Below are positions 1 through 64,000 of a stretch of 64,000 nt of DNA, piece by piece. The notes under the pieces were generated by a model, which had not been told where the DNA came from, made no database searches, and worked only from the letters and a program-made list of their open reading frames with translations. Positions within the stretch are counted from its first letter, which is position 1; the number at the start of each line of letters is the position of its first letter. The stretch comes from Eunapius fragilis (lineage: Eukaryota > Porifera > Demospongiae > Spongillida > Spongillidae), in contig OY811985.1 of assembly GCA_963681505.1 (NCBI GenBank), positions 3,895,271-3,959,270 on the forward strand, in the 5' to 3' direction. The position numbers and the translations under genes are program-made.

Positions 1-1084
1 CCTCAAGCTTCTCAGCTTATACAGAGCTGCAAAAGCTATAGACACAGAAGGTGAAGTACACAGAGGCCCAGGATGAACACCTCACATTAGATGAAAAAGA
101 AAAGCCAGTCTGCGAAGAAAGTAAACAAGTTAGACAAACAACTAACCATTGTGACACATTTAGGAGAGAGAAATACATGTAGCTCATGACAAAAAAGTGG
201 AATTATGAAGAACGTTTGTTCAAGTACTGGACAGAGCACTACAGAGCAAACATGAACACATGATGCAATTCAATGAAGTAGCACAAGAGAAGTGTGCAGC
301 TATCATCGGCACTGTAACTGAGACAATGTAGAAATTTAGTACAGCATTCTCTCTACTTACAACATATACAGGGTGGATACAGGCAGGAGAAGACCCCTTT
401 CATACAAGGCTCCTCCCCCCCCCCCCCCTTTTTTTGTATTGGGCCATAAGTGGACAGCACCCCCTCTCCCCACTTCTCATATCGGGCCTTAAGCAGACAG
501 CACCCCACTTTTCACATTGGGCCTGACTCCCTCACTGAAATCCCCCCCTTTTCAAAAATCCTGTATCCGCCCCTCATATATGACCAACTGTTCATTGATG
601 AAATGCCAGTGAATTTGGTGGGGATTGATTAATAACCAACACTTGACTTAGTCTACCACAGGACATGCTACAACACAATAAAAATGCACCACACAGTCCT
701 ACTGGGGCAGGGTTTGGCCTCCTTGGGACCAAGGAGCAGAGTCTATCCATGCAAGGTTACCATTCAATGCGTGACAAGTGAAAGACCATAACACCTCAGA
801 ATGTGGCAGCTCTTCCTTCCCAGGCCAAGCAAACAAAAAATGCAATCGTACCACCATGATTCCAATACATTTGCACACTACTTCAAGCGTGTCTAGTATA
901 CCACCCAATCAATATGGCAAAGTATCTATTCTACATTTTGTAAGTACCTTGTGTCTTCATTACGTTTCTGCTTTCGGGCTGCCGGCAAAATTGTTCCATC
1001 TTGAATCAAGCGTTTCGAAGTTAAATGGTCCTTCCCCAAAGTAGCCGCTTTCTTCAACACCATATCAGCAAGAAGTCGGATGTG

Positions 1085-1316
1085 CGTGACAATGAAGCAT
1101 GCGATGGTGTCGTATTCTCTCTGCTGGGGTATGAGGTGGAGGTTACCACTCTACCACGCAATACCACCACTGCCATATCGGTAGTAGACAAGGATTCAAA
1201 TGAATGACATAGTTATCATCAAACAAATTGTCGATCGGACCCAGCAGCTGCCATTGGTAGGAGGGACGGCCTTGCTCATAACAGTGCAGCAGTTGACAGG
1301 GCAATTGGCCTAGGGG
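1085..1316 (+). pseudogene. decayed sixth copy of the receptor's Cys domain (domain 0)
   Basis: Translation gives NEACDGVVFSLLGYEVEV, then TTLPRNTTTAISVVDKD, and after a one-base frame change RTQQLPLVGGTALLITVQQL. Together these line up with the domain of the downstream receptor (ACDEIDCSVQGY, LLPCNSPPAIRLTVND, SRQVPLLGGAVTLLVTVDQL). Two domain cysteines are replaced (VDC to VVF, LPC to LPR), an extra base near 1204-1206 breaks the frame, and a stop follows at about 1315. It was probably an exon of the same gene that has died. It has no counterpart upstream of the second receptor copy, because the shared sequence begins at about 1497. Homology is by eye but extends over the whole domain. Confidence 0.65.
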
Positions 1317-1539
1317 TATGGTCTGTTTGAGCATTCCCATGAATAGCGATGTAGCAATAATATACCCCTCCCCTCCCCCCACACACACCAGGTTGACCTT
1401 CAGAGTCCTCTTGGAACATCAACTTTGATCCTATACACCACAATAAACCAATTAACATCACCAACTATGGCCCCACCCACCAATGTGAGAGTCACTGCTG
1501 ATACTGTCTGTTTGTCTTTACAGAAGATCATTTTTGTAG

Positions 1540-4500
1540 CCACACCCTCTGGGACTTCCCCTGGCACCACGTGCAATGCGCTCAGTGGGATTGCCACCTC
1601 CCAAAGGGCCTGTTCCACCAACCCCGCCTGCGATGAGATAGACTGCTCCGTCCAGGGTTACACAGCGGCCATGGCTCTGTTACCATGCAACAGCCCCCCT
1701 GCCATCAGGCTGACCGTCAATGACAGCAGTGGGGTCACCCTGTATTCACAGACACTGTCCCAGTCCCGTCAGGTGCCCTTGCTGGGAGGGGCGGTGACCC
1801 TACTGGTCACAGTGGACCAGCTGGACAGTGCATTAGGCGTTCAGGTTAGTGTGCCACCATCCATTCAAAAAAAAAAGAAAAATGGAGGTTCACACCTGGT
1901 GACATGCTAATTCTTACCATCAACATTGCAGCTTGACCTGACCACATTGTTTGGTACTGGTACCATAGTCCCTTACACTGTGGTACCCATCAACACCTCT
2001 AGCTGCCCTCGAACCCAAGGTACCAAGCACTTATTGCACTTGTGCGTCATGTGACCTTCCCCTCCTGTAAGCCCCATCACCTCCCCAGCTGAGACAGCCA
2101 CCACCTGTAGTGCCCTGTCTGGTATTGCATCATCCAACCCCACCTGCCTGACAAACGAGGCTTGTGATTCACTGACCTGCTCAGTCCTGGGACTGTCCAC
2201 AGGGTTCACCGTGCTACCCTGTAACTCTCCACCGGCTATTGCTGTCTCCATGAATGACAGCAATGGAACTTTGCTGTTCTCCCGGACGCTTAGCCAATCC
2301 CAATTGGTGCCCCTCTTTGGAGGTGCATTGACACTGGTCATTACAGTGGACCAGTTACCTAGCTCACTGGGCCTAGAGGTAACCCTTTTGCCTAATGTAG
2401 CCCAGATGGTGTCTAAATGTTCCCTGCTGTGAAACGTGTATGTCCAGGTGGATGCTGTTTCAGTATTTGGTGGCAGTGTAAACATTGTTCCTTATACGGT
2501 GATTCCCCTGAACACCTCTTACTGTGGACCAACTCAAGGTACCCTCTTTTGAAACAAGTATGTGTGTGTTACAAAAACATGATATTCAGAATTCAGTAAA
2601 TGCACCTTTTAATGTCGTACAGTACACACACTCACGAACACACACACATGCACAACACATGAACACACTCACAGTATGTGGTTCACATGCACATGGATGC
2701 ATCCATATTCATCCACTTGCTCTATCTCTCCCTAGTTACTCCCTCCACTATGCCTCTGCCTACCACCACTTGTAATGCCCTCAATACCATTCCTGCCGCT
2801 GGTCAGGGCTGTTCAGTCACCTCTTCGTGTGATGAAGTAGACTGTACCTTCCTGGGCTACTCCATGGGGTTCATTGTCTTGCCCTGTAACTCACCTCCGG
2901 CTGTTGGCATCATTGTCAACAGCACCAGAAACAATACTCTGTTCTACCAGGTGATATCCCAGTCCCAGCAGATCCCCTTGTTTGGAGTAATAACTCTGGA
3001 CGTCACTGTGATGCAGCTGACAAATGCTTTGGGACTGAAGGTTAGCTGTTCTAATTATCAGCACAAATCATGAAGCCTTCCCTTCCTTGTGCAGGTTGAT
3101 GTGATCCCCCTACCAGGTACCAGGGTCAACGTGATTCCCTATACTGTAATTCCTCTGAACACCTCTAACTGTGGTCCCACTGGAGGTTTGTTGTTACCTT
3201 AGCGACAGAGCATGGTGTACATGTGATCTGAGCACTCATCACTTTCCAGCTCCTCCCACTTCATCCCCGCCCACAACGACATGTGGGGCTCTGAATACCA
3301 TTGCTGCAGCCAACCAGGCCTGCTCTCCAACAACAGACTGCGAGGAGGTGGACTGCTCCTACCTGAACTACACCATTGCTGTGGCAGTAGTGCCCTGCAG
3401 TACCCCACCTGGTGTGAAGGTGACGGTCTCTGACCCCCGGGGACTGCCACTGTATTCCCAACTGCTCACCCAGTCACAGAATGTGACCATTGTTGGAGGT
3501 CTGATGACCCTTCGTGCGAGAGTAGACCAGTTTAATAATTCACTTGGAGTAAAGGTTAGTTTAATGCTGGTCTATTTGCTACACCCTCTGCTACATCCCT
3601 CTGCTACACTCTTGATCGGCTACACTCTGTTATACTCCCTTTTACACCCCTCTGCTACACCCTTGATCAGCTACACCCTATGTTACACTCCCTGTTACAC
3701 CCCTCAGCTACACCCTCGATCAGCTACACCCTATGTTATACTCCCTGTTACACCCCTCTGCTACACCCCTTGATCGACTACACCATATGTTACACCCCTC
3801 TGCTACACCCTTGATCGGCTACACCATATGTTACACCCCTCTGCTACACCCTTGATCGGCTACACCCTATGTTACACCCTCTGCTACACCCCTCTGCTGC
3901 ACCCTTGATCTGCCACACCTTTTGCTACAACCTTGGCTACACCTTCTCATTGCTGGGCTGTGACCTTCCTCTACCCATCAGGTGGATGTTTATTCTCCTC
4001 TTGGAGCAGCCAATGTGGTACCGTATACAGTAATTCCCCTCAACACCTCCAACTGTGTTTACAACTCCACCCAAGGCTAGTATAAACAAATATTATTCGT
4101 TGTGGTCACAGCTCACATGAGCTCCACAGCTCCACAACGCATCCTTAATCATGGTCCCCACCATCTTCCCCCCCCCCACTTCCAGCTCCACCCACCCCCC
4201 TCCCAGACACCTGCAATGCCCTCAGAAGCATAGCTTCTGCTGGCCAGTCCTGCTCTGCCACTGCTGCCTGTGATGGGGTGGACTGCCTCTATGCAAGCTA
4301 CCGTCTCAGCATGAGGCTGCTTCCATGCCAGACCCCTCCCAGCGTCAGGCTCTCAGCGTACGAACAGACAACGGGCAGATTGCTCTTTGATCAGACCGTG
4401 TCACAGTCCCAGCAGATATCGGTTGGTTCATTTGCCACACTGGATGTGACTATGACACAAATGGACAGTGCCTTAGGGCTCAAGGTACTGGTCGACTCTT

Positions 4501-5846
4501 GTCTTGATGGCTGCATGGCTTGGCTGCCTGTTAACCCCCCTTCTCTACATACACATGAAGGTTGATTTGGTCTCTCCGGTTTCTAGAGTTAACCTCATTC
4601 CTTTCACGGTAATTCCCATCAGCACAGCTGGTTGTAATGCCACCATTCGTCCAGGTATGTGGTGCCATTAATGATGATGTCATTGTTTTTATTTTTAAAT
4701 TCTGGCCTAGTGACTACTCTGTCACCACAAGGTATGATGGTATGGTTGCACATGTGGAATGTGTGATTGGTTGGTATGGCCACTCTTACATCTAATCATG
4801 GTGTTGACATTGTTTATGTTGGAGTGAAGCCGTGTGCAATCGGGGGAATGTGCCTGATCACTGTGTTTCAGCAAAATTACATTATATGATTGATGAGGAC
4901 ACTGAAATTATAACATAATGCTCATTCATATGTCATCATCTGTGCTTGAGTAGGAAAGCCTACTTTTGAAACCATTAGCTGCCTTTCCAGTTCCTATATG
5001 GCAAGTTTGTTTCCACAACTGTACCGATGAAATAGGAAATGCTTTTGATGTGCTTGTCAAACCCAGAAATATAAGCATCTAAATGCTCAGTCAGCAGCAT
5101 GCTCCCAGACCTTGAGGTCAAAACCTAGCAGTAACTGTTGGGCATTGGGCTCTAACCAGTGGCGTAGCCAGGGTAATATTGATGGTAGGGCACGCAATAT
5201 TACTATGAGCCGCTGTACTGAAATTTGAACGTCGCGACTACCATATGTGTCGAGCCTGTGCTAATGTTTTATTATTGTTACTGCAGGATGAGATTATTAT
5301 GCTCGGTTGGTAGGGCCTAGGCCCTACCGTAGCTACGCCACTGCTCTAACCTTAATACAGTGGGTTACAAGTACATTTAGTTTGTGGCCATTTTGTTTTG
5401 CAGGTTTGCAGGTTTGATTCCTAGACTTGTGTCGCCTTGTTTGCTCACTGGTACAAATTCTTTTGTCTTAAATATCTTTAGGGTCATCATCTTTTTCCGT
5501 TCCTAGCAACCCCTCTCCCCTGCCAGAAAATACAACTGAAAGTAAAATTCCAACTATCTTCTCCCTTGTTGCTCTTAACTCTCATATACTTTCTATACCC
5601 TCCCTCATTCCTCTCCACCTTCTCTCTACCTCCCTTACAGATGCATCATTTGAACATGACTCACATCTGGGTGTTGTTGTCGGGGTGCCATTGGGTGTCA
5701 TTGTTACCCTACTCGTGGCATCAGCCTTGGCTCTGGTGGGTGTGGCCATCAGAAGGCATTATCGCAAGATAAAGGCAGGGTCGTATAGGCTTATGGAGAT
5801 GACTGATGCCATGAATAATGACCCTGCAGAGGCTGACAGTGACTAG
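1540..5846 (+). CDS. five-domain Cys-rich type I membrane receptor, copy 1 (5' end not found)
   Basis: Exons: 1540-1844, 1932-2019, 2072(or 2089)-2378, 2448-2538, 2736-3040, 3095-3185, 3250-3554, 3982-4075, 4186-4484, 4561-4654, 5482-5541, 5641-5846 (TAG 5844-5846). Five modules each use two exons: a long one (~100 aa, phase 1 in, 0 out) and a short one (~30 aa, phase 0 in, 1 out). The long exon carries TTCxAL, a Cys pair ending in CD/EE-V-DC, LPCxSPP, LSQSQ and VTVDQL..LGL. The short exon carries VNVIPYTVIPLNTSxC. Six cysteines are conserved. A linker (PSNPSPLPENTTE) precedes one TM helix (GVVVGVPLGVIVTLLVASAL), RRHYRK and a short acidic tail. No signal-peptide exon was recognised upstream. 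Exon 2a is one base short next to its first acceptor; using CCCCAG at 2083-2088 restores the frame. I do not recognise the family. A surface receptor or adhesion protein is inferred. Confidence 0.8.
3572..3935 (+). repeat. intronic minisatellite (CTACACCC-rich)
   Basis: Imperfect tandem units built on CTACACCCCTCTGCTACACC and TTGATCGGCTACACC fill most of the intron between exons 4a and 4b of receptor copy 1. The same array is present at 62086-62525 in copy 2. Its open reading in one frame is a repeat artefact. Confidence 0.85.
4076..4185 (+). other. GC-AG intron in receptor copy 1
   Basis: The exon ending CACCCAAG at 4075 is followed by GCTAGT rather than GT, and the next exon starts after TTCCAG at 4185. 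The reading frame is maintained (phase 1 to phase 1). The same GC donor is kept at 62676 in copy 2. Confidence 0.7.
5157..5343. mobile_element. hAT-like MITE with CAGTGGCGTAGCC ends
   Basis: The element is 187 bp, begins CAGTGGCGTAGCCAGGGTA and ends TACCGTAGCTACGCCACTG. The repeat CTCTAAC lies directly outside both ends, as expected for a hAT-type target duplication. It sits in the intron before the linker exon of receptor copy 1 and has no coding capacity. The same insertion is at 63759-63945 in copy 2, so it predates the duplication. Confidence 0.85.
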
Positions 5847-6323
5847 TATGTTTGTCTACCCATCTATCAATGCTCATCTAGATATTGCAATGTGACATGT
5901 GACAGTTACAAAAACATTTTCTAAAGGCAACTTGGCAAAGGTTCCCATCCTTTTTTTGCATTCAATTCCTATATTCCTACTTTTATAATTATCAATGTGC
6001 ATGTGTATGTTTTTGAACAAAAGTGTTGACAAGAGAGAGTTAGACTAAATAGGTCATACTTGTTCTGTGCTCTTGTTTTCCAATTATATGCCATTTGTAG
6101 AGGTGGATGTTTCATGAGTCTTCCAACACCCACCCTAGCTATCAACCATCAATTAGGTACCTAATCTCCCACCAACCTAGCTATCTACCATAGATACCTA
6201 ATCCCCCTACCTATCTAATCCAACCCCCTAGCTAACGAACCCATCCCCGTACCTAACCCTCTAGCTATCTAACCCATCCTTAATCCAACCACCTAGCTAT
6301 CTAACTAATCCATCTCCTGCTTT
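5847..6323. other. region downstream of the receptor; CTATCTAACC-type degenerate repeat
   Basis: No gene seen. From about 6120 to 6320 there is a degenerate tandem repeat of CTAGCTATCTAACC and similar words. Related words recur at 13375-13430. No clear polyadenylation signal was found after the receptor stop codon. Confidence 0.5.
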
Positions 6324-6490
6324 TAATCCAGAACACAACTGCCTCACTCCGCATGAATTTACAACATCACCTCCTGTTGCCATAGCTTGCATATCATTGA
6401 TCCAAGTTCCTCCCTGATGGTTATAGCACAAACCCTGGGCACATGTCAACAGTGATTAAATGATTAGACATTAAAAAGCACAATGCCTGC
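6324..6490. repeat. copy 1 of a segment repeated at 14211-14365
   Basis: The stretch beginning TAATCCAGAACACAACTGCC matches 14211 onward closely, including CACCTCCTGTTGCCATAGC and CTCCCTGATGGTTATAG. At 14.2 kb it belongs to a longer minus-strand open frame. Here only this part is present, directly before an inverted-repeat element. Confidence 0.75.
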
Positions 6491-6530
6491 CCCCCCACTT
6501 TTTGGTTCCGTGTCATAAAACGATGTGGTT

Positions 6531-7529
6531 CAGGGCCCGCGGAGCCGGAGGGGGGGGGGGGGGGGCAAGGGGGGCAGCTGCCCCCCCCCCCCCCCCCCCC
6601 CCCCACTTATTTTGTGATAAATTTATCGATGCAGTAACATATAAAGGTTGGTGAAGTCTAATTGTATTGTGCACGACCACTGGCAGATCTATAACCCTGC
6701 TTTTTTTTTTCACTATGACTACATGATGTGAGAGTGCTGTATGGAACCTGACGGTGGCTTAAACAAGTTGACGCACAACAGTACAATACTGATGATGATG
6801 TGGTGGCGAGAAAGTCTGCTGCACTTCGTGTACAATTTGAGCAGCTTGAACCGCTCGGTTTTTCCCTTTTTAAAGGTTTTTTCCAGAAGAGGTGTGAGCC
6901 CACTTCCTCTAAAAATAGGCAAAATAGTTGGTCCCTGCTCATGTGTTGGCTGTATGTGTTGTACATTGTGTACTGAATGTACCGATGGATGAGGCTAGTG
7001 CTGATGGCGTGCACAAAATGGACGCAGCACCAATTAATATGAGATTGGTATATAGAATGCATGCATGGCGGAGTATATGACGTTGGGAGGATCCATTTCG
7101 ACCGCTCGTCGCTTGAAAACTTGGCTTCCGTTAAGCATAATCAAATTAGATTCAATATACTCTCATGAATCACAGCGACAAGATCATTGACCGGACGACG
7201 TTCCTCTGAGTTCGCTTCTAGAAATAATAACCGAAACTAGCGACATTTTGATATATAGATGTGTATATCGATATGAAATATTATTGTGCATTTTTGCTTA
7301 TACTTTATAATAAACTAGCGACATTTTGATATATAGATGTGTATATCGATATGATTGTGCATTTTTGCTTATACTTTATAATATAGCTATATAGGAGCGT
7401 TACTATGAATAACTACGAAGGAATATTAAGATTACAACCCAATCTAACATGGAGGAATATAGTACTGAAAGTCTGAAATCTGCGCCCCCCCCCCCCCTCC
7501 CCACCTTATAATACCCTCCGCGGGCCCTG
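6531..7529. mobile_element. about 1-kb inverted-repeat element with CAGGGCCCGCGGAG ends
   Basis: The left end reads CAGGGCCCGCGGAG and the right end CTCCGCGGGCCCTG, an inverted repeat. TGGTT lies outside both ends. Just inside are long poly(G) and poly(C) runs (6551-6604 and 7486-7500). The body at 6660-7100 is a diverged copy of 20353-20650, sharing ACCACTGGCAGA and ACAATTTGAGCAGC. No transposase is recognisable. It is probably a non-autonomous hAT-like element. Confidence 0.6.
7234..7383. repeat. tandem duplication, 78-bp period
   Basis: Two adjacent units begin AAACTAGCGACATTTTGATA at 7234 and 7312. The second lacks a few bases (AAATATT). It lies inside the inverted-repeat element. Confidence 0.9.
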
Positions 7530-7606
7530 TGGTTATAGAGAAACAAACAATTTCCTGTTTCTAGTGCCCAGTCCTAAAATAATTCTCCGTCGTCTTCTTA
7601 GGAAGG

Positions 7607-9677
7607 TAGGGTAGCGTCAGGTATGGTCGCCAGTGCAGGAGTGCTCGCCACTCTTCCTTTCAAACGTGGCGCTAGGGCTTACCTAACGTTTGTATGTCTT
7701 GGCACACAATGGAAGTAATACTCCTGGGACTCTGTGTTTACGGTACTTTGTTCAAGTTTTATTTACTATTAACGTTTTTGCAAAATAATTATACAAAGTT
7801 AGCTACCTCATTTATAGGTAAAATGGCGCGGTAAACACCGCACAATTGCTGGCGGGTTCTATTGGTGCAAGTGAGTGTTAGCGAAGTATGTAGCACAGAT
7901 TGGCGTAAAATCGTGCTATTATAGAAGAGCAGTTATTTCTGTACAATGTACTTAGCTTTGTTTTAAAAGAAACCTTTTGAGTCAAAAATTAGTGAGGGTG
8001 GCGAACACTCCAACTGAATTTACGCTCGTAAGTAGTAGTCGCCAGGGGTGGCGACTACTCCTACCTCCACAAATTATGTCTTTAGGCTTAAATTGGCAAC
8101 CATTCGGCTCCCAAATGTGTCCTATATCTTGAGTGCTAAGCGTTTGAGGTTTGTATGTTGTGGAGGAGTGTTCGCCATAGGGGTACATAACGGGTTGTAT
8201 CTCATTCCGCATGCGGTCCTTTCAGCTAAAAGCCTATTAAATGTAGGCCTATAGCATATCAAGCTTAGCTGGAGAGAGTACAGCTACTTCTGCAAATACA
8301 GAGAAGATTATCAAGCTTGAACTTAGACCTAGCTTACATATGCTGTACATGCATAAAATGAAGTAATATCATATTGTAGTGTTCTGTAATGGAGTGAGAA
8401 TGCAGCTGAGAGCATGGATGCAGCTCTGAAGGAAGTGAGGGAGGGTAATATGCATCCTGGGCCTTTGCATGGATGATAACACTATATCTGCATAACCATT
8501 GGCCTTCGTCTGGGGGCCCCACTTTGCATCCTCACATTTGCCACCACTGTGGATCAAATGTGGACATGCTCAGCACACACAGTTGTTGTTTTAGTGCTAG
8601 CCGCCACTTCTGCCATGACATGCTGAATGAAGGATATTCTACACAGGGCTTTGTCCTCTGCCAATGTTCCTTCTCAGCTAGAGCCCACTGGTCTTGATCA
8701 GATGGTAAGCATCCTGATGGAATCACCATGGTACCATGGTCGAATCGAATTGTTGGTTTGGGATGCAATCTGCGTAGACACTTTTGCCACTTCCCATCTA
8801 TCCATGACAGCCTCTGAATTATGTGCAACAGCAAACCAAGCAGAACAGACCAAGATCAAGAAGTACAATTACCTCACCTCCCATGCATACCATTCCTTCA
8901 CACCTGTTGCCTTTGAAACAACTGGAGTGTCGCTCCATTTCTTTCCTATCAGACTTGGGTCACCGCATAGCAAACACCACTGGTGACAAAAGCTCTCTAG
9001 CATACCTCCTGCAAAGGTTTTCTGTTGCCATTTAGAGGGGGAATGCTGCATCTCTCAATTAAATAAAAACTTATGTGACATCTAAAACATGGAGGCTGAT
9101 AAGGCATATGCCATTGTTGATCACATATCATTTGTAACCTAATCCATCTTCTCAGCAACCATAACATTACAGTAGCTAATTAATATTGGCATGGCACTAT
9201 CTTATAACGGTACACATACTTCAATCCTTAGCTGTATATACAATTTCGGCAGTAAAAGAAGTAGTATGAATGAATGGTCGCCTACTATACTAGTAACAAA
9301 TACAAAGTGAAGCTTTCCTGGGGTGGTTAAAGGCTGCTCCATACTTGATAACTTTGTTGAGCAATGTTGTGTTACAATCCACCTTCCATGCGCTACGTAA
9401 CAACGAAATACAGGGGGGTGGCGAGCACTCCTACCATACGTGGCGACAGACCAACCGCACTGGCGACTATACCAGAAATCCGCTTAATTGGATAAAACAG
9501 TTGTTTTCTTTCGTACGGAGCACGTTTTTTGATAAACGAAGTGCTAGTAGTATAGAGTGATAGCTGACGATCTCTTGGGGTCAGGTATGTTTGTATAATT
9601 ATCCTTCCTGTTTGCTGTATATTCAAGATAACCGTTATCGGCACTCGCGGGTGGCGACCACTACCTACGCTACCCTA
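7607..9677. mobile_element. about 2-kb element with TAGGGTAGCGT...ACGCTACCCTA ends
   Basis: The left end begins TAGGGTAGCGTCAGGTATGG. The reverse complement of the right end begins TAGGGTAGCGTAGGTAGTGG, and both continue with GTCGCCA. The words GGTGGCGA and AGTGCTCGCCAC recur internally (7648, 8000, 8050, 8170, 9417, 9440), which suggests subterminal repeats. A LINE 3' end lies in the middle. No transposase of this element itself is recognised. Confidence 0.45.
8470..9075 (+). mobile_element. decayed 3' end of a non-LTR retrotransposon (LINE, restriction-like endonuclease type)
   Basis: Successive plus-strand frames give HICHHCGSNVDMLSTH, then HDMLNE, ILHRALSSANVPSQLEPTGL, then in another frame SDGKHPDGITMVPWSN, then LLVWDAICVDTFATSHLSMT, AEQTKIKKYNYL, SFTPVAFETTGV and finally DLGHRIANTTGDKSSLAYLL. 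This series resembles the C-terminal zinc-knuckle plus PD-type endonuclease of invertebrate LINE-like elements (HPDG..LVWDA). At least three frame changes are visible, so it is dead. Family assignment is from memory of similar proteins. The RT domain itself was not found. Confidence 0.5.
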
Positions 9678-9699
9678 TAGCAAGGGAATATTTATTTAT

Positions 9700-10140
9700 T
9701 TTAAAATGAAAAGAACAAAGCACTGTCCTATAGTAAGGTACATTGATCCGTGTGGGATTGGGTTTAATATGCCATCATAGTGTGGGGAAATTATATTCCT
9801 GTAGACAGCAGAAATGGTATCTTGGGTATCAACGGAGTGGAGAAGTAATATCGCGCAAATACCTTGTGACTCGAATTTGAGAATTTGAGGGAGGATTCCA
9901 CACGACATACAAATTTCCACGAATTCATAATTCCTACCTGAACTACCGCGCGTTTTATACATATTGACTTATAAAAGCAATACAATTCAATTCACGATAG
10001 ATCTGCTGTTGACAGATCAGAATACCGAATAAGACCGCGATAACAAATCAGCCCTTGCTTTTCGGGGAAACTAGATTCACGATAGCAGTTTACATGTTCA
10101 GTCAGTTAATACCGCTCTAGCTGCACGGAACTGCCGAAAT
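9700..10140 (+). repeat. upstream flank of small secreted gene, duplicated at 21510-21880
   Basis: The sequence TGCCATCATAGTGTGGGGAA through ACCGCGATAACAAATCAG and GTTTACATGT is shared with 21510-21880 with small indels. The duplication therefore carries the whole upstream region, probably including the promoter, and not only the exons that follow. Confidence 0.85.
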
Positions 10141-10141
10141 T

Positions 10142-10414
10142 ATGGACTTCCGACTTCTGGTAGCGCTGCTAGTTGCAACGTTAACCCTTCCATGCTCCCT
10201 CGCCTCGTAAGCACCAGCAGGTATTAAGGATGCAATATAATTATATCCTAACGTCCTGTTTTGCGCTCAGGAACAGCGTTTGCACTGTGACGGCGTATCA
10301 GTACAGTTACCGTGGAGCCTACCGCATGGCTTCAGGCGTGACCTACTCCACTCAATACTACACTTATTACTGTAATGGGCGGTCGTACTGTAAAGGCTCT
10401 CGGAGCGTGTCTTC
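10142..10414 (+). CDS. small secreted Tyr/Cys-rich protein, copy A (3' end unclear)
   Basis: Exon 1 is 10142-10206, encoding a signal peptide MDFRLLVALLVATLTLPCSL. Exon 2 is 10271-10414. The intron is GT-AG, 64 bp, phase 2. The mature part begins NSVCTVTAYQYSYRGAYR and continues VTYSTQYYTYYC. Compared with copy B, 11 bp are missing within codons after that Cys, which changes the reading frame (NGRSYCKGSRSVSS instead of a GWGGRTVQALEACLR-type end). A GTAAGT donor follows at 10415, but no next exon was identified. The Cys/Tyr spacing recalls an EMI-type domain; that is a guess. Copy A may be the damaged one. Confidence 0.55.
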
Positions 10415-12865
10415 GTAAGTCAGCTGTGTAGCAAGTGATTAGCCATGGGGTGGGTGTGGTCTTTTATATACTTTCCGGTTCCTAGTACAAACTGTAGCCG
10501 TATGTGTATCATACTTGACGTATATGCACCAAGGTCTGTATGCAAACAGACTCTATCAGATATGTCGCTACAATTTGTTTAGGGACCATACTTGGTTCAT
10601 ACTGATAGCATAAGCTAGTCAGGATTGTCGTCCCTTATATGGTATTGTTTATACTCACTGCTTAATTTCATTCATACCTCCAAAAGTGATGCTTCCTTGT
10701 ACGGAATTATTATTATTTTTTTAAGCATTTGACTGACTAGTTTCTTTGCATTCGAAATTTTGCAATGTCTGTGCCTGCTTAAAGCAACACCTAGAAACTG
10801 CTATCTCAAATTTGAGGTGTACTGAAGATAGTTGTGGTTAGTTCCAGTAGGGGGGCAGTTGTATCCATTCACAAGCGGTGTTCCACCAAATGACTGCAAC
10901 TGCAGAAAACCCTGAACAAGACACTGAGTACTGTCTTGTAGCTTGTATACATATAGCAAGATTCCGTACTGCATCTAGAATCATTTTTAAAAAAATTAAT
11001 CAGTATATGTACTTAAATTATGAACAACTCACATTGCTTTGCTGTGTAACAAGCTCTATGTAGTTCCCACAATTCCCCAATCTGGACTGTTGAGACATGA
11101 CTACATGGTACACAGACACTTGGTCTGTCATCTTTGCTGATCCGAGCACTATGTCATGCTGCACACTACACTGTAACAAGTAGCTCATCATGGTAGTACA
11201 TTCTCCAGCTGTAAAAAGTGGCAACTCAGACAGAATGCATAATCGGTTCTTTGAGGCCTAGGTGGAAAGAAGCCCTGCTTCAGTGTATGTTTGTAAGTAG
11301 CGTGCATTTAGAAACCTGTCTAGCTGTCCCTGGTTGATAAATGCACCTGTCTGCTTGTACTTCTTGTAAAGAGATCCCACGAATGACATGTTGGACAAAT
11401 GTGGAAGATTACAGTTCCCTCAATGTACCTCCACACCTGTAATTAAACGTTTGTTTATATAATATATCAACACTGCCACGCATACCTTTCACTTCCACCA
11501 TGACAAATGTAGCAATATGCAAAACCTCAATGCAATGTCATGACTGGAAGAGCATCTGTTTCCATGTACATTGTAGTTTCACACATTAGAATAAAAAGAC
11601 TCAAACCTAAAGGCAAAGTAAGTGCAAGTTCCAAGAAGGTACAGTACGAAATCTGAAATAACTTAGAGAATATACAGCAGACATAAAACTACATATCATC
11701 ACAGTGTAAAACAGGTACATGGTGTACATGCACCTTTAAATATGCCAGTAGAACTTTCTTGTCACCCTCACTCGATTATGGACCCTATGAAAATGCATAT
11801 CTGAGACCACCCCTTAAAGCCACGTCCAACAAAAGACTTGTGATGTTGGTAGACATTACCATACATCTTTGTCGTAAACCCCGACGTACTGTATGATTTG
11901 ATGTAAGCCAGAATTTCACTTCACTCATTTTGGGCATTACAATGCTAAGGATGTGTTTGCAGAAACCAAGTAACATGGTATGTGCAGGTATGCCCCTATT
12001 GGAGTAGGATTGTCATAAATAATTACTCCTGCCATTTCCTTACTGATACAGGTCAGCAGGGATAACTCCTCACTCTAGATTGTGGCACGGACACATGTCC
12101 TTTTTCCATTCTTCAACCCCCCAGCATACCTCCACCATCCACCGTGTACCCTTCCCTAATATCCCCCACCCACCAACTCCCCCACACCATGACACCAACA
12201 CAGGTCAGTGGCAATAACAGGTCTTGCTTATACACGTCTCAGAGTAACAGTTTCCCAGTTCTGGACTAAGTTGATATTAGACTATAGCATAATGAAATCT
12301 TGCAATTTGATTGGTCAAATGCAGGTATCTGATTTTTCCATTGTGTCCTCTAACTGCCAGAGGGTGGGTATTCTAAGTACCATATAGGATATTAAAGACT
12401 ATGGATGAGCAAGAATCTAAATTATATATTACTGGAACCATTACAGAGTTCTGCATTGTCGTACTCTTTGTGGTATTGATGGCGGTGGCTTCAAGTGAAG
12501 AGCTGCATGCTTTAACGAATACGTTAAAGACTACGATGACCTGTTCTCTCCGTTGACTCCAGACTGGTAGTTGTTGTTGCTCACAATGAATGGTTCATTT
12601 TAAACCCACCGATGCCTGCACGTTTGCATTGCTGGCTACTGTTTTATCAAGTGTATTGTGTCCAAGAGGTGTATTTGCATACCAACAGAATTCTTTTGGC
12701 TGTGGTAATGGTTGCAAATAAAACACTTCTGATTTTCAGCTTTACCAGGCATTGTGAAAGTTACTTTTAAAATAGCCTTTCAAAACAACGCTTGGGATTC
12801 TCTGCGTTTGTGTAGTGTGTTACAACCCCACCCCCTATCTAACTCACACCTCCCCACCCTACACT
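10415..12865. other. no gene recognised
   Basis: AT-rich sequence with only short open frames and no convincing protein similarity on either strand. It could contain the rest of the small secreted gene, but I could not place an exon. Confidence 0.4.
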
Positions 12866-13130
12866 CAGTGGCGGATCCAGAAATTCGGCGAGGGGGGTTT
12901 GACATGAATAATTAATGAGGGAAGGGGCGGAAGAGGTGCCATGTCCGAACTAGGTGTATGGGAAGAGATGTAGCATGTGTATATGAAGAATTCAATGTAG
13001 AGGGAAAGCGCTGAACCTTTAAAAATTCGAAACACCGATAGAGTACATATGAATAATTATATTGATCATCATTATTGAGGGGGGGGGGGGGGGGGGGGGG
13101 TCCTGACCCCCTGGATCCGCCCCGACACTG
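12866..13130. mobile_element. MITE with GGCGGATCCAG ends, related to the hAT at 33.8 kb
   Basis: The left end is CAGTGGCGGATCCAGAAATTC and the right end CTGGATCCGCCCCGACACTG, with a long poly(G) run before the right end (13080-13100). The GCGGATCCAGAAATTC end is shared with the transposase-bearing element at 33808-35440, so this is likely its internally deleted derivative. Confidence 0.7.
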
Positions 13131-13368
13131 CGAGCAGACTTTGGTTATACAAACTATGACTGCAGATATAACTAATGTATAACTTTGGTATAAACACACA
13201 CAATCCTATAACTTTGGTTTAAATGAATTATGCGCATTTAAACTAAAGTTGTAACTTCTGTATAAACGCAAATAATTGGATTATGTTGCGTTTATACCAA
13301 AGTTATAAGAGTTGTTTTGCGGTTATACGCGTAGTTATAGTTTGTATAACCATAGTCTGCTCGCAGTG
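13126..13368. mobile_element. foldback element with CACTGCGAGCAGACT ends
   Basis: The left end CACTGCGAGCAGACT followed by TTGGTTATACAAACTAT is repeated inverted at the right end (ATAGTTTGTATAACC then AGTCTGCTCGCAGTG). Inner arms with ATAACTTTGGTATAAAC and GTTTATACCAAAGTTAT extend the palindrome. It abuts the preceding MITE, sharing CACTG. No coding capacity. Confidence 0.75.
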
Positions 13369-13854
13369 CTTGCTATCTAACCCACCCCCATGGTTACCTA
13401 ATCTCCTAGCTATCTAACCATTACAATGGCTACGTAATACAACCACCTATCCATGTCATTCCTTCCCACCATCTCTTCCCATCCACCCCTTCACATACAA
13501 TCTCTTTCACCCTCCCGGATCTCCTCAAGTACGGGCCATGTTCTTGTACGATAAGGGGTGGGAGAAGGGGGACATTTGGTCCCTCACACCACCACCTAGC
13601 TGGCAACATACCTACACAACACTGCTCAGACATCTGCACGGTGTGTATATTGCAATGTATACTGCTGGATCACAGCTGTGCTAGCTGTATCAATAGCATG
13701 GTCAAAGAGTCATGCCACAATATTATCTGTATGCGTTGAATGTGTTAATTTGGGACTGCATGATTTGCATGATTTAAAAACATTATTATCTAGTGAACTT
13801 GTTTAACCTTCTTTGGATCCCTTTGACCTTCTGGGGCATACCCACAGTAAGTGT

Positions 13855-14417
13855 TCAATAAACAGGAATCGAGTACATCTGGGTCATATTCCATAAAGCT
13901 GCTGCTGCTATATTCAATGATTTTTGCATCCACAAGAAGCAACCATAATCATTTCTACAGTGTTCTCTCGTTGCATGGAATGATCCCTTGATACCTGCTT
14001 TTAACCGATTAAAGTAGAGTTGCTCAAAAACAACTAAATGAGGCAGCAGAGGAATCTTAGGTAGCTGGAAGAGGTTCTCAACAACATAATGTGAAGCCGT
14101 GAACATGAGTAACTTCAAATTGGCATATTTTTTCAAAGGGTCTGGAAGAATTTATTGGTAACAGTAAACATATCTTTGATGCAGATATGCGTATCTCGGC
14201 AGTAATCTGTTAATCCAGAACACAACTGCCTCACTCCGCATAAATCTACAACATCACCTCCTGTTGCCATAGCTTGCATATCATTGATCCAAGTTCCTCC
14301 CTGATGGTTATAGGCACAAACCCTGGCACATGTCAAGAGACTAGACATTAAAGCACAAATGTCTGCCTGGTTATAACAATTTTCTAGCGAAGTCTGCCAT
14401 TGTATCACATATTGCAT
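13855..14417 (-). pseudogene. unrecognised gene-like fragment, two overlapping frames
   Basis: On the minus strand two consecutive open frames meet near 14135. The first gives QTSLENCYNQADICALMSSL, HQGGTWINDMQAMATGGDVV and CIKDMFTVTNKFFQTL. The second gives KYANLKLLMFTASHYVVENL, PKIPLLPHLVVFEQLYF and CRNDYGCFLWMQKSLNIAAA. Their composition looks protein-like, and part is duplicated at 6324-6490. I do not recognise a family. A decayed gene or transposon ORF with one frame change is possible. Confidence 0.3.
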
Positions 14418-14464
14418 GCCAGAAAAGTATCAATGCCGGTTAGAGTCAGATTGAGATTGGTGCC

Positions 14465-15597
14465 TCTCTCCTATTGTGCCTCCCTCTCCTTTCTCCTCTC
14501 CTTTCTCTTCTCCTCTTGTGCCTCCCTCTCCTTTCTCCTCTCCTCTTGTGCCTCCCTCTCCTTTCTCCTCTCCTCTTGTGCCTCCCTCTCCTTCCTCCTC
14601 TCCTTTTGTGCCTACTCTCCTTTCTCTTCTCCTCTTGTGCCTCCCTCTCCTTTCTCCTCTCCTCTTGTGCCTCCCTCTCCTTTCTCCTTTCCTCTTGTGC
14701 CTCCCTCTCCTTCCTCCTCTCCTTTCTCTTCTCCTCTTGTGCCTCCCTCTCCTTTCTCCTCTCCTCTTGTGCCTCCCTCTCCTTTCTCCTCTCCTCTTAT
14801 GCTTCCCTCTCCTTCCTCCTCTCCTCTTGTGCCTCCCTCTCCTTTCTCCTCTCCTCTTGTGCCTCCCTCTCCTTTCTCCTCTCCTCTCGTGCCTCCCTCT
14901 CCTTTCTCCTCTCCTCTTGTGCCTCCCTCTCCTTCCTCCTCTCCTCTTGTGCCTCCCTCTCCTTTCTCCTCTCCTCTTGTGCCTCCCTCTCCTTTCTCCT
15001 CTCCTCTTGTGCCTCCCTCTCCTTTCTCCTCTCCTTCCTCCTCTCCTCTTGTGCCTCCCTCTCCTTCCTCCTCTCCTCTTGTGCCTCCCTCTCCTTCCTC
15101 CTCTCCTTTTGTGCCTACTCTCCTTTCTCTTCTCCTCTTGTGCCTCCCTCTCCTTTCTCCTCTCCTCTTGTGCCTCTCTCCTTTCTCCTCTCCTCTCGTG
15201 CCTCCCTCTCCTTTCTCCTCTCCTCTCGTGCCTCCCTCTCCTTTCTCTTCTCCTCTTGTGCCTCTCTCTCCTCTTGTGCCTCCCTCTCCTTTCTCCTCTC
15301 CTCTTGTGCCTCCCTCTCCTTTCTCCTTTCCTCTTGTGCCTCCCTCTCCCTCCTCTCCTCTTGTGCCTCCCTCTCCTTTCTCCTCTCCTCTTGTGCCTCC
15401 CTCTCTTTTCTCCTTTCCTCTTGTGCCTCCCTCTCCTTTTGTGCCTACTCTCCTTTCTCTTCTCCTCTTGTGCCTCCCTCTCCTTTCTCTTCTCCTCTTG
15501 TGCCTCTCTCTCCTTTCTCCTCTCCTCTTGTGCCTCCCTCTCCTTTCTCCTCTCCTCTTGTGCCTCCCTCTCCTTTCTCTTCTCCTCTTATGCCTCC
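14465..15597 (+). repeat. CT-rich 30-bp minisatellite, left part
   Basis: About 37 units of CTCTCCTCTTGTGCCTCCCT plus CTCCTTTCTC (30 bp), with variants CTTCCTCC, CTCTCGTG and CTTATG. All three plus frames stay open for about 400 codons because the unit is a multiple of three and has no stop. The array resumes at 20063 after the retrotransposon. Confidence 0.95.
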
Positions 15598-15720
15598 TGT
15601 GAAATACTTACTCTCGATGGCAACAGATTCAAAACAGCATGCACACTCAATCCAACATCACGCGAGTCAAATCACACACTGCACTAATATTTAGTTAATT
15701 ATTAAGTCGAGAACATCACA
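15598..15720 (-). repeat. LTR (3' LTR of the Ty3-type element)
   Basis: This 123-bp repeat begins TGTGAAATACTTACTC and ends GAGAACATCACA (TG...CA on both strands), and appears identical to 19940-20062. Outside it lies CCTCC (15593-15597), which is repeated at 20063-20067 as a 5-bp target duplication. Confidence 0.95.
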
Positions 15721-18700
15721 TCTTTTCCCCCTCTTCTCGATAACGGGCTGGTTTGCGTACTATTCTCCCACTTCGTGTGCTTGTGATATGGCGTTCATCA
15801 GGGTTCCTCTTGTGCCCATCTGTGGCAGGAACAGCAGAGGGGTTTGGGGTCCCTCCACCATTCTGTTCTTTTCCAAGAACCTCGTCACCATGGGAACCAC
15901 GTTCTTCATCATTCCTATTAGGTTCTCTTGTTTCCAAGGAAGGAACCTCTCTTGTTTCCTCTGACCGCCCACCCATTTGGGGTGATACGGGAGCAGCTCC
16001 TACCCCATTGTAAGGGATGCTCGGGAGCATAGGTGTAGGGTGGGTGGTATCGGCCTCCTGGCAAATAATGGGAACAGGAACGGGTTCTTCAGAGTCCTCC
16101 CTTGGTCCAGATACCCCCAACTGGTCACTTCCACTTCGTATCATCTGCTCTACATGCCGTTTCCACAGGTTACTTCCTCCCACCTGCACATGGTATGTTT
16201 TAGGCCCAACCTTGGCCTTCACTTGAGCTTGACACCATCTCTCAGTCCCTGGACGCCTGTAGTCACGTACCATCACCCAGTCTCCCACTTCAAAACTTCT
16301 GTCCCGTGCCGTTGCTCGTGCTTGTACCTGAACTGACTGGTTCTTGGCAACGGTTCCTGCAAGGTCTGGTGTTAGCAGATGCAAACGGCTCCTCACATCC
16401 CGGCCAATCATCAGACGCGCTGGCGACTCTTCAGTGGTTGCATGCCTGGCATTCCGATAATTCATAAGGAAACTTGCTAGTCGATGCTGGAAGGTTCGCC
16501 CATCTTTTCTTGAGGATCGCAATGCTTGTTTCAAGGTCTGCACAAAACGCTCCGCCAACCCATTAGTTGCAGGGTGATAAGGACTAGTTGTGATGTGTTT
16601 GATGTGGTTAAGACTGGTGAATCTCTCAAAAGCTTGTGAAGCAAATTGTGGGCCATTGTCAGTGACAATTTGAACAGGTATGCCCCATCTAGCAAACAAA
16701 AGCCTCAGTTCTTCGATAGTGGATTCTGCAGTTGTTTTTTCCATTGTCACTACCTCGGGCCACTTTGAATAAGCATCTACCACACAGAGAAGAGTTTTGT
16801 TCTCAAATGGACCTGCAAAATCAATATGAATTCTCTTCCCAGGCCCCTCCGGGAACTCCCATGGATGCAAGGTTGACAATTTCGGGTTTTGCTTCATTCG
16901 CTGACACCCTTGACAGGCATGTGTGACCTCTTCAATTCCCTTGTCAATGCCTGGCCACCACACATGGCTTCGTGCGAGCCCCTTCATCTTCACCACCCCC
17001 AAATGTCCGTCATGCAGCTCCTCCAGAACGCGATCCCTCAGTTTCGTTGGGATTACTACACGAATTCCCCACATGATGCAACTTTGTTCAATGGTCAACT
17101 CATGCCTCCTGTCATAGTATGGTTTCAAATCTGGACACTCCTCACACCCTTTGACAGGCCAGCCACTCAGGGTAAAATGTAATACCTTAGCCAATATGGG
17201 ATCGTTCTGAGTAGCTCCCTTCAGGGACATTGCAGTAATTGGCAGATTTTCAATCTGTTTAATGAAAAGGTTTCCCATTCCATCCTGCTCAGTGCCATCT
17301 TGTGAGGGTAACGGAAGCCGAGATAAGGCATCAGCATTTGCATGCTGAGATGTATTCCGATATTTAATTTCAAAGTCATACCCAGCGAGAAACATTGCAT
17401 ACCTTTGAAGCCTTGCTGCTGTAGTGATGCTAATACCCTTGTCTGGCCTGAAAATCACAGTTAGGGGTTGGTGGTCAGTTATCAGTGTGAAGTGTGATCC
17501 AAATAAGTACTGGTTAAACTTCTTAATTCCCCACACCAAGGCTAGTGCCTCCTTGTCAATCTGGGAATACTTCTGTTCCGTAACCGTTAATGTGCGAGAC
17601 GCAAAAGCCACCGGTCGTTCTTCACCTGTTGCTGTGATGTGGGACAACACAGCCCCCAAACCATAGGAGCTTGCATCACATGCTAGTGTCATGGGTAGAC
17701 TGGGGTCAAAATGGGCCAACACTGTGTCCGCCGTTACCACGTCCTTCACCATCTTCCAAGCCTCCTCACAAGCTTTGGTCCACGACCACTTCACATCCTT
17801 TTGTAGTAATGCATGTAAAGGGGCCAATTTGGTTGACAGGTTTGGAAGGAATTTCCGATAGTAATTAACCATTCCCAGGAAGGAACGAAGTTGAGAGACA
17901 TTCATAGGTTTGGGTGATTCTACAATGGCTTGAATCTTCTCTGTGGTCTTGTGCAACCCTTGAGCATCAATAACATGGCCACAAAACTCTATTTGTCTCC
18001 GAAAGAAAATGCTCTTCTTTTTGTTGATTGTAAGTCCATACTGGTCTAGACGCTTAAACACAGTCTCCAATAGGTGTAGATGTTCCTCCATGTTTCCTCC
18101 AGCAACTACAATGTCATCTAAGAAACACTGAACATTAGGTATTCCTTGCAATATAGTATCCATAGTTCTCTGCCAAATGGCAGGGGCTGATGCCACGCCG
18201 AAAGCCATCCGATTGAACTGAAACAGGCCCTTGTGCGTGTTCACAGTAAGCAGCCCCCTTGATTCCTCATCCAGTTCCATTTGCAAATACGCCCACTGCA
18301 AATCTATTTTGCTGAAAAGAGCTCCTTTACCCAACGCAGCAAAGATGTCATCCATTTTTGGTAATGGGTATTGATCCACTTTGAGGACTGGGTTAATGGT
18401 CATCTTAAAATCCCCACATAGGCGGATTGTCCCATTTGGTTTCGGTACCACCACAATCGGTGTTGCCCAGTCACTCCAGTCTACCCTACTAATGACCCCA
18501 TCTTTCTGTAACCGATCAAGCTCTTTCTCTACCTTCTCACGTAAGCTATATGGAATGGGTCTAGCCTTTAAAAACACAGGTTGGGCTCCCTCCTTTAGGA
18601 TCATCTTAGCCTTGATTCCGGAGACCTTGCCCAAACAATCCCTCCAGGGTTGAGGATACTTAATCTTTAAAGCTTCCAATGCTTCTTCCATTCGCTTTTC

Positions 18701-19939
18701 ATCTACCACTCTGACTGCCTTGATATCATGCCAATTTACTGAGATACTGGCTAGCCAATTCCGTCCTAACAATGGTGGTCCCCTTCCATCCACCACTATG
18801 AGAGGTAGTCTGGCATATTCTCCGTTCTTCTGCACCTTCACCACTACCTCTCCTCTTGGAGATATCTTCTCCCCAGTATACGTCCTAAGGCGTGTGGATG
18901 CTTTCTGTAAGGGTATATGCCTAAACTTCTCTTGATACATACTGAATGGCAATAAAGATACTGCAGCCCCTGTGTCTAGTTCCATTTGAACAGGTAAGCC
19001 TTCTATCAATACCCCCACCATTATAGCCTCACCACTTTTCCACTGCTCTTTAGCAGCCCTCCTCTTGTTGATGGCCTGGCCCCAGTACACCGGTACCTCT
19101 GCCTCCTCTTCATTCTCGATCGTAGCCTCACTGGATAACTCCTTCACTCTTCTATCTTTCATCTTGTCTGATCCTGAGCCTCCCATTGTTCTTTTCTTCG
19201 CCTTACATACACGTGCTATGTGCCCTTTCTTTTTGCAAAAATGGCACTGTTGGTCAATAAATGGGCAGCCATGTGCTTGATGATTTCCACCGCATCTGTA
19301 ACACCTGCCTTGTGACCTAGTAGGTATTTGGTTCACTTCCTGAGGTTCTGTTTTTACTTGGATTGTATCAGTCATTTTCATTTGACCCGCATCCTTAACC
19401 GCCACTTCTTCTGTCTCAATTATCTCCACCGCCTTCGCAAATGTAAGTTCAGCCTTAGATAGAAGACGCTTCCGAACTACTTCATCTCTGATGCCACACA
19501 CGATTCGGTCTCGCAATGCATCGTCCCACCCGGTTCCAAACTGGCAGTGCTCCGTTAACTTTTGTAAGTTAGCCACGTACTCTCGGATGGACTCGCCCTC
19601 CTTCTGGTCGCGTTTGTGGAACCGATAACGCTCCGCGATAAGTAACGGTTTCGGCGCCAAATGCTTCGTCAATAACTCAACTAACTCCTTATACGTTTTG
19701 TCTGCCGGTTTACCTGGAACAGTTAGAGCTCGCAGAAGGCCGTACGTTCTCTTGCCAATACACGCTAGAAACGCCGCTTTTTTCTGTTCTGCTCCAATTT
19801 TATTTGCGTCGAAGAAGTGTTCCAATCTCTCCATATAACTGGGCCAGTCGTCCACAGCGCCATCGAACTCTTCTACCTTTCCCACGTGAATCGCCATAGT
19901 CCGTCGCCACTATGTTAGGGATCCCACCCTCGTCGCCAC

Positions 19940-20062
19940 TGTGAAATACTTACTCTCGATGGCAACAGATTCAAAACAGCATGCACACTCAATCCAACAT
20001 CACGCGAGTCAAATCACACACTGCACTAATATTTAGTTAATTATTAAGTCGAGAACATCACA
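19940..20062 (-). repeat. LTR (5' LTR of the Ty3-type element)
   Basis: This is the second copy of the 123-bp terminal repeat, apparently base-identical to 15598-15720. It is followed by CCTCC and the resumed minisatellite. Confidence 0.95.
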
Positions 20063-20126
20063 CCTCCCTCTCCTTTCTCCTCTCCTCTTATGCCTCCCTC
20101 TCCTTTCTCCTCTCCTCTTATGCTTC
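20063..20126 (+). repeat. CT-rich minisatellite, right part
   Basis: Two further CCTCCCTCTCCTTTCTCC units continue the 14465-15597 array beyond the retrotransposon, showing that the element landed inside the array. Confidence 0.9.
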
Positions 20127-20352
20127 CCTTATACATTTTCTGAGGAACGAATTAGACTGAAAATATGCTCCCAGCAGAATATGGAGGTGTATACTACACG
20201 TATGCTATGGTGAATGAGCTTGTAGATCATCAATAAGGATGATAATGTATCTTGGGGCGTGGATAGGTGGAGCATATGATCTGTAGAATGCTCTTCAGGC
20301 TGTGTGTTTGTGCACATGAGTTCTGGACATACATGGTTAGTGAATCAAGCCA

Positions 20353-20650
20353 GGTGTATTGCCCATGACCACTGGCAGACCTAACCCCACTTGTAATTCT
20401 TCACTATAATGTGAGCATGCAGATGTGTGTACTTGAGAGAATGGTTCAGACCATTTGACGCGCTTAGCTCAAGTCCAATCATGGCGGCATTGGCTGTGGC
20501 AATAAAATCCTCATGCTACACTTTATGAACAATTTGAGCAGCCTAGCTGATCTAGGTTTATCCCTTGTAAGGGTTTGTTTAATTGATATGAGATGTACGG
20601 GTGTATAATCATGCATGAGGCAGAGTATGGATACCTCCCAGTCACATGCA
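20353..20650. repeat. diverged copy of the 6660-7100 dispersed repeat
   Basis: ATGACCACTGGCAGACCTAA, GAACAATTTGAGCAGC and GCATGAGGCAGAGTATGG have counterparts in the same order at 6672, 6830 and 7065. Ends are unclear and no protein is encoded. Confidence 0.6.
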
Positions 20651-21509
20651 TTTGCGGAATTTTATGTCCCGCGTGCTTCAGTCTATAAAGCAAGGCAGCG
20701 GTATAGTAACATTACCCCTCCTTAGTCTCGTACCCAGACCCAGATTCCCAACAGCTGCAGATCGCGCATAGATCGAACTTTTTTGTTCTGTGCATCCTAG
20801 ACTTTGGAGAACCAAATAGATTGCAGCCTGTGGTGACGACGTCACGGTCGCTACTTAATTAGGAGTGCAATTGCATTCCATAGAGTTGAAGTAATAGCGT
20901 TCCAATTGGAGCTTTCTCCTCGAGGGTAGCTGTTTTTAAGTCCGCTCGGGTCTGAGCAAACAACCTTAATCGTTGGCAGGAGCGTTACAAGGACAAGGAC
21001 GCGCCCGCGACTCCGCACGGCTATGAACTCATGAGAACGGGATAGGCGAGGGGAAGCCAGACCGCCTGCCCCCTATCATCCGGACAAACCTCAGCCTCAA
21101 CGTTCCTTTCTATGTTTTGTAGCAGCTGGCTTCCTGCATGCTTTCGAGGATCAGACGGAGTTAAGGTTATTGTTTCTCATGCCGCAGTCGTAAAAGGACA
21201 TGTGCCTGTAGGGTGCTTCCTAATTTGCACACGTACTAGGTGGGTGGCATCAGAGATCATCTATATATGATCTCTGGTGGCATGCACGTTCTCAGTCGGA
21301 TAATAGTTATGACGACACGGTAATTAGTATATGACAACACAAAACGACACCCCATTTATGTGACGACACAAAGATTGCGTAACACCGGGGGGATCCCACG
21401 GAACAAAAAAATTCGCCAGACCCACTTCCACGTACAATGTAGCGGTGATGTGCAGGGTTCAGTTTTGGAAAGTTTATTTTTACTTAATTTTAATGCAGAC
21501 TAATGTGTA
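20651..21509. other. no gene recognised
   Basis: Moderately GC-rich unique-looking sequence. I see no extended open frame, exon-like block or clear repeat. Confidence 0.4.
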
Positions 21510-21880
21510 TGCCATCATAGTGTGGGGAAATTATATTCCTGTAGACAGCATGGTATCGTGGGTATCAATGGAGTGGAGAAGTAATACCTCGTGACTCGAA
21601 TTTGAGAATTTGAGGGAGGATTCCACACGACATACGAATTCCACGAATCCATAATTCCTACCTGAACTGTGGCATGTTCCAATCTTACCGCGCGTTTTAT
21701 ACATGTTGATTTATATAAGCACAACTCAATTCACGATACACCTGCTGTTGACAGATCAGAATACCGAATAAGACCGCGATAACAAATCAGTTTTCAGGGA
21801 AACTAGATTCACGATAGCAGTTTACATGTACTTAAGTATATTCAGTTCAGTCAGTTGATACCGCTCTAGCTGCCGAAATT

Positions 21881-22176
21881 ATGGACTTCCGACTTCTGGT
21901 AGCGCTGCTAGTTGCAACGTTAATCCTTCCATGCTCCCTCGCCTCGTAAGCACCAGCGGTTGTTAAGGATGCAATATTATCCTAACGTCCTGTTTTGCGC
22001 TCAGGAACAGCGTTTGCACTGTGACGGCGTATCGGTACAGTTACCGTGGAGACTACCGCACGGCTTCAGGCGTGACCTACTCCACTCAATACTACACTTA
22101 TGACTGTAGTAATCTCGGCTGGGGTGGTCGTACTGTACAGGCTCTCGAAGCGTGTCTTCGTAAGTACCCGCTGTAA
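21881..22176 (+). CDS. small secreted Tyr/Cys-rich protein, copy B
   Basis: Exon 1 is 21881-21945 (signal peptide MDFRLLVALLVATLILPCSL). Exon 2 starts at 22005 in phase 2. It reads NSVCTVTAYRYSYRGDYRTA, GVTYSTQYYTYDC, SNLGWGGRTVQALEACLR. It either ends KYPL with TAA at 22174-22176 or is spliced at a GTAAGT donor at 22160. With the signal removed, the product is about 47 residues with three cysteines in the mature part. The flank from 21510 is shared with copy A. The Cys/Tyr pattern is EMI-like at best. Copy B has the more regular ending, so I take it as the intact paralogue. Confidence 0.6.
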
Positions 22177-22488
22177 GCTGTTTATGCAAGTGATCAGCCA
22201 TGGTGTGCGTGGTCTTTATACATATGCCGGTTCCTAGCTATCTATATGCATCACGGTTGTTTCATTCAAAAAGCCCCCCCCCCCCCCCCCCCCGCAAAAG
22301 GTGTAATTGAGATTGTGGTTATCCAGCAATGCCTACTGTATGAAACAGGAGACAGAGTTATTATACTGGCATGTCCATATAGTATAAAAATACACATGAC
22401 TGGTATAAATGAGTGCACTGGCATTTTGATAGATAGTAGTGTACATAGACAGAATGGTTATGCTGGCATGTCTGTGCTTGGAATAAAT

Positions 22489-22804
22489 AGGGAGAGTTCT
22501 TTTACAGGCATGCCTAAGCGTAGTATGAAGAGTTAGAGAGATCATGCTACAAGGCATGTCTGTGATAGAAATAACATAGGCAGCTAAACCTGACCTGGTG
22601 AGTGGTATAAATAGGAAGAGTGCTTATAACGGTATGCCTAAGAATAGGGAGAGTTCTTTTACAGGCATGCCTAAGTGTAGTATGAAGAGTTAGAGAGATC
22701 ATGCTACAAGGCATGTCTGTGATAGAAATAACATAGGCAGCTAAACCTGACCTGGTGAGTGGTATAAATAGGAAGAGTGCTTATAAAGGTATGCCTAAGA
22801 ATGG
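22489..22804. repeat. tandem duplication, about 157-bp period
   Basis: GGGAGAGTTCTTTTACAGGC starts both units, at 22489 and about 22646. Both run through ATGAAGAGTTAGAGAGATC and CTAAACCTGACCTGGTGAG to GGTATGCCTAAGAAT. There are only a few mismatches, so the duplication is recent. Shorter related words (TATAAATAGG, GGCATGCCTAAG) recur on either side. Confidence 0.9.
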
Positions 22805-24078
22805 GCAGACTGTTTTGTGTACGATTGCACGGAATAAATAGAGAAGGATGCTTATACTAGATGGCCTATAAGGCTAGTGTTACATTGATCAAGTATGTGC
22901 TATTGGCTGCATGCATGTTGTATATATATATAGTGGCAGGTTCAAGCAAACTAGGACAATGGCACAAAAAAAACCTCCAATGATGAAGGTACTGGTTAAA
23001 CAAAGGTGGAGCTGTCCTTTTATTATGGTATGATATCTTGGGAGGGGAACAATATGTTAGAAACGTCAAGAGTTCATACTGACTCATACCAACACCAGGT
23101 TTGCGCCATTTTACAACTGCCCATGGCATACAAAACTGTTGTAAGAGGATCTCTTTTAACAAGTCATCAAACAAGCAGCAGTTGTATAGAGCTTTGAATT
23201 CCTTTTTTTAAAAACCCCACATATGATTCCATAGCCTCTGAATTATGTGCATGGAGCAAATTATTCATGATTTAGGTAGTATTTTATTTTGATTTATACC
23301 AGTGGACAGGAGACGCGGCACCACAGGATAAAGATATGTACTTATGAGCATAGGATGATACTACTTGATTCTTTTGTTTTGAAGGGGACTTATAAGGGCG
23401 GAAAAAGAGTTTCAAAGCCCTGACTGAAAGGATTATTTCACGCCAATTTGGAACCTTCGTATGTGCGTAAGAAAAACAGCCCAGTAGCAGATGCAGCAGC
23501 ATGTGTAGAGCTAAAGTTAATTAGAAGGATAGTTGTAGCAATATTTAGTCCCTTTTTCAAATGCACATGTCATACGATGGCTGTAGAAATGTTATCGTCA
23601 AAATTTTAATGAGTTTTCCAAGGGTAGCCATGTTGGATGAACCGTAAATATCATAGTGTGTTCTAATTATATACTTAATGCCCATGTGAAACAGCTGTGG
23701 CATGGGACTGGGCTGATCTATTAGATCTGGGGTCATCAATACCAATTTAATTTACTGTTATTAATATTTACAATGTGACCCAAATATCTATTTATAAATG
23801 CTGTCTGTCCTGTGTTTTTTTTTTGAGCGTTTGGCTGGGGCGTAAGTGGGCTCTTTCGAACTCCTTTCTACGATGCGCAGACAGTGACGGGCTTACTTTT
23901 TTTTTCTATTCCTGCTGTTGATATTGTTTAATTGCATGCATTTTCATCTACCAGTATTATGCATGTAATATTTAATTGCCGGTTGCTATGTGTATGTTTG
24001 GGTGTAATCTGAACACATGCCACCAAAATGAAAGTCAACATTAGGTCCGAGTTCTAACGCTAAATGAACTGCCTTAGC
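22805..24078. other. no gene recognised
   Basis: Short open frames only, with no exon-like or repeat structure I can support. Confidence 0.4.
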
Positions 24079-24340
24079 CAGTGGCGGTGTGGCCGGGGAG
24101 GGGGGGGGGGGGGGGCCTAAAAACAGAGACGGCAAAATGCAGTGAGGGCGCCAAAATACCAACCAAAGTTAGCAAATACAACTATTTACCTCAAAAAACG
24201 AGGTATTTGTTATTGATTTATGAAAAAAGGGATTTTTAAATTATAACAAAGAGATATTTAAGCGTGGGGGTGCTTTTTATACTTCTGCCCCCCCCCCCCC
24301 CCCCCCCCCCCCCTGCGGCGGATGCACCTCAACGCCACTG
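24079..24340. mobile_element. MITE with CAGTGGCG/CGCCACTG ends and poly(G)/poly(C) arms
   Basis: The element begins CAGTGGCGGTGTGGCC and ends GATGCACCTCAACGCCACTG. A poly(G) run lies near the left end and a poly(C) run near the right end, so it can fold back. The flanks GCCTTAGC and GCTTTTGC agree at 6 of 8 positions, as a decayed hAT-type target duplication would. Confidence 0.65.
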
Positions 24341-24658
24341 GCTTTTGCACTAGCTATGACCACCCCTGATGACCAAACAGATGTGCGGCTAGCCTCTGAT
24401 CGAATACGAAGAAAAGCCTCACGAAAAGCTGCAAAATGAACTAACGCACTCTCTGTGGACCAGGAAAAAGGGTCTAAGAAGTTCAAGATATATACAGAGC
24501 AGAAAAAACTGCATGGGGAATCGTACAAGTGACTATGCAAAGATGTCCATGCACATTCCAACAATGCAGAAGCAGATCAGTTTATTCTGGACAACAGGTG
24601 ATACTTCCTGCATCATTCATCGGCAGCCCTCGATTCTACCATGCACATTTCCAAGATG

Positions 24659-24739
<81 letters not shown>

Positions 24740-26285
24740 GGAATGACAGGCATAAACAGACCCTAGCCCTACCTTGGCAGTGCAACTAACATGAATACTT
24801 CAACTTTGTGTGTAGTGTTTTTTAAAACATATGTATAATTATTGTCCTTCCTAGTCGTGACCCTAAGCTGCAATACTTTAACCTTACAGCTGTTTACTGA
24901 TCTTGTTGTTCAGCAATACTACCACCACAAGGTGCTGTCCAAAAAGGAAGGCTTTGAAAGGAAGTGATGACAGATAAAGGATGCTGTAATGTTATCTGGC
25001 TTCTACAAAGCAAGCTAGCAAGTAACTGCACACAGACTTCTCGGTGCCGAGAAAGATGCACAACACTCTTCATGCTCCAGGAAAATGCATTTGGGTGGGC
25101 CATGGGTGAACAACGTGCTGAATCCAAAGTGGACAATGAAGCCAGAACAATGATATGGATTGAGACATACTATATTATCTTAACTTATACTTATGGTGAT
25201 AGCCTTGGATGGATGTGGTGAGTTATCAAATGATTATTGCTTGGTGAATAAGGCATTACCTGTGTTCCTGCAGCTAACCATCCTAAGATGGTTATGGACA
25301 AATTTTCTATATTATATCATTAGTGTGCTACGAAATACATACATCATCAGTAACGGAGTACCCTTGTCCAAGAACAGTGAAGCTCAGTGAAGCTGATGTG
25401 GTACAAAGGTCCCATCTTTGAATGAGGTATGTATCAGTGCACAAAAAGAATGAGGTTCAAACCCCTACCTTTAGTCTTCTACTTCTTCAGACCTCCTGTT
25501 CCAATGAAGCCAACCGGTTTTAATTTGGCAGTTTACCTTAGGAGGGGGCAGTCAGGCCCCTCCCCCCCCAGTTACCTTAGGGGGGGGTGGCCTGACTGCC
25601 CCATTGGGGGACCTGCTCCAACCCTCTCACCTCTCATACTAACACCAAACCTTCCTCCAAGCACACACACACATGTATAACATTTTGTACACGTATGAAG
25701 GATGGAGCCTCTATGTAGGATGGAGCATCTGGAGAATGACCACTTCTATTATTGTGAGAATGAACACAAAGTCTACATCCAATAACACTGCCCAATAACA
25801 TGTACTGGATACCATAGAAACAACCAATTACCATAGAGCTATTACCACAAAATCACGATACCCCCTTCTATTAGTACCACAGGATATTAACACAAATGTA
25901 TATACCGGTACATGTACAGGTGTATACATTTATACTTGTACAGGTGTATGTATGTACATGTACACGTACTTTAGTTGTGAATGTGTACTTGACTAAATGT
26001 ATCATGAACACTGGGGAGGGAGGGGGGGAGGAAGTGTGAGGTGTACTGAAATATTAACCCTGCTAAATGTGATGGTGTGATCTGTGAATGCAGCATCAAA
26101 CATCAAAATGTACTGTGATATCTCCATATGTTGTACTTGTATTGAGGTGTTCATACAATTGAGGTCCCTGCATGTATTCCCTCTCAGGTGTCGACCACTA
26201 CCACAAGGATATCTCAAACAACTATGTAAGAAGTTTTTTTCTGTGGCATCAACTCTTCTGGTGTCCCTCGTCTCTTTGCCTGTGT
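24341..26285. other. no gene recognised; one (CA)n microsatellite
   Basis: A (CA)n tract lies at 24661-24737. The rest has short frames only. Missing 5' exons of the protease downstream might lie here, but I found no convincing prodomain or catalytic-Asp exon. Confidence 0.4.
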
Positions 26286-26414
26286 AGATACATGTAAAAT
26301 GCTCCCCCCTCCCTCCCCCCTCTCTCCCCCTCCCTCCCCCCTCTCTCCCCCCTCCCTCCCTCCTCCCTCCCCCCTCCCTCCCCCTCCCTCCCCCCTCCCT
26401 CCCCCCTCTCTCTC
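26286..26414 (+). repeat. CT-rich simple repeat
   Basis: CTCCCTCCCCCCTCTCTC-type low-complexity sequence directly before the acceptor of the first protease exon. It also acts as that intron's pyrimidine tract. Confidence 0.85.
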
Positions 26415-26861
26415 CCCACCTCTAGGTAGCAAGCCTGAGCTGGGACTATGTGGACAACAATAATGACCCATACCCTGGTGTGGTGTATGGACTGGTAGAG
26501 AGCCATGGTACCAGCTGCTCAGGAGCTGTTGCCATGGTAAAAAGCAATGACGTGTGTGGTGTAGGAGTGGCCTACAATGCTGCCATAGCAGGTAATGTTA
26601 GGGAAGGATTGTGTAACTCCGTTCATCCACTACTGGCTTGATTGGACTACATCAGCGATCAGAGTGTTGGGGAATTCGGCCTCCACAGACACACAGGAGG
26701 CATCTTCTCTCTCCCACTCGTATGGCAGCATACAGGTGTACACAGCAGTAGTTGCCACTAGTTGGGGTCCTGATGATGATGGGTCCACTGTGATGGGGCC
26801 TGGGGTCATTACTAGCATGGTCCTCAAGCAAGGAGTGAGGAAGGTGGGAGATTTGCACATG

Positions 26862-27147
26862 TGTACATGTTGTGTGTGTATGCCACTGTATGGTGTGTAT
26901 GTGTGTGTATGTGTGCATGTGTATGTGTGCATGTGTGTGTATGTGTGCATGGTGTATGTGTGCATGTGTGTGTATGTGTGCATGTGTGTATATGTGTGCA
27001 TGTGTGCATGTATATGTGTGCATGTGTGTGTGTGCATGTGTGTGCATGTGTATGTGCATTTGTGTGCATGTGTGTATGCATGTGTGTGCATGTGCATGTG
27101 TGCATGTGTGTACATGTGCATGTGTGCATGTGTGTGTGCATGTATAA
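26862..27147 (+). repeat. TG/TGCATG-rich microsatellite in a protease intron
   Basis: TGTGTGCATGTGTGTATG-type sequence follows the second protease exon. Open frames on both strands here are repeat artefacts. Confidence 0.95.
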
Positions 27148-28793
27148 TTGATTGGTCTACAGAAATGCTATTAGTGTAGCACCATTGTGGAAGGAATTAT
27201 TTTGTTAATTAACCAGATAACTGAATCAAATCAGTATTTTACTGAAGATTTTTGCCTGGTCATCATGAAAGGCTTGAACCCGAGCAGGCAGACAAGCAGA
27301 CAAATTATCATCTTGATAAACTAGAATAGATTTTACGTTTTAATTGTGTGTTCTCAAATAAATTGGTAGTTGTAATCCACTAGCAATTAAAGTAACAACA
27401 TTTTACAACATTTTCATTCTGCAATGCCCTGGGCACTAGTAACTAATATACTGGCAACTAGGATAAGATCATTATCAAAATGCTGTGTGGTTAATTAACT
27501 GAGCACTGACAGAACAACTGCAAGAGTTCATTCATCACTCCTCCTTACATCACAACATTGCATTACGAACATAATTTCAGTGGTGAACAGCTCAGTGAAT
27601 ACCCTTCATTCCTCATAGGGTCGAGGGGGAAAGGGTTCCATCTTCGTGTGGGCATCAGGCAACGGGGGCCTGTATTCAGACTGCTGTGCAGCTGATGGCT
27701 ATGTCACCAACGTAAATACCATTCCCATTGGGTCAGCCTCCACAGATGAGACTGCTGTGTATTATGACGAGAAGTGCTCTGCAAAGATGGCCGTGGTCTT
27801 CATGTACAGCAGCACAGGTTCTGTACAAGTAGTGGTAGGTGCTACTGGGGAGGAAGAGGGGGGGGAGGAGGAGGGGATGAAGGGGCTGTATGTTAGGCTG
27901 GGATGTAGCTATACCTTTTGTGCAAGGGATGAGGGAAGAGATGAGAATGTCAACATGTTGGCTCTTACCAATTAGATTACTGTGAGGTCGGGTATAAATT
28001 TGGTGATATCACAATCATGACATTGTTGCGGTGCTACTTGCCAGTGTAATGTAAAGCCTCTAAAGAATGTACTCGTATGCAATGGCACAGTGTATGATAA
28101 TGTACTATGTACATGATATCAGGGTGGTAAGGATAATATTTTTAGTGTCAGATTACATGTAGTAACATAATTATTTGTATTTACCTCAAATAGAGCACAG
28201 CATCGACCAATGACAAATGCACGTAGTCATTCTCAGGGACTAGTGCTGCCTGTCCATTGGCTGCTGGGGTCGTCGCTCTGGCACTGGAGGCTAAGTAAGT
28301 CTCTACTCAAATACAAACCTTTGCTGTAGCCTTCAGGACTCTCCCCTACACTATGTGCAGTAACAACCTGACTTGGAGAGATGTGAAGTACCTTCTGGTG
28401 TACACCTCAAACACCACACGCTTGTCCCAGAGTTCAGGGGAGTGGTTCCTTAATGGTGGAGGCCTCTACTTCAGCCACCAGTTTGGGTTTGGTGCTATTG
28501 ATCAGAGGCTCTGGTCAACAGAGCACGGTACTGGGTCAGTGTACCGGAGCAGGTGCAGGACACCATTGTCCCCACCGGGAGCAGTGTGTAAGTTGCGTGT
28601 GCTGAGGCTACAAATGAACTGTGCAAGAGTGCATGTGTATCCTTACAAATATTGATGTATGCTGGGAATTTACCTTGGTCAAGATATTGTCATACATGGC
28701 TTGGAGTAATTACTTCTGTCTAGTCTTGGTTTACACACACTGAATGCTTTTGAGTAGCTATTAGTTATTACAGTAGGTGAAGGGTAAAAAGAT

Positions 28794-28975
28794 GTGCAAG
28801 TGTGCATGTGTGCATGTGTGTATGTGTGCATGTGTATGCATGTGTGCATGTGTGTATGTATGCATGTGTACATTTGTGCATGTGTGTTTGTGCATGTGTG
28901 CATGTGTGTATGTGCATGTGTATGCATGTGTGCATGTGTGTGTGCATTTGTGCATGTGTGCATGTGTGCATGTGG
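28794..28975 (+). repeat. TG/TGCATG-rich microsatellite in a protease intron
   Basis: Same motif family as 26862-27147, in the intron before the P-domain exon. Confidence 0.95.
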
Positions 28976-29564
28976 ACTTATGCAATCATGTTTACAGTTG
29001 ACCTTCATAGAGTGCCATCACAACCTCTGCAGGAGCTTCTCAGCCCATCTCCTTCACGTACCAAGGACCAGGTGTGGGGTACGTGGAACAGGTGTCGGCC
29101 AGAATGACCTTGAAGCCCCAGGGACTTTCCCTTGGATCTGGAAGGGGGGACATCCTCATCACCCTCCAGTCCCCATCACTGACCACCTCCACCCTCCTCT
29201 TCAAGCGTCCGTACGACAATGACAGGACTGTCGGGTACTCCAATTGGCCCCTTTGTGAATGTCCACTTCTGGGGGGAGGATTCCAGAGGGGGCTGGACCC
29301 TTACCGTACGCTACGATGGGACCAGTGGTCAGACTGTCCTCACAGGTCTGAGCGTAACCATATATGGTACTGCATCAACACCTGTGGCAGTGAGCCATAC
29401 CACGCCTGTTTCCTGTGCGAGTGGCTACTACCACAATGCCAGCACCCTGGAGTGCACGAGTTCCTGTGGCTATGCCATGAGGGATGGGTACTGCTATGAT
29501 ACAATGCAGGCGGAGGAGAGCTGTGTTCATGTGATGCTGCCCAGCGGGGGTGCAATGCAGCGAG

Positions 29565-30369
29565 GTGGGGGACACTGCTGTGGCCATCCTCATGGTGTTG
29601 ACCTTGTTTTTATCTTCATGTGTGTGATCCGGCTGTGCTTATGTGTTACAAAGTTTGTTTATCTATTTCAACCACAGTATGTTGGTACATTCACAATAGC
29701 TGTTAGTTTAGTAAGTGTGCTGTTTTGATTTCCACTTTCCTCATCTTCTCCCAACTGGCTCTCTCTGTCCCTCTTCCCCTTTAGAGCTACTGGACAAATG
29801 TGAATTTATCGACCTTATGTGAGCATATAAATTCATATCTGTCCAGTAGCTCTAAAGGGAAGGAGGGAGGGAGGAAGGGTGGGAGAGTGGGGGAGGAGAG
29901 ATGGAGGACAGGTGGGAGAGTGAGAGGGGGAGCGGAGGAAAGGGAAAACAAAACAGCTTGCTGTGTTAAATTAACATTCTTTGTGAATGAATGTACCTAC
30001 TTGATATAACTATGATGTGAGTGAATGTCCCTATCAATACATACTTATTCCTCTCTTTCTCACCCCGCCTAGCTCACTGTTTTTCTCCATCTCTATTGCT
30101 TCCCTCCATTTCGTCTTCCTACATCCCTCTGAACTGTACTGAACGATTCACTAGCGGTAATGACCTATGAAAAGTGATAATCGTAATACAGGGCTAATCT
30201 GGAAAAGGGTTGACACATTGGACGAGGCGGAGCGTACAAATTAATAAATGCATGTGGGCCGCGCCGATTCGTCCGACTTAGCGTAGGCGTAACGAAAGAA
30301 TAACAATGTATAATGGTTTAATGTAATGAATCGTTTTAGTGACGACAAAGCCACACCTTTTCTATAACA
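29565..30369. other. intergenic; hairpin and presumed NLR promoter
   Basis: An inverted repeat (TTTAGAGCTACTGGACA ... TGTCCAGTAGCTCTAAA) lies at about 29774-29862, followed by purine-rich sequence. The last 200 bp precede the NLR start codon. No core promoter element can be assigned with confidence. Confidence 0.5.
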
Positions 30370-33300
30370 ATGTCGTGTGAACTACAAGCATTTGACACTC
30401 TGTACAGTCTCCTGGAGGATTGCCTTACACCCGCTGATATAGCTGGTAAATGCTTCGCTAAAGGAACGATATCAATAAATGATCTTGAAGATATACGGGC
30501 AGCTAGTCCAGAGTATAAGCAGAGAGATGCCATTTTGCGTGCGGTTAGGAAGTCGGTAGCGGCTAATGTTGACCATTTCTACATATTTCTTGACCTACTA
30601 AATATGGAACCAAAATACAGCAACGTAGTGAATCAGTTAAGTAAGCATTTTGGTGTACGCACTTCTCAGTAGTCAGTGTCGTTACCACAACAGGGAAAAG
30701 TGTCCAGGAGCTGAAATCTTGTGCTGGAGGAATACCACAGAACAGCATTAATGGACAAGCTAAAGGTGTGTGGTTGGGGAAAGCTAGGGTAGTCTGTTAC
30801 TTTCAAGCATTTTTAGTGTTACGATACCAGTGCATTGCAGCAGATAGCTGATAGTACCATTTTTTGACCTGTAAAGCTTTGCCAGAGGTCAGCACATATG
30901 CTGAAAATGTGAAGGCCATATACAAGAGGACAAATGTGATAGGAGACCAATGGCTACATGTACCTGTGCAGTTCCACCACTATATCAACCTGCGTACAGT
31001 TGAGAAGATGGAAGACATTCCTCAGGAGGAGGAAGAGATGTACATCAGGGAGGCCGTGAACTTTAATATTAAACAATATGCAAAGAAGAATAAAAGGATC
31101 ATAGCAGAGATTACCTCTAGGAACACAAGGGGAAAAGGGTTAATAAAGATGGAGCAGGTGGGTATGTGCATGTTTGCGTGATGTGTGACTTGGTGTCTGA
31201 TTATACAGCACATCCCTCTACCTAGATTGGTTTTCTAGCAAATGGCGAAAAGGCCAGCTGCATCATAGTGGAAGGCACGCCTGGTATAGGGAAGTCAACA
31301 TTCTGCTGGCACCTTGGAGTCCGCTGGGCGCGAAACGAGATTCTTCTTGACTACCATCTGGTTTTCCTCCTACGCTTGAGGGATAAGAGGGTTCAGGAAG
31401 CCGAGTGTTTGTCTGACCTCTTCTACAACAAGGAACAAGAACCACATGAGCACGAGACTGTTGTTAGATGGATGAAGAAATGTGGAGGGCATGGTGTGAT
31501 GTTGGTCCTTGATGGTTTTGATGAGCTGCCCTCACACCTACAGACATCATCTATCTTTGCTGACATCATCAAAGGAGAGGTGCTTCCTAAGATGACAGTT
31601 CTGATATCAAGCCGGCCTTCAGCTAATAAAAACCTCTATCAGTTATGCCAATATCAATCACTTAAATGTCAGTACATTGAGGTGATTGGCTTTGGTAAGG
31701 AAGACATTCAGAAATATGTTGATAGTGCCCTTGAACAGCCTGAGAATAAGAAGCTAAAGGATGAGCTGAAATCCTATCTTGAAAATCATCCTCACATTCA
31801 TGGCATAATGTATGTTCCAATGAACTGTGCCATTGTTGTACAAGTCTTCAGAGATGAGATGAAGAGAAAACGTAAACCTCCTGAAACTCTGACACAAGTA
31901 TACCAATTGCTGATTGAGATTTTACTTCAGCGTCATGAGATGAAGTTAGTCAAATCTCCATCTGCACGGGGACACAATGATATTTGTACCAGTAAGTGTG
32001 AGAAAGGCACACACACACACACACAACATCCTTCCGGCTATTATGAAAAGATATATAAATTGCATCATTTGATACATTGGTACTAAGTGTTGCTGCTTAA
32101 TCTTCTAGACAATCCGCCAGTGTTCTCATGGCTTCCTGATGTCTCAGAACAAAGAATTTCACAACTCATGATAGTGGCCAAGCTAGCATACGATGGAACT
32201 AAAGAAGACCAACTGATATTTTATGAACAAAACGGAATATTAGAGACTTTAGGTAAGTGATTGTGTGTTTGTGCATGGTATGCCGCCATCCCATAGGGTA
32301 GTGTTGGGCTGCGTGAGTACTGTGACCTCACACTACAATTTATGTGTACTTTCCAGCATGGGAAGGAAAGATGAAGCAGAGGATATTTAGGGAGGCTAGA
32401 GGAGATATGCATGGAGGATAGAAGTAGTGGGTTGATATTTGGAGAAGGGAGGACATTGAAGATAGGAGGAACAGATTGTAAGAAAGAGTATTATGTATTC
32501 TTTGAGATCACATACAATGTCATTCATCCATTTTTGGTATGTATTAAGTGAAGCACATATTTAGTACGTGTACCACAGGATATGGCATGCATTATGCACT
32601 AATATGGTGTACATGCATGTGCTATTTCTTAATTTGCTGTATGCAGGACTGCTCCAAGAGGTCCCACAACTATACTTGAAGAACTCCAGATCATCAATAT
32701 CCTCGTATCACTTCCTCCATAAAACTGTACAGGAGTTCATGGCAGCTTTATATGTGTCGTCACTACCCCCTGAGAAGAGAACTGAGTTTGTTAGAATATG
32801 CTTTGGTAACAGCAACTTGAGAATGGTTATGAGGTTCGTAGCTGGTCTATGCAAGTTCCCGTCCCAAGATGACAAAGATAGTATCATAGCATTGCAGACA
32901 AGAGGCAAAGATGAATTACTTGAAAGCCTCCATTGGCTGTTTGAAGCGCATGATCCTGATCTTGTACAGAGGTGTATGCAGGGCAACAGAGAGTGGAAGC
33001 TAGCATTGTATAATCGAATATTGAGTTCATTTGACTGTTATGTTCTTGGTTACTGTATTGCAAAAAGCAGACAGCCTTGGGACATTAAACTACATTATTG
33101 CTACATCAGTGGAGAGTGTATAAAGATGCTAATGATGGTGGATCAGGGAATTGACTCTGGCTACATCAAGTCTATGGCCTTAGTGGACAATCGCCAGCTG
33201 ATTGATCAAGGAGCTATAGTGTTAGGTAAGCAGTAGAGTACATGAGCCTGGGCCATGGCCCATGGAAATTTCCTTCAAACAGTGACATAAATACCTATTG

Positions 33301-36300
33301 CACATTGCAGTTGATAAGAATGAGAAGTAGGAAATTCATTAAAACTAGTTATGCCTCACCTTCAAACCATGCTATTATAATAGTTATGATCATTCACAAC
33401 TGTATGATAGCTTAAAGAATTCACACAAAAAATTCTGCCTTCTTATCATTATAGTAATCACTAGCAATAAATATATTCTACACCTGAAATTGTTTAATTT
33501 ATATTAAGAATTGGGAGCAATTTATACTAATCTCTATTCCAAACTGGACAAAAGAATCAATTTAAAATAGCATGTTTTTGGAACATGGGTACAAATATTA
33601 CAATGGCAGATGTTCAAATCTTTTCTCCATAAGGGAACAACATTTCAATGCCATTGTACAAAGTTAAGTAAACCTTATGGAAAGTAAGCAAGCAGTACAA
33701 AATGCACACACCAGAGTGAAGAAGTAGTTGGATAAAACTCTCCTAGCTCGTACTTGAAATGGACAATAGTATAAAAGTGAGGGTAAGGATTTTTGAAGAG
33801 TGGTATGCAGGGGCGGATCCAGAAATTCCGGAAGGGGGGGGTCTAAGATGAAATTCATGAAGGGGGAGGATACGGGAGGGGGCGCGCCCCCTCCCGTAGC
33901 GGGGTCTGGGGCGGAGTTCCAGCCGCTTTTTTAGTTTTCCATTTATTTAGCATGAAAATTAAAGCACTTTTCATTATGATACGGTTCCAAAACAACTAAA
34001 TTTGATAGCATCAAGTGCAACCTAATTTAAGCACACAATACGCTATTCTGAAAAAGGATTAATTAATAAAAGCCTGCGTGGATGACGACGAGAAAACTCT
34101 TCAACCACCGCATCTGGATTCAGCTCTATATCTCTATGAATAAGCATCAATGCCAAACCGATTAATCTTTCATTACCCATCGTGCTTCTAAGTGATGTCT
34201 TCAGAAGTTTTAGCATGCTGATTGACCTCTCACACTCACAACTAGTTACTGGCAGAGTAGCCGATATGACAAAGAGTACGTAAATGTATAATCCTTGTCA
34301 ACAAGAATAAGAGTCTTTGTAGGCGTATCTAGCTCTTTTGCTTTGATCGATTCACTTTTCCATTTCATTCGCCATAAATCCAGCTCAGTATGTAATGCCT
34401 TAGCTGATGGAAGGTCATCTTTATATAGCTGTAAAACATCTTTGAAATGACTTGGCTTAAGCTGAATGGAGGAGCTGACCAATTCAGAAGGCAGAATTTG
34501 TACTAATTCTCCAATATTGCCTGCTGTTCCTTCTTCAAAACGATTGTCCAGTTCAGTAATTAAATGGTCCATGCAGCATTGGAATAGTTGATGTTCGTTG
34601 GTAATACTGGCTAGCATTAGCCGCAGGTGTATTTGATTGATGGAGTTGGTAGCTTGCAATTCGAGGATAAGACTCTTCGATTCCAACACTGTGAGCCAGT
34701 GCAGCTGCATCTGAATTTCGTGAAACTTTTCACTACCACATCGAGCTTCCTTAACCGATTAAGGCCTAAATATGGTTTGTTATGTAGAGGTTATTTGATC
34801 TTAAATGTGGTCACTAAAAATGTTTTGTGGCAGGAAAGGGTAATCCAACGATACACGCTGAAGCCGTGTTCATGAAGGATTTCAAATTGGTATAATCTTC
34901 CCGTGGTTTGTGGTCATGTCCCCCAAAATACCTTGGTAGCTGTAAACAACTATTTGACGCGAATTTGCGGCTACAGGACTTAATCGGTTAAGTGCAGCCT
35001 TAACCATTGATATATCGCGGTAGACATGAACAACATCAATAGATCTTCCTTGCAGCTTCACACTTAGCCCTTAACTAAGGCAACAACAAAGGAAAACTGT
35101 GACAAAGCTAGAGGGTACAATGTATGAGTTGGCATCAGAACGTGTTTCTCTATTCCAATCAGATTGTGCACTGTTCATTATTTCTTCTAAACAACTGACT
35201 ATTGGAAGGAACAAATCTGAAAATACCTCAAATGCTTCATGCCGCTCCACCCAACGTGTTCTGCACATTTCCTTAAGACATTTCCTTTTAGCACAGCTCG
35301 CATGCACCTTTCGATCGCTTCATTTCGCGGTAAGACTCAATTAACCATGCACGCGTGCGTCACAATCTAATTAATTATTCATTACTTGGAGCCAAGGAGG
35401 GGTCTTTAGACCTCAAAGACCCCCCCTGAATCCGCCCCTGGGTCACTATGTGGTAGTGTTTTTTTCGAAAAAATATCAGTGTAAAGTGACTCGTTTTACT
35501 ATTCACTGTACACCAGTTGTAACGTAGCCATCCACGTGAGACTGTGACATTTTTTTTTCAACACAGGGACAATGTTGACAGACAACAAGGTCTTCACATC
35601 GCTTACACTTGAGTTCTGTAAACTATTTCCAGAGCAGCTATGCGAATTGTGTAAAACTGTTGGAGAAAATACAGTACTGACATCACTTGATCTATCAGGG
35701 AACTCATTTGATGACCAAAGTGTAGCCAGCCTTGGTAAATAATTATTCAGTTGTAGTACATACATCATATAACTACTTGAATAGTAGTCCATTCATGTGT
35801 ATCTCTATATGAAATTAACCAATGTAGCATTACATATTACTTGCTGTGTAATAAGAATTACAGTTAGTGTGTCAGTATAACTAACGAGTGGTGAAGCATT
35901 TGTTCTCCCTTTCACATAAATATTTGGCATGTAGCTGTGTTTGCTTCACTCAGTACTCCATTTCGAAGTTTGCTGTCTTGTACTGAGCTATTTTTAAATT
36001 GTGATCATCACACATGCAGGGGCAATGTTGAGAAAGAACACAGTTCTCACGTCACTTGAACTTGGATTCTGTGAACTTGGTCCAGAGGGCCTTTGTGAAG
36101 TGTGCGAAGCTGTCGGAGTGAACACTACACTGATTTCACTTGACCTAACAGAGAACATGTTTGATGACCAGAGTGTAGAAAGTCTTGGTAAATAACTAAC
36201 TGTAAAAATACACGCTTGTAAATGCACGAATTTTAAAAATTTTCACAAAAGAGTACAGTCAAGTGTGTGGTAGTGTTTAACTGAACTACACAGATGAAAT

Positions 36301-39300
36301 TGAAGCTTTGAGATTGGGTGGACAAGAGTGTAAATGAATGTCCAAAAACTTAAGAGCTATTATTTTACACACTATAATCAATATGCAGTGGGATGAATGT
36401 ACTTGGAACTACCAAAATACCTTTCCTCCTACCAATTGTTAAGTACTTATCATGTAATTGAGTTAGGCTGGAAATGTGGATGCTGGGGGAGTGAATGAGG
36501 TGGGCTGCTGTGCATGTACATGTATAGCAATGTAGTGTAACTATGAATTATAGATGCTCTGTATAGCTCCTCTTCCTTCCATGGTCTAACTAAATAGTAG
36601 CATATATATGTCTGCTGTATTCATGGGTTAGTTAAGATTGTATACAGTTGCCTCAATGTACATTATTTGGATCTTAGTCATCTTGAACTTATATTGTGAT
36701 CACCTTTCATTCAAAACAGTGAAAATGCTAAAAGAGAACAAGGTCCTCAAATCACTTCAACTTTACAACTGTGAACTTGATTCAGAGGGTCTTAGCAGAG
36801 TGTGCAGAGCTGTTGGAGTGAACACCACACTAACTTCACTAGACCTCACTGAAAACGAATTTGATGACCAAAGTGCATCAATCCTTGGTAAATAACTACC
36901 CAGTAGTAGTAGTAGTACTTTCTGGAGAGTCATTTATAGCAGTATGTATTAAAATAATAAGGGGATATAATATAGCTATGTCAGTTCACTTTACATGTTG
37001 GTCAGACCTGGTACATGTAATTAATGCATGAAGTCATTATACTATTGCAGTGAATACAGCAAAAGTTACCTCCTAAATTGACATGTATGCTCAAGCTTGC
37101 CTTACTCCTCCAATTGTCTATTAGTTTCAATATTTGAGAAGTTGAAATCTATAGTACTATTACATGCCTGATCAGGCATATAAAAATGATCCATTTTTTG
37201 CATGATGATGAACTGTTGTATTTGTCATTGGGATGTGATGACAATATGAATACATGAAGGCCAAATGTACCATATTAACTGTACGTTATGTTTGGAGTGA
37301 GTGACTGACTGAGTTCTGTATATAGATTAGGGGCCAGTATAGAGTGCATAGCAGGGATGTATTTATTTTTAAGAGTGTTTTTTATAAAATACTCTAAATG
37401 CTGTTGGATTAATGACTTTAATTTTATATGTGTTTTAAGGTGCTCTGTTGTAGTTTTTACTACAATAGGCATAATAGTATACACAGTAACAAAAAATAAT
37501 GAAATAATGCAGTTGACTAGAGAAAATTTATGTTGAGGGACAGGCCAAAGTTGTCAGGTATGTTAAAATTCTACTTTGTGTGCAGTACTTGAATAGTGAT
37601 ACCTTGTTTACTGTAGACACTAGTTGACAATCTTGTACTCCAGGTACATATTATGGCATTTTATTCATTGTCTTTCCCATATACCTACACACATGATGTC
37701 AAGTAACACATGTCACTGATATGTTTTGAAACTCTTATTCAACACAGGGACAATGTTGAAAACAAACAAAATTCTCAAGTCACTTTCACTGGGGTATTGT
37801 GAACTAGATACTAAAGGCCTTTGTACAGTGTGCAAAGCTATTGCAGTGAACAACACACTGACTTTACTTAATCTATCAGGAAACAAATTTGATGACACAA
37901 GTGTAACTTCTCTATGTAGGTTATTGACCATGTTGTTGGAATTTTAATAATTGTATTTAGCAACCAACCAGTGGCAAGATATGATGTAGCCTTTTTAATA
38001 ACATAATCAGTCAAGGGGATGTGGTTACTATACTTGAGTTCATAATTAACTGAGTTGTGAAGATATATTAGTGTAGCTAGTAGAGAGTGCACACATATAT
38101 GGCCTAATTGAGGCAAAGGTTTAGCATATCCAAACAGCATGGGGAGCAATAGTATAGCATTTATTACATGTGCTCTAAGATGTCATGTGGTATGTATACA
38201 ACAGTGTACATTATGACAATCTTTTATAAATAATCCTCACAGGTGCAATGCTGACAAAAAACAATGTCCTCACCTCACTTAAAGTTGCAAATTGTACACT
38301 GGGTCCAAAAGGCCTCTGTGAAGTGTGCAGAGCTATTGCAATGAACACCACACTGACTTTGCTTGATCTATCAATGAACAAGTTTGATGAACAAAGTGTA
38401 ACCAGTCTTGGTAAGTTGCCTAAATGACTAGTAATAATAGATTAATTCACAGTTTGTGCAGCCCCAGTAATTACTGGGGCTGCACACATTATAATATTGT
38501 GTCAAGTAAAGTGGCTGTCCTGTACAAGATAGAGATGTTTAATAGTCCACTGGATGGTTAAATTTGTTATCAACTTTTGGTCTATATAGAAACGATGTTG
38601 AGTGAGAACAAGGTCCTCATGTCACTTAGACTTGTAAACAGTGGACTGTCCCCAAATGGCCTTGGTAAAATATGCAGAACTACTCAAGTGAACACCATGC
38701 TGACTTCACTTGATCTCTCAGAGAACAAGTTTGATGACCAAAGTACAACCAGTCTGGGTAAATTACTAACCAGTAGCAAAATATACTTCATCCTCATTAA
38801 TAGCTAACATGTATTCATTTGTATGAGGTATGGTGACAACTTCTTCTATGGAATTACTGGTAGGTGTTGATTGCTAACTAAATTGTGTGAAAATTGTGTG
38901 AAAATGATTAGTAGCCAGTGGAGGGTGCATCGGACATTCTGATGTGATGAGCAGTGACATATGATAGTGCTCATGGATATGTATACGCATAGCCAAAATA
39001 CAGTGTGATAAACACAGTCACTTCAGTTATAACTATCAACAAGTTATAAAATTCTCTTTGAAATTAAAAAAAGGCTTATCAGGGGTTGCACATAGGCGAT
39101 GGTGTAAAAAGCAATGAAACAAGGTCACAATAAAATCATGTCTGGACATAGCCCCAGTTTAGCGGGTCTCAGGTCATGCTCAATTAGGACATGGCTCAAG
39201 ACATTGATTAACCTTGTTTCATTGCTTTTTACACCACTGACTATATGCAACCCCTAATAAGCCTTTTTTGATCTTAATGAGAATTTTTAAAAAAACCTTT

Positions 39301-42300
39301 GTGATTCATTTTTTTTTGTCGTTCATTTATCCAGTAATGGCACAAAGAAATGACGAAATTTGCTTATGTGTAACTATAACAACGTTATATGTAACGATGA
39401 ACAGAGCAGCAGCTGTTCAGGCCCGCTCGGTTCTAATCCCAGCGGAGGCAACAACCTCACTTTAACATATTGTACCTTGTTTCCTTGCTTTTTGCGCCAC
39501 CAATCCTACATACTGTAGCGGCCTCATCCATTTCATTTACATAGCAGCAAGGTTACAAAGACTCACACGAATACTCACTACAGACACATATATATGTAAT
39601 CATACGCATGCGCACATAGCAATTATACAGTTTCCAATAACCGTTACACAGCTCCCCCTTTTCAAGGAGTGGGTCCACACACTTAAATATCGTCCGGTAG
39701 ACTCCATGGGTTTCCGTATCTGTCCGGCGGTCTTCTGTTCCTTGTAGATCTCCTCAATACCGGTTGCGCCTCCTCATTTGTGATCTGCCCCACTGATCTG
39801 CTTGTCTCTCTTCCCCGTCTGAGTCACTCAATACGGACAAATGATCCTCATCTCTTATTTGTTCTACGTTCCTCTCGGGTTCGGCCACCAGCCCTTGTCT
39901 TACTCTTTCTCCCCTCTCCGTGGATTCATCCACAGTATAATCCTCTTCTTCGTCGCCTTCATGATGTTCAGCGGTGTTATCCCTACTGTCTTCTTCGAAC
40001 GGCTCAGGGAGTCGCCTTCGTTCCGAGACTAACTTAGAAGGAGCAGGCTTTAATCTGTTGAAATGAACAACATACTTTTTCCTCGAGTTAGAGCAGTCAA
40101 CGATACGATAGACGCACGGGCTTACCACTTTTGTTACCTTAAATGGCCCTCGCCATGGCCTGTGGAACTTCTTGCATTTGTTCCTCGGCACGGCTGGACT
40201 GTGAAGAAATACCAAGTCATTTACCTTGTATGATGTTCCACCGCTTCCACGGCACTTTAAATCATAAACAGCCTTTTGGCGCTGCTGTTTTTTACTTGCA
40301 TATTTCTGAACCCACTGATAGCTCTGTTGCAGCCGTTCTATTAATGCAGTACTGTACTCATCCACTGACTGATACTCTGGAGTAGGAATATTGTACAACA
40401 AGTCTTCAGGCAACCGAGGGTCACGGCCGAACATAAGCTGGAATGGTGTAGTTGCTGTGGTTTCATGGGCGCTTGTTCTATAAGCAAACAAAAGTGAGGG
40501 CAGAAAAAGATCCCAGTCACGTTCCCTTTCCAGAACAGTCATGCTCAACATTTCCAGTAATGTTTTGTTAAACCGTTCTACCAACCCATCTGACTTTGAA
40601 TACACCATTTTTTTTGCATCAACTATTAACACACTGAAATTTTGTGCATGTACTACTGATACAGCTGTAGTGAGGGACATTAATAACTTGAAATACAAAT
40701 TATTCCAATAATAGGCAAAATTGATACCCAGTAAAAGCTGCATAAAAAAATAGCAGGATTTGAACCACTGCCTAGTTTTCAATATCAGTACCTAATCTAA
40801 TGTCCTTTCTGACCAGCTTGAAAAGATGCAATACATCGGAGATATGACAAGAGAATGAAAAAAGAGCTAACTAGGGATTATTTCAAACCAGTGGTGAAAA
40901 ATACAATGAAGCAAGAAGAGAATCAAATAAATAATTTGATGCAAGCTCTAAATCACTGCATCATTCCGCATGTAGCTTTAGTTATTTAATTTTTAATTGT
41001 GCCTATTCTTGTTTAAGTATTTCACCACCAATGTCCAATTTTAAAAGATAATTGTGGTGATTGATGTGCACACAGTCTTGCTAGCTGAACACCGAACTAA
41101 CATAATTATATCACTTGTAACAATGCGGATATTAATTTGTAATGAAATTAAAGTGCACACGTATACAGCATCTAATTGGTGTTCATATTTAGTGGATTTT
41201 ATTAATTTCAGTATAACTATATATCACATTGTGAGTATGGGAGTTGTATGTTAACTAGATCAAATGATATAAAATGCATTGTCAAAAAGGATGTAGCAAC
41301 ACCTAGAGCAATCAAAGTCAAGGTTATTATATATATATTTTTTGATTGAGTTCATGACACATCAAGCCATGATCGAACCTCTACTGAGGTTCATGATTCA
41401 ACGCAGTGGCATTTATGTTGAGAATTAATAAGGTCCTTGCATCACTAATACTTGTTTACTGTGGATAATATCCATACATACTAAATGAGCTGTTCCAAGT
41501 TATAGGAACGATCACTGCACTGACTTCTTCTATTACAGAGCATTACCTACTTGTATACACAGTGTACTGTGATAGCCCGTATTGTCATGTAGAATTTACT
41601 GCCATATTTTACTCAACACAGGGACAATGTTGAGAGAGAACAAGGTTCTCACATCGCTTGGGCTAGATGGATGTGAACTAAGTCCAGATGGCCTTTGTAA
41701 AGTGTTCAAAGCTGTTGGAATGAACACTAAACTGACTTCGCTTCATGTATCAAGGAACAAGTTTGATGACCAAAGTGTAGCAATTGGTAAATATAACGGT
41801 GAACAGAAAATAACTGCTGTCTCATTAATAACTATATATATGTATATGTACTGTACTCACTTCACATGTAGGAGTGTGGTGTGAATAGATGAAGGCATGT
41901 AAAGGTTTATAGTGTGTATAGTGAGATGCACTGAATTATAAAAATGTATGTCAACAGGATAGTAAAAAGAAACATTTGTTCACCACAAAATCAAGGCAAT
42001 TACATTTGCTGCAAAATGTACTGCTGTGATTACAGTGTATGGATAATAATGTTGACTTACTATGTATTGTAGTTGTCTCACCACCAAACTGTGATCACCT
42101 TCCACAGCTTGTACAATGCTTAAAGAGAACAAAGTCCTCACATTACTTAGACTTGATAGCTGTGAGTTAGGTTCAAAGGACCTTTGTGAAGTGTGCGAAG
42201 CTGTTGCAGTGAACACCAAACTGACTTCACTTGACCTATCAAAAAACAAGTTTGATGATGAAAGTATTCCTCACCTTGGTAAATATGTAACAAGTTACTG

Positions 42301-45300
42301 CACTCATTAATTACTACATGTGTTTTGATCATTCCATGCTTATGAACTAGTAACTGGCCTATAGCACAATAATGTTAAAGTTTCATCCATGATGTAGTAG
42401 TTATGGTGACAATTTGAAAGAGTAGGGCCTGTACAATCAATGCTAGTAGTGTGGTTTTTGTGAAGATGTATTGTATTCCATTGGAAGTGCACAGGACACA
42501 GTTGTTCAATTGACAGGGCGTACAACCCTCAAACTAGACACTAGGAATTCATGAATAGAATTAGAAATTGCATTGGGATGAATGATGTTGAGTTCAACTA
42601 CATTACCTTGTGGTGTTACTTTCATAAGAACAGTGCATATTTAATAACATAATACTTATGACGTCTAAAATAGTGTTCCACCACCACATTTGGAATTATT
42701 ATCATATTAATTAACACAGAGAACATGCTGAAAAAGAACAAGGTTCTCACATCCCTTAAAATTTTGGACTGTAATTTAAGTCCAGAGAGCCTTTGTGATG
42801 TGTGCAGAGCTATTCAAGACAACACCACACTGACTGCACTTGATCTATCAGGGAACAATTTTTATGACCAAAGCGTATCCAGTCTTGGTAAGTTATCCAA
42901 ACGATTTAATAACATGTACAAATATCAATACCATTTCCATGCACACTGTAACTTCAGTCATTACTGTGATTGTGATTGCTATTATACATGTACACATGTG
43001 ATGGACTGGGGACTTTATGACTCATGGTTGTATGCATTATGTATTGTCATTGTGCACTGCCCTATGCGGCTCTATCAAAAGGCTGGCCTGGATATGCGCA
43101 TGCATATATGTGTTGTTGTATAGTCTCTTCTGAACTGCAAGTGCCATCAACATCATCCTGTGTAGATAGTGTGGCACGATGTAGTCATGATACTCTTGGC
43201 CGAACTATCACAACACACATCAATCACCACATATAGCTATTTTAGACCTTGACTGGAATGAGAATTAATCAAGTTGAATAAAATGCTCTTGTTTACCTAA
43301 TAACACTGTGTCTTTGTGTAATAACAGGGTTAGGGTACTGCCTTTTAAAAATAATTCTAATATCTTTATTTCACAGCAATAATGTTAAGACAGAACAAGA
43401 CCCTCATATCACTGGGACTTAAGGAATGTGGACTATTTCCAGAGGGCCTTTATGAAGTGTGCGGAGCTATTGGAGTGAACAACACACTGACTTCACTTAA
43501 TATAACATGGGACAAACAGGATGACCAAATTTCTTACAGTCTTGGTAAATAACTAACCAGTATCCCCTCATTTATATAGCTAGAATGTACTTAGTTCAGG
43601 GTAATTAAATACCACAGTAATATTTACATTGTGTATAACTAACCAGTATTGGAATATGGTGTAGTATTTTCACCAACATAATCAGTCCATGTGTTGGAGG
43701 TATGGTGGTACAGATTTTATTTGGGCCGTGTAAAATTGTTTGTATTGGTTAACTGAATTGTGAAGTTGGATAGTAGCCAGTGGAGAGAGCCCAGAACAAC
43801 ACTGGTGAAGTGGGCACTTCCACATGTACATGTATATCTTAAATAAGAAATTTTTTGGACTCCATAATCAAAGATATTATAGATCCTGAGTTAAATTACA
43901 TGTGTTCGAATATGTTACTTATAAATGATGCATAATATGGACCACTGCCAAGCGAGAAATAAATGTTTGCAAAGGGACATGTTTTCCAAGGTGTCTTGAT
44001 ATCTACAATGTAAAGAGAGGCACCTTCAGATGTGTGATATCATTGTCTGTTACTACTGCAAAGTAATACCCCTTGGTAATCATAGTCATCAACATGCCTA
44101 TCTGCACTATGATAACCAATATTTATTTAATACAGGGACAATGCTAAAAAAGAACAAGGTCCTCAAATCACTGGAACTTTTAAACTGTGAATTAGGCCGA
44201 GAGGGCCTGAGTAAATTGTGCAGAGCTATTCGAGGGAACACTGCACTGACTTCACTTAACCTCTCACAGAACAAGTTTGATGACCAAAGCACAACCAGTC
44301 TTGGTAAATAACTAACCAGTAGCAATATGTTCTGCAACCTTATTATGCATGTGCTATATTCATTCTATTGTATGGGGTGCAGTGACAAATTTATTTTGAA
44401 GATCAAGCTTGGATTATGTGTCAACTTTGCATGTTATATGGTTAATGGTTAGTGATGGTAAATTAGTAGCCTGTAGATGGTGCTGGGAGACATAGTAGTT
44501 ACCATGGATGGATTGCAGGAGTTTTTGTACTGCGTATAATCAAGATTCAGCCCGATCAACCAATGCACTTTGTTTCAAATTAACAATCAATGTGTTCTTG
44601 TTGTACGAACAGAGTTTTCAAACTCAGCGCAGCTTCTGTTTACTTGATTGAATGTGCAGTGCTTAAGTAGCTAGTGCTGCCTTAATTATGTCATCTGGAC
44701 ACTATTTTCTACGTGCTTTTAATATTACTTGTACATGCATATATAACTTATGAGCAGTTGAAAACATAAGGCTGCAGGGTGTTGCATGATTAGTAAAGCA
44801 TATTGTGATAACAAAATGTATTGTGATAACTTATGATGTCATGATACGATCACTGCAATATTTTTTAATTGTGGTCACTTGTTCAACACAGGGCAAGTGT
44901 TGAAAGAGAATAAAGTGCTCTTATCACTTGAACTTCAGCACTGTGAACTAGATCAAGATCACCTTTGCAAAGTGTGCAACTCTGTTGAAGCAAACACCAC
45001 ATTGACTTCACTTTCTCTATCAGGGAACAAGTTTAATGACCACAGTGCAGCCAGTCTTGGTAAATAACTGACCAGCCTCAATAACTAACATGTAGTTGTA
45101 ATTAGAAATATAAATGCTTTGTTGCACTACATATTGTGTTTGTGTACCTAACCAGTACTAAGATATGGTGTATCCTCTTCAATTATACAACATAATCACT
45201 ACTTGTGTAGGAGGTACTATAATTACTTTAATTAGTGAAGACCTAATTTGTGCAATGTAAACTGTACAGCTGGCTGTGGTAGTGAGTGAATTGATTAGTA

Positions 45301-48300
45301 GCCAATGAATGGTGAACAGGACACAGTAATGGGAAGGGTATGGACATACGCTAGTCTCCCTAAAAGCACTCTAGAACTGTTATAATCAAGATGCATTGTA
45401 ATGAACATGTGCAATTCTACTGATTAACTACAATTGTGTTTTTTATGAATGAACAAGTTTGGAATATATTTTGTGGACACTCATTTTTCCTTGTTTCAAT
45501 GTCTCTTCATTTGCTAATCATCACCATGCATGCCTGCATGTATAATTAGTAAGTGTACAGTGATCACCATAGAATTCAAGTAACAATCGTAACCACCATA
45601 TTTTGACATTGTGCTAACTTTTAATCAACACAGTGAAAATGTTGAAAGGGAATAAGGTCCTCACATCACTTGAGCTTCAGAATTGTGAATTAAGCCCAGA
45701 GTGCCTTTGCAAAGTGTGCAGTGCTATTGGAGTGAACAATATGCTGACTTCACTTAATTTGTCAAAGAACACATTTAATGATCAAAGTGCAGTTTGTCTT
45801 GGTAAGCAACTTACAGATTATTCATTAGTTGTATTTTAATCAATCTCGTCTGTATCTAGTAAGTACCATTATGTACTGCTGGCAACAGAAATGATTACAG
45901 TTAGTTTGTAACTAATTGTAGCAGACTACATTATAGCCTTTCCAATAATATATTAGTCCTTGTGAAGGAATGGTAACAATTCAATGCATAAAGATCTATG
46001 AAATAATATGTTAGCTGCTTACTTGAATCTAAAACTGTATTAGTGGCCAAGTACAGGACATTGAGGTTAGATGGGGATGGTGTCGTAGTGCACAATGTCC
46101 CCCCTAAAATTTGTCCCCCCGGACGTTTTGCACTAGTGTACAATGTCCCCCCGGACAATCTACACTAGTGCAAACTGTCCCCCTCCAGGGTAAAATGTCC
46201 CCCCTCATAACATTTTATTTCATCTATGACAAGGCTGGGAAACTTTTACGGCAGTACACGGGATCACGTTGACACCATTACTCAGTAGCTGCATGTCGTT
46301 CCGCCGCTTGAAATGCTCATTGTAACCAATACTGACACACATACACGAACATTTAGAATTTTAGTATTAAATTCCTTAACGAATACACAGCTCTTTTCCT
46401 TTCCATGTCGTCAAAGCTCTCATTGAAACCAATATTCACACACATATATACACGAACACATTCATTATTAAAATTCCTTAAGGAGTGGTGATTGATATAC
46501 TTCATGGCTGAAATCTCATCAGTATGAGAGATTGAAATATATTCAATAGGATCATAGCCTGAAAAGTAATGTTACATAAACACAGCTCCACACTGTGTGC
46601 ACCGCCTGACATATCTCAGGAAAGGCTATTCCCATCGTCAGTTCATCTGTTGCGTGATAGTCAGTACAACCGATCAGTCGGGTACCCAGACTAAAACCCA
46701 TCGTAAAAAGCGTAAAAACCATGCATCCTGCATCCAGGGTGGGAAAAACCTTACTTGGAGATTTTTTGTCGAATGTTAACGTATGAATTGAATTATTGCT
46801 TCAACATTTGACAGAACAAGGGTAGAACCACATGTATTCCCATCCTAGACGCACAATCCGGGCAGGATGGTTTTTACGCTATATAAGGACGGGTCTTTGT
46901 TATAAACCAGCCTGTTGGATGTTTATAACTGCCTTTGTTATCCTATAGGTAGGACATTGCCCCCTAGTGTGGAGTGTCCGGGGGGGGGGGGACATTTTAC
47001 CCTTGTGGGGGACAGTTTGCCCTAGTGCAGAATGTCCGGGGGGACATTGTACCCTAGTGCAGAATGTCCGGGGGGACATTCTGCACGGGGGGACAATCCG
47101 CCCTTCCACAATCGATATATGTTTTCCCAAGAATCTATATATGCTCGCTCTATTCATGAAAATGAATGAATGATAGTAAGTTTCATAAAAAGTCCTCTTG
47201 TGGATAGTATATTTAAAAAGTATCACGTAAATAATCCACTTTCATTATTTTTATTCACACAGGAACAATGCTGAGAGAGAACAGTGTCCTAACCTCACTT
47301 AAACTTGAGAACTGTGAACTAAGTCCTGGTGGCCTTATTGAAGTTTGCAGTGCCACTGGAGTGAACACCACACTGACTTCACTTGATCTAGCATTCAACA
47401 ATTTTGAAGCCAGTCTTGGTAAGTTATCACAGTGACCAATAATATTATTTCATTCTCCATGCAGCTTCACAGTAATTACTGTAATGGGAATGCCACTTTA
47501 CATGTATGCATCACCTTAATATTCAGTACAGTTGGATATAGTGGTACAAGTATACACTAAAATCATAACCTCTTTCCTCCCTGTGCTTACAGTAGGCCCT
47601 AGCATGTTCCATGCAACATGTGACCATGTGCATCTCTCAGAAATGCTCACATGCATGTGTTGTCTATGCTGTCTTAATGGTTAACTTGCACTTGGGTGTT
47701 TAACCTCCCCTGAACAATGAAATCGGTTTTTTTAAATAATTTGTTTTATATAGTATACACACTTACATAATAATAGAAACAACAAAATAAATAAGATACT
47801 GTCAACCAGAGATGACCAATGAAGGTCCAGCTCTTGACAGCAGAGCTCTAGCACAGGACCTCACCAAAGTGGGGCTGAGTCCGCCGTAATGGTAGCAGTG
47901 GCTAAAAAACACTTTCGATTTTTCAGGTTAATTTAGAACTGAAAATCTGATTTTCTGAATAATTTAAAAAACAAATCTGATAATTCCGAATAATTTATAT
48001 ATATGCCTAGGTTAGTCAGATTAATTTTCCTTACAATGGCTATTTCACAGAGTTATTGCAGCTTTATAATATGTAATAAATTAGGACTCTAGGGACATGC
48101 AATGTACTACAGAACCAAATACCATATCAGAATTGTGCACCATTATCACAGTAATAAAGTTGAATAATAAGCGAATTGTTGATTCCAATGACGAATACAC
48201 AAGTACCTCTGAATGGAGAAACGTTAGCCTGTTTTTTTTGGATATCATACATATATAAACCGATTTTTCCAAATACTGCCACTTTGGTACTTGAACAGAT

Positions 48301-48968
48301 AGGTTTTTCTCGAATATCTGAATAATCCAAATAACCTGATAACCAGTTTCAGACCCTACATGCGCTTTACTGGTTTTTGCATATGTGTTTGCATACTAAT
48401 GTATAACTATTTCTGGTCACTCTACAGAACATTTCACCAATGTTATAATGCATGTTTGTGCTCAATATTTTGAAGTGCCTACTATATAAACACTGTATGT
48501 ACATGTAGTTTGATACTAGACTTTGTGATTTATTTAAATCTAGCATTTAATCCCTTAGTGGCTCTTAGCGAAGAAGCGAACTATACATGCAAATAATTTA
48601 TATTATATATGCCTTCCTAGAGCATTATCAATACACCTTATGCATTTGCTTGCTTGTATAGTCTATTATCTTAATGTGGTTCCTGATGTCTTCTTGTTCC
48701 CTCCACAGTACAGCTACTCACAAATAGCAAAACATTGGAGGAACTATGTTTGGGTTGGTACTCTCTGGATGATGATGCTGTATGCTCCCTGACCAAGGGT
48801 CTTATGCACTGTAAACTGAAGAAGCTCGTCTTTTATGCCAATGATTCTACTGAGAGAGGAGTTATGGAACTTTTCAAACAACTACATGCACAAAGCAATC
48901 CAACCTTAACTTTAGAAGTTGCTAAAGTGCCACAATATGATCAACTCCATGATGAATGGGTGCAGTGA
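30370..48968 (+). CDS. NLR: CARD-like, NACHT and LRR receptor
   Basis: Exons: 30370-30640, 30694-30765, 30877-31157, 31226-31991, 32109-32252, 32647-33225, 35567-35734, 36020-36187, 36720-36887, 37748-37915, 38243-38410, 38590-38757, 41622-41786, 42108-42278, 42720-42887, 43377-43544, 44136-44303, 44892-45059, 45634-45801, 47263-47418, 48709-48968. They sum to 4713 bp, 1570 codons, in frame throughout. Residues 1-90 form a six-helix death fold, CARD-like (LTPADIAGKCFAKGTISIND). NACHT: Walker A GTPGIGKST, Walker B VMLVLDGFDELP, then FLHKTVQEFMAALY after the winged-helix region. The C-terminal half is 14 LRR exons plus an LRR-like last exon. Family role: cytosolic sensing of microbial or danger signals through NACHT oligomerisation and CARD signalling. 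The first intron (53 bp) depends on an acceptor at 30693; a nearer AG would make 29 bp. Gene model inferred, no transcript seen. Confidence 0.88.
33808..35440 (-). mobile_element. hAT DNA transposon with decayed transposase (TTF/ZMYM-type), in NLR intron
   Basis: The ends are CAGGGGCGGATCCAG and CTGAATCCGCCCCTG. Minus-strand frames encode CRTRWVERHEAFEVFSDLFL (35307-35071), then LEQ..-type coiled sequence with SALHTELDLWRMKWK-like motifs (34710-34246), then outside that frame LPVTSCECERSISMLKLLKT and MGNERLIGLALMLIHRDIEL (about 34250-34080), the hAT dimerisation region. The N-terminal half is missing and frames are broken, so it is inactive. A smaller element is inserted at 34750-34992. No exact 8-bp target duplication was seen. 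It lies in the intron between the NACHT part and the first LRR exon. Confidence 0.8.
34750..34992. mobile_element. MITE nested in the hAT, CTTAACCGATTAAG ends
   Basis: The left end CTTAACCGATTAAG and right end CTTAATCGGTTAAG are exact inverted repeats of 14 bp, 243 bp apart in total. It separates two parts of the hAT transposase, so it inserted after the hAT. Confidence 0.75.
38455..38486. repeat. perfect 32-bp palindrome
   Basis: TGTGCAGCCCCAGTAA is followed directly by its exact reverse complement, with no loop, inside an NLR intron. Confidence 0.95.
39069..39270. mobile_element. foldback element, inner ends TGGTGTAAAAAGCAATGAAAC
   Basis: The outer arms AAAGGCTTATCAGGGGTTGC and GCAACCCCTAATAAGCCTTT are inverted. 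The inner arms TGGTGTAAAAAGCAATG (39100) and CATTGCTTTTTACACCA (39236) are inverted too. The inner motif recurs at 39473-39500 and, as a near-perfect hairpin, at 54216-54374, so it is a dispersed family. It lies in an NLR intron. Confidence 0.8.
39514..40620 (-). mobile_element. 3' fragment of a second Ty3/gypsy-type LTR retrotransposon (fossil)
   Basis: Minus-strand coding for the C-terminal part of an integrase is visible: LVERFNKTLLEMLSMTV, LPSLLFAYRTSAHETTATTP, VNDLVFLHSPAVPRNKCKKF, WRGPFKVTKVVSPCVYRIVD. A purine tract at 39649-39664 (read on minus AAAAGGGGGAGCTG) is followed by a putative 3' LTR, 39514-39648, beginning TGTAACGG and ending GCCGCTACA on the minus strand. The 5' two thirds of the element are absent. 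It is broken and of a different lineage from the 15.6-kb element. It sits in the NLR intron between the sixth and seventh LRR exons. Confidence 0.85.
41411..41535 (+). pseudogene. degenerate LRR exon remnant in the NLR
   Basis: ATGTTGAGAATTAATAAGG, then GCATCACTAATACTTGTTTA and GCACTGACTTCTTCT parallel the LRR exon words ATGTTGAGAGAGAACAAGG, CTCACATCGCTTGGGC and ACACTGACTTCACTT. Internal deletions, a stop and loss of splice signals show it is dead. It lies 90 bp before an intact LRR exon. Confidence 0.65.
46085..47105. mobile_element. inverted-repeat element with clustered G/C-rich subterminal repeats
   Basis: The left end carries repeated words such as AATGTCCCCCCGGACAAT and CACTAGTGCAAACTGTCCCC. 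The right end carries their inverted forms (GGGGGACAGTTTGCCCTAGTG, ATGTCCGGGGGGACATTG). The middle (46206-46940) is unrelated and codes for nothing I recognise. It lies in the NLR intron before the last LRR exon. Confidence 0.65.
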
Positions 48969-50914
48969 AATGAGTTTGATATATACAGTGAGGAATCTTA
49001 AGCGTGCAGTTGTTGGAGATTATGATTGTAATAATGTAATAGTATAGTGTTTATGATGTAATTGTGATTTAGTTATTAATTTCGAGAACGAGAACTACGC
49101 ACTCGAACCTGTGTAGCGGAATCTCTTATAGCAGTGTTTTTCTGATGTAAAGTACACATACAGCTTTTCATGTACATTAATCCTGATGTACAGTTTAAAG
49201 CGCAGTGATAAGTCATTTGCATTTGATTTACAGCCATGTAAACATAATGTTAAATTTGTTATTTATTTATTTATTTATACATGACATCACACAAATATGC
49301 ACGTACAAAACAAAGTATCAAAACAACCCACACCCTTTAAGAGAGAATGCTGTACAAGAGAGGGTACCCACATACTGCCTTAATTTACATCTTTCATTCA
49401 TTTAGGCATTGGCAAGAGCACAATAAAAGTAACAAAAGAAACAATTTGAAGGGCAGTTATTTGTACATCGTAAATGGTCCACCCATGTGTAAAAGAGTTT
49501 CTCCACTAGATCCTTGTTTAATTCTTCTATCCACTGGCTAGATTTGCAATTTTGAAGTCCTCCCCCCCCCCCCCCCCCCCCCCCAAATTCAGGTTTTACA
49601 CATTTTGGCTACCATGGAATATATACTTTGCATGATCCTTAGCAATATTATTAATTAGATCATATGCTGTACACTTAACGTGAGAAGCTTTAAATCACTG
49701 CTTTGATTTCTTAATAATTAAGCCAAAACTTTGGTCAGCATCACGATTAGGTACTGGTGCTCTTTTGATCCCTTGTTGTAAGGCTATATGGCCGGAGTAT
49801 TAATCATAAGAACCAAACCCAAACATCTGTTAAAGCAGATCAAATAGTCTACCCTGCACCCACAACTGATCCAGAACTAGCAATAAGACACACATGATGC
49901 AAAGCACTTAAAAAAAATAAAAACTGCAATCTTCCCCATCATCTAAAACACCGCTGGAAGGCATTTTCAATGAAAGCACACCCACATTTAGCAAAGACCT
50001 CAACAGTATGCACAATCATTTTATGAAAGATTGCTTTACTCACATAACAAAATAAGAGCACATGTTGGTCCACTATGACCTGGGAACATGCAACATGATT
50101 GATGCCTTCATATTTCAAAAGCATACCTAGAATGACTATTAGTTACAATTAAAAAATTTAGGAGCTTACAGCATTCAATTCTATCAGGCAAGTGATAGAG
50201 CTGTTGTAAAGCAGGAATATGTTGCTGTAGTAGATGTTGCCAGTATATCACAAAAGGCACAACAGGCAACAGCTTTCCTTGGCAAAATACCACTGATGAT
50301 TTAAAGTAGCCTATACCTCCAAGGCATTTGACCTTATTTCTTCTACACATGCCATTATTCATTCACGATATATGTGGGAACATGAAGGGGTACATGCATG
50401 TACAGGAAGTATGTGAGGGGTTAATTAAAGGCTGGGGAGAGGGTAGGGGAGAGAGAGGAGGAAGAAGAGGTGAGGAGTTGATGAGAGAGGAGGACCCAAA
50501 TATCACATAACACACTGCCCACATGTAGAATGTCTTTATAATGCACAGCTATTAAAGCAAACACATCTGCAAGCACACAACAAAGCCTATACTGCCCAAT
50601 GTGCCCAATAATGGACAGGGAACTACAGGACTGAAACCACAAAAGCACAAGTAGGCCCTGCAGTAGGACCAACATACATCAGTAAGATGGTTTCAAAATG
50701 CAGTCATGTGAGGTGAGTGTGTGTGAGAGTGTGTTTTCTAGGCAGGGAACGTTTCATGACAAGGTTAAAGAAATAGATTACCAATTGCATGGCTTAAAAT
50801 ACTCACTTGAAAATTAGGAGGAATTTTTTTTTAAAGAGGGAATAACTGACAATTAATAATGTGTGAAATCCATGTAGTCCCCTGATTCAGCCACTACTAT
50901 TATATGTATTTACG

Positions 50915-51140
50915 TACTGATTTGAATCTATATTGGATGTGCCCACTCATATATCCTGCAATTCATGTCAAATTCTTCTACATGTGACTATTCTCAGAAG
51001 GCACATTACGTAATAACACTTGTCGAAAGGATCTAGAAGATCATAATTCATACATGATATGTATGCTTAGAACTTGTGATTGGATCATTTTTAAAAACAT
51101 AGTCCATCCCACCCAGTAAACAGGGTGGTAGTTAGGGTGT
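50915..51140. repeat. dispersed repeat, copy 1 of 3
   Basis: TTTGAATCTATATTGGATGTG, then CCCACT, ACGTAATAACACTTGTCG, AACATAGTCCATCCCACC and CAGTAAACAGGGTGGTAGTTA occur in the same order as in 52285-52460 and 53118-53310. Confidence 0.65.
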
Positions 51141-52284
51141 TCCCGCTAGTTAAGACGAATTTCGAACTTTGTTTATATATATCCGCACGGGCTTGCATGA
51201 TACCTTTATTTTTTTTTTTCTATCCAGGAATGACCCCGTAACCCTGGCTAATTCACTGTGTCACATTGCGAATCAATACTGGATTTCGCTTTAACCTATA
51301 CGGCCCTAGCTGCGATGACAATTTTGTGATGCAAGCATGTGATTGCAGACTGCCAATCTCGAATTACATGCTTGTGCCACGGAAAATGATTTCGGCTACA
51401 TCGGCATCCCTGGATAATTATGGTATTGTCTGGATTCCGTTGTGGTCGATTGTGAAATTCATATTGCTCTATAATGAAGTGAGTCCGACCGGGTCGTACA
51501 TTTTGGTATGCAGCTACCTGTATTTTCGCGCATCCAAGCTGAAAGTGACAAGGACAGAATCCACACTCTTGGACATGCATATTAACATACCACGAAGTTT
51601 TGATGTAAACGTAGTTTGCTCTAAAACGTTACGCAAACATAAAATTCGATCGTAACTAATTGAGCGGTAGTGTGAACTTTCGAGTACCGTGGGCTCCAGA
51701 ACGATCAGCATCGCAGGTTTTTGATATTAATCAAGTCGCAGACACTATAAGGGACTATTCCGCCCTGCATTTTTGGAAACGATCTGTAGTTTTTGCAATA
51801 CGTGAGCGAACGTGACGGTTTTTAGAAAATATTTCCCCGAGTGGGTGCGACATATCGACTCGTAACTTCCAAACGGAAGGTCCAATCGAAGCCACTTTTC
51901 TTTCCATACATTGCATGGAAGACATGTGAGTACAATAAAAAAATCTTTATTTATCCTTAAAACACATCCTTTATTTTATTAAAAAAATTCTGTTCAAAAT
52001 TCGTCTTTATACCCGGCTCGTCATTTAGACCCGGGGGCACTTTATGAGTATTGATAGTTATGTTGCGATAAATGCCTAGCTGTTGGGAGCAATGTTGATT
52101 TACTGCTGCCTTAAAATAACACCTTGTGCCCCTAACATACCAATGATTTACTGTTGCCCTAACATACATGTACATGTACTAGTATCCAAACCACAAAGCA
52201 CAATGACCGTAAATCAATTTTTTTTTTTTAAAGTCAATGCATGTACACTCCCAATCATTTGTAGTTCCCTGATTCAGCACTGTA

Positions 52285-52460
52285 CGTGGTAATTTGAATC
52301 TACATTCAACGTGCCCACTATATCCTGGCCAGATGGCACATCACGTGATAACACTTGTCGTACAGGTATCATATGCTTGGCAGGACTCATTAAACATAGT
52401 CCACCCCACCAGACAGTAAACAGGATCGTGGTTATGAGTATGATGATAGTGGTGAGATAA
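52285..52460. repeat. dispersed repeat, copy 2 of 3
   Basis: TTTGAATCTACATTCAACGTG, CATCACGTGATAACACTTGTC, AACATAGTCCACCCCACCAG and CAGTAAACAGGATCGTGGTTA. It is close to copy 1 and ends near AGTGGTGAGATAA. Confidence 0.7.
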
Positions 52461-53117
52461 TGGCACAAAGAACAAAATCGAGTTCAACAAATGCTTTTCG
52501 AATACACATGCTTGTACGTTTGAATGGACTTTTTACCGCTAACGTCTAGCATGAATTACATGTAGAAGGGGGGGGGGGGGGGGGGGGGGGGAGGGAGGGG
52601 AGTCAACTTTTAAAATGGTATAACTCCACCATAATCGTTTCATATTTGTTGTACTTACGATGGAACTTTTTTAAAGGGATTTCTAACAACGAAACATGAT
52701 TGCTCATGAAACACGCGTAGTCGTGTTTTTCAATTTTTGGGGCGTCAACTACCGGTAACTTGCGAGCGCTGTAACGTTTGCACCATAACATTTTGTACTT
52801 ACTGTGGCGTTTCTATGTTGTGTCAAACATAGTGAATAAATTTGTGACGTCAGTGGTAAAAGGTCTCAGTATTGCAAATAATAAAATAAAATTCTCAATT
52901 CTCAGTCCCTTGAAATAGCTTTAGTGGATTCTGTAATCTAGTTTTACTATACATGTCAGGAAGTATTTAAAATGAGTACTTCAACAATGCCCTGGACTCT
53001 GATCTGAAACAAAAATGTGGTCTCGTAACCTTGTGTGCATGGGGTAAGGGCCCCCTAGTGCATGAGCGTATGTAATATATATTATGTATGTGTACATGTG
53101 TATTTGCACATTCATTT

Positions 53118-53310
53118 TGAATCTACATTGACCCTGGCGCGGCAGGCCGTGCAATATTACTGGGCCCTGGCACATCATGTGATAACGTTTGTCTAAACAT
53201 CAGATGGAGCTCAGATCAGTGATACTGAGAAACATGTGACTAGTTCACATAAAACATAGTCATTCCACTAGACAGGTAACAGGTTGGTGGTTAACAGTTT
53301 TGATGCTAGT
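53118..53310. repeat. dispersed repeat, copy 3 of 3
   Basis: TTTGAATCTACATTGACCCTG, CATCATGTGATAACGTTTGTC, AACATAGTCATTCCACTAG and AACAGGTTGGTGGTTAACAG, ending CTAGTGGTGAGATAA as in copy 2. Confidence 0.65.
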
Positions 53311-53839
53311 GGTGAGATAAAGGCCTATAGCTGTTTAATTTCTCGGAATGATCTTAACAGAACTAAACCTTACACATGATGCTACTGACATTTTTTTAAT
53401 GTGCATGGGGTGTAAATCATACAGTCATGTGCAGTACTTGAGTGATACATACAAAGTTGCAAACATATTCGTGTAAATTGCTAATACACACCTGGAACTC
53501 AAAGAGTTAATAACAATAACTGTATATATACATGTATATATGTGCGACCATGATGTTTCATAGGTGAACTACCGCCGCTGAAATACTATACCGGCTATAT
53601 ATAATTTGCCGTTTGCGGCAGCTATACCTCAGAATATAAACAACACTAAAATAAAAGGAACTAACAGATTACACTCACATGGTATACCTCTACATAAACT
53701 ATAGTACAGCTGTCGAGAGAACGAAGTACATGTACAATACAACTTTAAAAGAAAAAAAAACTGAATCCCTATATATAAAGAGCATTGCAAATATGTTATG
53801 AAAGCTAGATTGCATGCTGCACTGCGACCATGAATAACA

Positions 53840-55138
53840 TGAGCAAGATGTCGACTCCAATCCCTTCAGAGCCACTGCTCACTATGGTAGAACAGGGAGC
53901 TATGGGCTGCTGTCCACACAACGCCTTTGGACCATTGATGTATACTGAGCATAGCAGCAACCTCCATGCTTCTCGGCAGCGGCGATGGCAGCGAGGCAGG
54001 AAGGTGAGCAGTAGGTAGAATTGGAGCAAGCGGCTGAAAGCGAATGAAGAGTTCCATTTGAATTTACACGAAGCCATGAACAATTTTGACTGCCGAACAC
54101 TCCGCAGGACATAGAGGCTAGGTAGTCGCCATACGTTTTTCCATACAAACAAGTAAATAAAAACATTCTCTCTGAGAAAGTTGGTGGGATATAGGTTTTT
54201 CAGGCAAATAGTATACTGGTGTAAAAAGCAAGGAAACAAGTTTCATCAGAAGGGAAAATGTAATAGTCCTATATTTAGCACACTTCGACTAAGGCATATG
54301 CTGTTTCTGTGCTAAATATAGGACTATTACATTTTCCCTTCTGATGAAACTTGTTTCCTTGCTTTTTACACCAGCGAAGCTACGGTAGGGTCGCGTGGTT
54401 TTAATTAAATTCATAGTCGGGGTCAAAACCTATATGGAAGTCTCTAGCGAGACTTCCGATACCTTCCATGCAAAGCGTACCAAGGCTGGCACTCAGCGAT
54501 GCAACTGTTACCGGTTCTCAATGAAGCAATGCACGTGGGGTTTTTGCGATGGGATAAACTTGGTGCTTTCTGGGCCATACGACTTAATGTACGCACATTC
54601 GCTGCTTGGAGCTACAACAGAGCCGCTATTGCGGAGTACATTAGGACAGGGCGCTATGGGCTGCTGACCACACACCACTTTGGGACCATTGAGGTCATAA
54701 TATCTGCAGCACCCGCTTGACTGCTCCAGGGCGGAAATGGCCTCCAGGCATGACGAACTGCAGTATGAGCCGTTATCGCAATATCTATATCTAGCGTTGA
54801 CCAACGTACTGTCCTGTTGCTTCACGGTTGCGCACGAAAAATCACAATCGTTGCAAACTGATTAGCATACCAGGCAGTTGTACACTGGGAATATGTGGAG
54901 TATAATGATTGACATTCGGGTATACATACGGAGCTTATAGGTTAGCCGGATTGAGCGCTGCTACACATTTGCTGTTTACAGACGGAACCAGGGAGGGAAG
55001 AAGTGTGCGGGTTGAAAAGTACTCATTAGCCACAGTTCCAAAGTATTCATATAGGTACGCGCACTGGCTTGAAGGAGCTGTCACTGCATTGCTTCCCACC
55101 GCGAGAAGGAGGCCAACAAACAGAGAGCACACCACCAT
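53840..55138 (-). CDS. secreted Cys-rich protein with two modules (second module frame-broken)
   Basis: Reading the minus strand: ATG at 55138 opens a signal peptide (MVVCSLFVGLLLAVGSNAVT), then APSSQCAYLYEYFGTVANEY. The next exon (about 54868-54575) gives CNDCDFSCATVKQQ, YCDNGSYCSSSCLEAISALE, SSGCC, DLNGPKVVCGQQPIAPC, then a new SVVAPSSECAYIKSYG, the start of a second module. A further exon (about 54025-53840) gives ACSNSTYCSPSCLAAIAAAE, HGGCC, then after a two-base excess INGPKALCGQQPIAPC. Modules share CxxSCLxAIxxxE, GCC and CGQQPIAPC. The frame change lies between HGGCC and INGPK (about 53935-53950). A foldback element sits between the modules. Family not recognised; splice sites are approximate. 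Confidence 0.6.
54216..54374. mobile_element. near-perfect hairpin element, CTGGTGTAAAAAGC ends
   Basis: Arms of about 65 bp begin CTGGTGTAAAAAGCAAGGAA and end TTCCTTGCTTTTTACACCAG, with inner words GGACTATTACATTTTCCC matching inverted. The loop is about 28 bp (around ACTTCGACTAAGGC). The end motif is shared with 39100-39236. It lies between the two modules of the minus-strand gene. Confidence 0.9.
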
Positions 55139-55409
55139 GTCTATTAACTGTTGAAGGCTGATTGATATGAAAAGGCACCTGTAAAAATTTCCAGGTAATG
55201 ACACATGCATTTGAAATGTATGTGTGTAAGAAGGAAGTTGTAAAGGACTACGGCATCTCTTAGAGTATCAAATAATTTGAAGCCTTGGGGGGAAAAAAAA
55301 CATACGTTAGGTTGCTTTTCAACAACACCGTTTGTATATATGTATGTATCGGGTATCTGTTTTGCATATATGTGCATGCATGTTAGCACGCTTGTGTTTG
55401 TGTACACAG

Positions 55410-58400
55410 GAGTGCCTTTCATTGAGACAGCATTACGAACAAGTGGACAGACTTCTGGCCCTGAATGAGTTCACAGCTCTGTATCCGCGATTAGCCAACA
55501 CAACTCTCGAAGGTCAACGAGACTCTATGCAACGCTTTCTCTGTGGAGACCTTCCTGTCAACTCGGCGGCTTTTGAGTTCCTGAACAGGAGGGTGTTCCT
55601 GGGTGATAAAACCCAACAAGGTCTGTGTGCACGTTTGTGTGTGTGTGTGTGTGTGCACACATACACACGTGCACATATGTACACACATAGCACATAAACC
55701 CTCGCACAGCGTATGTGAGCGTGTGCACTTGTTTCATGCCTGTTGGTGACGAAACTATCTGCGACACTATTGTAAAAAAAAATTTTTTTTTTAAAGCCAT
55801 GGCTACAAACATAACCTCCACCCTGCGTGCAAAGAGACAAAACGCAGCACCCACTGGTACCACTCCGCCACCGTCGACGCCCTCTCCTCGCACCGCTCCA
55901 AAGGTCCTCTACTACGCCCAGCCGGAGTTTGCCCCCCTGGCCTGGGCCATCATCCGGCGAGCCAACAGGACATTTGAGTCGGTCGAGTACATCAAGAACT
56001 GGGCAGAGCAGGTGCTGAACTGCTCGGAGTACTTCCTGGAACACTTCCCCCCGGGGAGCCCCGAGGTTGCCCAGGTGGTGCAGGTAACCCTTATCACTGT
56101 AGGATGGGCTGTGACTGGTGGTATCTTTACCTCACTGTATCACTGTAACTATATCCTCCTCCTCCCCTCCCCCTCCCCACAACATACAAACATGCGCACG
56201 CATATAAAAATGCATGCACGCTTGTACACATTAACGTGAACCTGCATGCATATATGAACACACACACACACATGCACACACACGCACACACATACACATA
56301 CACACCTGCTGATATGCACTGTAGCTTGTGAGTCTCTTCAACGACTCTCGGAGCACACAGGCCAAGCTTCTACTGGACCCTTCTAACCCCCAAAACATAT
56401 GGGTGGCAGTGGGGAATGCGGCCAATATCAGCCAGGCCGTCCTGGACACCATAGCTTCCTTCGACTGGGACATCTTCATCCCTGCCCCCAGCGAAGACCA
56501 GATGAGTGTCCTCGCCGGCAACTACACCCTCCAACATGAACTGAACATCACCACAGTAATTGGAGGTGTGGTCATCATGGAGAACTTTGAGCTGGACAGT
56601 GTGGGACAGCTGCAGAGTGTGGACATCAGGGTCAGGCTTAACTCCACCTACATCCCTGCAACGGATGTCCTGAGGCAAAGGTCAGGGGTCGAGGAAGGGT
56701 GTTGGGGGGGGGGGGGGGGGGGGGGCTGGATTAAGTGGGGTGGGGAAAGGTGGTGAGTGAGGGTCCAAATTGAAAGGAATGTAAACAGGAAAGGAGTGGG
56801 CACTTTTTATCCTTTGATAAATGCATTAAGAGGCTGTAAGGCTTAGTTGACCCGCCTCCTGAAAGGATGATAACAGCATTAATACTGCAATAAAAACTCA
56901 GTTGACCCATCCCAGAAAGGGTTTAACATGGCGATGATTCAATGGCGATATCGATCCTTTAATGTACATGTATGGTGGGTACCTGTGCATACTGTAATCA
57001 TCACCTTATGTCCCTCTTTGCCGCAATGATGCCCGTATAAACTCGGGGCTCATGTTTAATAAAATTTTCAAGGAAGGAGCATCAAAGTTGACACATGCAA
57101 TTGAAATGTTTGCATAATTAAAAATTCAGTCCATTGTAACTCCATGGTGGACACACCTGAATTTCATTGTATAAGAAGGAAGTTGTAGAGGTGCACACCC
57201 ACCAGCACTCCATACACTCAGTATGTAATGTACTGTATAGACAGCCAACATGCGCATGAGCAGGGGCCAATTATTGTAAAGGACGTGGCCCCACACCTCC
57301 TTCAGGAAAAAAGAACCTTTAAAAAAGGGAAAAAAGGAGTTCAGGCTGTTCAAATTGTTAATGATCCGCTTTGAGTCATTGTATGTCAACTGGTTTCAAA
57401 TAATGAAAAAAGCAGTGTTAGATCTGCCAGTGGTTTAGCACAATATGCTTATAAACACTCCTTTACCAACCTTATATGGCCCCTGAAGACCCATCATGTG
57501 CTCCTTCATCATCTTAGGTGCAGCTGCACTTTCATAGATTCCCACTATCATCCTTATCTATCTACAATGTAACAATGACAACACATGTAGTATACACTGC
57601 TGGGAGCTGTCTAATTTGTTCCTCAAAGGACAGAAAAATGTATGAGAACTATGGTATCTCTTAGAATATTAAATAATTTGTTAACTTGAAAGAACATGTG
57701 TTAATGGATCATTTGTATAATATGGGCCTTACCAAACGGATCTTTTTGTGTTCTGTCTTGATTTCATACTTTAAACTCCTCCTCCTCCTCCTCCTCCTCC
57801 ACCTCCTCCTCCTCCTCCTCCTCCTCCTCCCCCTCCTCCTCCTCCTCACCCTCTTCTACCCTCCTCCATCTCCCTCCCCCTCCTCCTCTTCATCCCCCCC
57901 CTTCTTCCCTCCTCCTACAGTGTGTATATCCCAGGCCCTGAGAATGGCCAGCTGAGGAGGTTGTATCTTCTTGGTGGGTTTGTGTTCCTCCAGGACATGA
58001 TGGAGAGAGCAGCCATGGAGTACATCCTGGGACACACAATGGCCTCTCCTGGTACCTACATCCACCAGATGCCATATCCTTGCTATGATAGGAACCAGTA
58101 AGAAGATGGGACTAACCCCACTCCCCTCCCCCCCCCCCCAACCTATCCAATATGGAGGAGGAGGAGTGAAGGGAAAGGGTGGGGAGGAGGAGGATGGGGG
58201 GGGGGGGGCCAGTCGGAAAGAGAGGGGTGGGGCAAGGATAGCAGGGTGAGTGGACAGAGAACTGAGTACACTGTAGATCCATGTATTTGGTTTTTTGGGT
58301 GAACACTAGATAAGCAGTGTGTGCACATGCTCCACTGTACATGTGCATGTGCCCATAAATAGGCCACAGGAAGTACAATGTAGATCCACTGTGGGGCCCC

Positions 58401-59205
58401 TCCCTTAACGTTTGCATGTTTGATGAGGCCTAACCATTTTCTCTGTGCCTTCCTCCCCCCCCTCCCCTACCCCCACCCCCCCACCCTCGCCGCCAAAGCC
58501 TCACACCCTGCATCTTTTTACATGGGGGCCCACCCCATGAGGTGGTCTGACATGTGGTTGGGTTGGAGGGTACATAGCAATATAAGCAGCCATATTGGCT
58601 GCCGGTCCCAGGGGGAATATTGATTGTGGGTCAATGGGGGGGGGGGCATCACGGAAGGACTGGATGCTAGGGAAAAAGGCTCCGCTCATTAATTGCAGGT
58701 TCACGGAGTCCATGATTGTTGTCCTTCCCATCGCCATGACACTGGCCTGGATTTTCTCTGTGGCCATAACGGTAAGGGCCATAGTGTTGGAGAAAGAGCT
58801 GCGTCTGAAGGAGGTGATGAGGATGATGGGCCTCGGGGATGGGGCCCTGAGGCTGTCCTGGTACCTCACCTCTCTGGCAGTGCTTGTCGTGTCTGTGGCC
58901 ATCATTGCTGTAGTCCTCAAGGTAACATTTCTGTAGCGCCCTTGGGTGGAGGGAGGAGGGAGGAGAAAAGGGTGTTATGTGCAAGATAGACGTCAGTACA
59001 TGTGTGTGTATGGCCCTAGGGGTGGGGCTGTCATGTGCGTGTGCTTTATGTGTGTATGTGTACATGTCCGTGTGCATCTGTGCATGTGTGGGTATGGGGT
59101 GTTTGTTTTGTGTGCATGTGCAGCAAAGTGTGAACACGCATGCACGTGTGTGCTTCATGTGCAATAGTACGTGTGGATGTTTCTGAGTGTGGATGTGCAA
59201 GTGTG

Positions 59206-59246
<41 letters not shown>

Positions 59247-59619
59247 GTGCATGTGCATTTGTTAATGCACTTCTTAAAACACATGCAGGTATCAGGGATT
59301 GTTCTGGTTTCAAATGGTGTCATCCTGTGGTTGTACCTGATGCTCTATGCCTGCTCCATGATCAGCTACTGGTTAGAGCATCTTACACGTTTGTTGTGAC
59401 CTCACACGTACCACTGATCTTGGTGGGCGTGTACCATGTCTTGTTCCTTATGGTCCACCGCTGACCTCCTCCCCCCCCAGCTTCCTGCTCAGTGTGTTCT
59501 TTAACAGTGCTAACCTTGCGGCCTGCATCTCTGCTCTCGTATACTTCATGTTCTTCTTTGCTGAGATCACCATCATTGCCAAGCAGAAATACCTTAGTGG
59601 TTTGTGGATTGCAGCCTTT
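55410..59619 (+). CDS. ABCA-subfamily ABC transporter, internal part (no ATPase domains in window)
   Basis: Exons: 55410-55620, 55797-56083, 56325-56680, 57921-58097, 58699-58921, 59289-59371, 59481-59619; 492 codons, all phases compatible. The first three encode part of the large extracellular loop (QRFLCGDLPVNS; KVLYYAQPEFAPLAWAIIRR; WVAVGNAANISQAVLDTIAS). Exon 4 has GGFVFLQDMMERAAMEYILG and HQMPYPCYDRN. Exon 5 has LAWIFSVAITVRAIVLEKEL, RLKEVMRMMGLGDGALRLSW and a TM helix, as in ABCA1-type proteins. Exons 6-7 give further helices (SVFFNSANLAACISALVYFM). These transporters move lipids across membranes. The first TM exon is not found upstream, and neither ABC cassette follows. The next sequence after 59619 is a microsatellite and then the second receptor copy. 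Confidence 0.88.
55624..55690 (+). repeat. (GT)n/(CA)n microsatellite in ABCA intron
   Basis: GTGTGTGTGTGTGTGTGCACACATACACACG follows the first ABCA exon and is partly palindromic because GT runs into CA. Confidence 0.9.
57777..57900 (+). repeat. (CTC)n microsatellite in ABCA intron
   Basis: CTCCTCCTCCTCCTCCTCC with minor variants, directly before the exon at 57921. Confidence 0.95.
59036..59270 (+). repeat. TG-rich microsatellite in ABCA intron
   Basis: Tracts of TGTGTGCATG, then an uninterrupted (GT)n at 59206-59243, between the exons ending 58921 and starting 59289. Confidence 0.95.
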
Positions 59620-59643
59620 GTAAGTGTGGTCTTACATGTATCA

Positions 59644-59644
<1 letters not shown>

Positions 59645-59702
<58 letters not shown>

Positions 59703-59804
59703 CATGTTTGTTGTGTGTGTGGGGGGGCATGGGCACATTGAAGACCGTGTTATTAATGACCATGCACGCATGTGTGTGTATTTTAATGTGCATATACATG
59801 TGTG

Positions 59805-59845
<41 letters not shown>

Positions 59846-59875
59846 TGTGCGTGTGTGTGTGTGTGTGTGGTTTAG
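59645..59875 (+). repeat. (GT)n microsatellites at the ABCA/receptor junction
   Basis: Two (GT)n tracts (59647-59700 and 59808-59871) lie between the last ABCA exon and the start of the receptor duplication at about 59970. They mark the vicinity of the duplication breakpoint. Confidence 0.95.
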
Positions 59876-60006
59876 AATGACAGCATGTGTGCAGGTGAGA
59901 GGAATGTGTGCATGCTTAGTATTATCATCGTGTAACCTGAGCATTTCATGGCATGTTTCATTCGTTGATACTGTCTGTTTGTCTTTACAGAAGATCATTT
60001 TTGTAG

Positions 60007-63000
60007 CCACACACTCTGGGACTTCCCCTGGCACCACGTGCGATGCACTCAGTGGGATAGCCACTTCCCAAAGGGCCTGTTCCACCAACCCCGCCTGCGA
60101 TGAGATAGACTGCTCCGTCCAGGGTTACACGGCGGCCATGGCTCTGTTGCCATGCAACAGCCCCCTGGCCATCAGGCTGACCGTCAATGACAGCAGTGGG
60201 GTCACCCTGTATTCACAGACACTGTCCCAGTCCCGTCAGGTGCCCCTGCTGGGAGGGGCGGTGACCCTACTGGTCACAGTGGACCAGCTTGATGGTGCAT
60301 TAGGCGTTCAGGTTAGTGTGCCACCATCCATTCAAAAAAAAAAAGAAAAATGGAGGCTCACACCTTGTGACATGCTAATTCTTACCGTCAACATTGCAGC
60401 TTGACCTGACCACATTGTTTGGTACTGGTACCATAGTCCCTTACACCGTGGTACCTATCAATACCTCTAGCTGCCCTCGAACCCAAGGTACCAAGCACTT
60501 ATTGCACTTGTGCATCATGTGACCTTCCCCTCCTGTTAGCCCCACCCACCTCCCCACCAGAGACAGCCACCACCTGTGGTGCCCTTTCTGGCATTGCAAC
60601 ATCAAACCCCACCTGCCTGACAAACGAGGCTTGTGATTCACTGACCTGCTCAGCCTTGGGACTGTCCACAGGGTTCACCTTGCTACCCTGTAACTCTCCA
60701 CCAGCAATTGCTGTCTCCGTGAATGACAGCAATGGAACTTTGCTGTTCTCCCGGACGCTTAGCCAATCCCAATTGGTGCCCCTCTTTGGAGGTGCATTGA
60801 CACTGGTCATTACAGTGGACCAGTTACCTAGCTCACTGAGCCTAGAGGTAACCCTTTTGCCTAATGTAGCCCAGATGGTGTCTAATGTTCCCTGCTGTGA
60901 AACGTGTATGTCCAGGTGGATGCGGTTTCAGTATTTGGTGGCAGTGTAAACATTGTTCCTTATACGGTGATTCCCCTGAACACCTCTTACTGCGGACCAA
61001 CTCAAGGTACCCTCTTTTGAAACAAGTATGTGTGTGTTACAAAAACATGATATTCAGAATTCAGTAAATGCACCTTTTAACGTTGTACAGTACACACACT
61101 CACAAACACACACACATGCACAACACATGAACACACTCACAGTATGTGGTTCATATGCACATGCACATGGATGCATCCATATTCATCCACTTGCTCTATC
61201 TCTCCCTAGTTACTCCCTCCACTACGCCTCTGCCTACCACCACTTGTAATGCCCTCAATACCATTCCTGCCGCTGGTCAGGGCTGTTCATGCAGTCACCT
61301 CTTCGTGTGATGAAGTAGACTGTACCTTCCTGGGCTACTCCACGGGGTTCATTGTCTTGCCCTGTAACTCACCTCCGGCTGTTGGCATCATTGTCAACAG
61401 CACCAGAAACAATACTCTGTTCTACCAGGTGATATCCCAGTCCCAGCAGATCCCCTTGTTTGGAGTAATAACTCTGGACGTCACTGTGGTGCAGCTGACA
61501 AATGCTTTGGGACTGAAGGTTAGCTGTTCTAATTATCAGTATAAATCATGAAGCCCCCCCCCCCCCCCCCCCCCCCCTCCTTGTGCAGGTTGATGTGATC
61601 CCCCTACCAGGTACCAGGGTCAACGTGATTCCCTATACTGTAATTCCTCTGAACACCTCTAACTGTGGTCCCACTGGAGGTTTGTTGTTACCTTAGCGAC
61701 AGAGCATGGTATGTAATCTGAGCATTCATCACTTTCCAGCTCCTCCCACTTCATCCCCGCCCACAACGACATGTGGGGCTCTGAATACCATTGCTGCAGC
61801 CAACCAGGCCTGCTCTCCAACAACAGACTGCGAGGAGGTGGACTGCTCCTACCTGAACTACACCATTGCTGTGGCAGTAGTGCCCTGCAGTACCCCACCT
61901 GGTGTGAAGGTGACGGTCTCTGACCCCCGGGGACTGCCACTGTATTCCCAACTGCTCACCCAGTCACAGAATGTGACCATTGTTGGAGGTCTGATGACCC
62001 TTCGTGCGAGAGTAGACCAGTTTAATAATTCACTTGGAGTAAAGGTTAGTTTAATGCTGGTCTATTTGCTACACCAGTTTAATAATTCACTTGGAGTAAA
62101 GGTTAGTTTAATGCTGGTCTATTTGCTACACCCTCTGCTACACCCCTCTGCTACACTCTCGATCGGCTACACTCTGTTATACTCCCTTTTACACCCCTCT
62201 GCTACACCCTTGATCAGCTACACCCTATGTTACACTCCCTGTTACACCCCTCAGCTACACCCTCGATCAGCTACACCCTATGTTATACTCCCTGTTACAC
62301 CCCTCTGCTACACCCCTTGATCGACTACACCATATGTTACACCCCTCTGCTACACCCTTGATCGGCTACACCATATGTTACACCCCTCTGCTACACCCTT
62401 GATCGGCTACACCCTATGTTGCACCCTCTGCTACACCCCTCTGCTGCACCCTTGATCGGCTACACCCTATGTTACACCCTCTGCTACACCCCTCTGCTGC
62501 ACCCTTGATCAGCTACGCCTTTTGCTACAACCTTGGCTACACCTTCTCATTGCTGGGCTGTGACCTTCCTCTACCCCTCAGGTGGATGTTTATTCTCCTC
62601 TTGGAGCAGCCAATGTGGTACCATATACAGTAATTCCCCTCAACACCTCCAACTGTGTTTACAACTCCACCCAAGGCTAGTATAAACAAATATTATTCGT
62701 TGTGGTCACAGCTCACATGAGCTCCACAGCTCCACAACGCATCCTTAATCATGGTCCCCACCATCTTCCCCCCCCCCCCACTTCCAGCTCCACCCACCCC
62801 CCTCCCAGACACCTGCAATGCCCTCAGGAGCATAGCTTCTGCTGGCCAGTCCTGCTCTGCCACTGCTGCCTGTGATGGGGTGGACTGCCTCTATGCAAGC
62901 TACCGTCTCAGCATGAGGCTGCTTCCATGCCAGACCCCTCCCAGCATCAGGCTCTCAGCGTACGAACAGACAACGGGCAGATTGCTCTTTGATCAGACCG

Positions 63001-63256
63001 TGTCACAGTCCCAGCAGATATCGGTTGGTTCATTTGCCACACTGGATGTGACTATGACACAAATGGACAGTGCCTTAGGGCTCAAGGTACTGGTCGACTC
63101 TTGTCTTGATGGCTGCATGGCTTGGCTGCCTGTTAACCCCACTTCTCTACATACACATGAAGGTTGATTTGGTCTCTCCGGTTTCTAGAGTGAACCTCAT
63201 TCCTTTCACGGTAATTCCCATCAGTACAGCTGGTTGTAATGCCACCATTTGTCCAG
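60007..63256 (+). CDS. five-domain Cys-rich membrane receptor, copy 2 (3' end beyond window)
   Basis: Exons: 60007-60311, 60400-60487, 60540-60847, 60916-61006, 61210-61518, 61589-61679, 61740-62044, 62582-62675, 62788-63086, 63163-63256. They match copy 1 exon for exon with a few percent difference. Exon 2a keeps the full reading frame after its first acceptor (APPTSPPETATTC), unlike copy 1. Exon 3a carries four extra bases (about 61289-61292, CATGCAG for CAG), which shift the frame and give a TGA soon after, before VDCTFLGYS. The linker and TM exons should lie beyond 64000. The GC donor at 62676 is kept. Either this copy is non-functional or the insertion is an assembly error. Confidence 0.75.
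62045..62130 (+). repeat. 43-bp tandem duplication at an exon edge, copy 2 only
   Basis: AGTTTAATAATTCACTTGGA...GTCTATTTGCTACACC, including the end of exon 4a and its donor, is repeated directly. There are therefore two possible GTTAGT donors (62045 and 62101). Copy 1 has one unit at 3529-3575. Confidence 0.85.
62086..62525 (+). repeat. intronic CTACACCC minisatellite, copy 2
   Basis: The same array as 3572-3935, with one or two additional units (for example around 62450-62500). Confidence 0.85.
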
Positions 63257-63758
63257 GTATGTGGTGCCATTAATGATGATGTCATTGTTTTTATTTTTAA
63301 ATTCTGGCCTAGTGACTACTCTGTCACCACAAGGTATGATGGTTTGGTTGCATGTGGAATGTGTGATTGGTTGGTATGGCCACTCTTACATCTAATCATG
63401 GTGTTGACATATTGTTTATGTTGGAGTGAAGCCGTGTGCAATCCAGGGAATGTGCCTGGTCACTGTGTTTCAGCAAAATTACATTATATGATTGATGAGG
63501 ACACTGAAATTATAACATAATGCTCATTCATATGTCATCATCTGTGTTTGAGTAGGAAAGCCTACTTTTGAAACCATTAGCTGCCTTTCCAGTTCCTATA
63601 TGGCAAGTTTGTTTCCACAACTGTACCGATAAAATAGGAAATGCTTTTGATGTGCTTGTCAAACCCAGAAATATAAGCATCTAAATGCTCAGTCAGCAGC
63701 ATGCTCCCAAACCTTGAGATCAAAACCTAGCAGTAACTGTTGGGCATTGGGCTCTAAC

Positions 63759-63945
63759 CAGTGGTGTAGCCAGGGTAATATTGATGGTAGGGCACGCAAT
63801 ATTACTATGAGCCGCTGTACTGAAATTTGAACGTCGCGACTACCATATGTGTCGAGCCTGTGCTAATGTTTTATTATTGTTACTGCAGGATGAGATTATT
63901 ATGCTCGGTTGGTAGGGCCTAGGCCCTACCGTAGCTACGCCACTG
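63759..63945. mobile_element. hAT-like MITE, duplicated copy
   Basis: Same ends and same CTCTAAC flanks as 5157-5343 (CAGTGGTGTAGCCAGGGTA ... CTACGCCACTG). It is part of the large segmental duplication. Confidence 0.85.
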
Positions 63946-64000
63946 CTCTAACCTTAATACAGTGGGTTACAAGTACATTTAGTTTGTGGCCATTTTGTTT

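Follow-up and report, generated by a model that had tools for sequence, protein, structure and literature searches.

Sponge aggregation factors are multi-domain adhesion candidates that contain Calx-beta and Wreath domains, while LAMP-type glycoproteins combine a glycosylated, disulfide-rich luminal part with one transmembrane helix and a short tail carrying a YxxPhi motif. Together with the FAIM N-terminal domain (PDB 3mx7) and the SRCR domains, whose sequence motifs differ from those described below, they are among the known systems closest to the locus analyzed here. According to the consulted part of PMC10855680, SRCR group A domains have six cysteines and often occur in tandem, and in sponges each domain of most linked SRCR genes is spread over three exons.

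Here, we analyzed a stretch of 64,000 nucleotides of Eunapius fragilis (the window) containing an array of two-exon modules that encode a six-cysteine domain, and searched its own assembly (219 Mb, 24 contigs) for relatives. Two complete genes, called P15 and P6, were found in addition to two partial copies in the window, W1 and W2. Unlike the aggregation factors, the complete proteins consist of nine domains, all of one six-cysteine type, plus a transmembrane helix, and no Calx-beta match was obtained in P15 with Pfam. They resemble LAMP-type glycoproteins by a candidate YxxPhi motif in a short tail (YSAM and YNAL, with YRLM in W1) but differ in their nine six-cysteine domains and in a tail that runs well past the motif, and Pfam found no LAMP luminal domain in the whole of P15. 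The six cysteines and the tandem arrangement are shared with SRCR group A, as far as the consulted part of PMC10855680 describes it, whereas the SRCR profile had no match here and the module occupies four loci in a genome that has at least 162 SRCR matches.

Results

W1 was initially annotated as five two-exon modules of an unfamiliar domain, followed by a transmembrane helix and a 31-residue tail. Both parts of this description were confirmed: the five modules are present between 1540 and 4654, and the exon at 5641-5846 encodes the helix with that tail (Table 1). Each module has six cysteines and typically the words TTCxAL at its start, LPCxSPP in the middle and VIPLNTSxC at its end. In the 11-exon model all 11 acceptors are AG and nine of the ten donors are GT, the tenth (after 4075) being GC. 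The W1 exons match the module profiles with E values from 3e-17 to 8e-50, which is circular, as the profiles were built from the same five W1 modules; non-circular support comes from the W1-built profiles detecting the modules of P15 and P6 (for example, the exons A of P6 modules 3-8, E 8e-29 to 3e-41). Further non-circular support is that the modules are under purifying selection.

Table 1. Coordinates of the module copies in the window and of the complete genes (C15 is the contig of the window)
Feature	Position	Strand	Basis or remark
W1 module 3, decayed two-exon remnant	1035..1448	+	tblastn with P15 module 3, HMM fragments
W1 module 4, exon A, phase 1-0	1540..1844	+	AG/GT borders; homologous to P15/P6 module 4
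W1 module 4, exon B, phase 0-1	1932..2019	+	module profile, splice-site check
W1 module 5, exon A, alternative frame-keeping acceptor	2089..2378	+	splice-site/frame check
W1 module 5, exon B	2448..2538	+	module profile, splice-site check
W1 module 6, exon A	2736..3040	+	module profile, splice-site check
W1 module 6, exon B	3095..3185	+	module profile, splice-site check
W1 module 7, exon A; P15-like tract stops within, ~3480	3250..3554	+	module profile, identity bins
W1 module 7, exon B; donor GC, not GT	3982..4075	+	splice-site check
W1 module 8, exon A	4186..4484	+	module profile, splice-site check
W1 module 8, exon B	4561..4654	+	module profile, splice-site check
Possible 60-base stalk exon, phase 1-1, Ser/Pro/Thr-rich	5482..5541	+	AG/GT borders, open frame; inferred
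W1 transmembrane exon: helix, basic stop-transfer, 31-residue tail with YRLM, stop codon	5641..5846	+	
W1 tract ~95-100% identical to P15 modules 4 to mid-7	1533..3485	+	paralogue transfer
W2, tandem duplicate of 1499-5398 (modules 4-8), continuing beyond the window end	59966..64000	+	
P15, complete gene	C15:3834658-3840717	minus	~55 kb before the window, same contig
P6, complete gene	C6:8752420-8761857	plus	exon model

By alignment, the modules of W1 correspond to modules 4-8 of the complete genes. The initial annotation of a five-module protein is to be corrected: a decayed module 3 precedes the five in W1, and the intact relatives carry nine modules. The remnant of module 3, detected with tblastn of P15 module 3 against positions 1-1540 (E 1.1e-15, internal stops), consists of HMM fragments at 1076-1201, 1203-1307 and 1392-1445, with a frameshift and two in-frame TAG codons. 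Modules 0-2 are absent from W1, and neither the upstream part of the window nor the 10 kb preceding it yielded a homologue of the signal peptide or of the first module. In W2, likewise, no signal peptide was recognized. In module 5, exon A has lost one base relative to P15, the acceptor homologous to that of P15 (exon from 2072) is out of frame, and an AG 17 bases further on (2087-2088) is in frame. With this acceptor and the possible stalk exon, which the initial annotation does not list, W1 has 742 open codons and 30 cysteines, that is, five times six. Elsewhere in the window, by eye, open frames resemble a NACHT/NLR protein (31226-33233) and a subtilisin/kexin-type proprotein convertase (27619-29496), and two frames on the minus strand look like retroelements, namely a gag-pol-like frame of 1397 codons with zinc knuckles (15719-19909) and an integrase-like frame (39757-40791).

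P15 and P6 have 18 exons each, with identical phases, AG at 17/17 acceptors, GT at 17/17 donors and no internal stops, and encode 1281 and 1274 residues, respectively. In both proteins a hydrophobic N-terminus is followed by nine modules and a Ser/Thr/Pro stalk, and a single strong transmembrane helix lies near the C-terminus before a short tail; a hydropathy scan is consistent with the signal peptide, single helix and cytoplasmic tail of a type I single-pass protein. Each contains 54 cysteines, nine times six, with 24 (P15) and 28 (P6) N-glycosylation sequons, and a domain in the intact product measures ~103-130 residues. Modules 3-8 are phase 1-1 units; unlike these, modules 0-2 have no inter-module introns, exon B being fused to the next exon A (phase 0-0). 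As these introns are missing early in the gene, modules 0-2 are not separable symmetric units.

The same nine modules stand in the same order in P15 and P6. For 16 of the 18 modules (W1 rows omitted) the best match is the module at the same position in the other gene, module 3 being the exception both ways, and identity by position is 47-75%. The dN/dS between the two genes is 0.16 over 1059 codons; eight single modules give 0.11-0.25, and module 0 allowed no estimate. The dS of 1.54 between these genes is near saturation, and a site average between paralogues is compatible with diversifying selection at few sites or with polymorphism within the species. The positional pairing and the dN/dS of 0.16 therefore indicate that the nine-module order predates the duplication and has been kept under purifying selection.

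Two queries of 626 and 122 residues were searched as proteins against the genome, each giving 48 matches at up to E 10. In these searches the module was confined to four loci, P15, P6, W1 and W2, of which two are complete, and distant relatives could escape such searches. In the same genome the SRCR profile gave at least 162 matches with 150 of 1115 candidates scored, a profile search whose method differs from that of the four-locus count. A receptor-domain expansion exists in this genome, that of SRCR, and the nine-module family shows none.

The match between W1 and W2 begins at 1499/59966, with a period of ~58.5 kb, and extends past the window end with length differences. In W2, an insertion of 4 bases near 61290 shifts the frame of module 6. 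Over 595 codons, 23 synonymous and 13 nonsynonymous changes separate the copies (dN/dS 0.17), and their exons (42 mismatches in 1979 positions) are no more alike than their introns and flanks (31 in 1914). The smaller module number of both copies is due to 5' loss and decay. Minisatellite-like repeats occupy the module 7 intron in each copy (3577-3943 and 62126-62543), and in module 7 of W2 the end of exon A is repeated along with its donor. Before W2 lie exons of an ABC transporter (55311-59963; ABCA-like by eye), the last part of which is ~96% identical to the region around C15:3859017 (minus), where the parent of this fragment lies. An in-frame fusion of the transporter with the modules was rejected, as homology to the parent transporter stops at 59963, before the modules.

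We also compared W1 with P15 along the array. Identity is 95-100% in 75-base bins from 1575 to 3375, 80% in the bin at 3450 and 37-89% further on, counting bins of 20 or more aligned bases; dS is 0.06-0.10 in modules 4 and 5 and 1.25 in module 8 (1.09 for module 8 of W2). As modules 4 to mid-7 are near-identical beside a diverged module 8, a segment of the array has moved between the paralogues, with borders in the intron before module 4 (~1533) and within the module 7 exon (~3480). Judged from the sequence, the event is a transfer of a paralogue segment and not an exchange of single modules. Thus, the mobility foreseen for the modules is borne out for an array segment of ~2 kb, whereas their number and order are the same in both complete genes.

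The unfamiliarity of the domain also stood up to searches of Pfam-A, NCBIfam and PDB sequences. In Pfam-A, four modules, all 19 modules (E 1) and the whole of P15 (E 10) gave nothing credible, the best matches being PatG_C (E 0.027) and TM_ErbB1 (E 0.26), the latter the only one for P15; the SRCR profile PF00530 and an Ig model were absent from the matches of both the 19 modules and P15. NCBIfam, searched with the 19 modules, gave nothing credible either (BigA, E 0.019, and feoB, E 0.1, with one member each), nor did PDB sequences, whether queried by a single module or by the 19-module profile (best E 0.39). In prokaryote genomes and viral contigs, six peptide patterns from one module exon of 101 residues, which reach close relatives only, gave 182 and 22 matches, none confirmed by tblastn. 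We recognized no description of such a domain in the literature, which does not show that it is unpublished.

Two AlphaFold models of single modules, as suggested initially, are rich in beta structure and have a helix at the N-terminus (mean pLDDT 72.5 and 75.6), and are based on shallow, window-only alignments. Both follow the same order of elements up to about residue 89 and diverge beyond. Each counts some intron-encoded residues (97-114 in the first model, 97-119 in the second) in a strand, namely strands 92-101 and 113-124, respectively. Confidence falls below 50 at residues 102-122 in the first model and 92-110 in the second, and is not limited to the insert. The SRCR fold is absent from the structure-comparison lists of these shallow models, an absence that is not exclusion, so that the predictions neither show nor exclude it.

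Discussion

One reading, to which we give slightly less than even odds, is that the module represents a so far undescribed extracellular domain that has a six-cysteine pattern of its own and folds into a compact, beta-rich structure. Nine such domains would build a conserved adhesion or endocytic receptor whose domain number and order have long been fixed in this animal lineage and which domain databases have missed. The domain may be common and merely unnamed. With evenly balanced confidence, the intact product can be regarded as a type I membrane glycoprotein, most likely a stiff receptor at the cell surface that binds a constant ligand and serves in adhesion or endocytosis. Jointly with this reading, and held with the same even confidence, the copies in the window would be paralogues that have lost their 5' part and have partly decayed, within a gene family that is small and conserved.

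The domains and their order, the cysteine count, the exon phases, purifying selection between paralogues, the YxxPhi pattern and the few loci are computed results; by inference, the gene would be expressed and its cysteines paired in disulfides. The protein would comprise a signal peptide, nine six-cysteine domains, the Ser/Thr/Pro stalk, one transmembrane helix and a short tail. At the cell surface, the stalk would keep the rod of domains away from the membrane, and YxxPhi, ~9-12 residues past the helix, would recruit clathrin adaptors and lead to internalization. The candidate motif occurs in all three tails shortly after the basic stop-transfer (KYSAM in P15, TYNAL in P6, SYRLM in W1) and is thin evidence, as the pattern is short and chance-prone and the three tails are paralogous, one belonging to a possible pseudogene.

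The initial annotation saw in the symmetric modules units open to gain or loss, like those of fast-evolving recognition receptors, that is, a family in which modules are shuffled for diversity. The phase 1-1 units of modules 3-8, the ~2-kb segment shared almost unchanged by W1 and P15 beside a module 8 with dS 1.25, and the W1/W2 tandem duplication are consistent with it. Few loci, only two of them complete, the same nine modules in fixed order in both complete genes and the low dN/dS of P15-P6, pooled and by module, argue against it: neither many copies, nor variable module number or order, nor dN/dS near or above 1 was found, and we consider this explanation quite improbable. It is also improbable that the module has diverged strongly from a known ectodomain family, be it SRCR group A, Ig, LAMP or another, as the six cysteines and similar length of SRCR group A in the consulted part of PMC10855680, the predicted beta-rich folds and the LAMP-like YxxPhi tail might suggest; the profile searches with the 19 modules and with P15 named none of these families.

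W1 could also be a working, shortened gene of five modules that has an unrecognized upstream 5' exon and splices at 2088 rather than at the broken acceptor. Its open frame with 30 cysteines, given that AG and the GC donor, and the W1-W2 dN/dS point this way. However, no signal-peptide exon was recognized, the adjoining module 3 is decayed, two splice sites have changed, exons of the two copies are no better conserved than introns and flanks, and the low dN/dS may stem from intact donors prior to the transfer. We regard a working short gene as rather unlikely and read W1 and W2 as decaying partial copies, of which W1 is possibly still expressed.

If the domain is truly undescribed, it would add a conserved receptor architecture that is invisible to current domain libraries, and the alignment of 19 modules from the two complete genes and the window provides a profile for finding it elsewhere. 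Moreover, a symmetric, cysteine-rich repeat receptor gene need not be hypervariable, the order and number of its modules being fixed despite segment exchange between paralogues.
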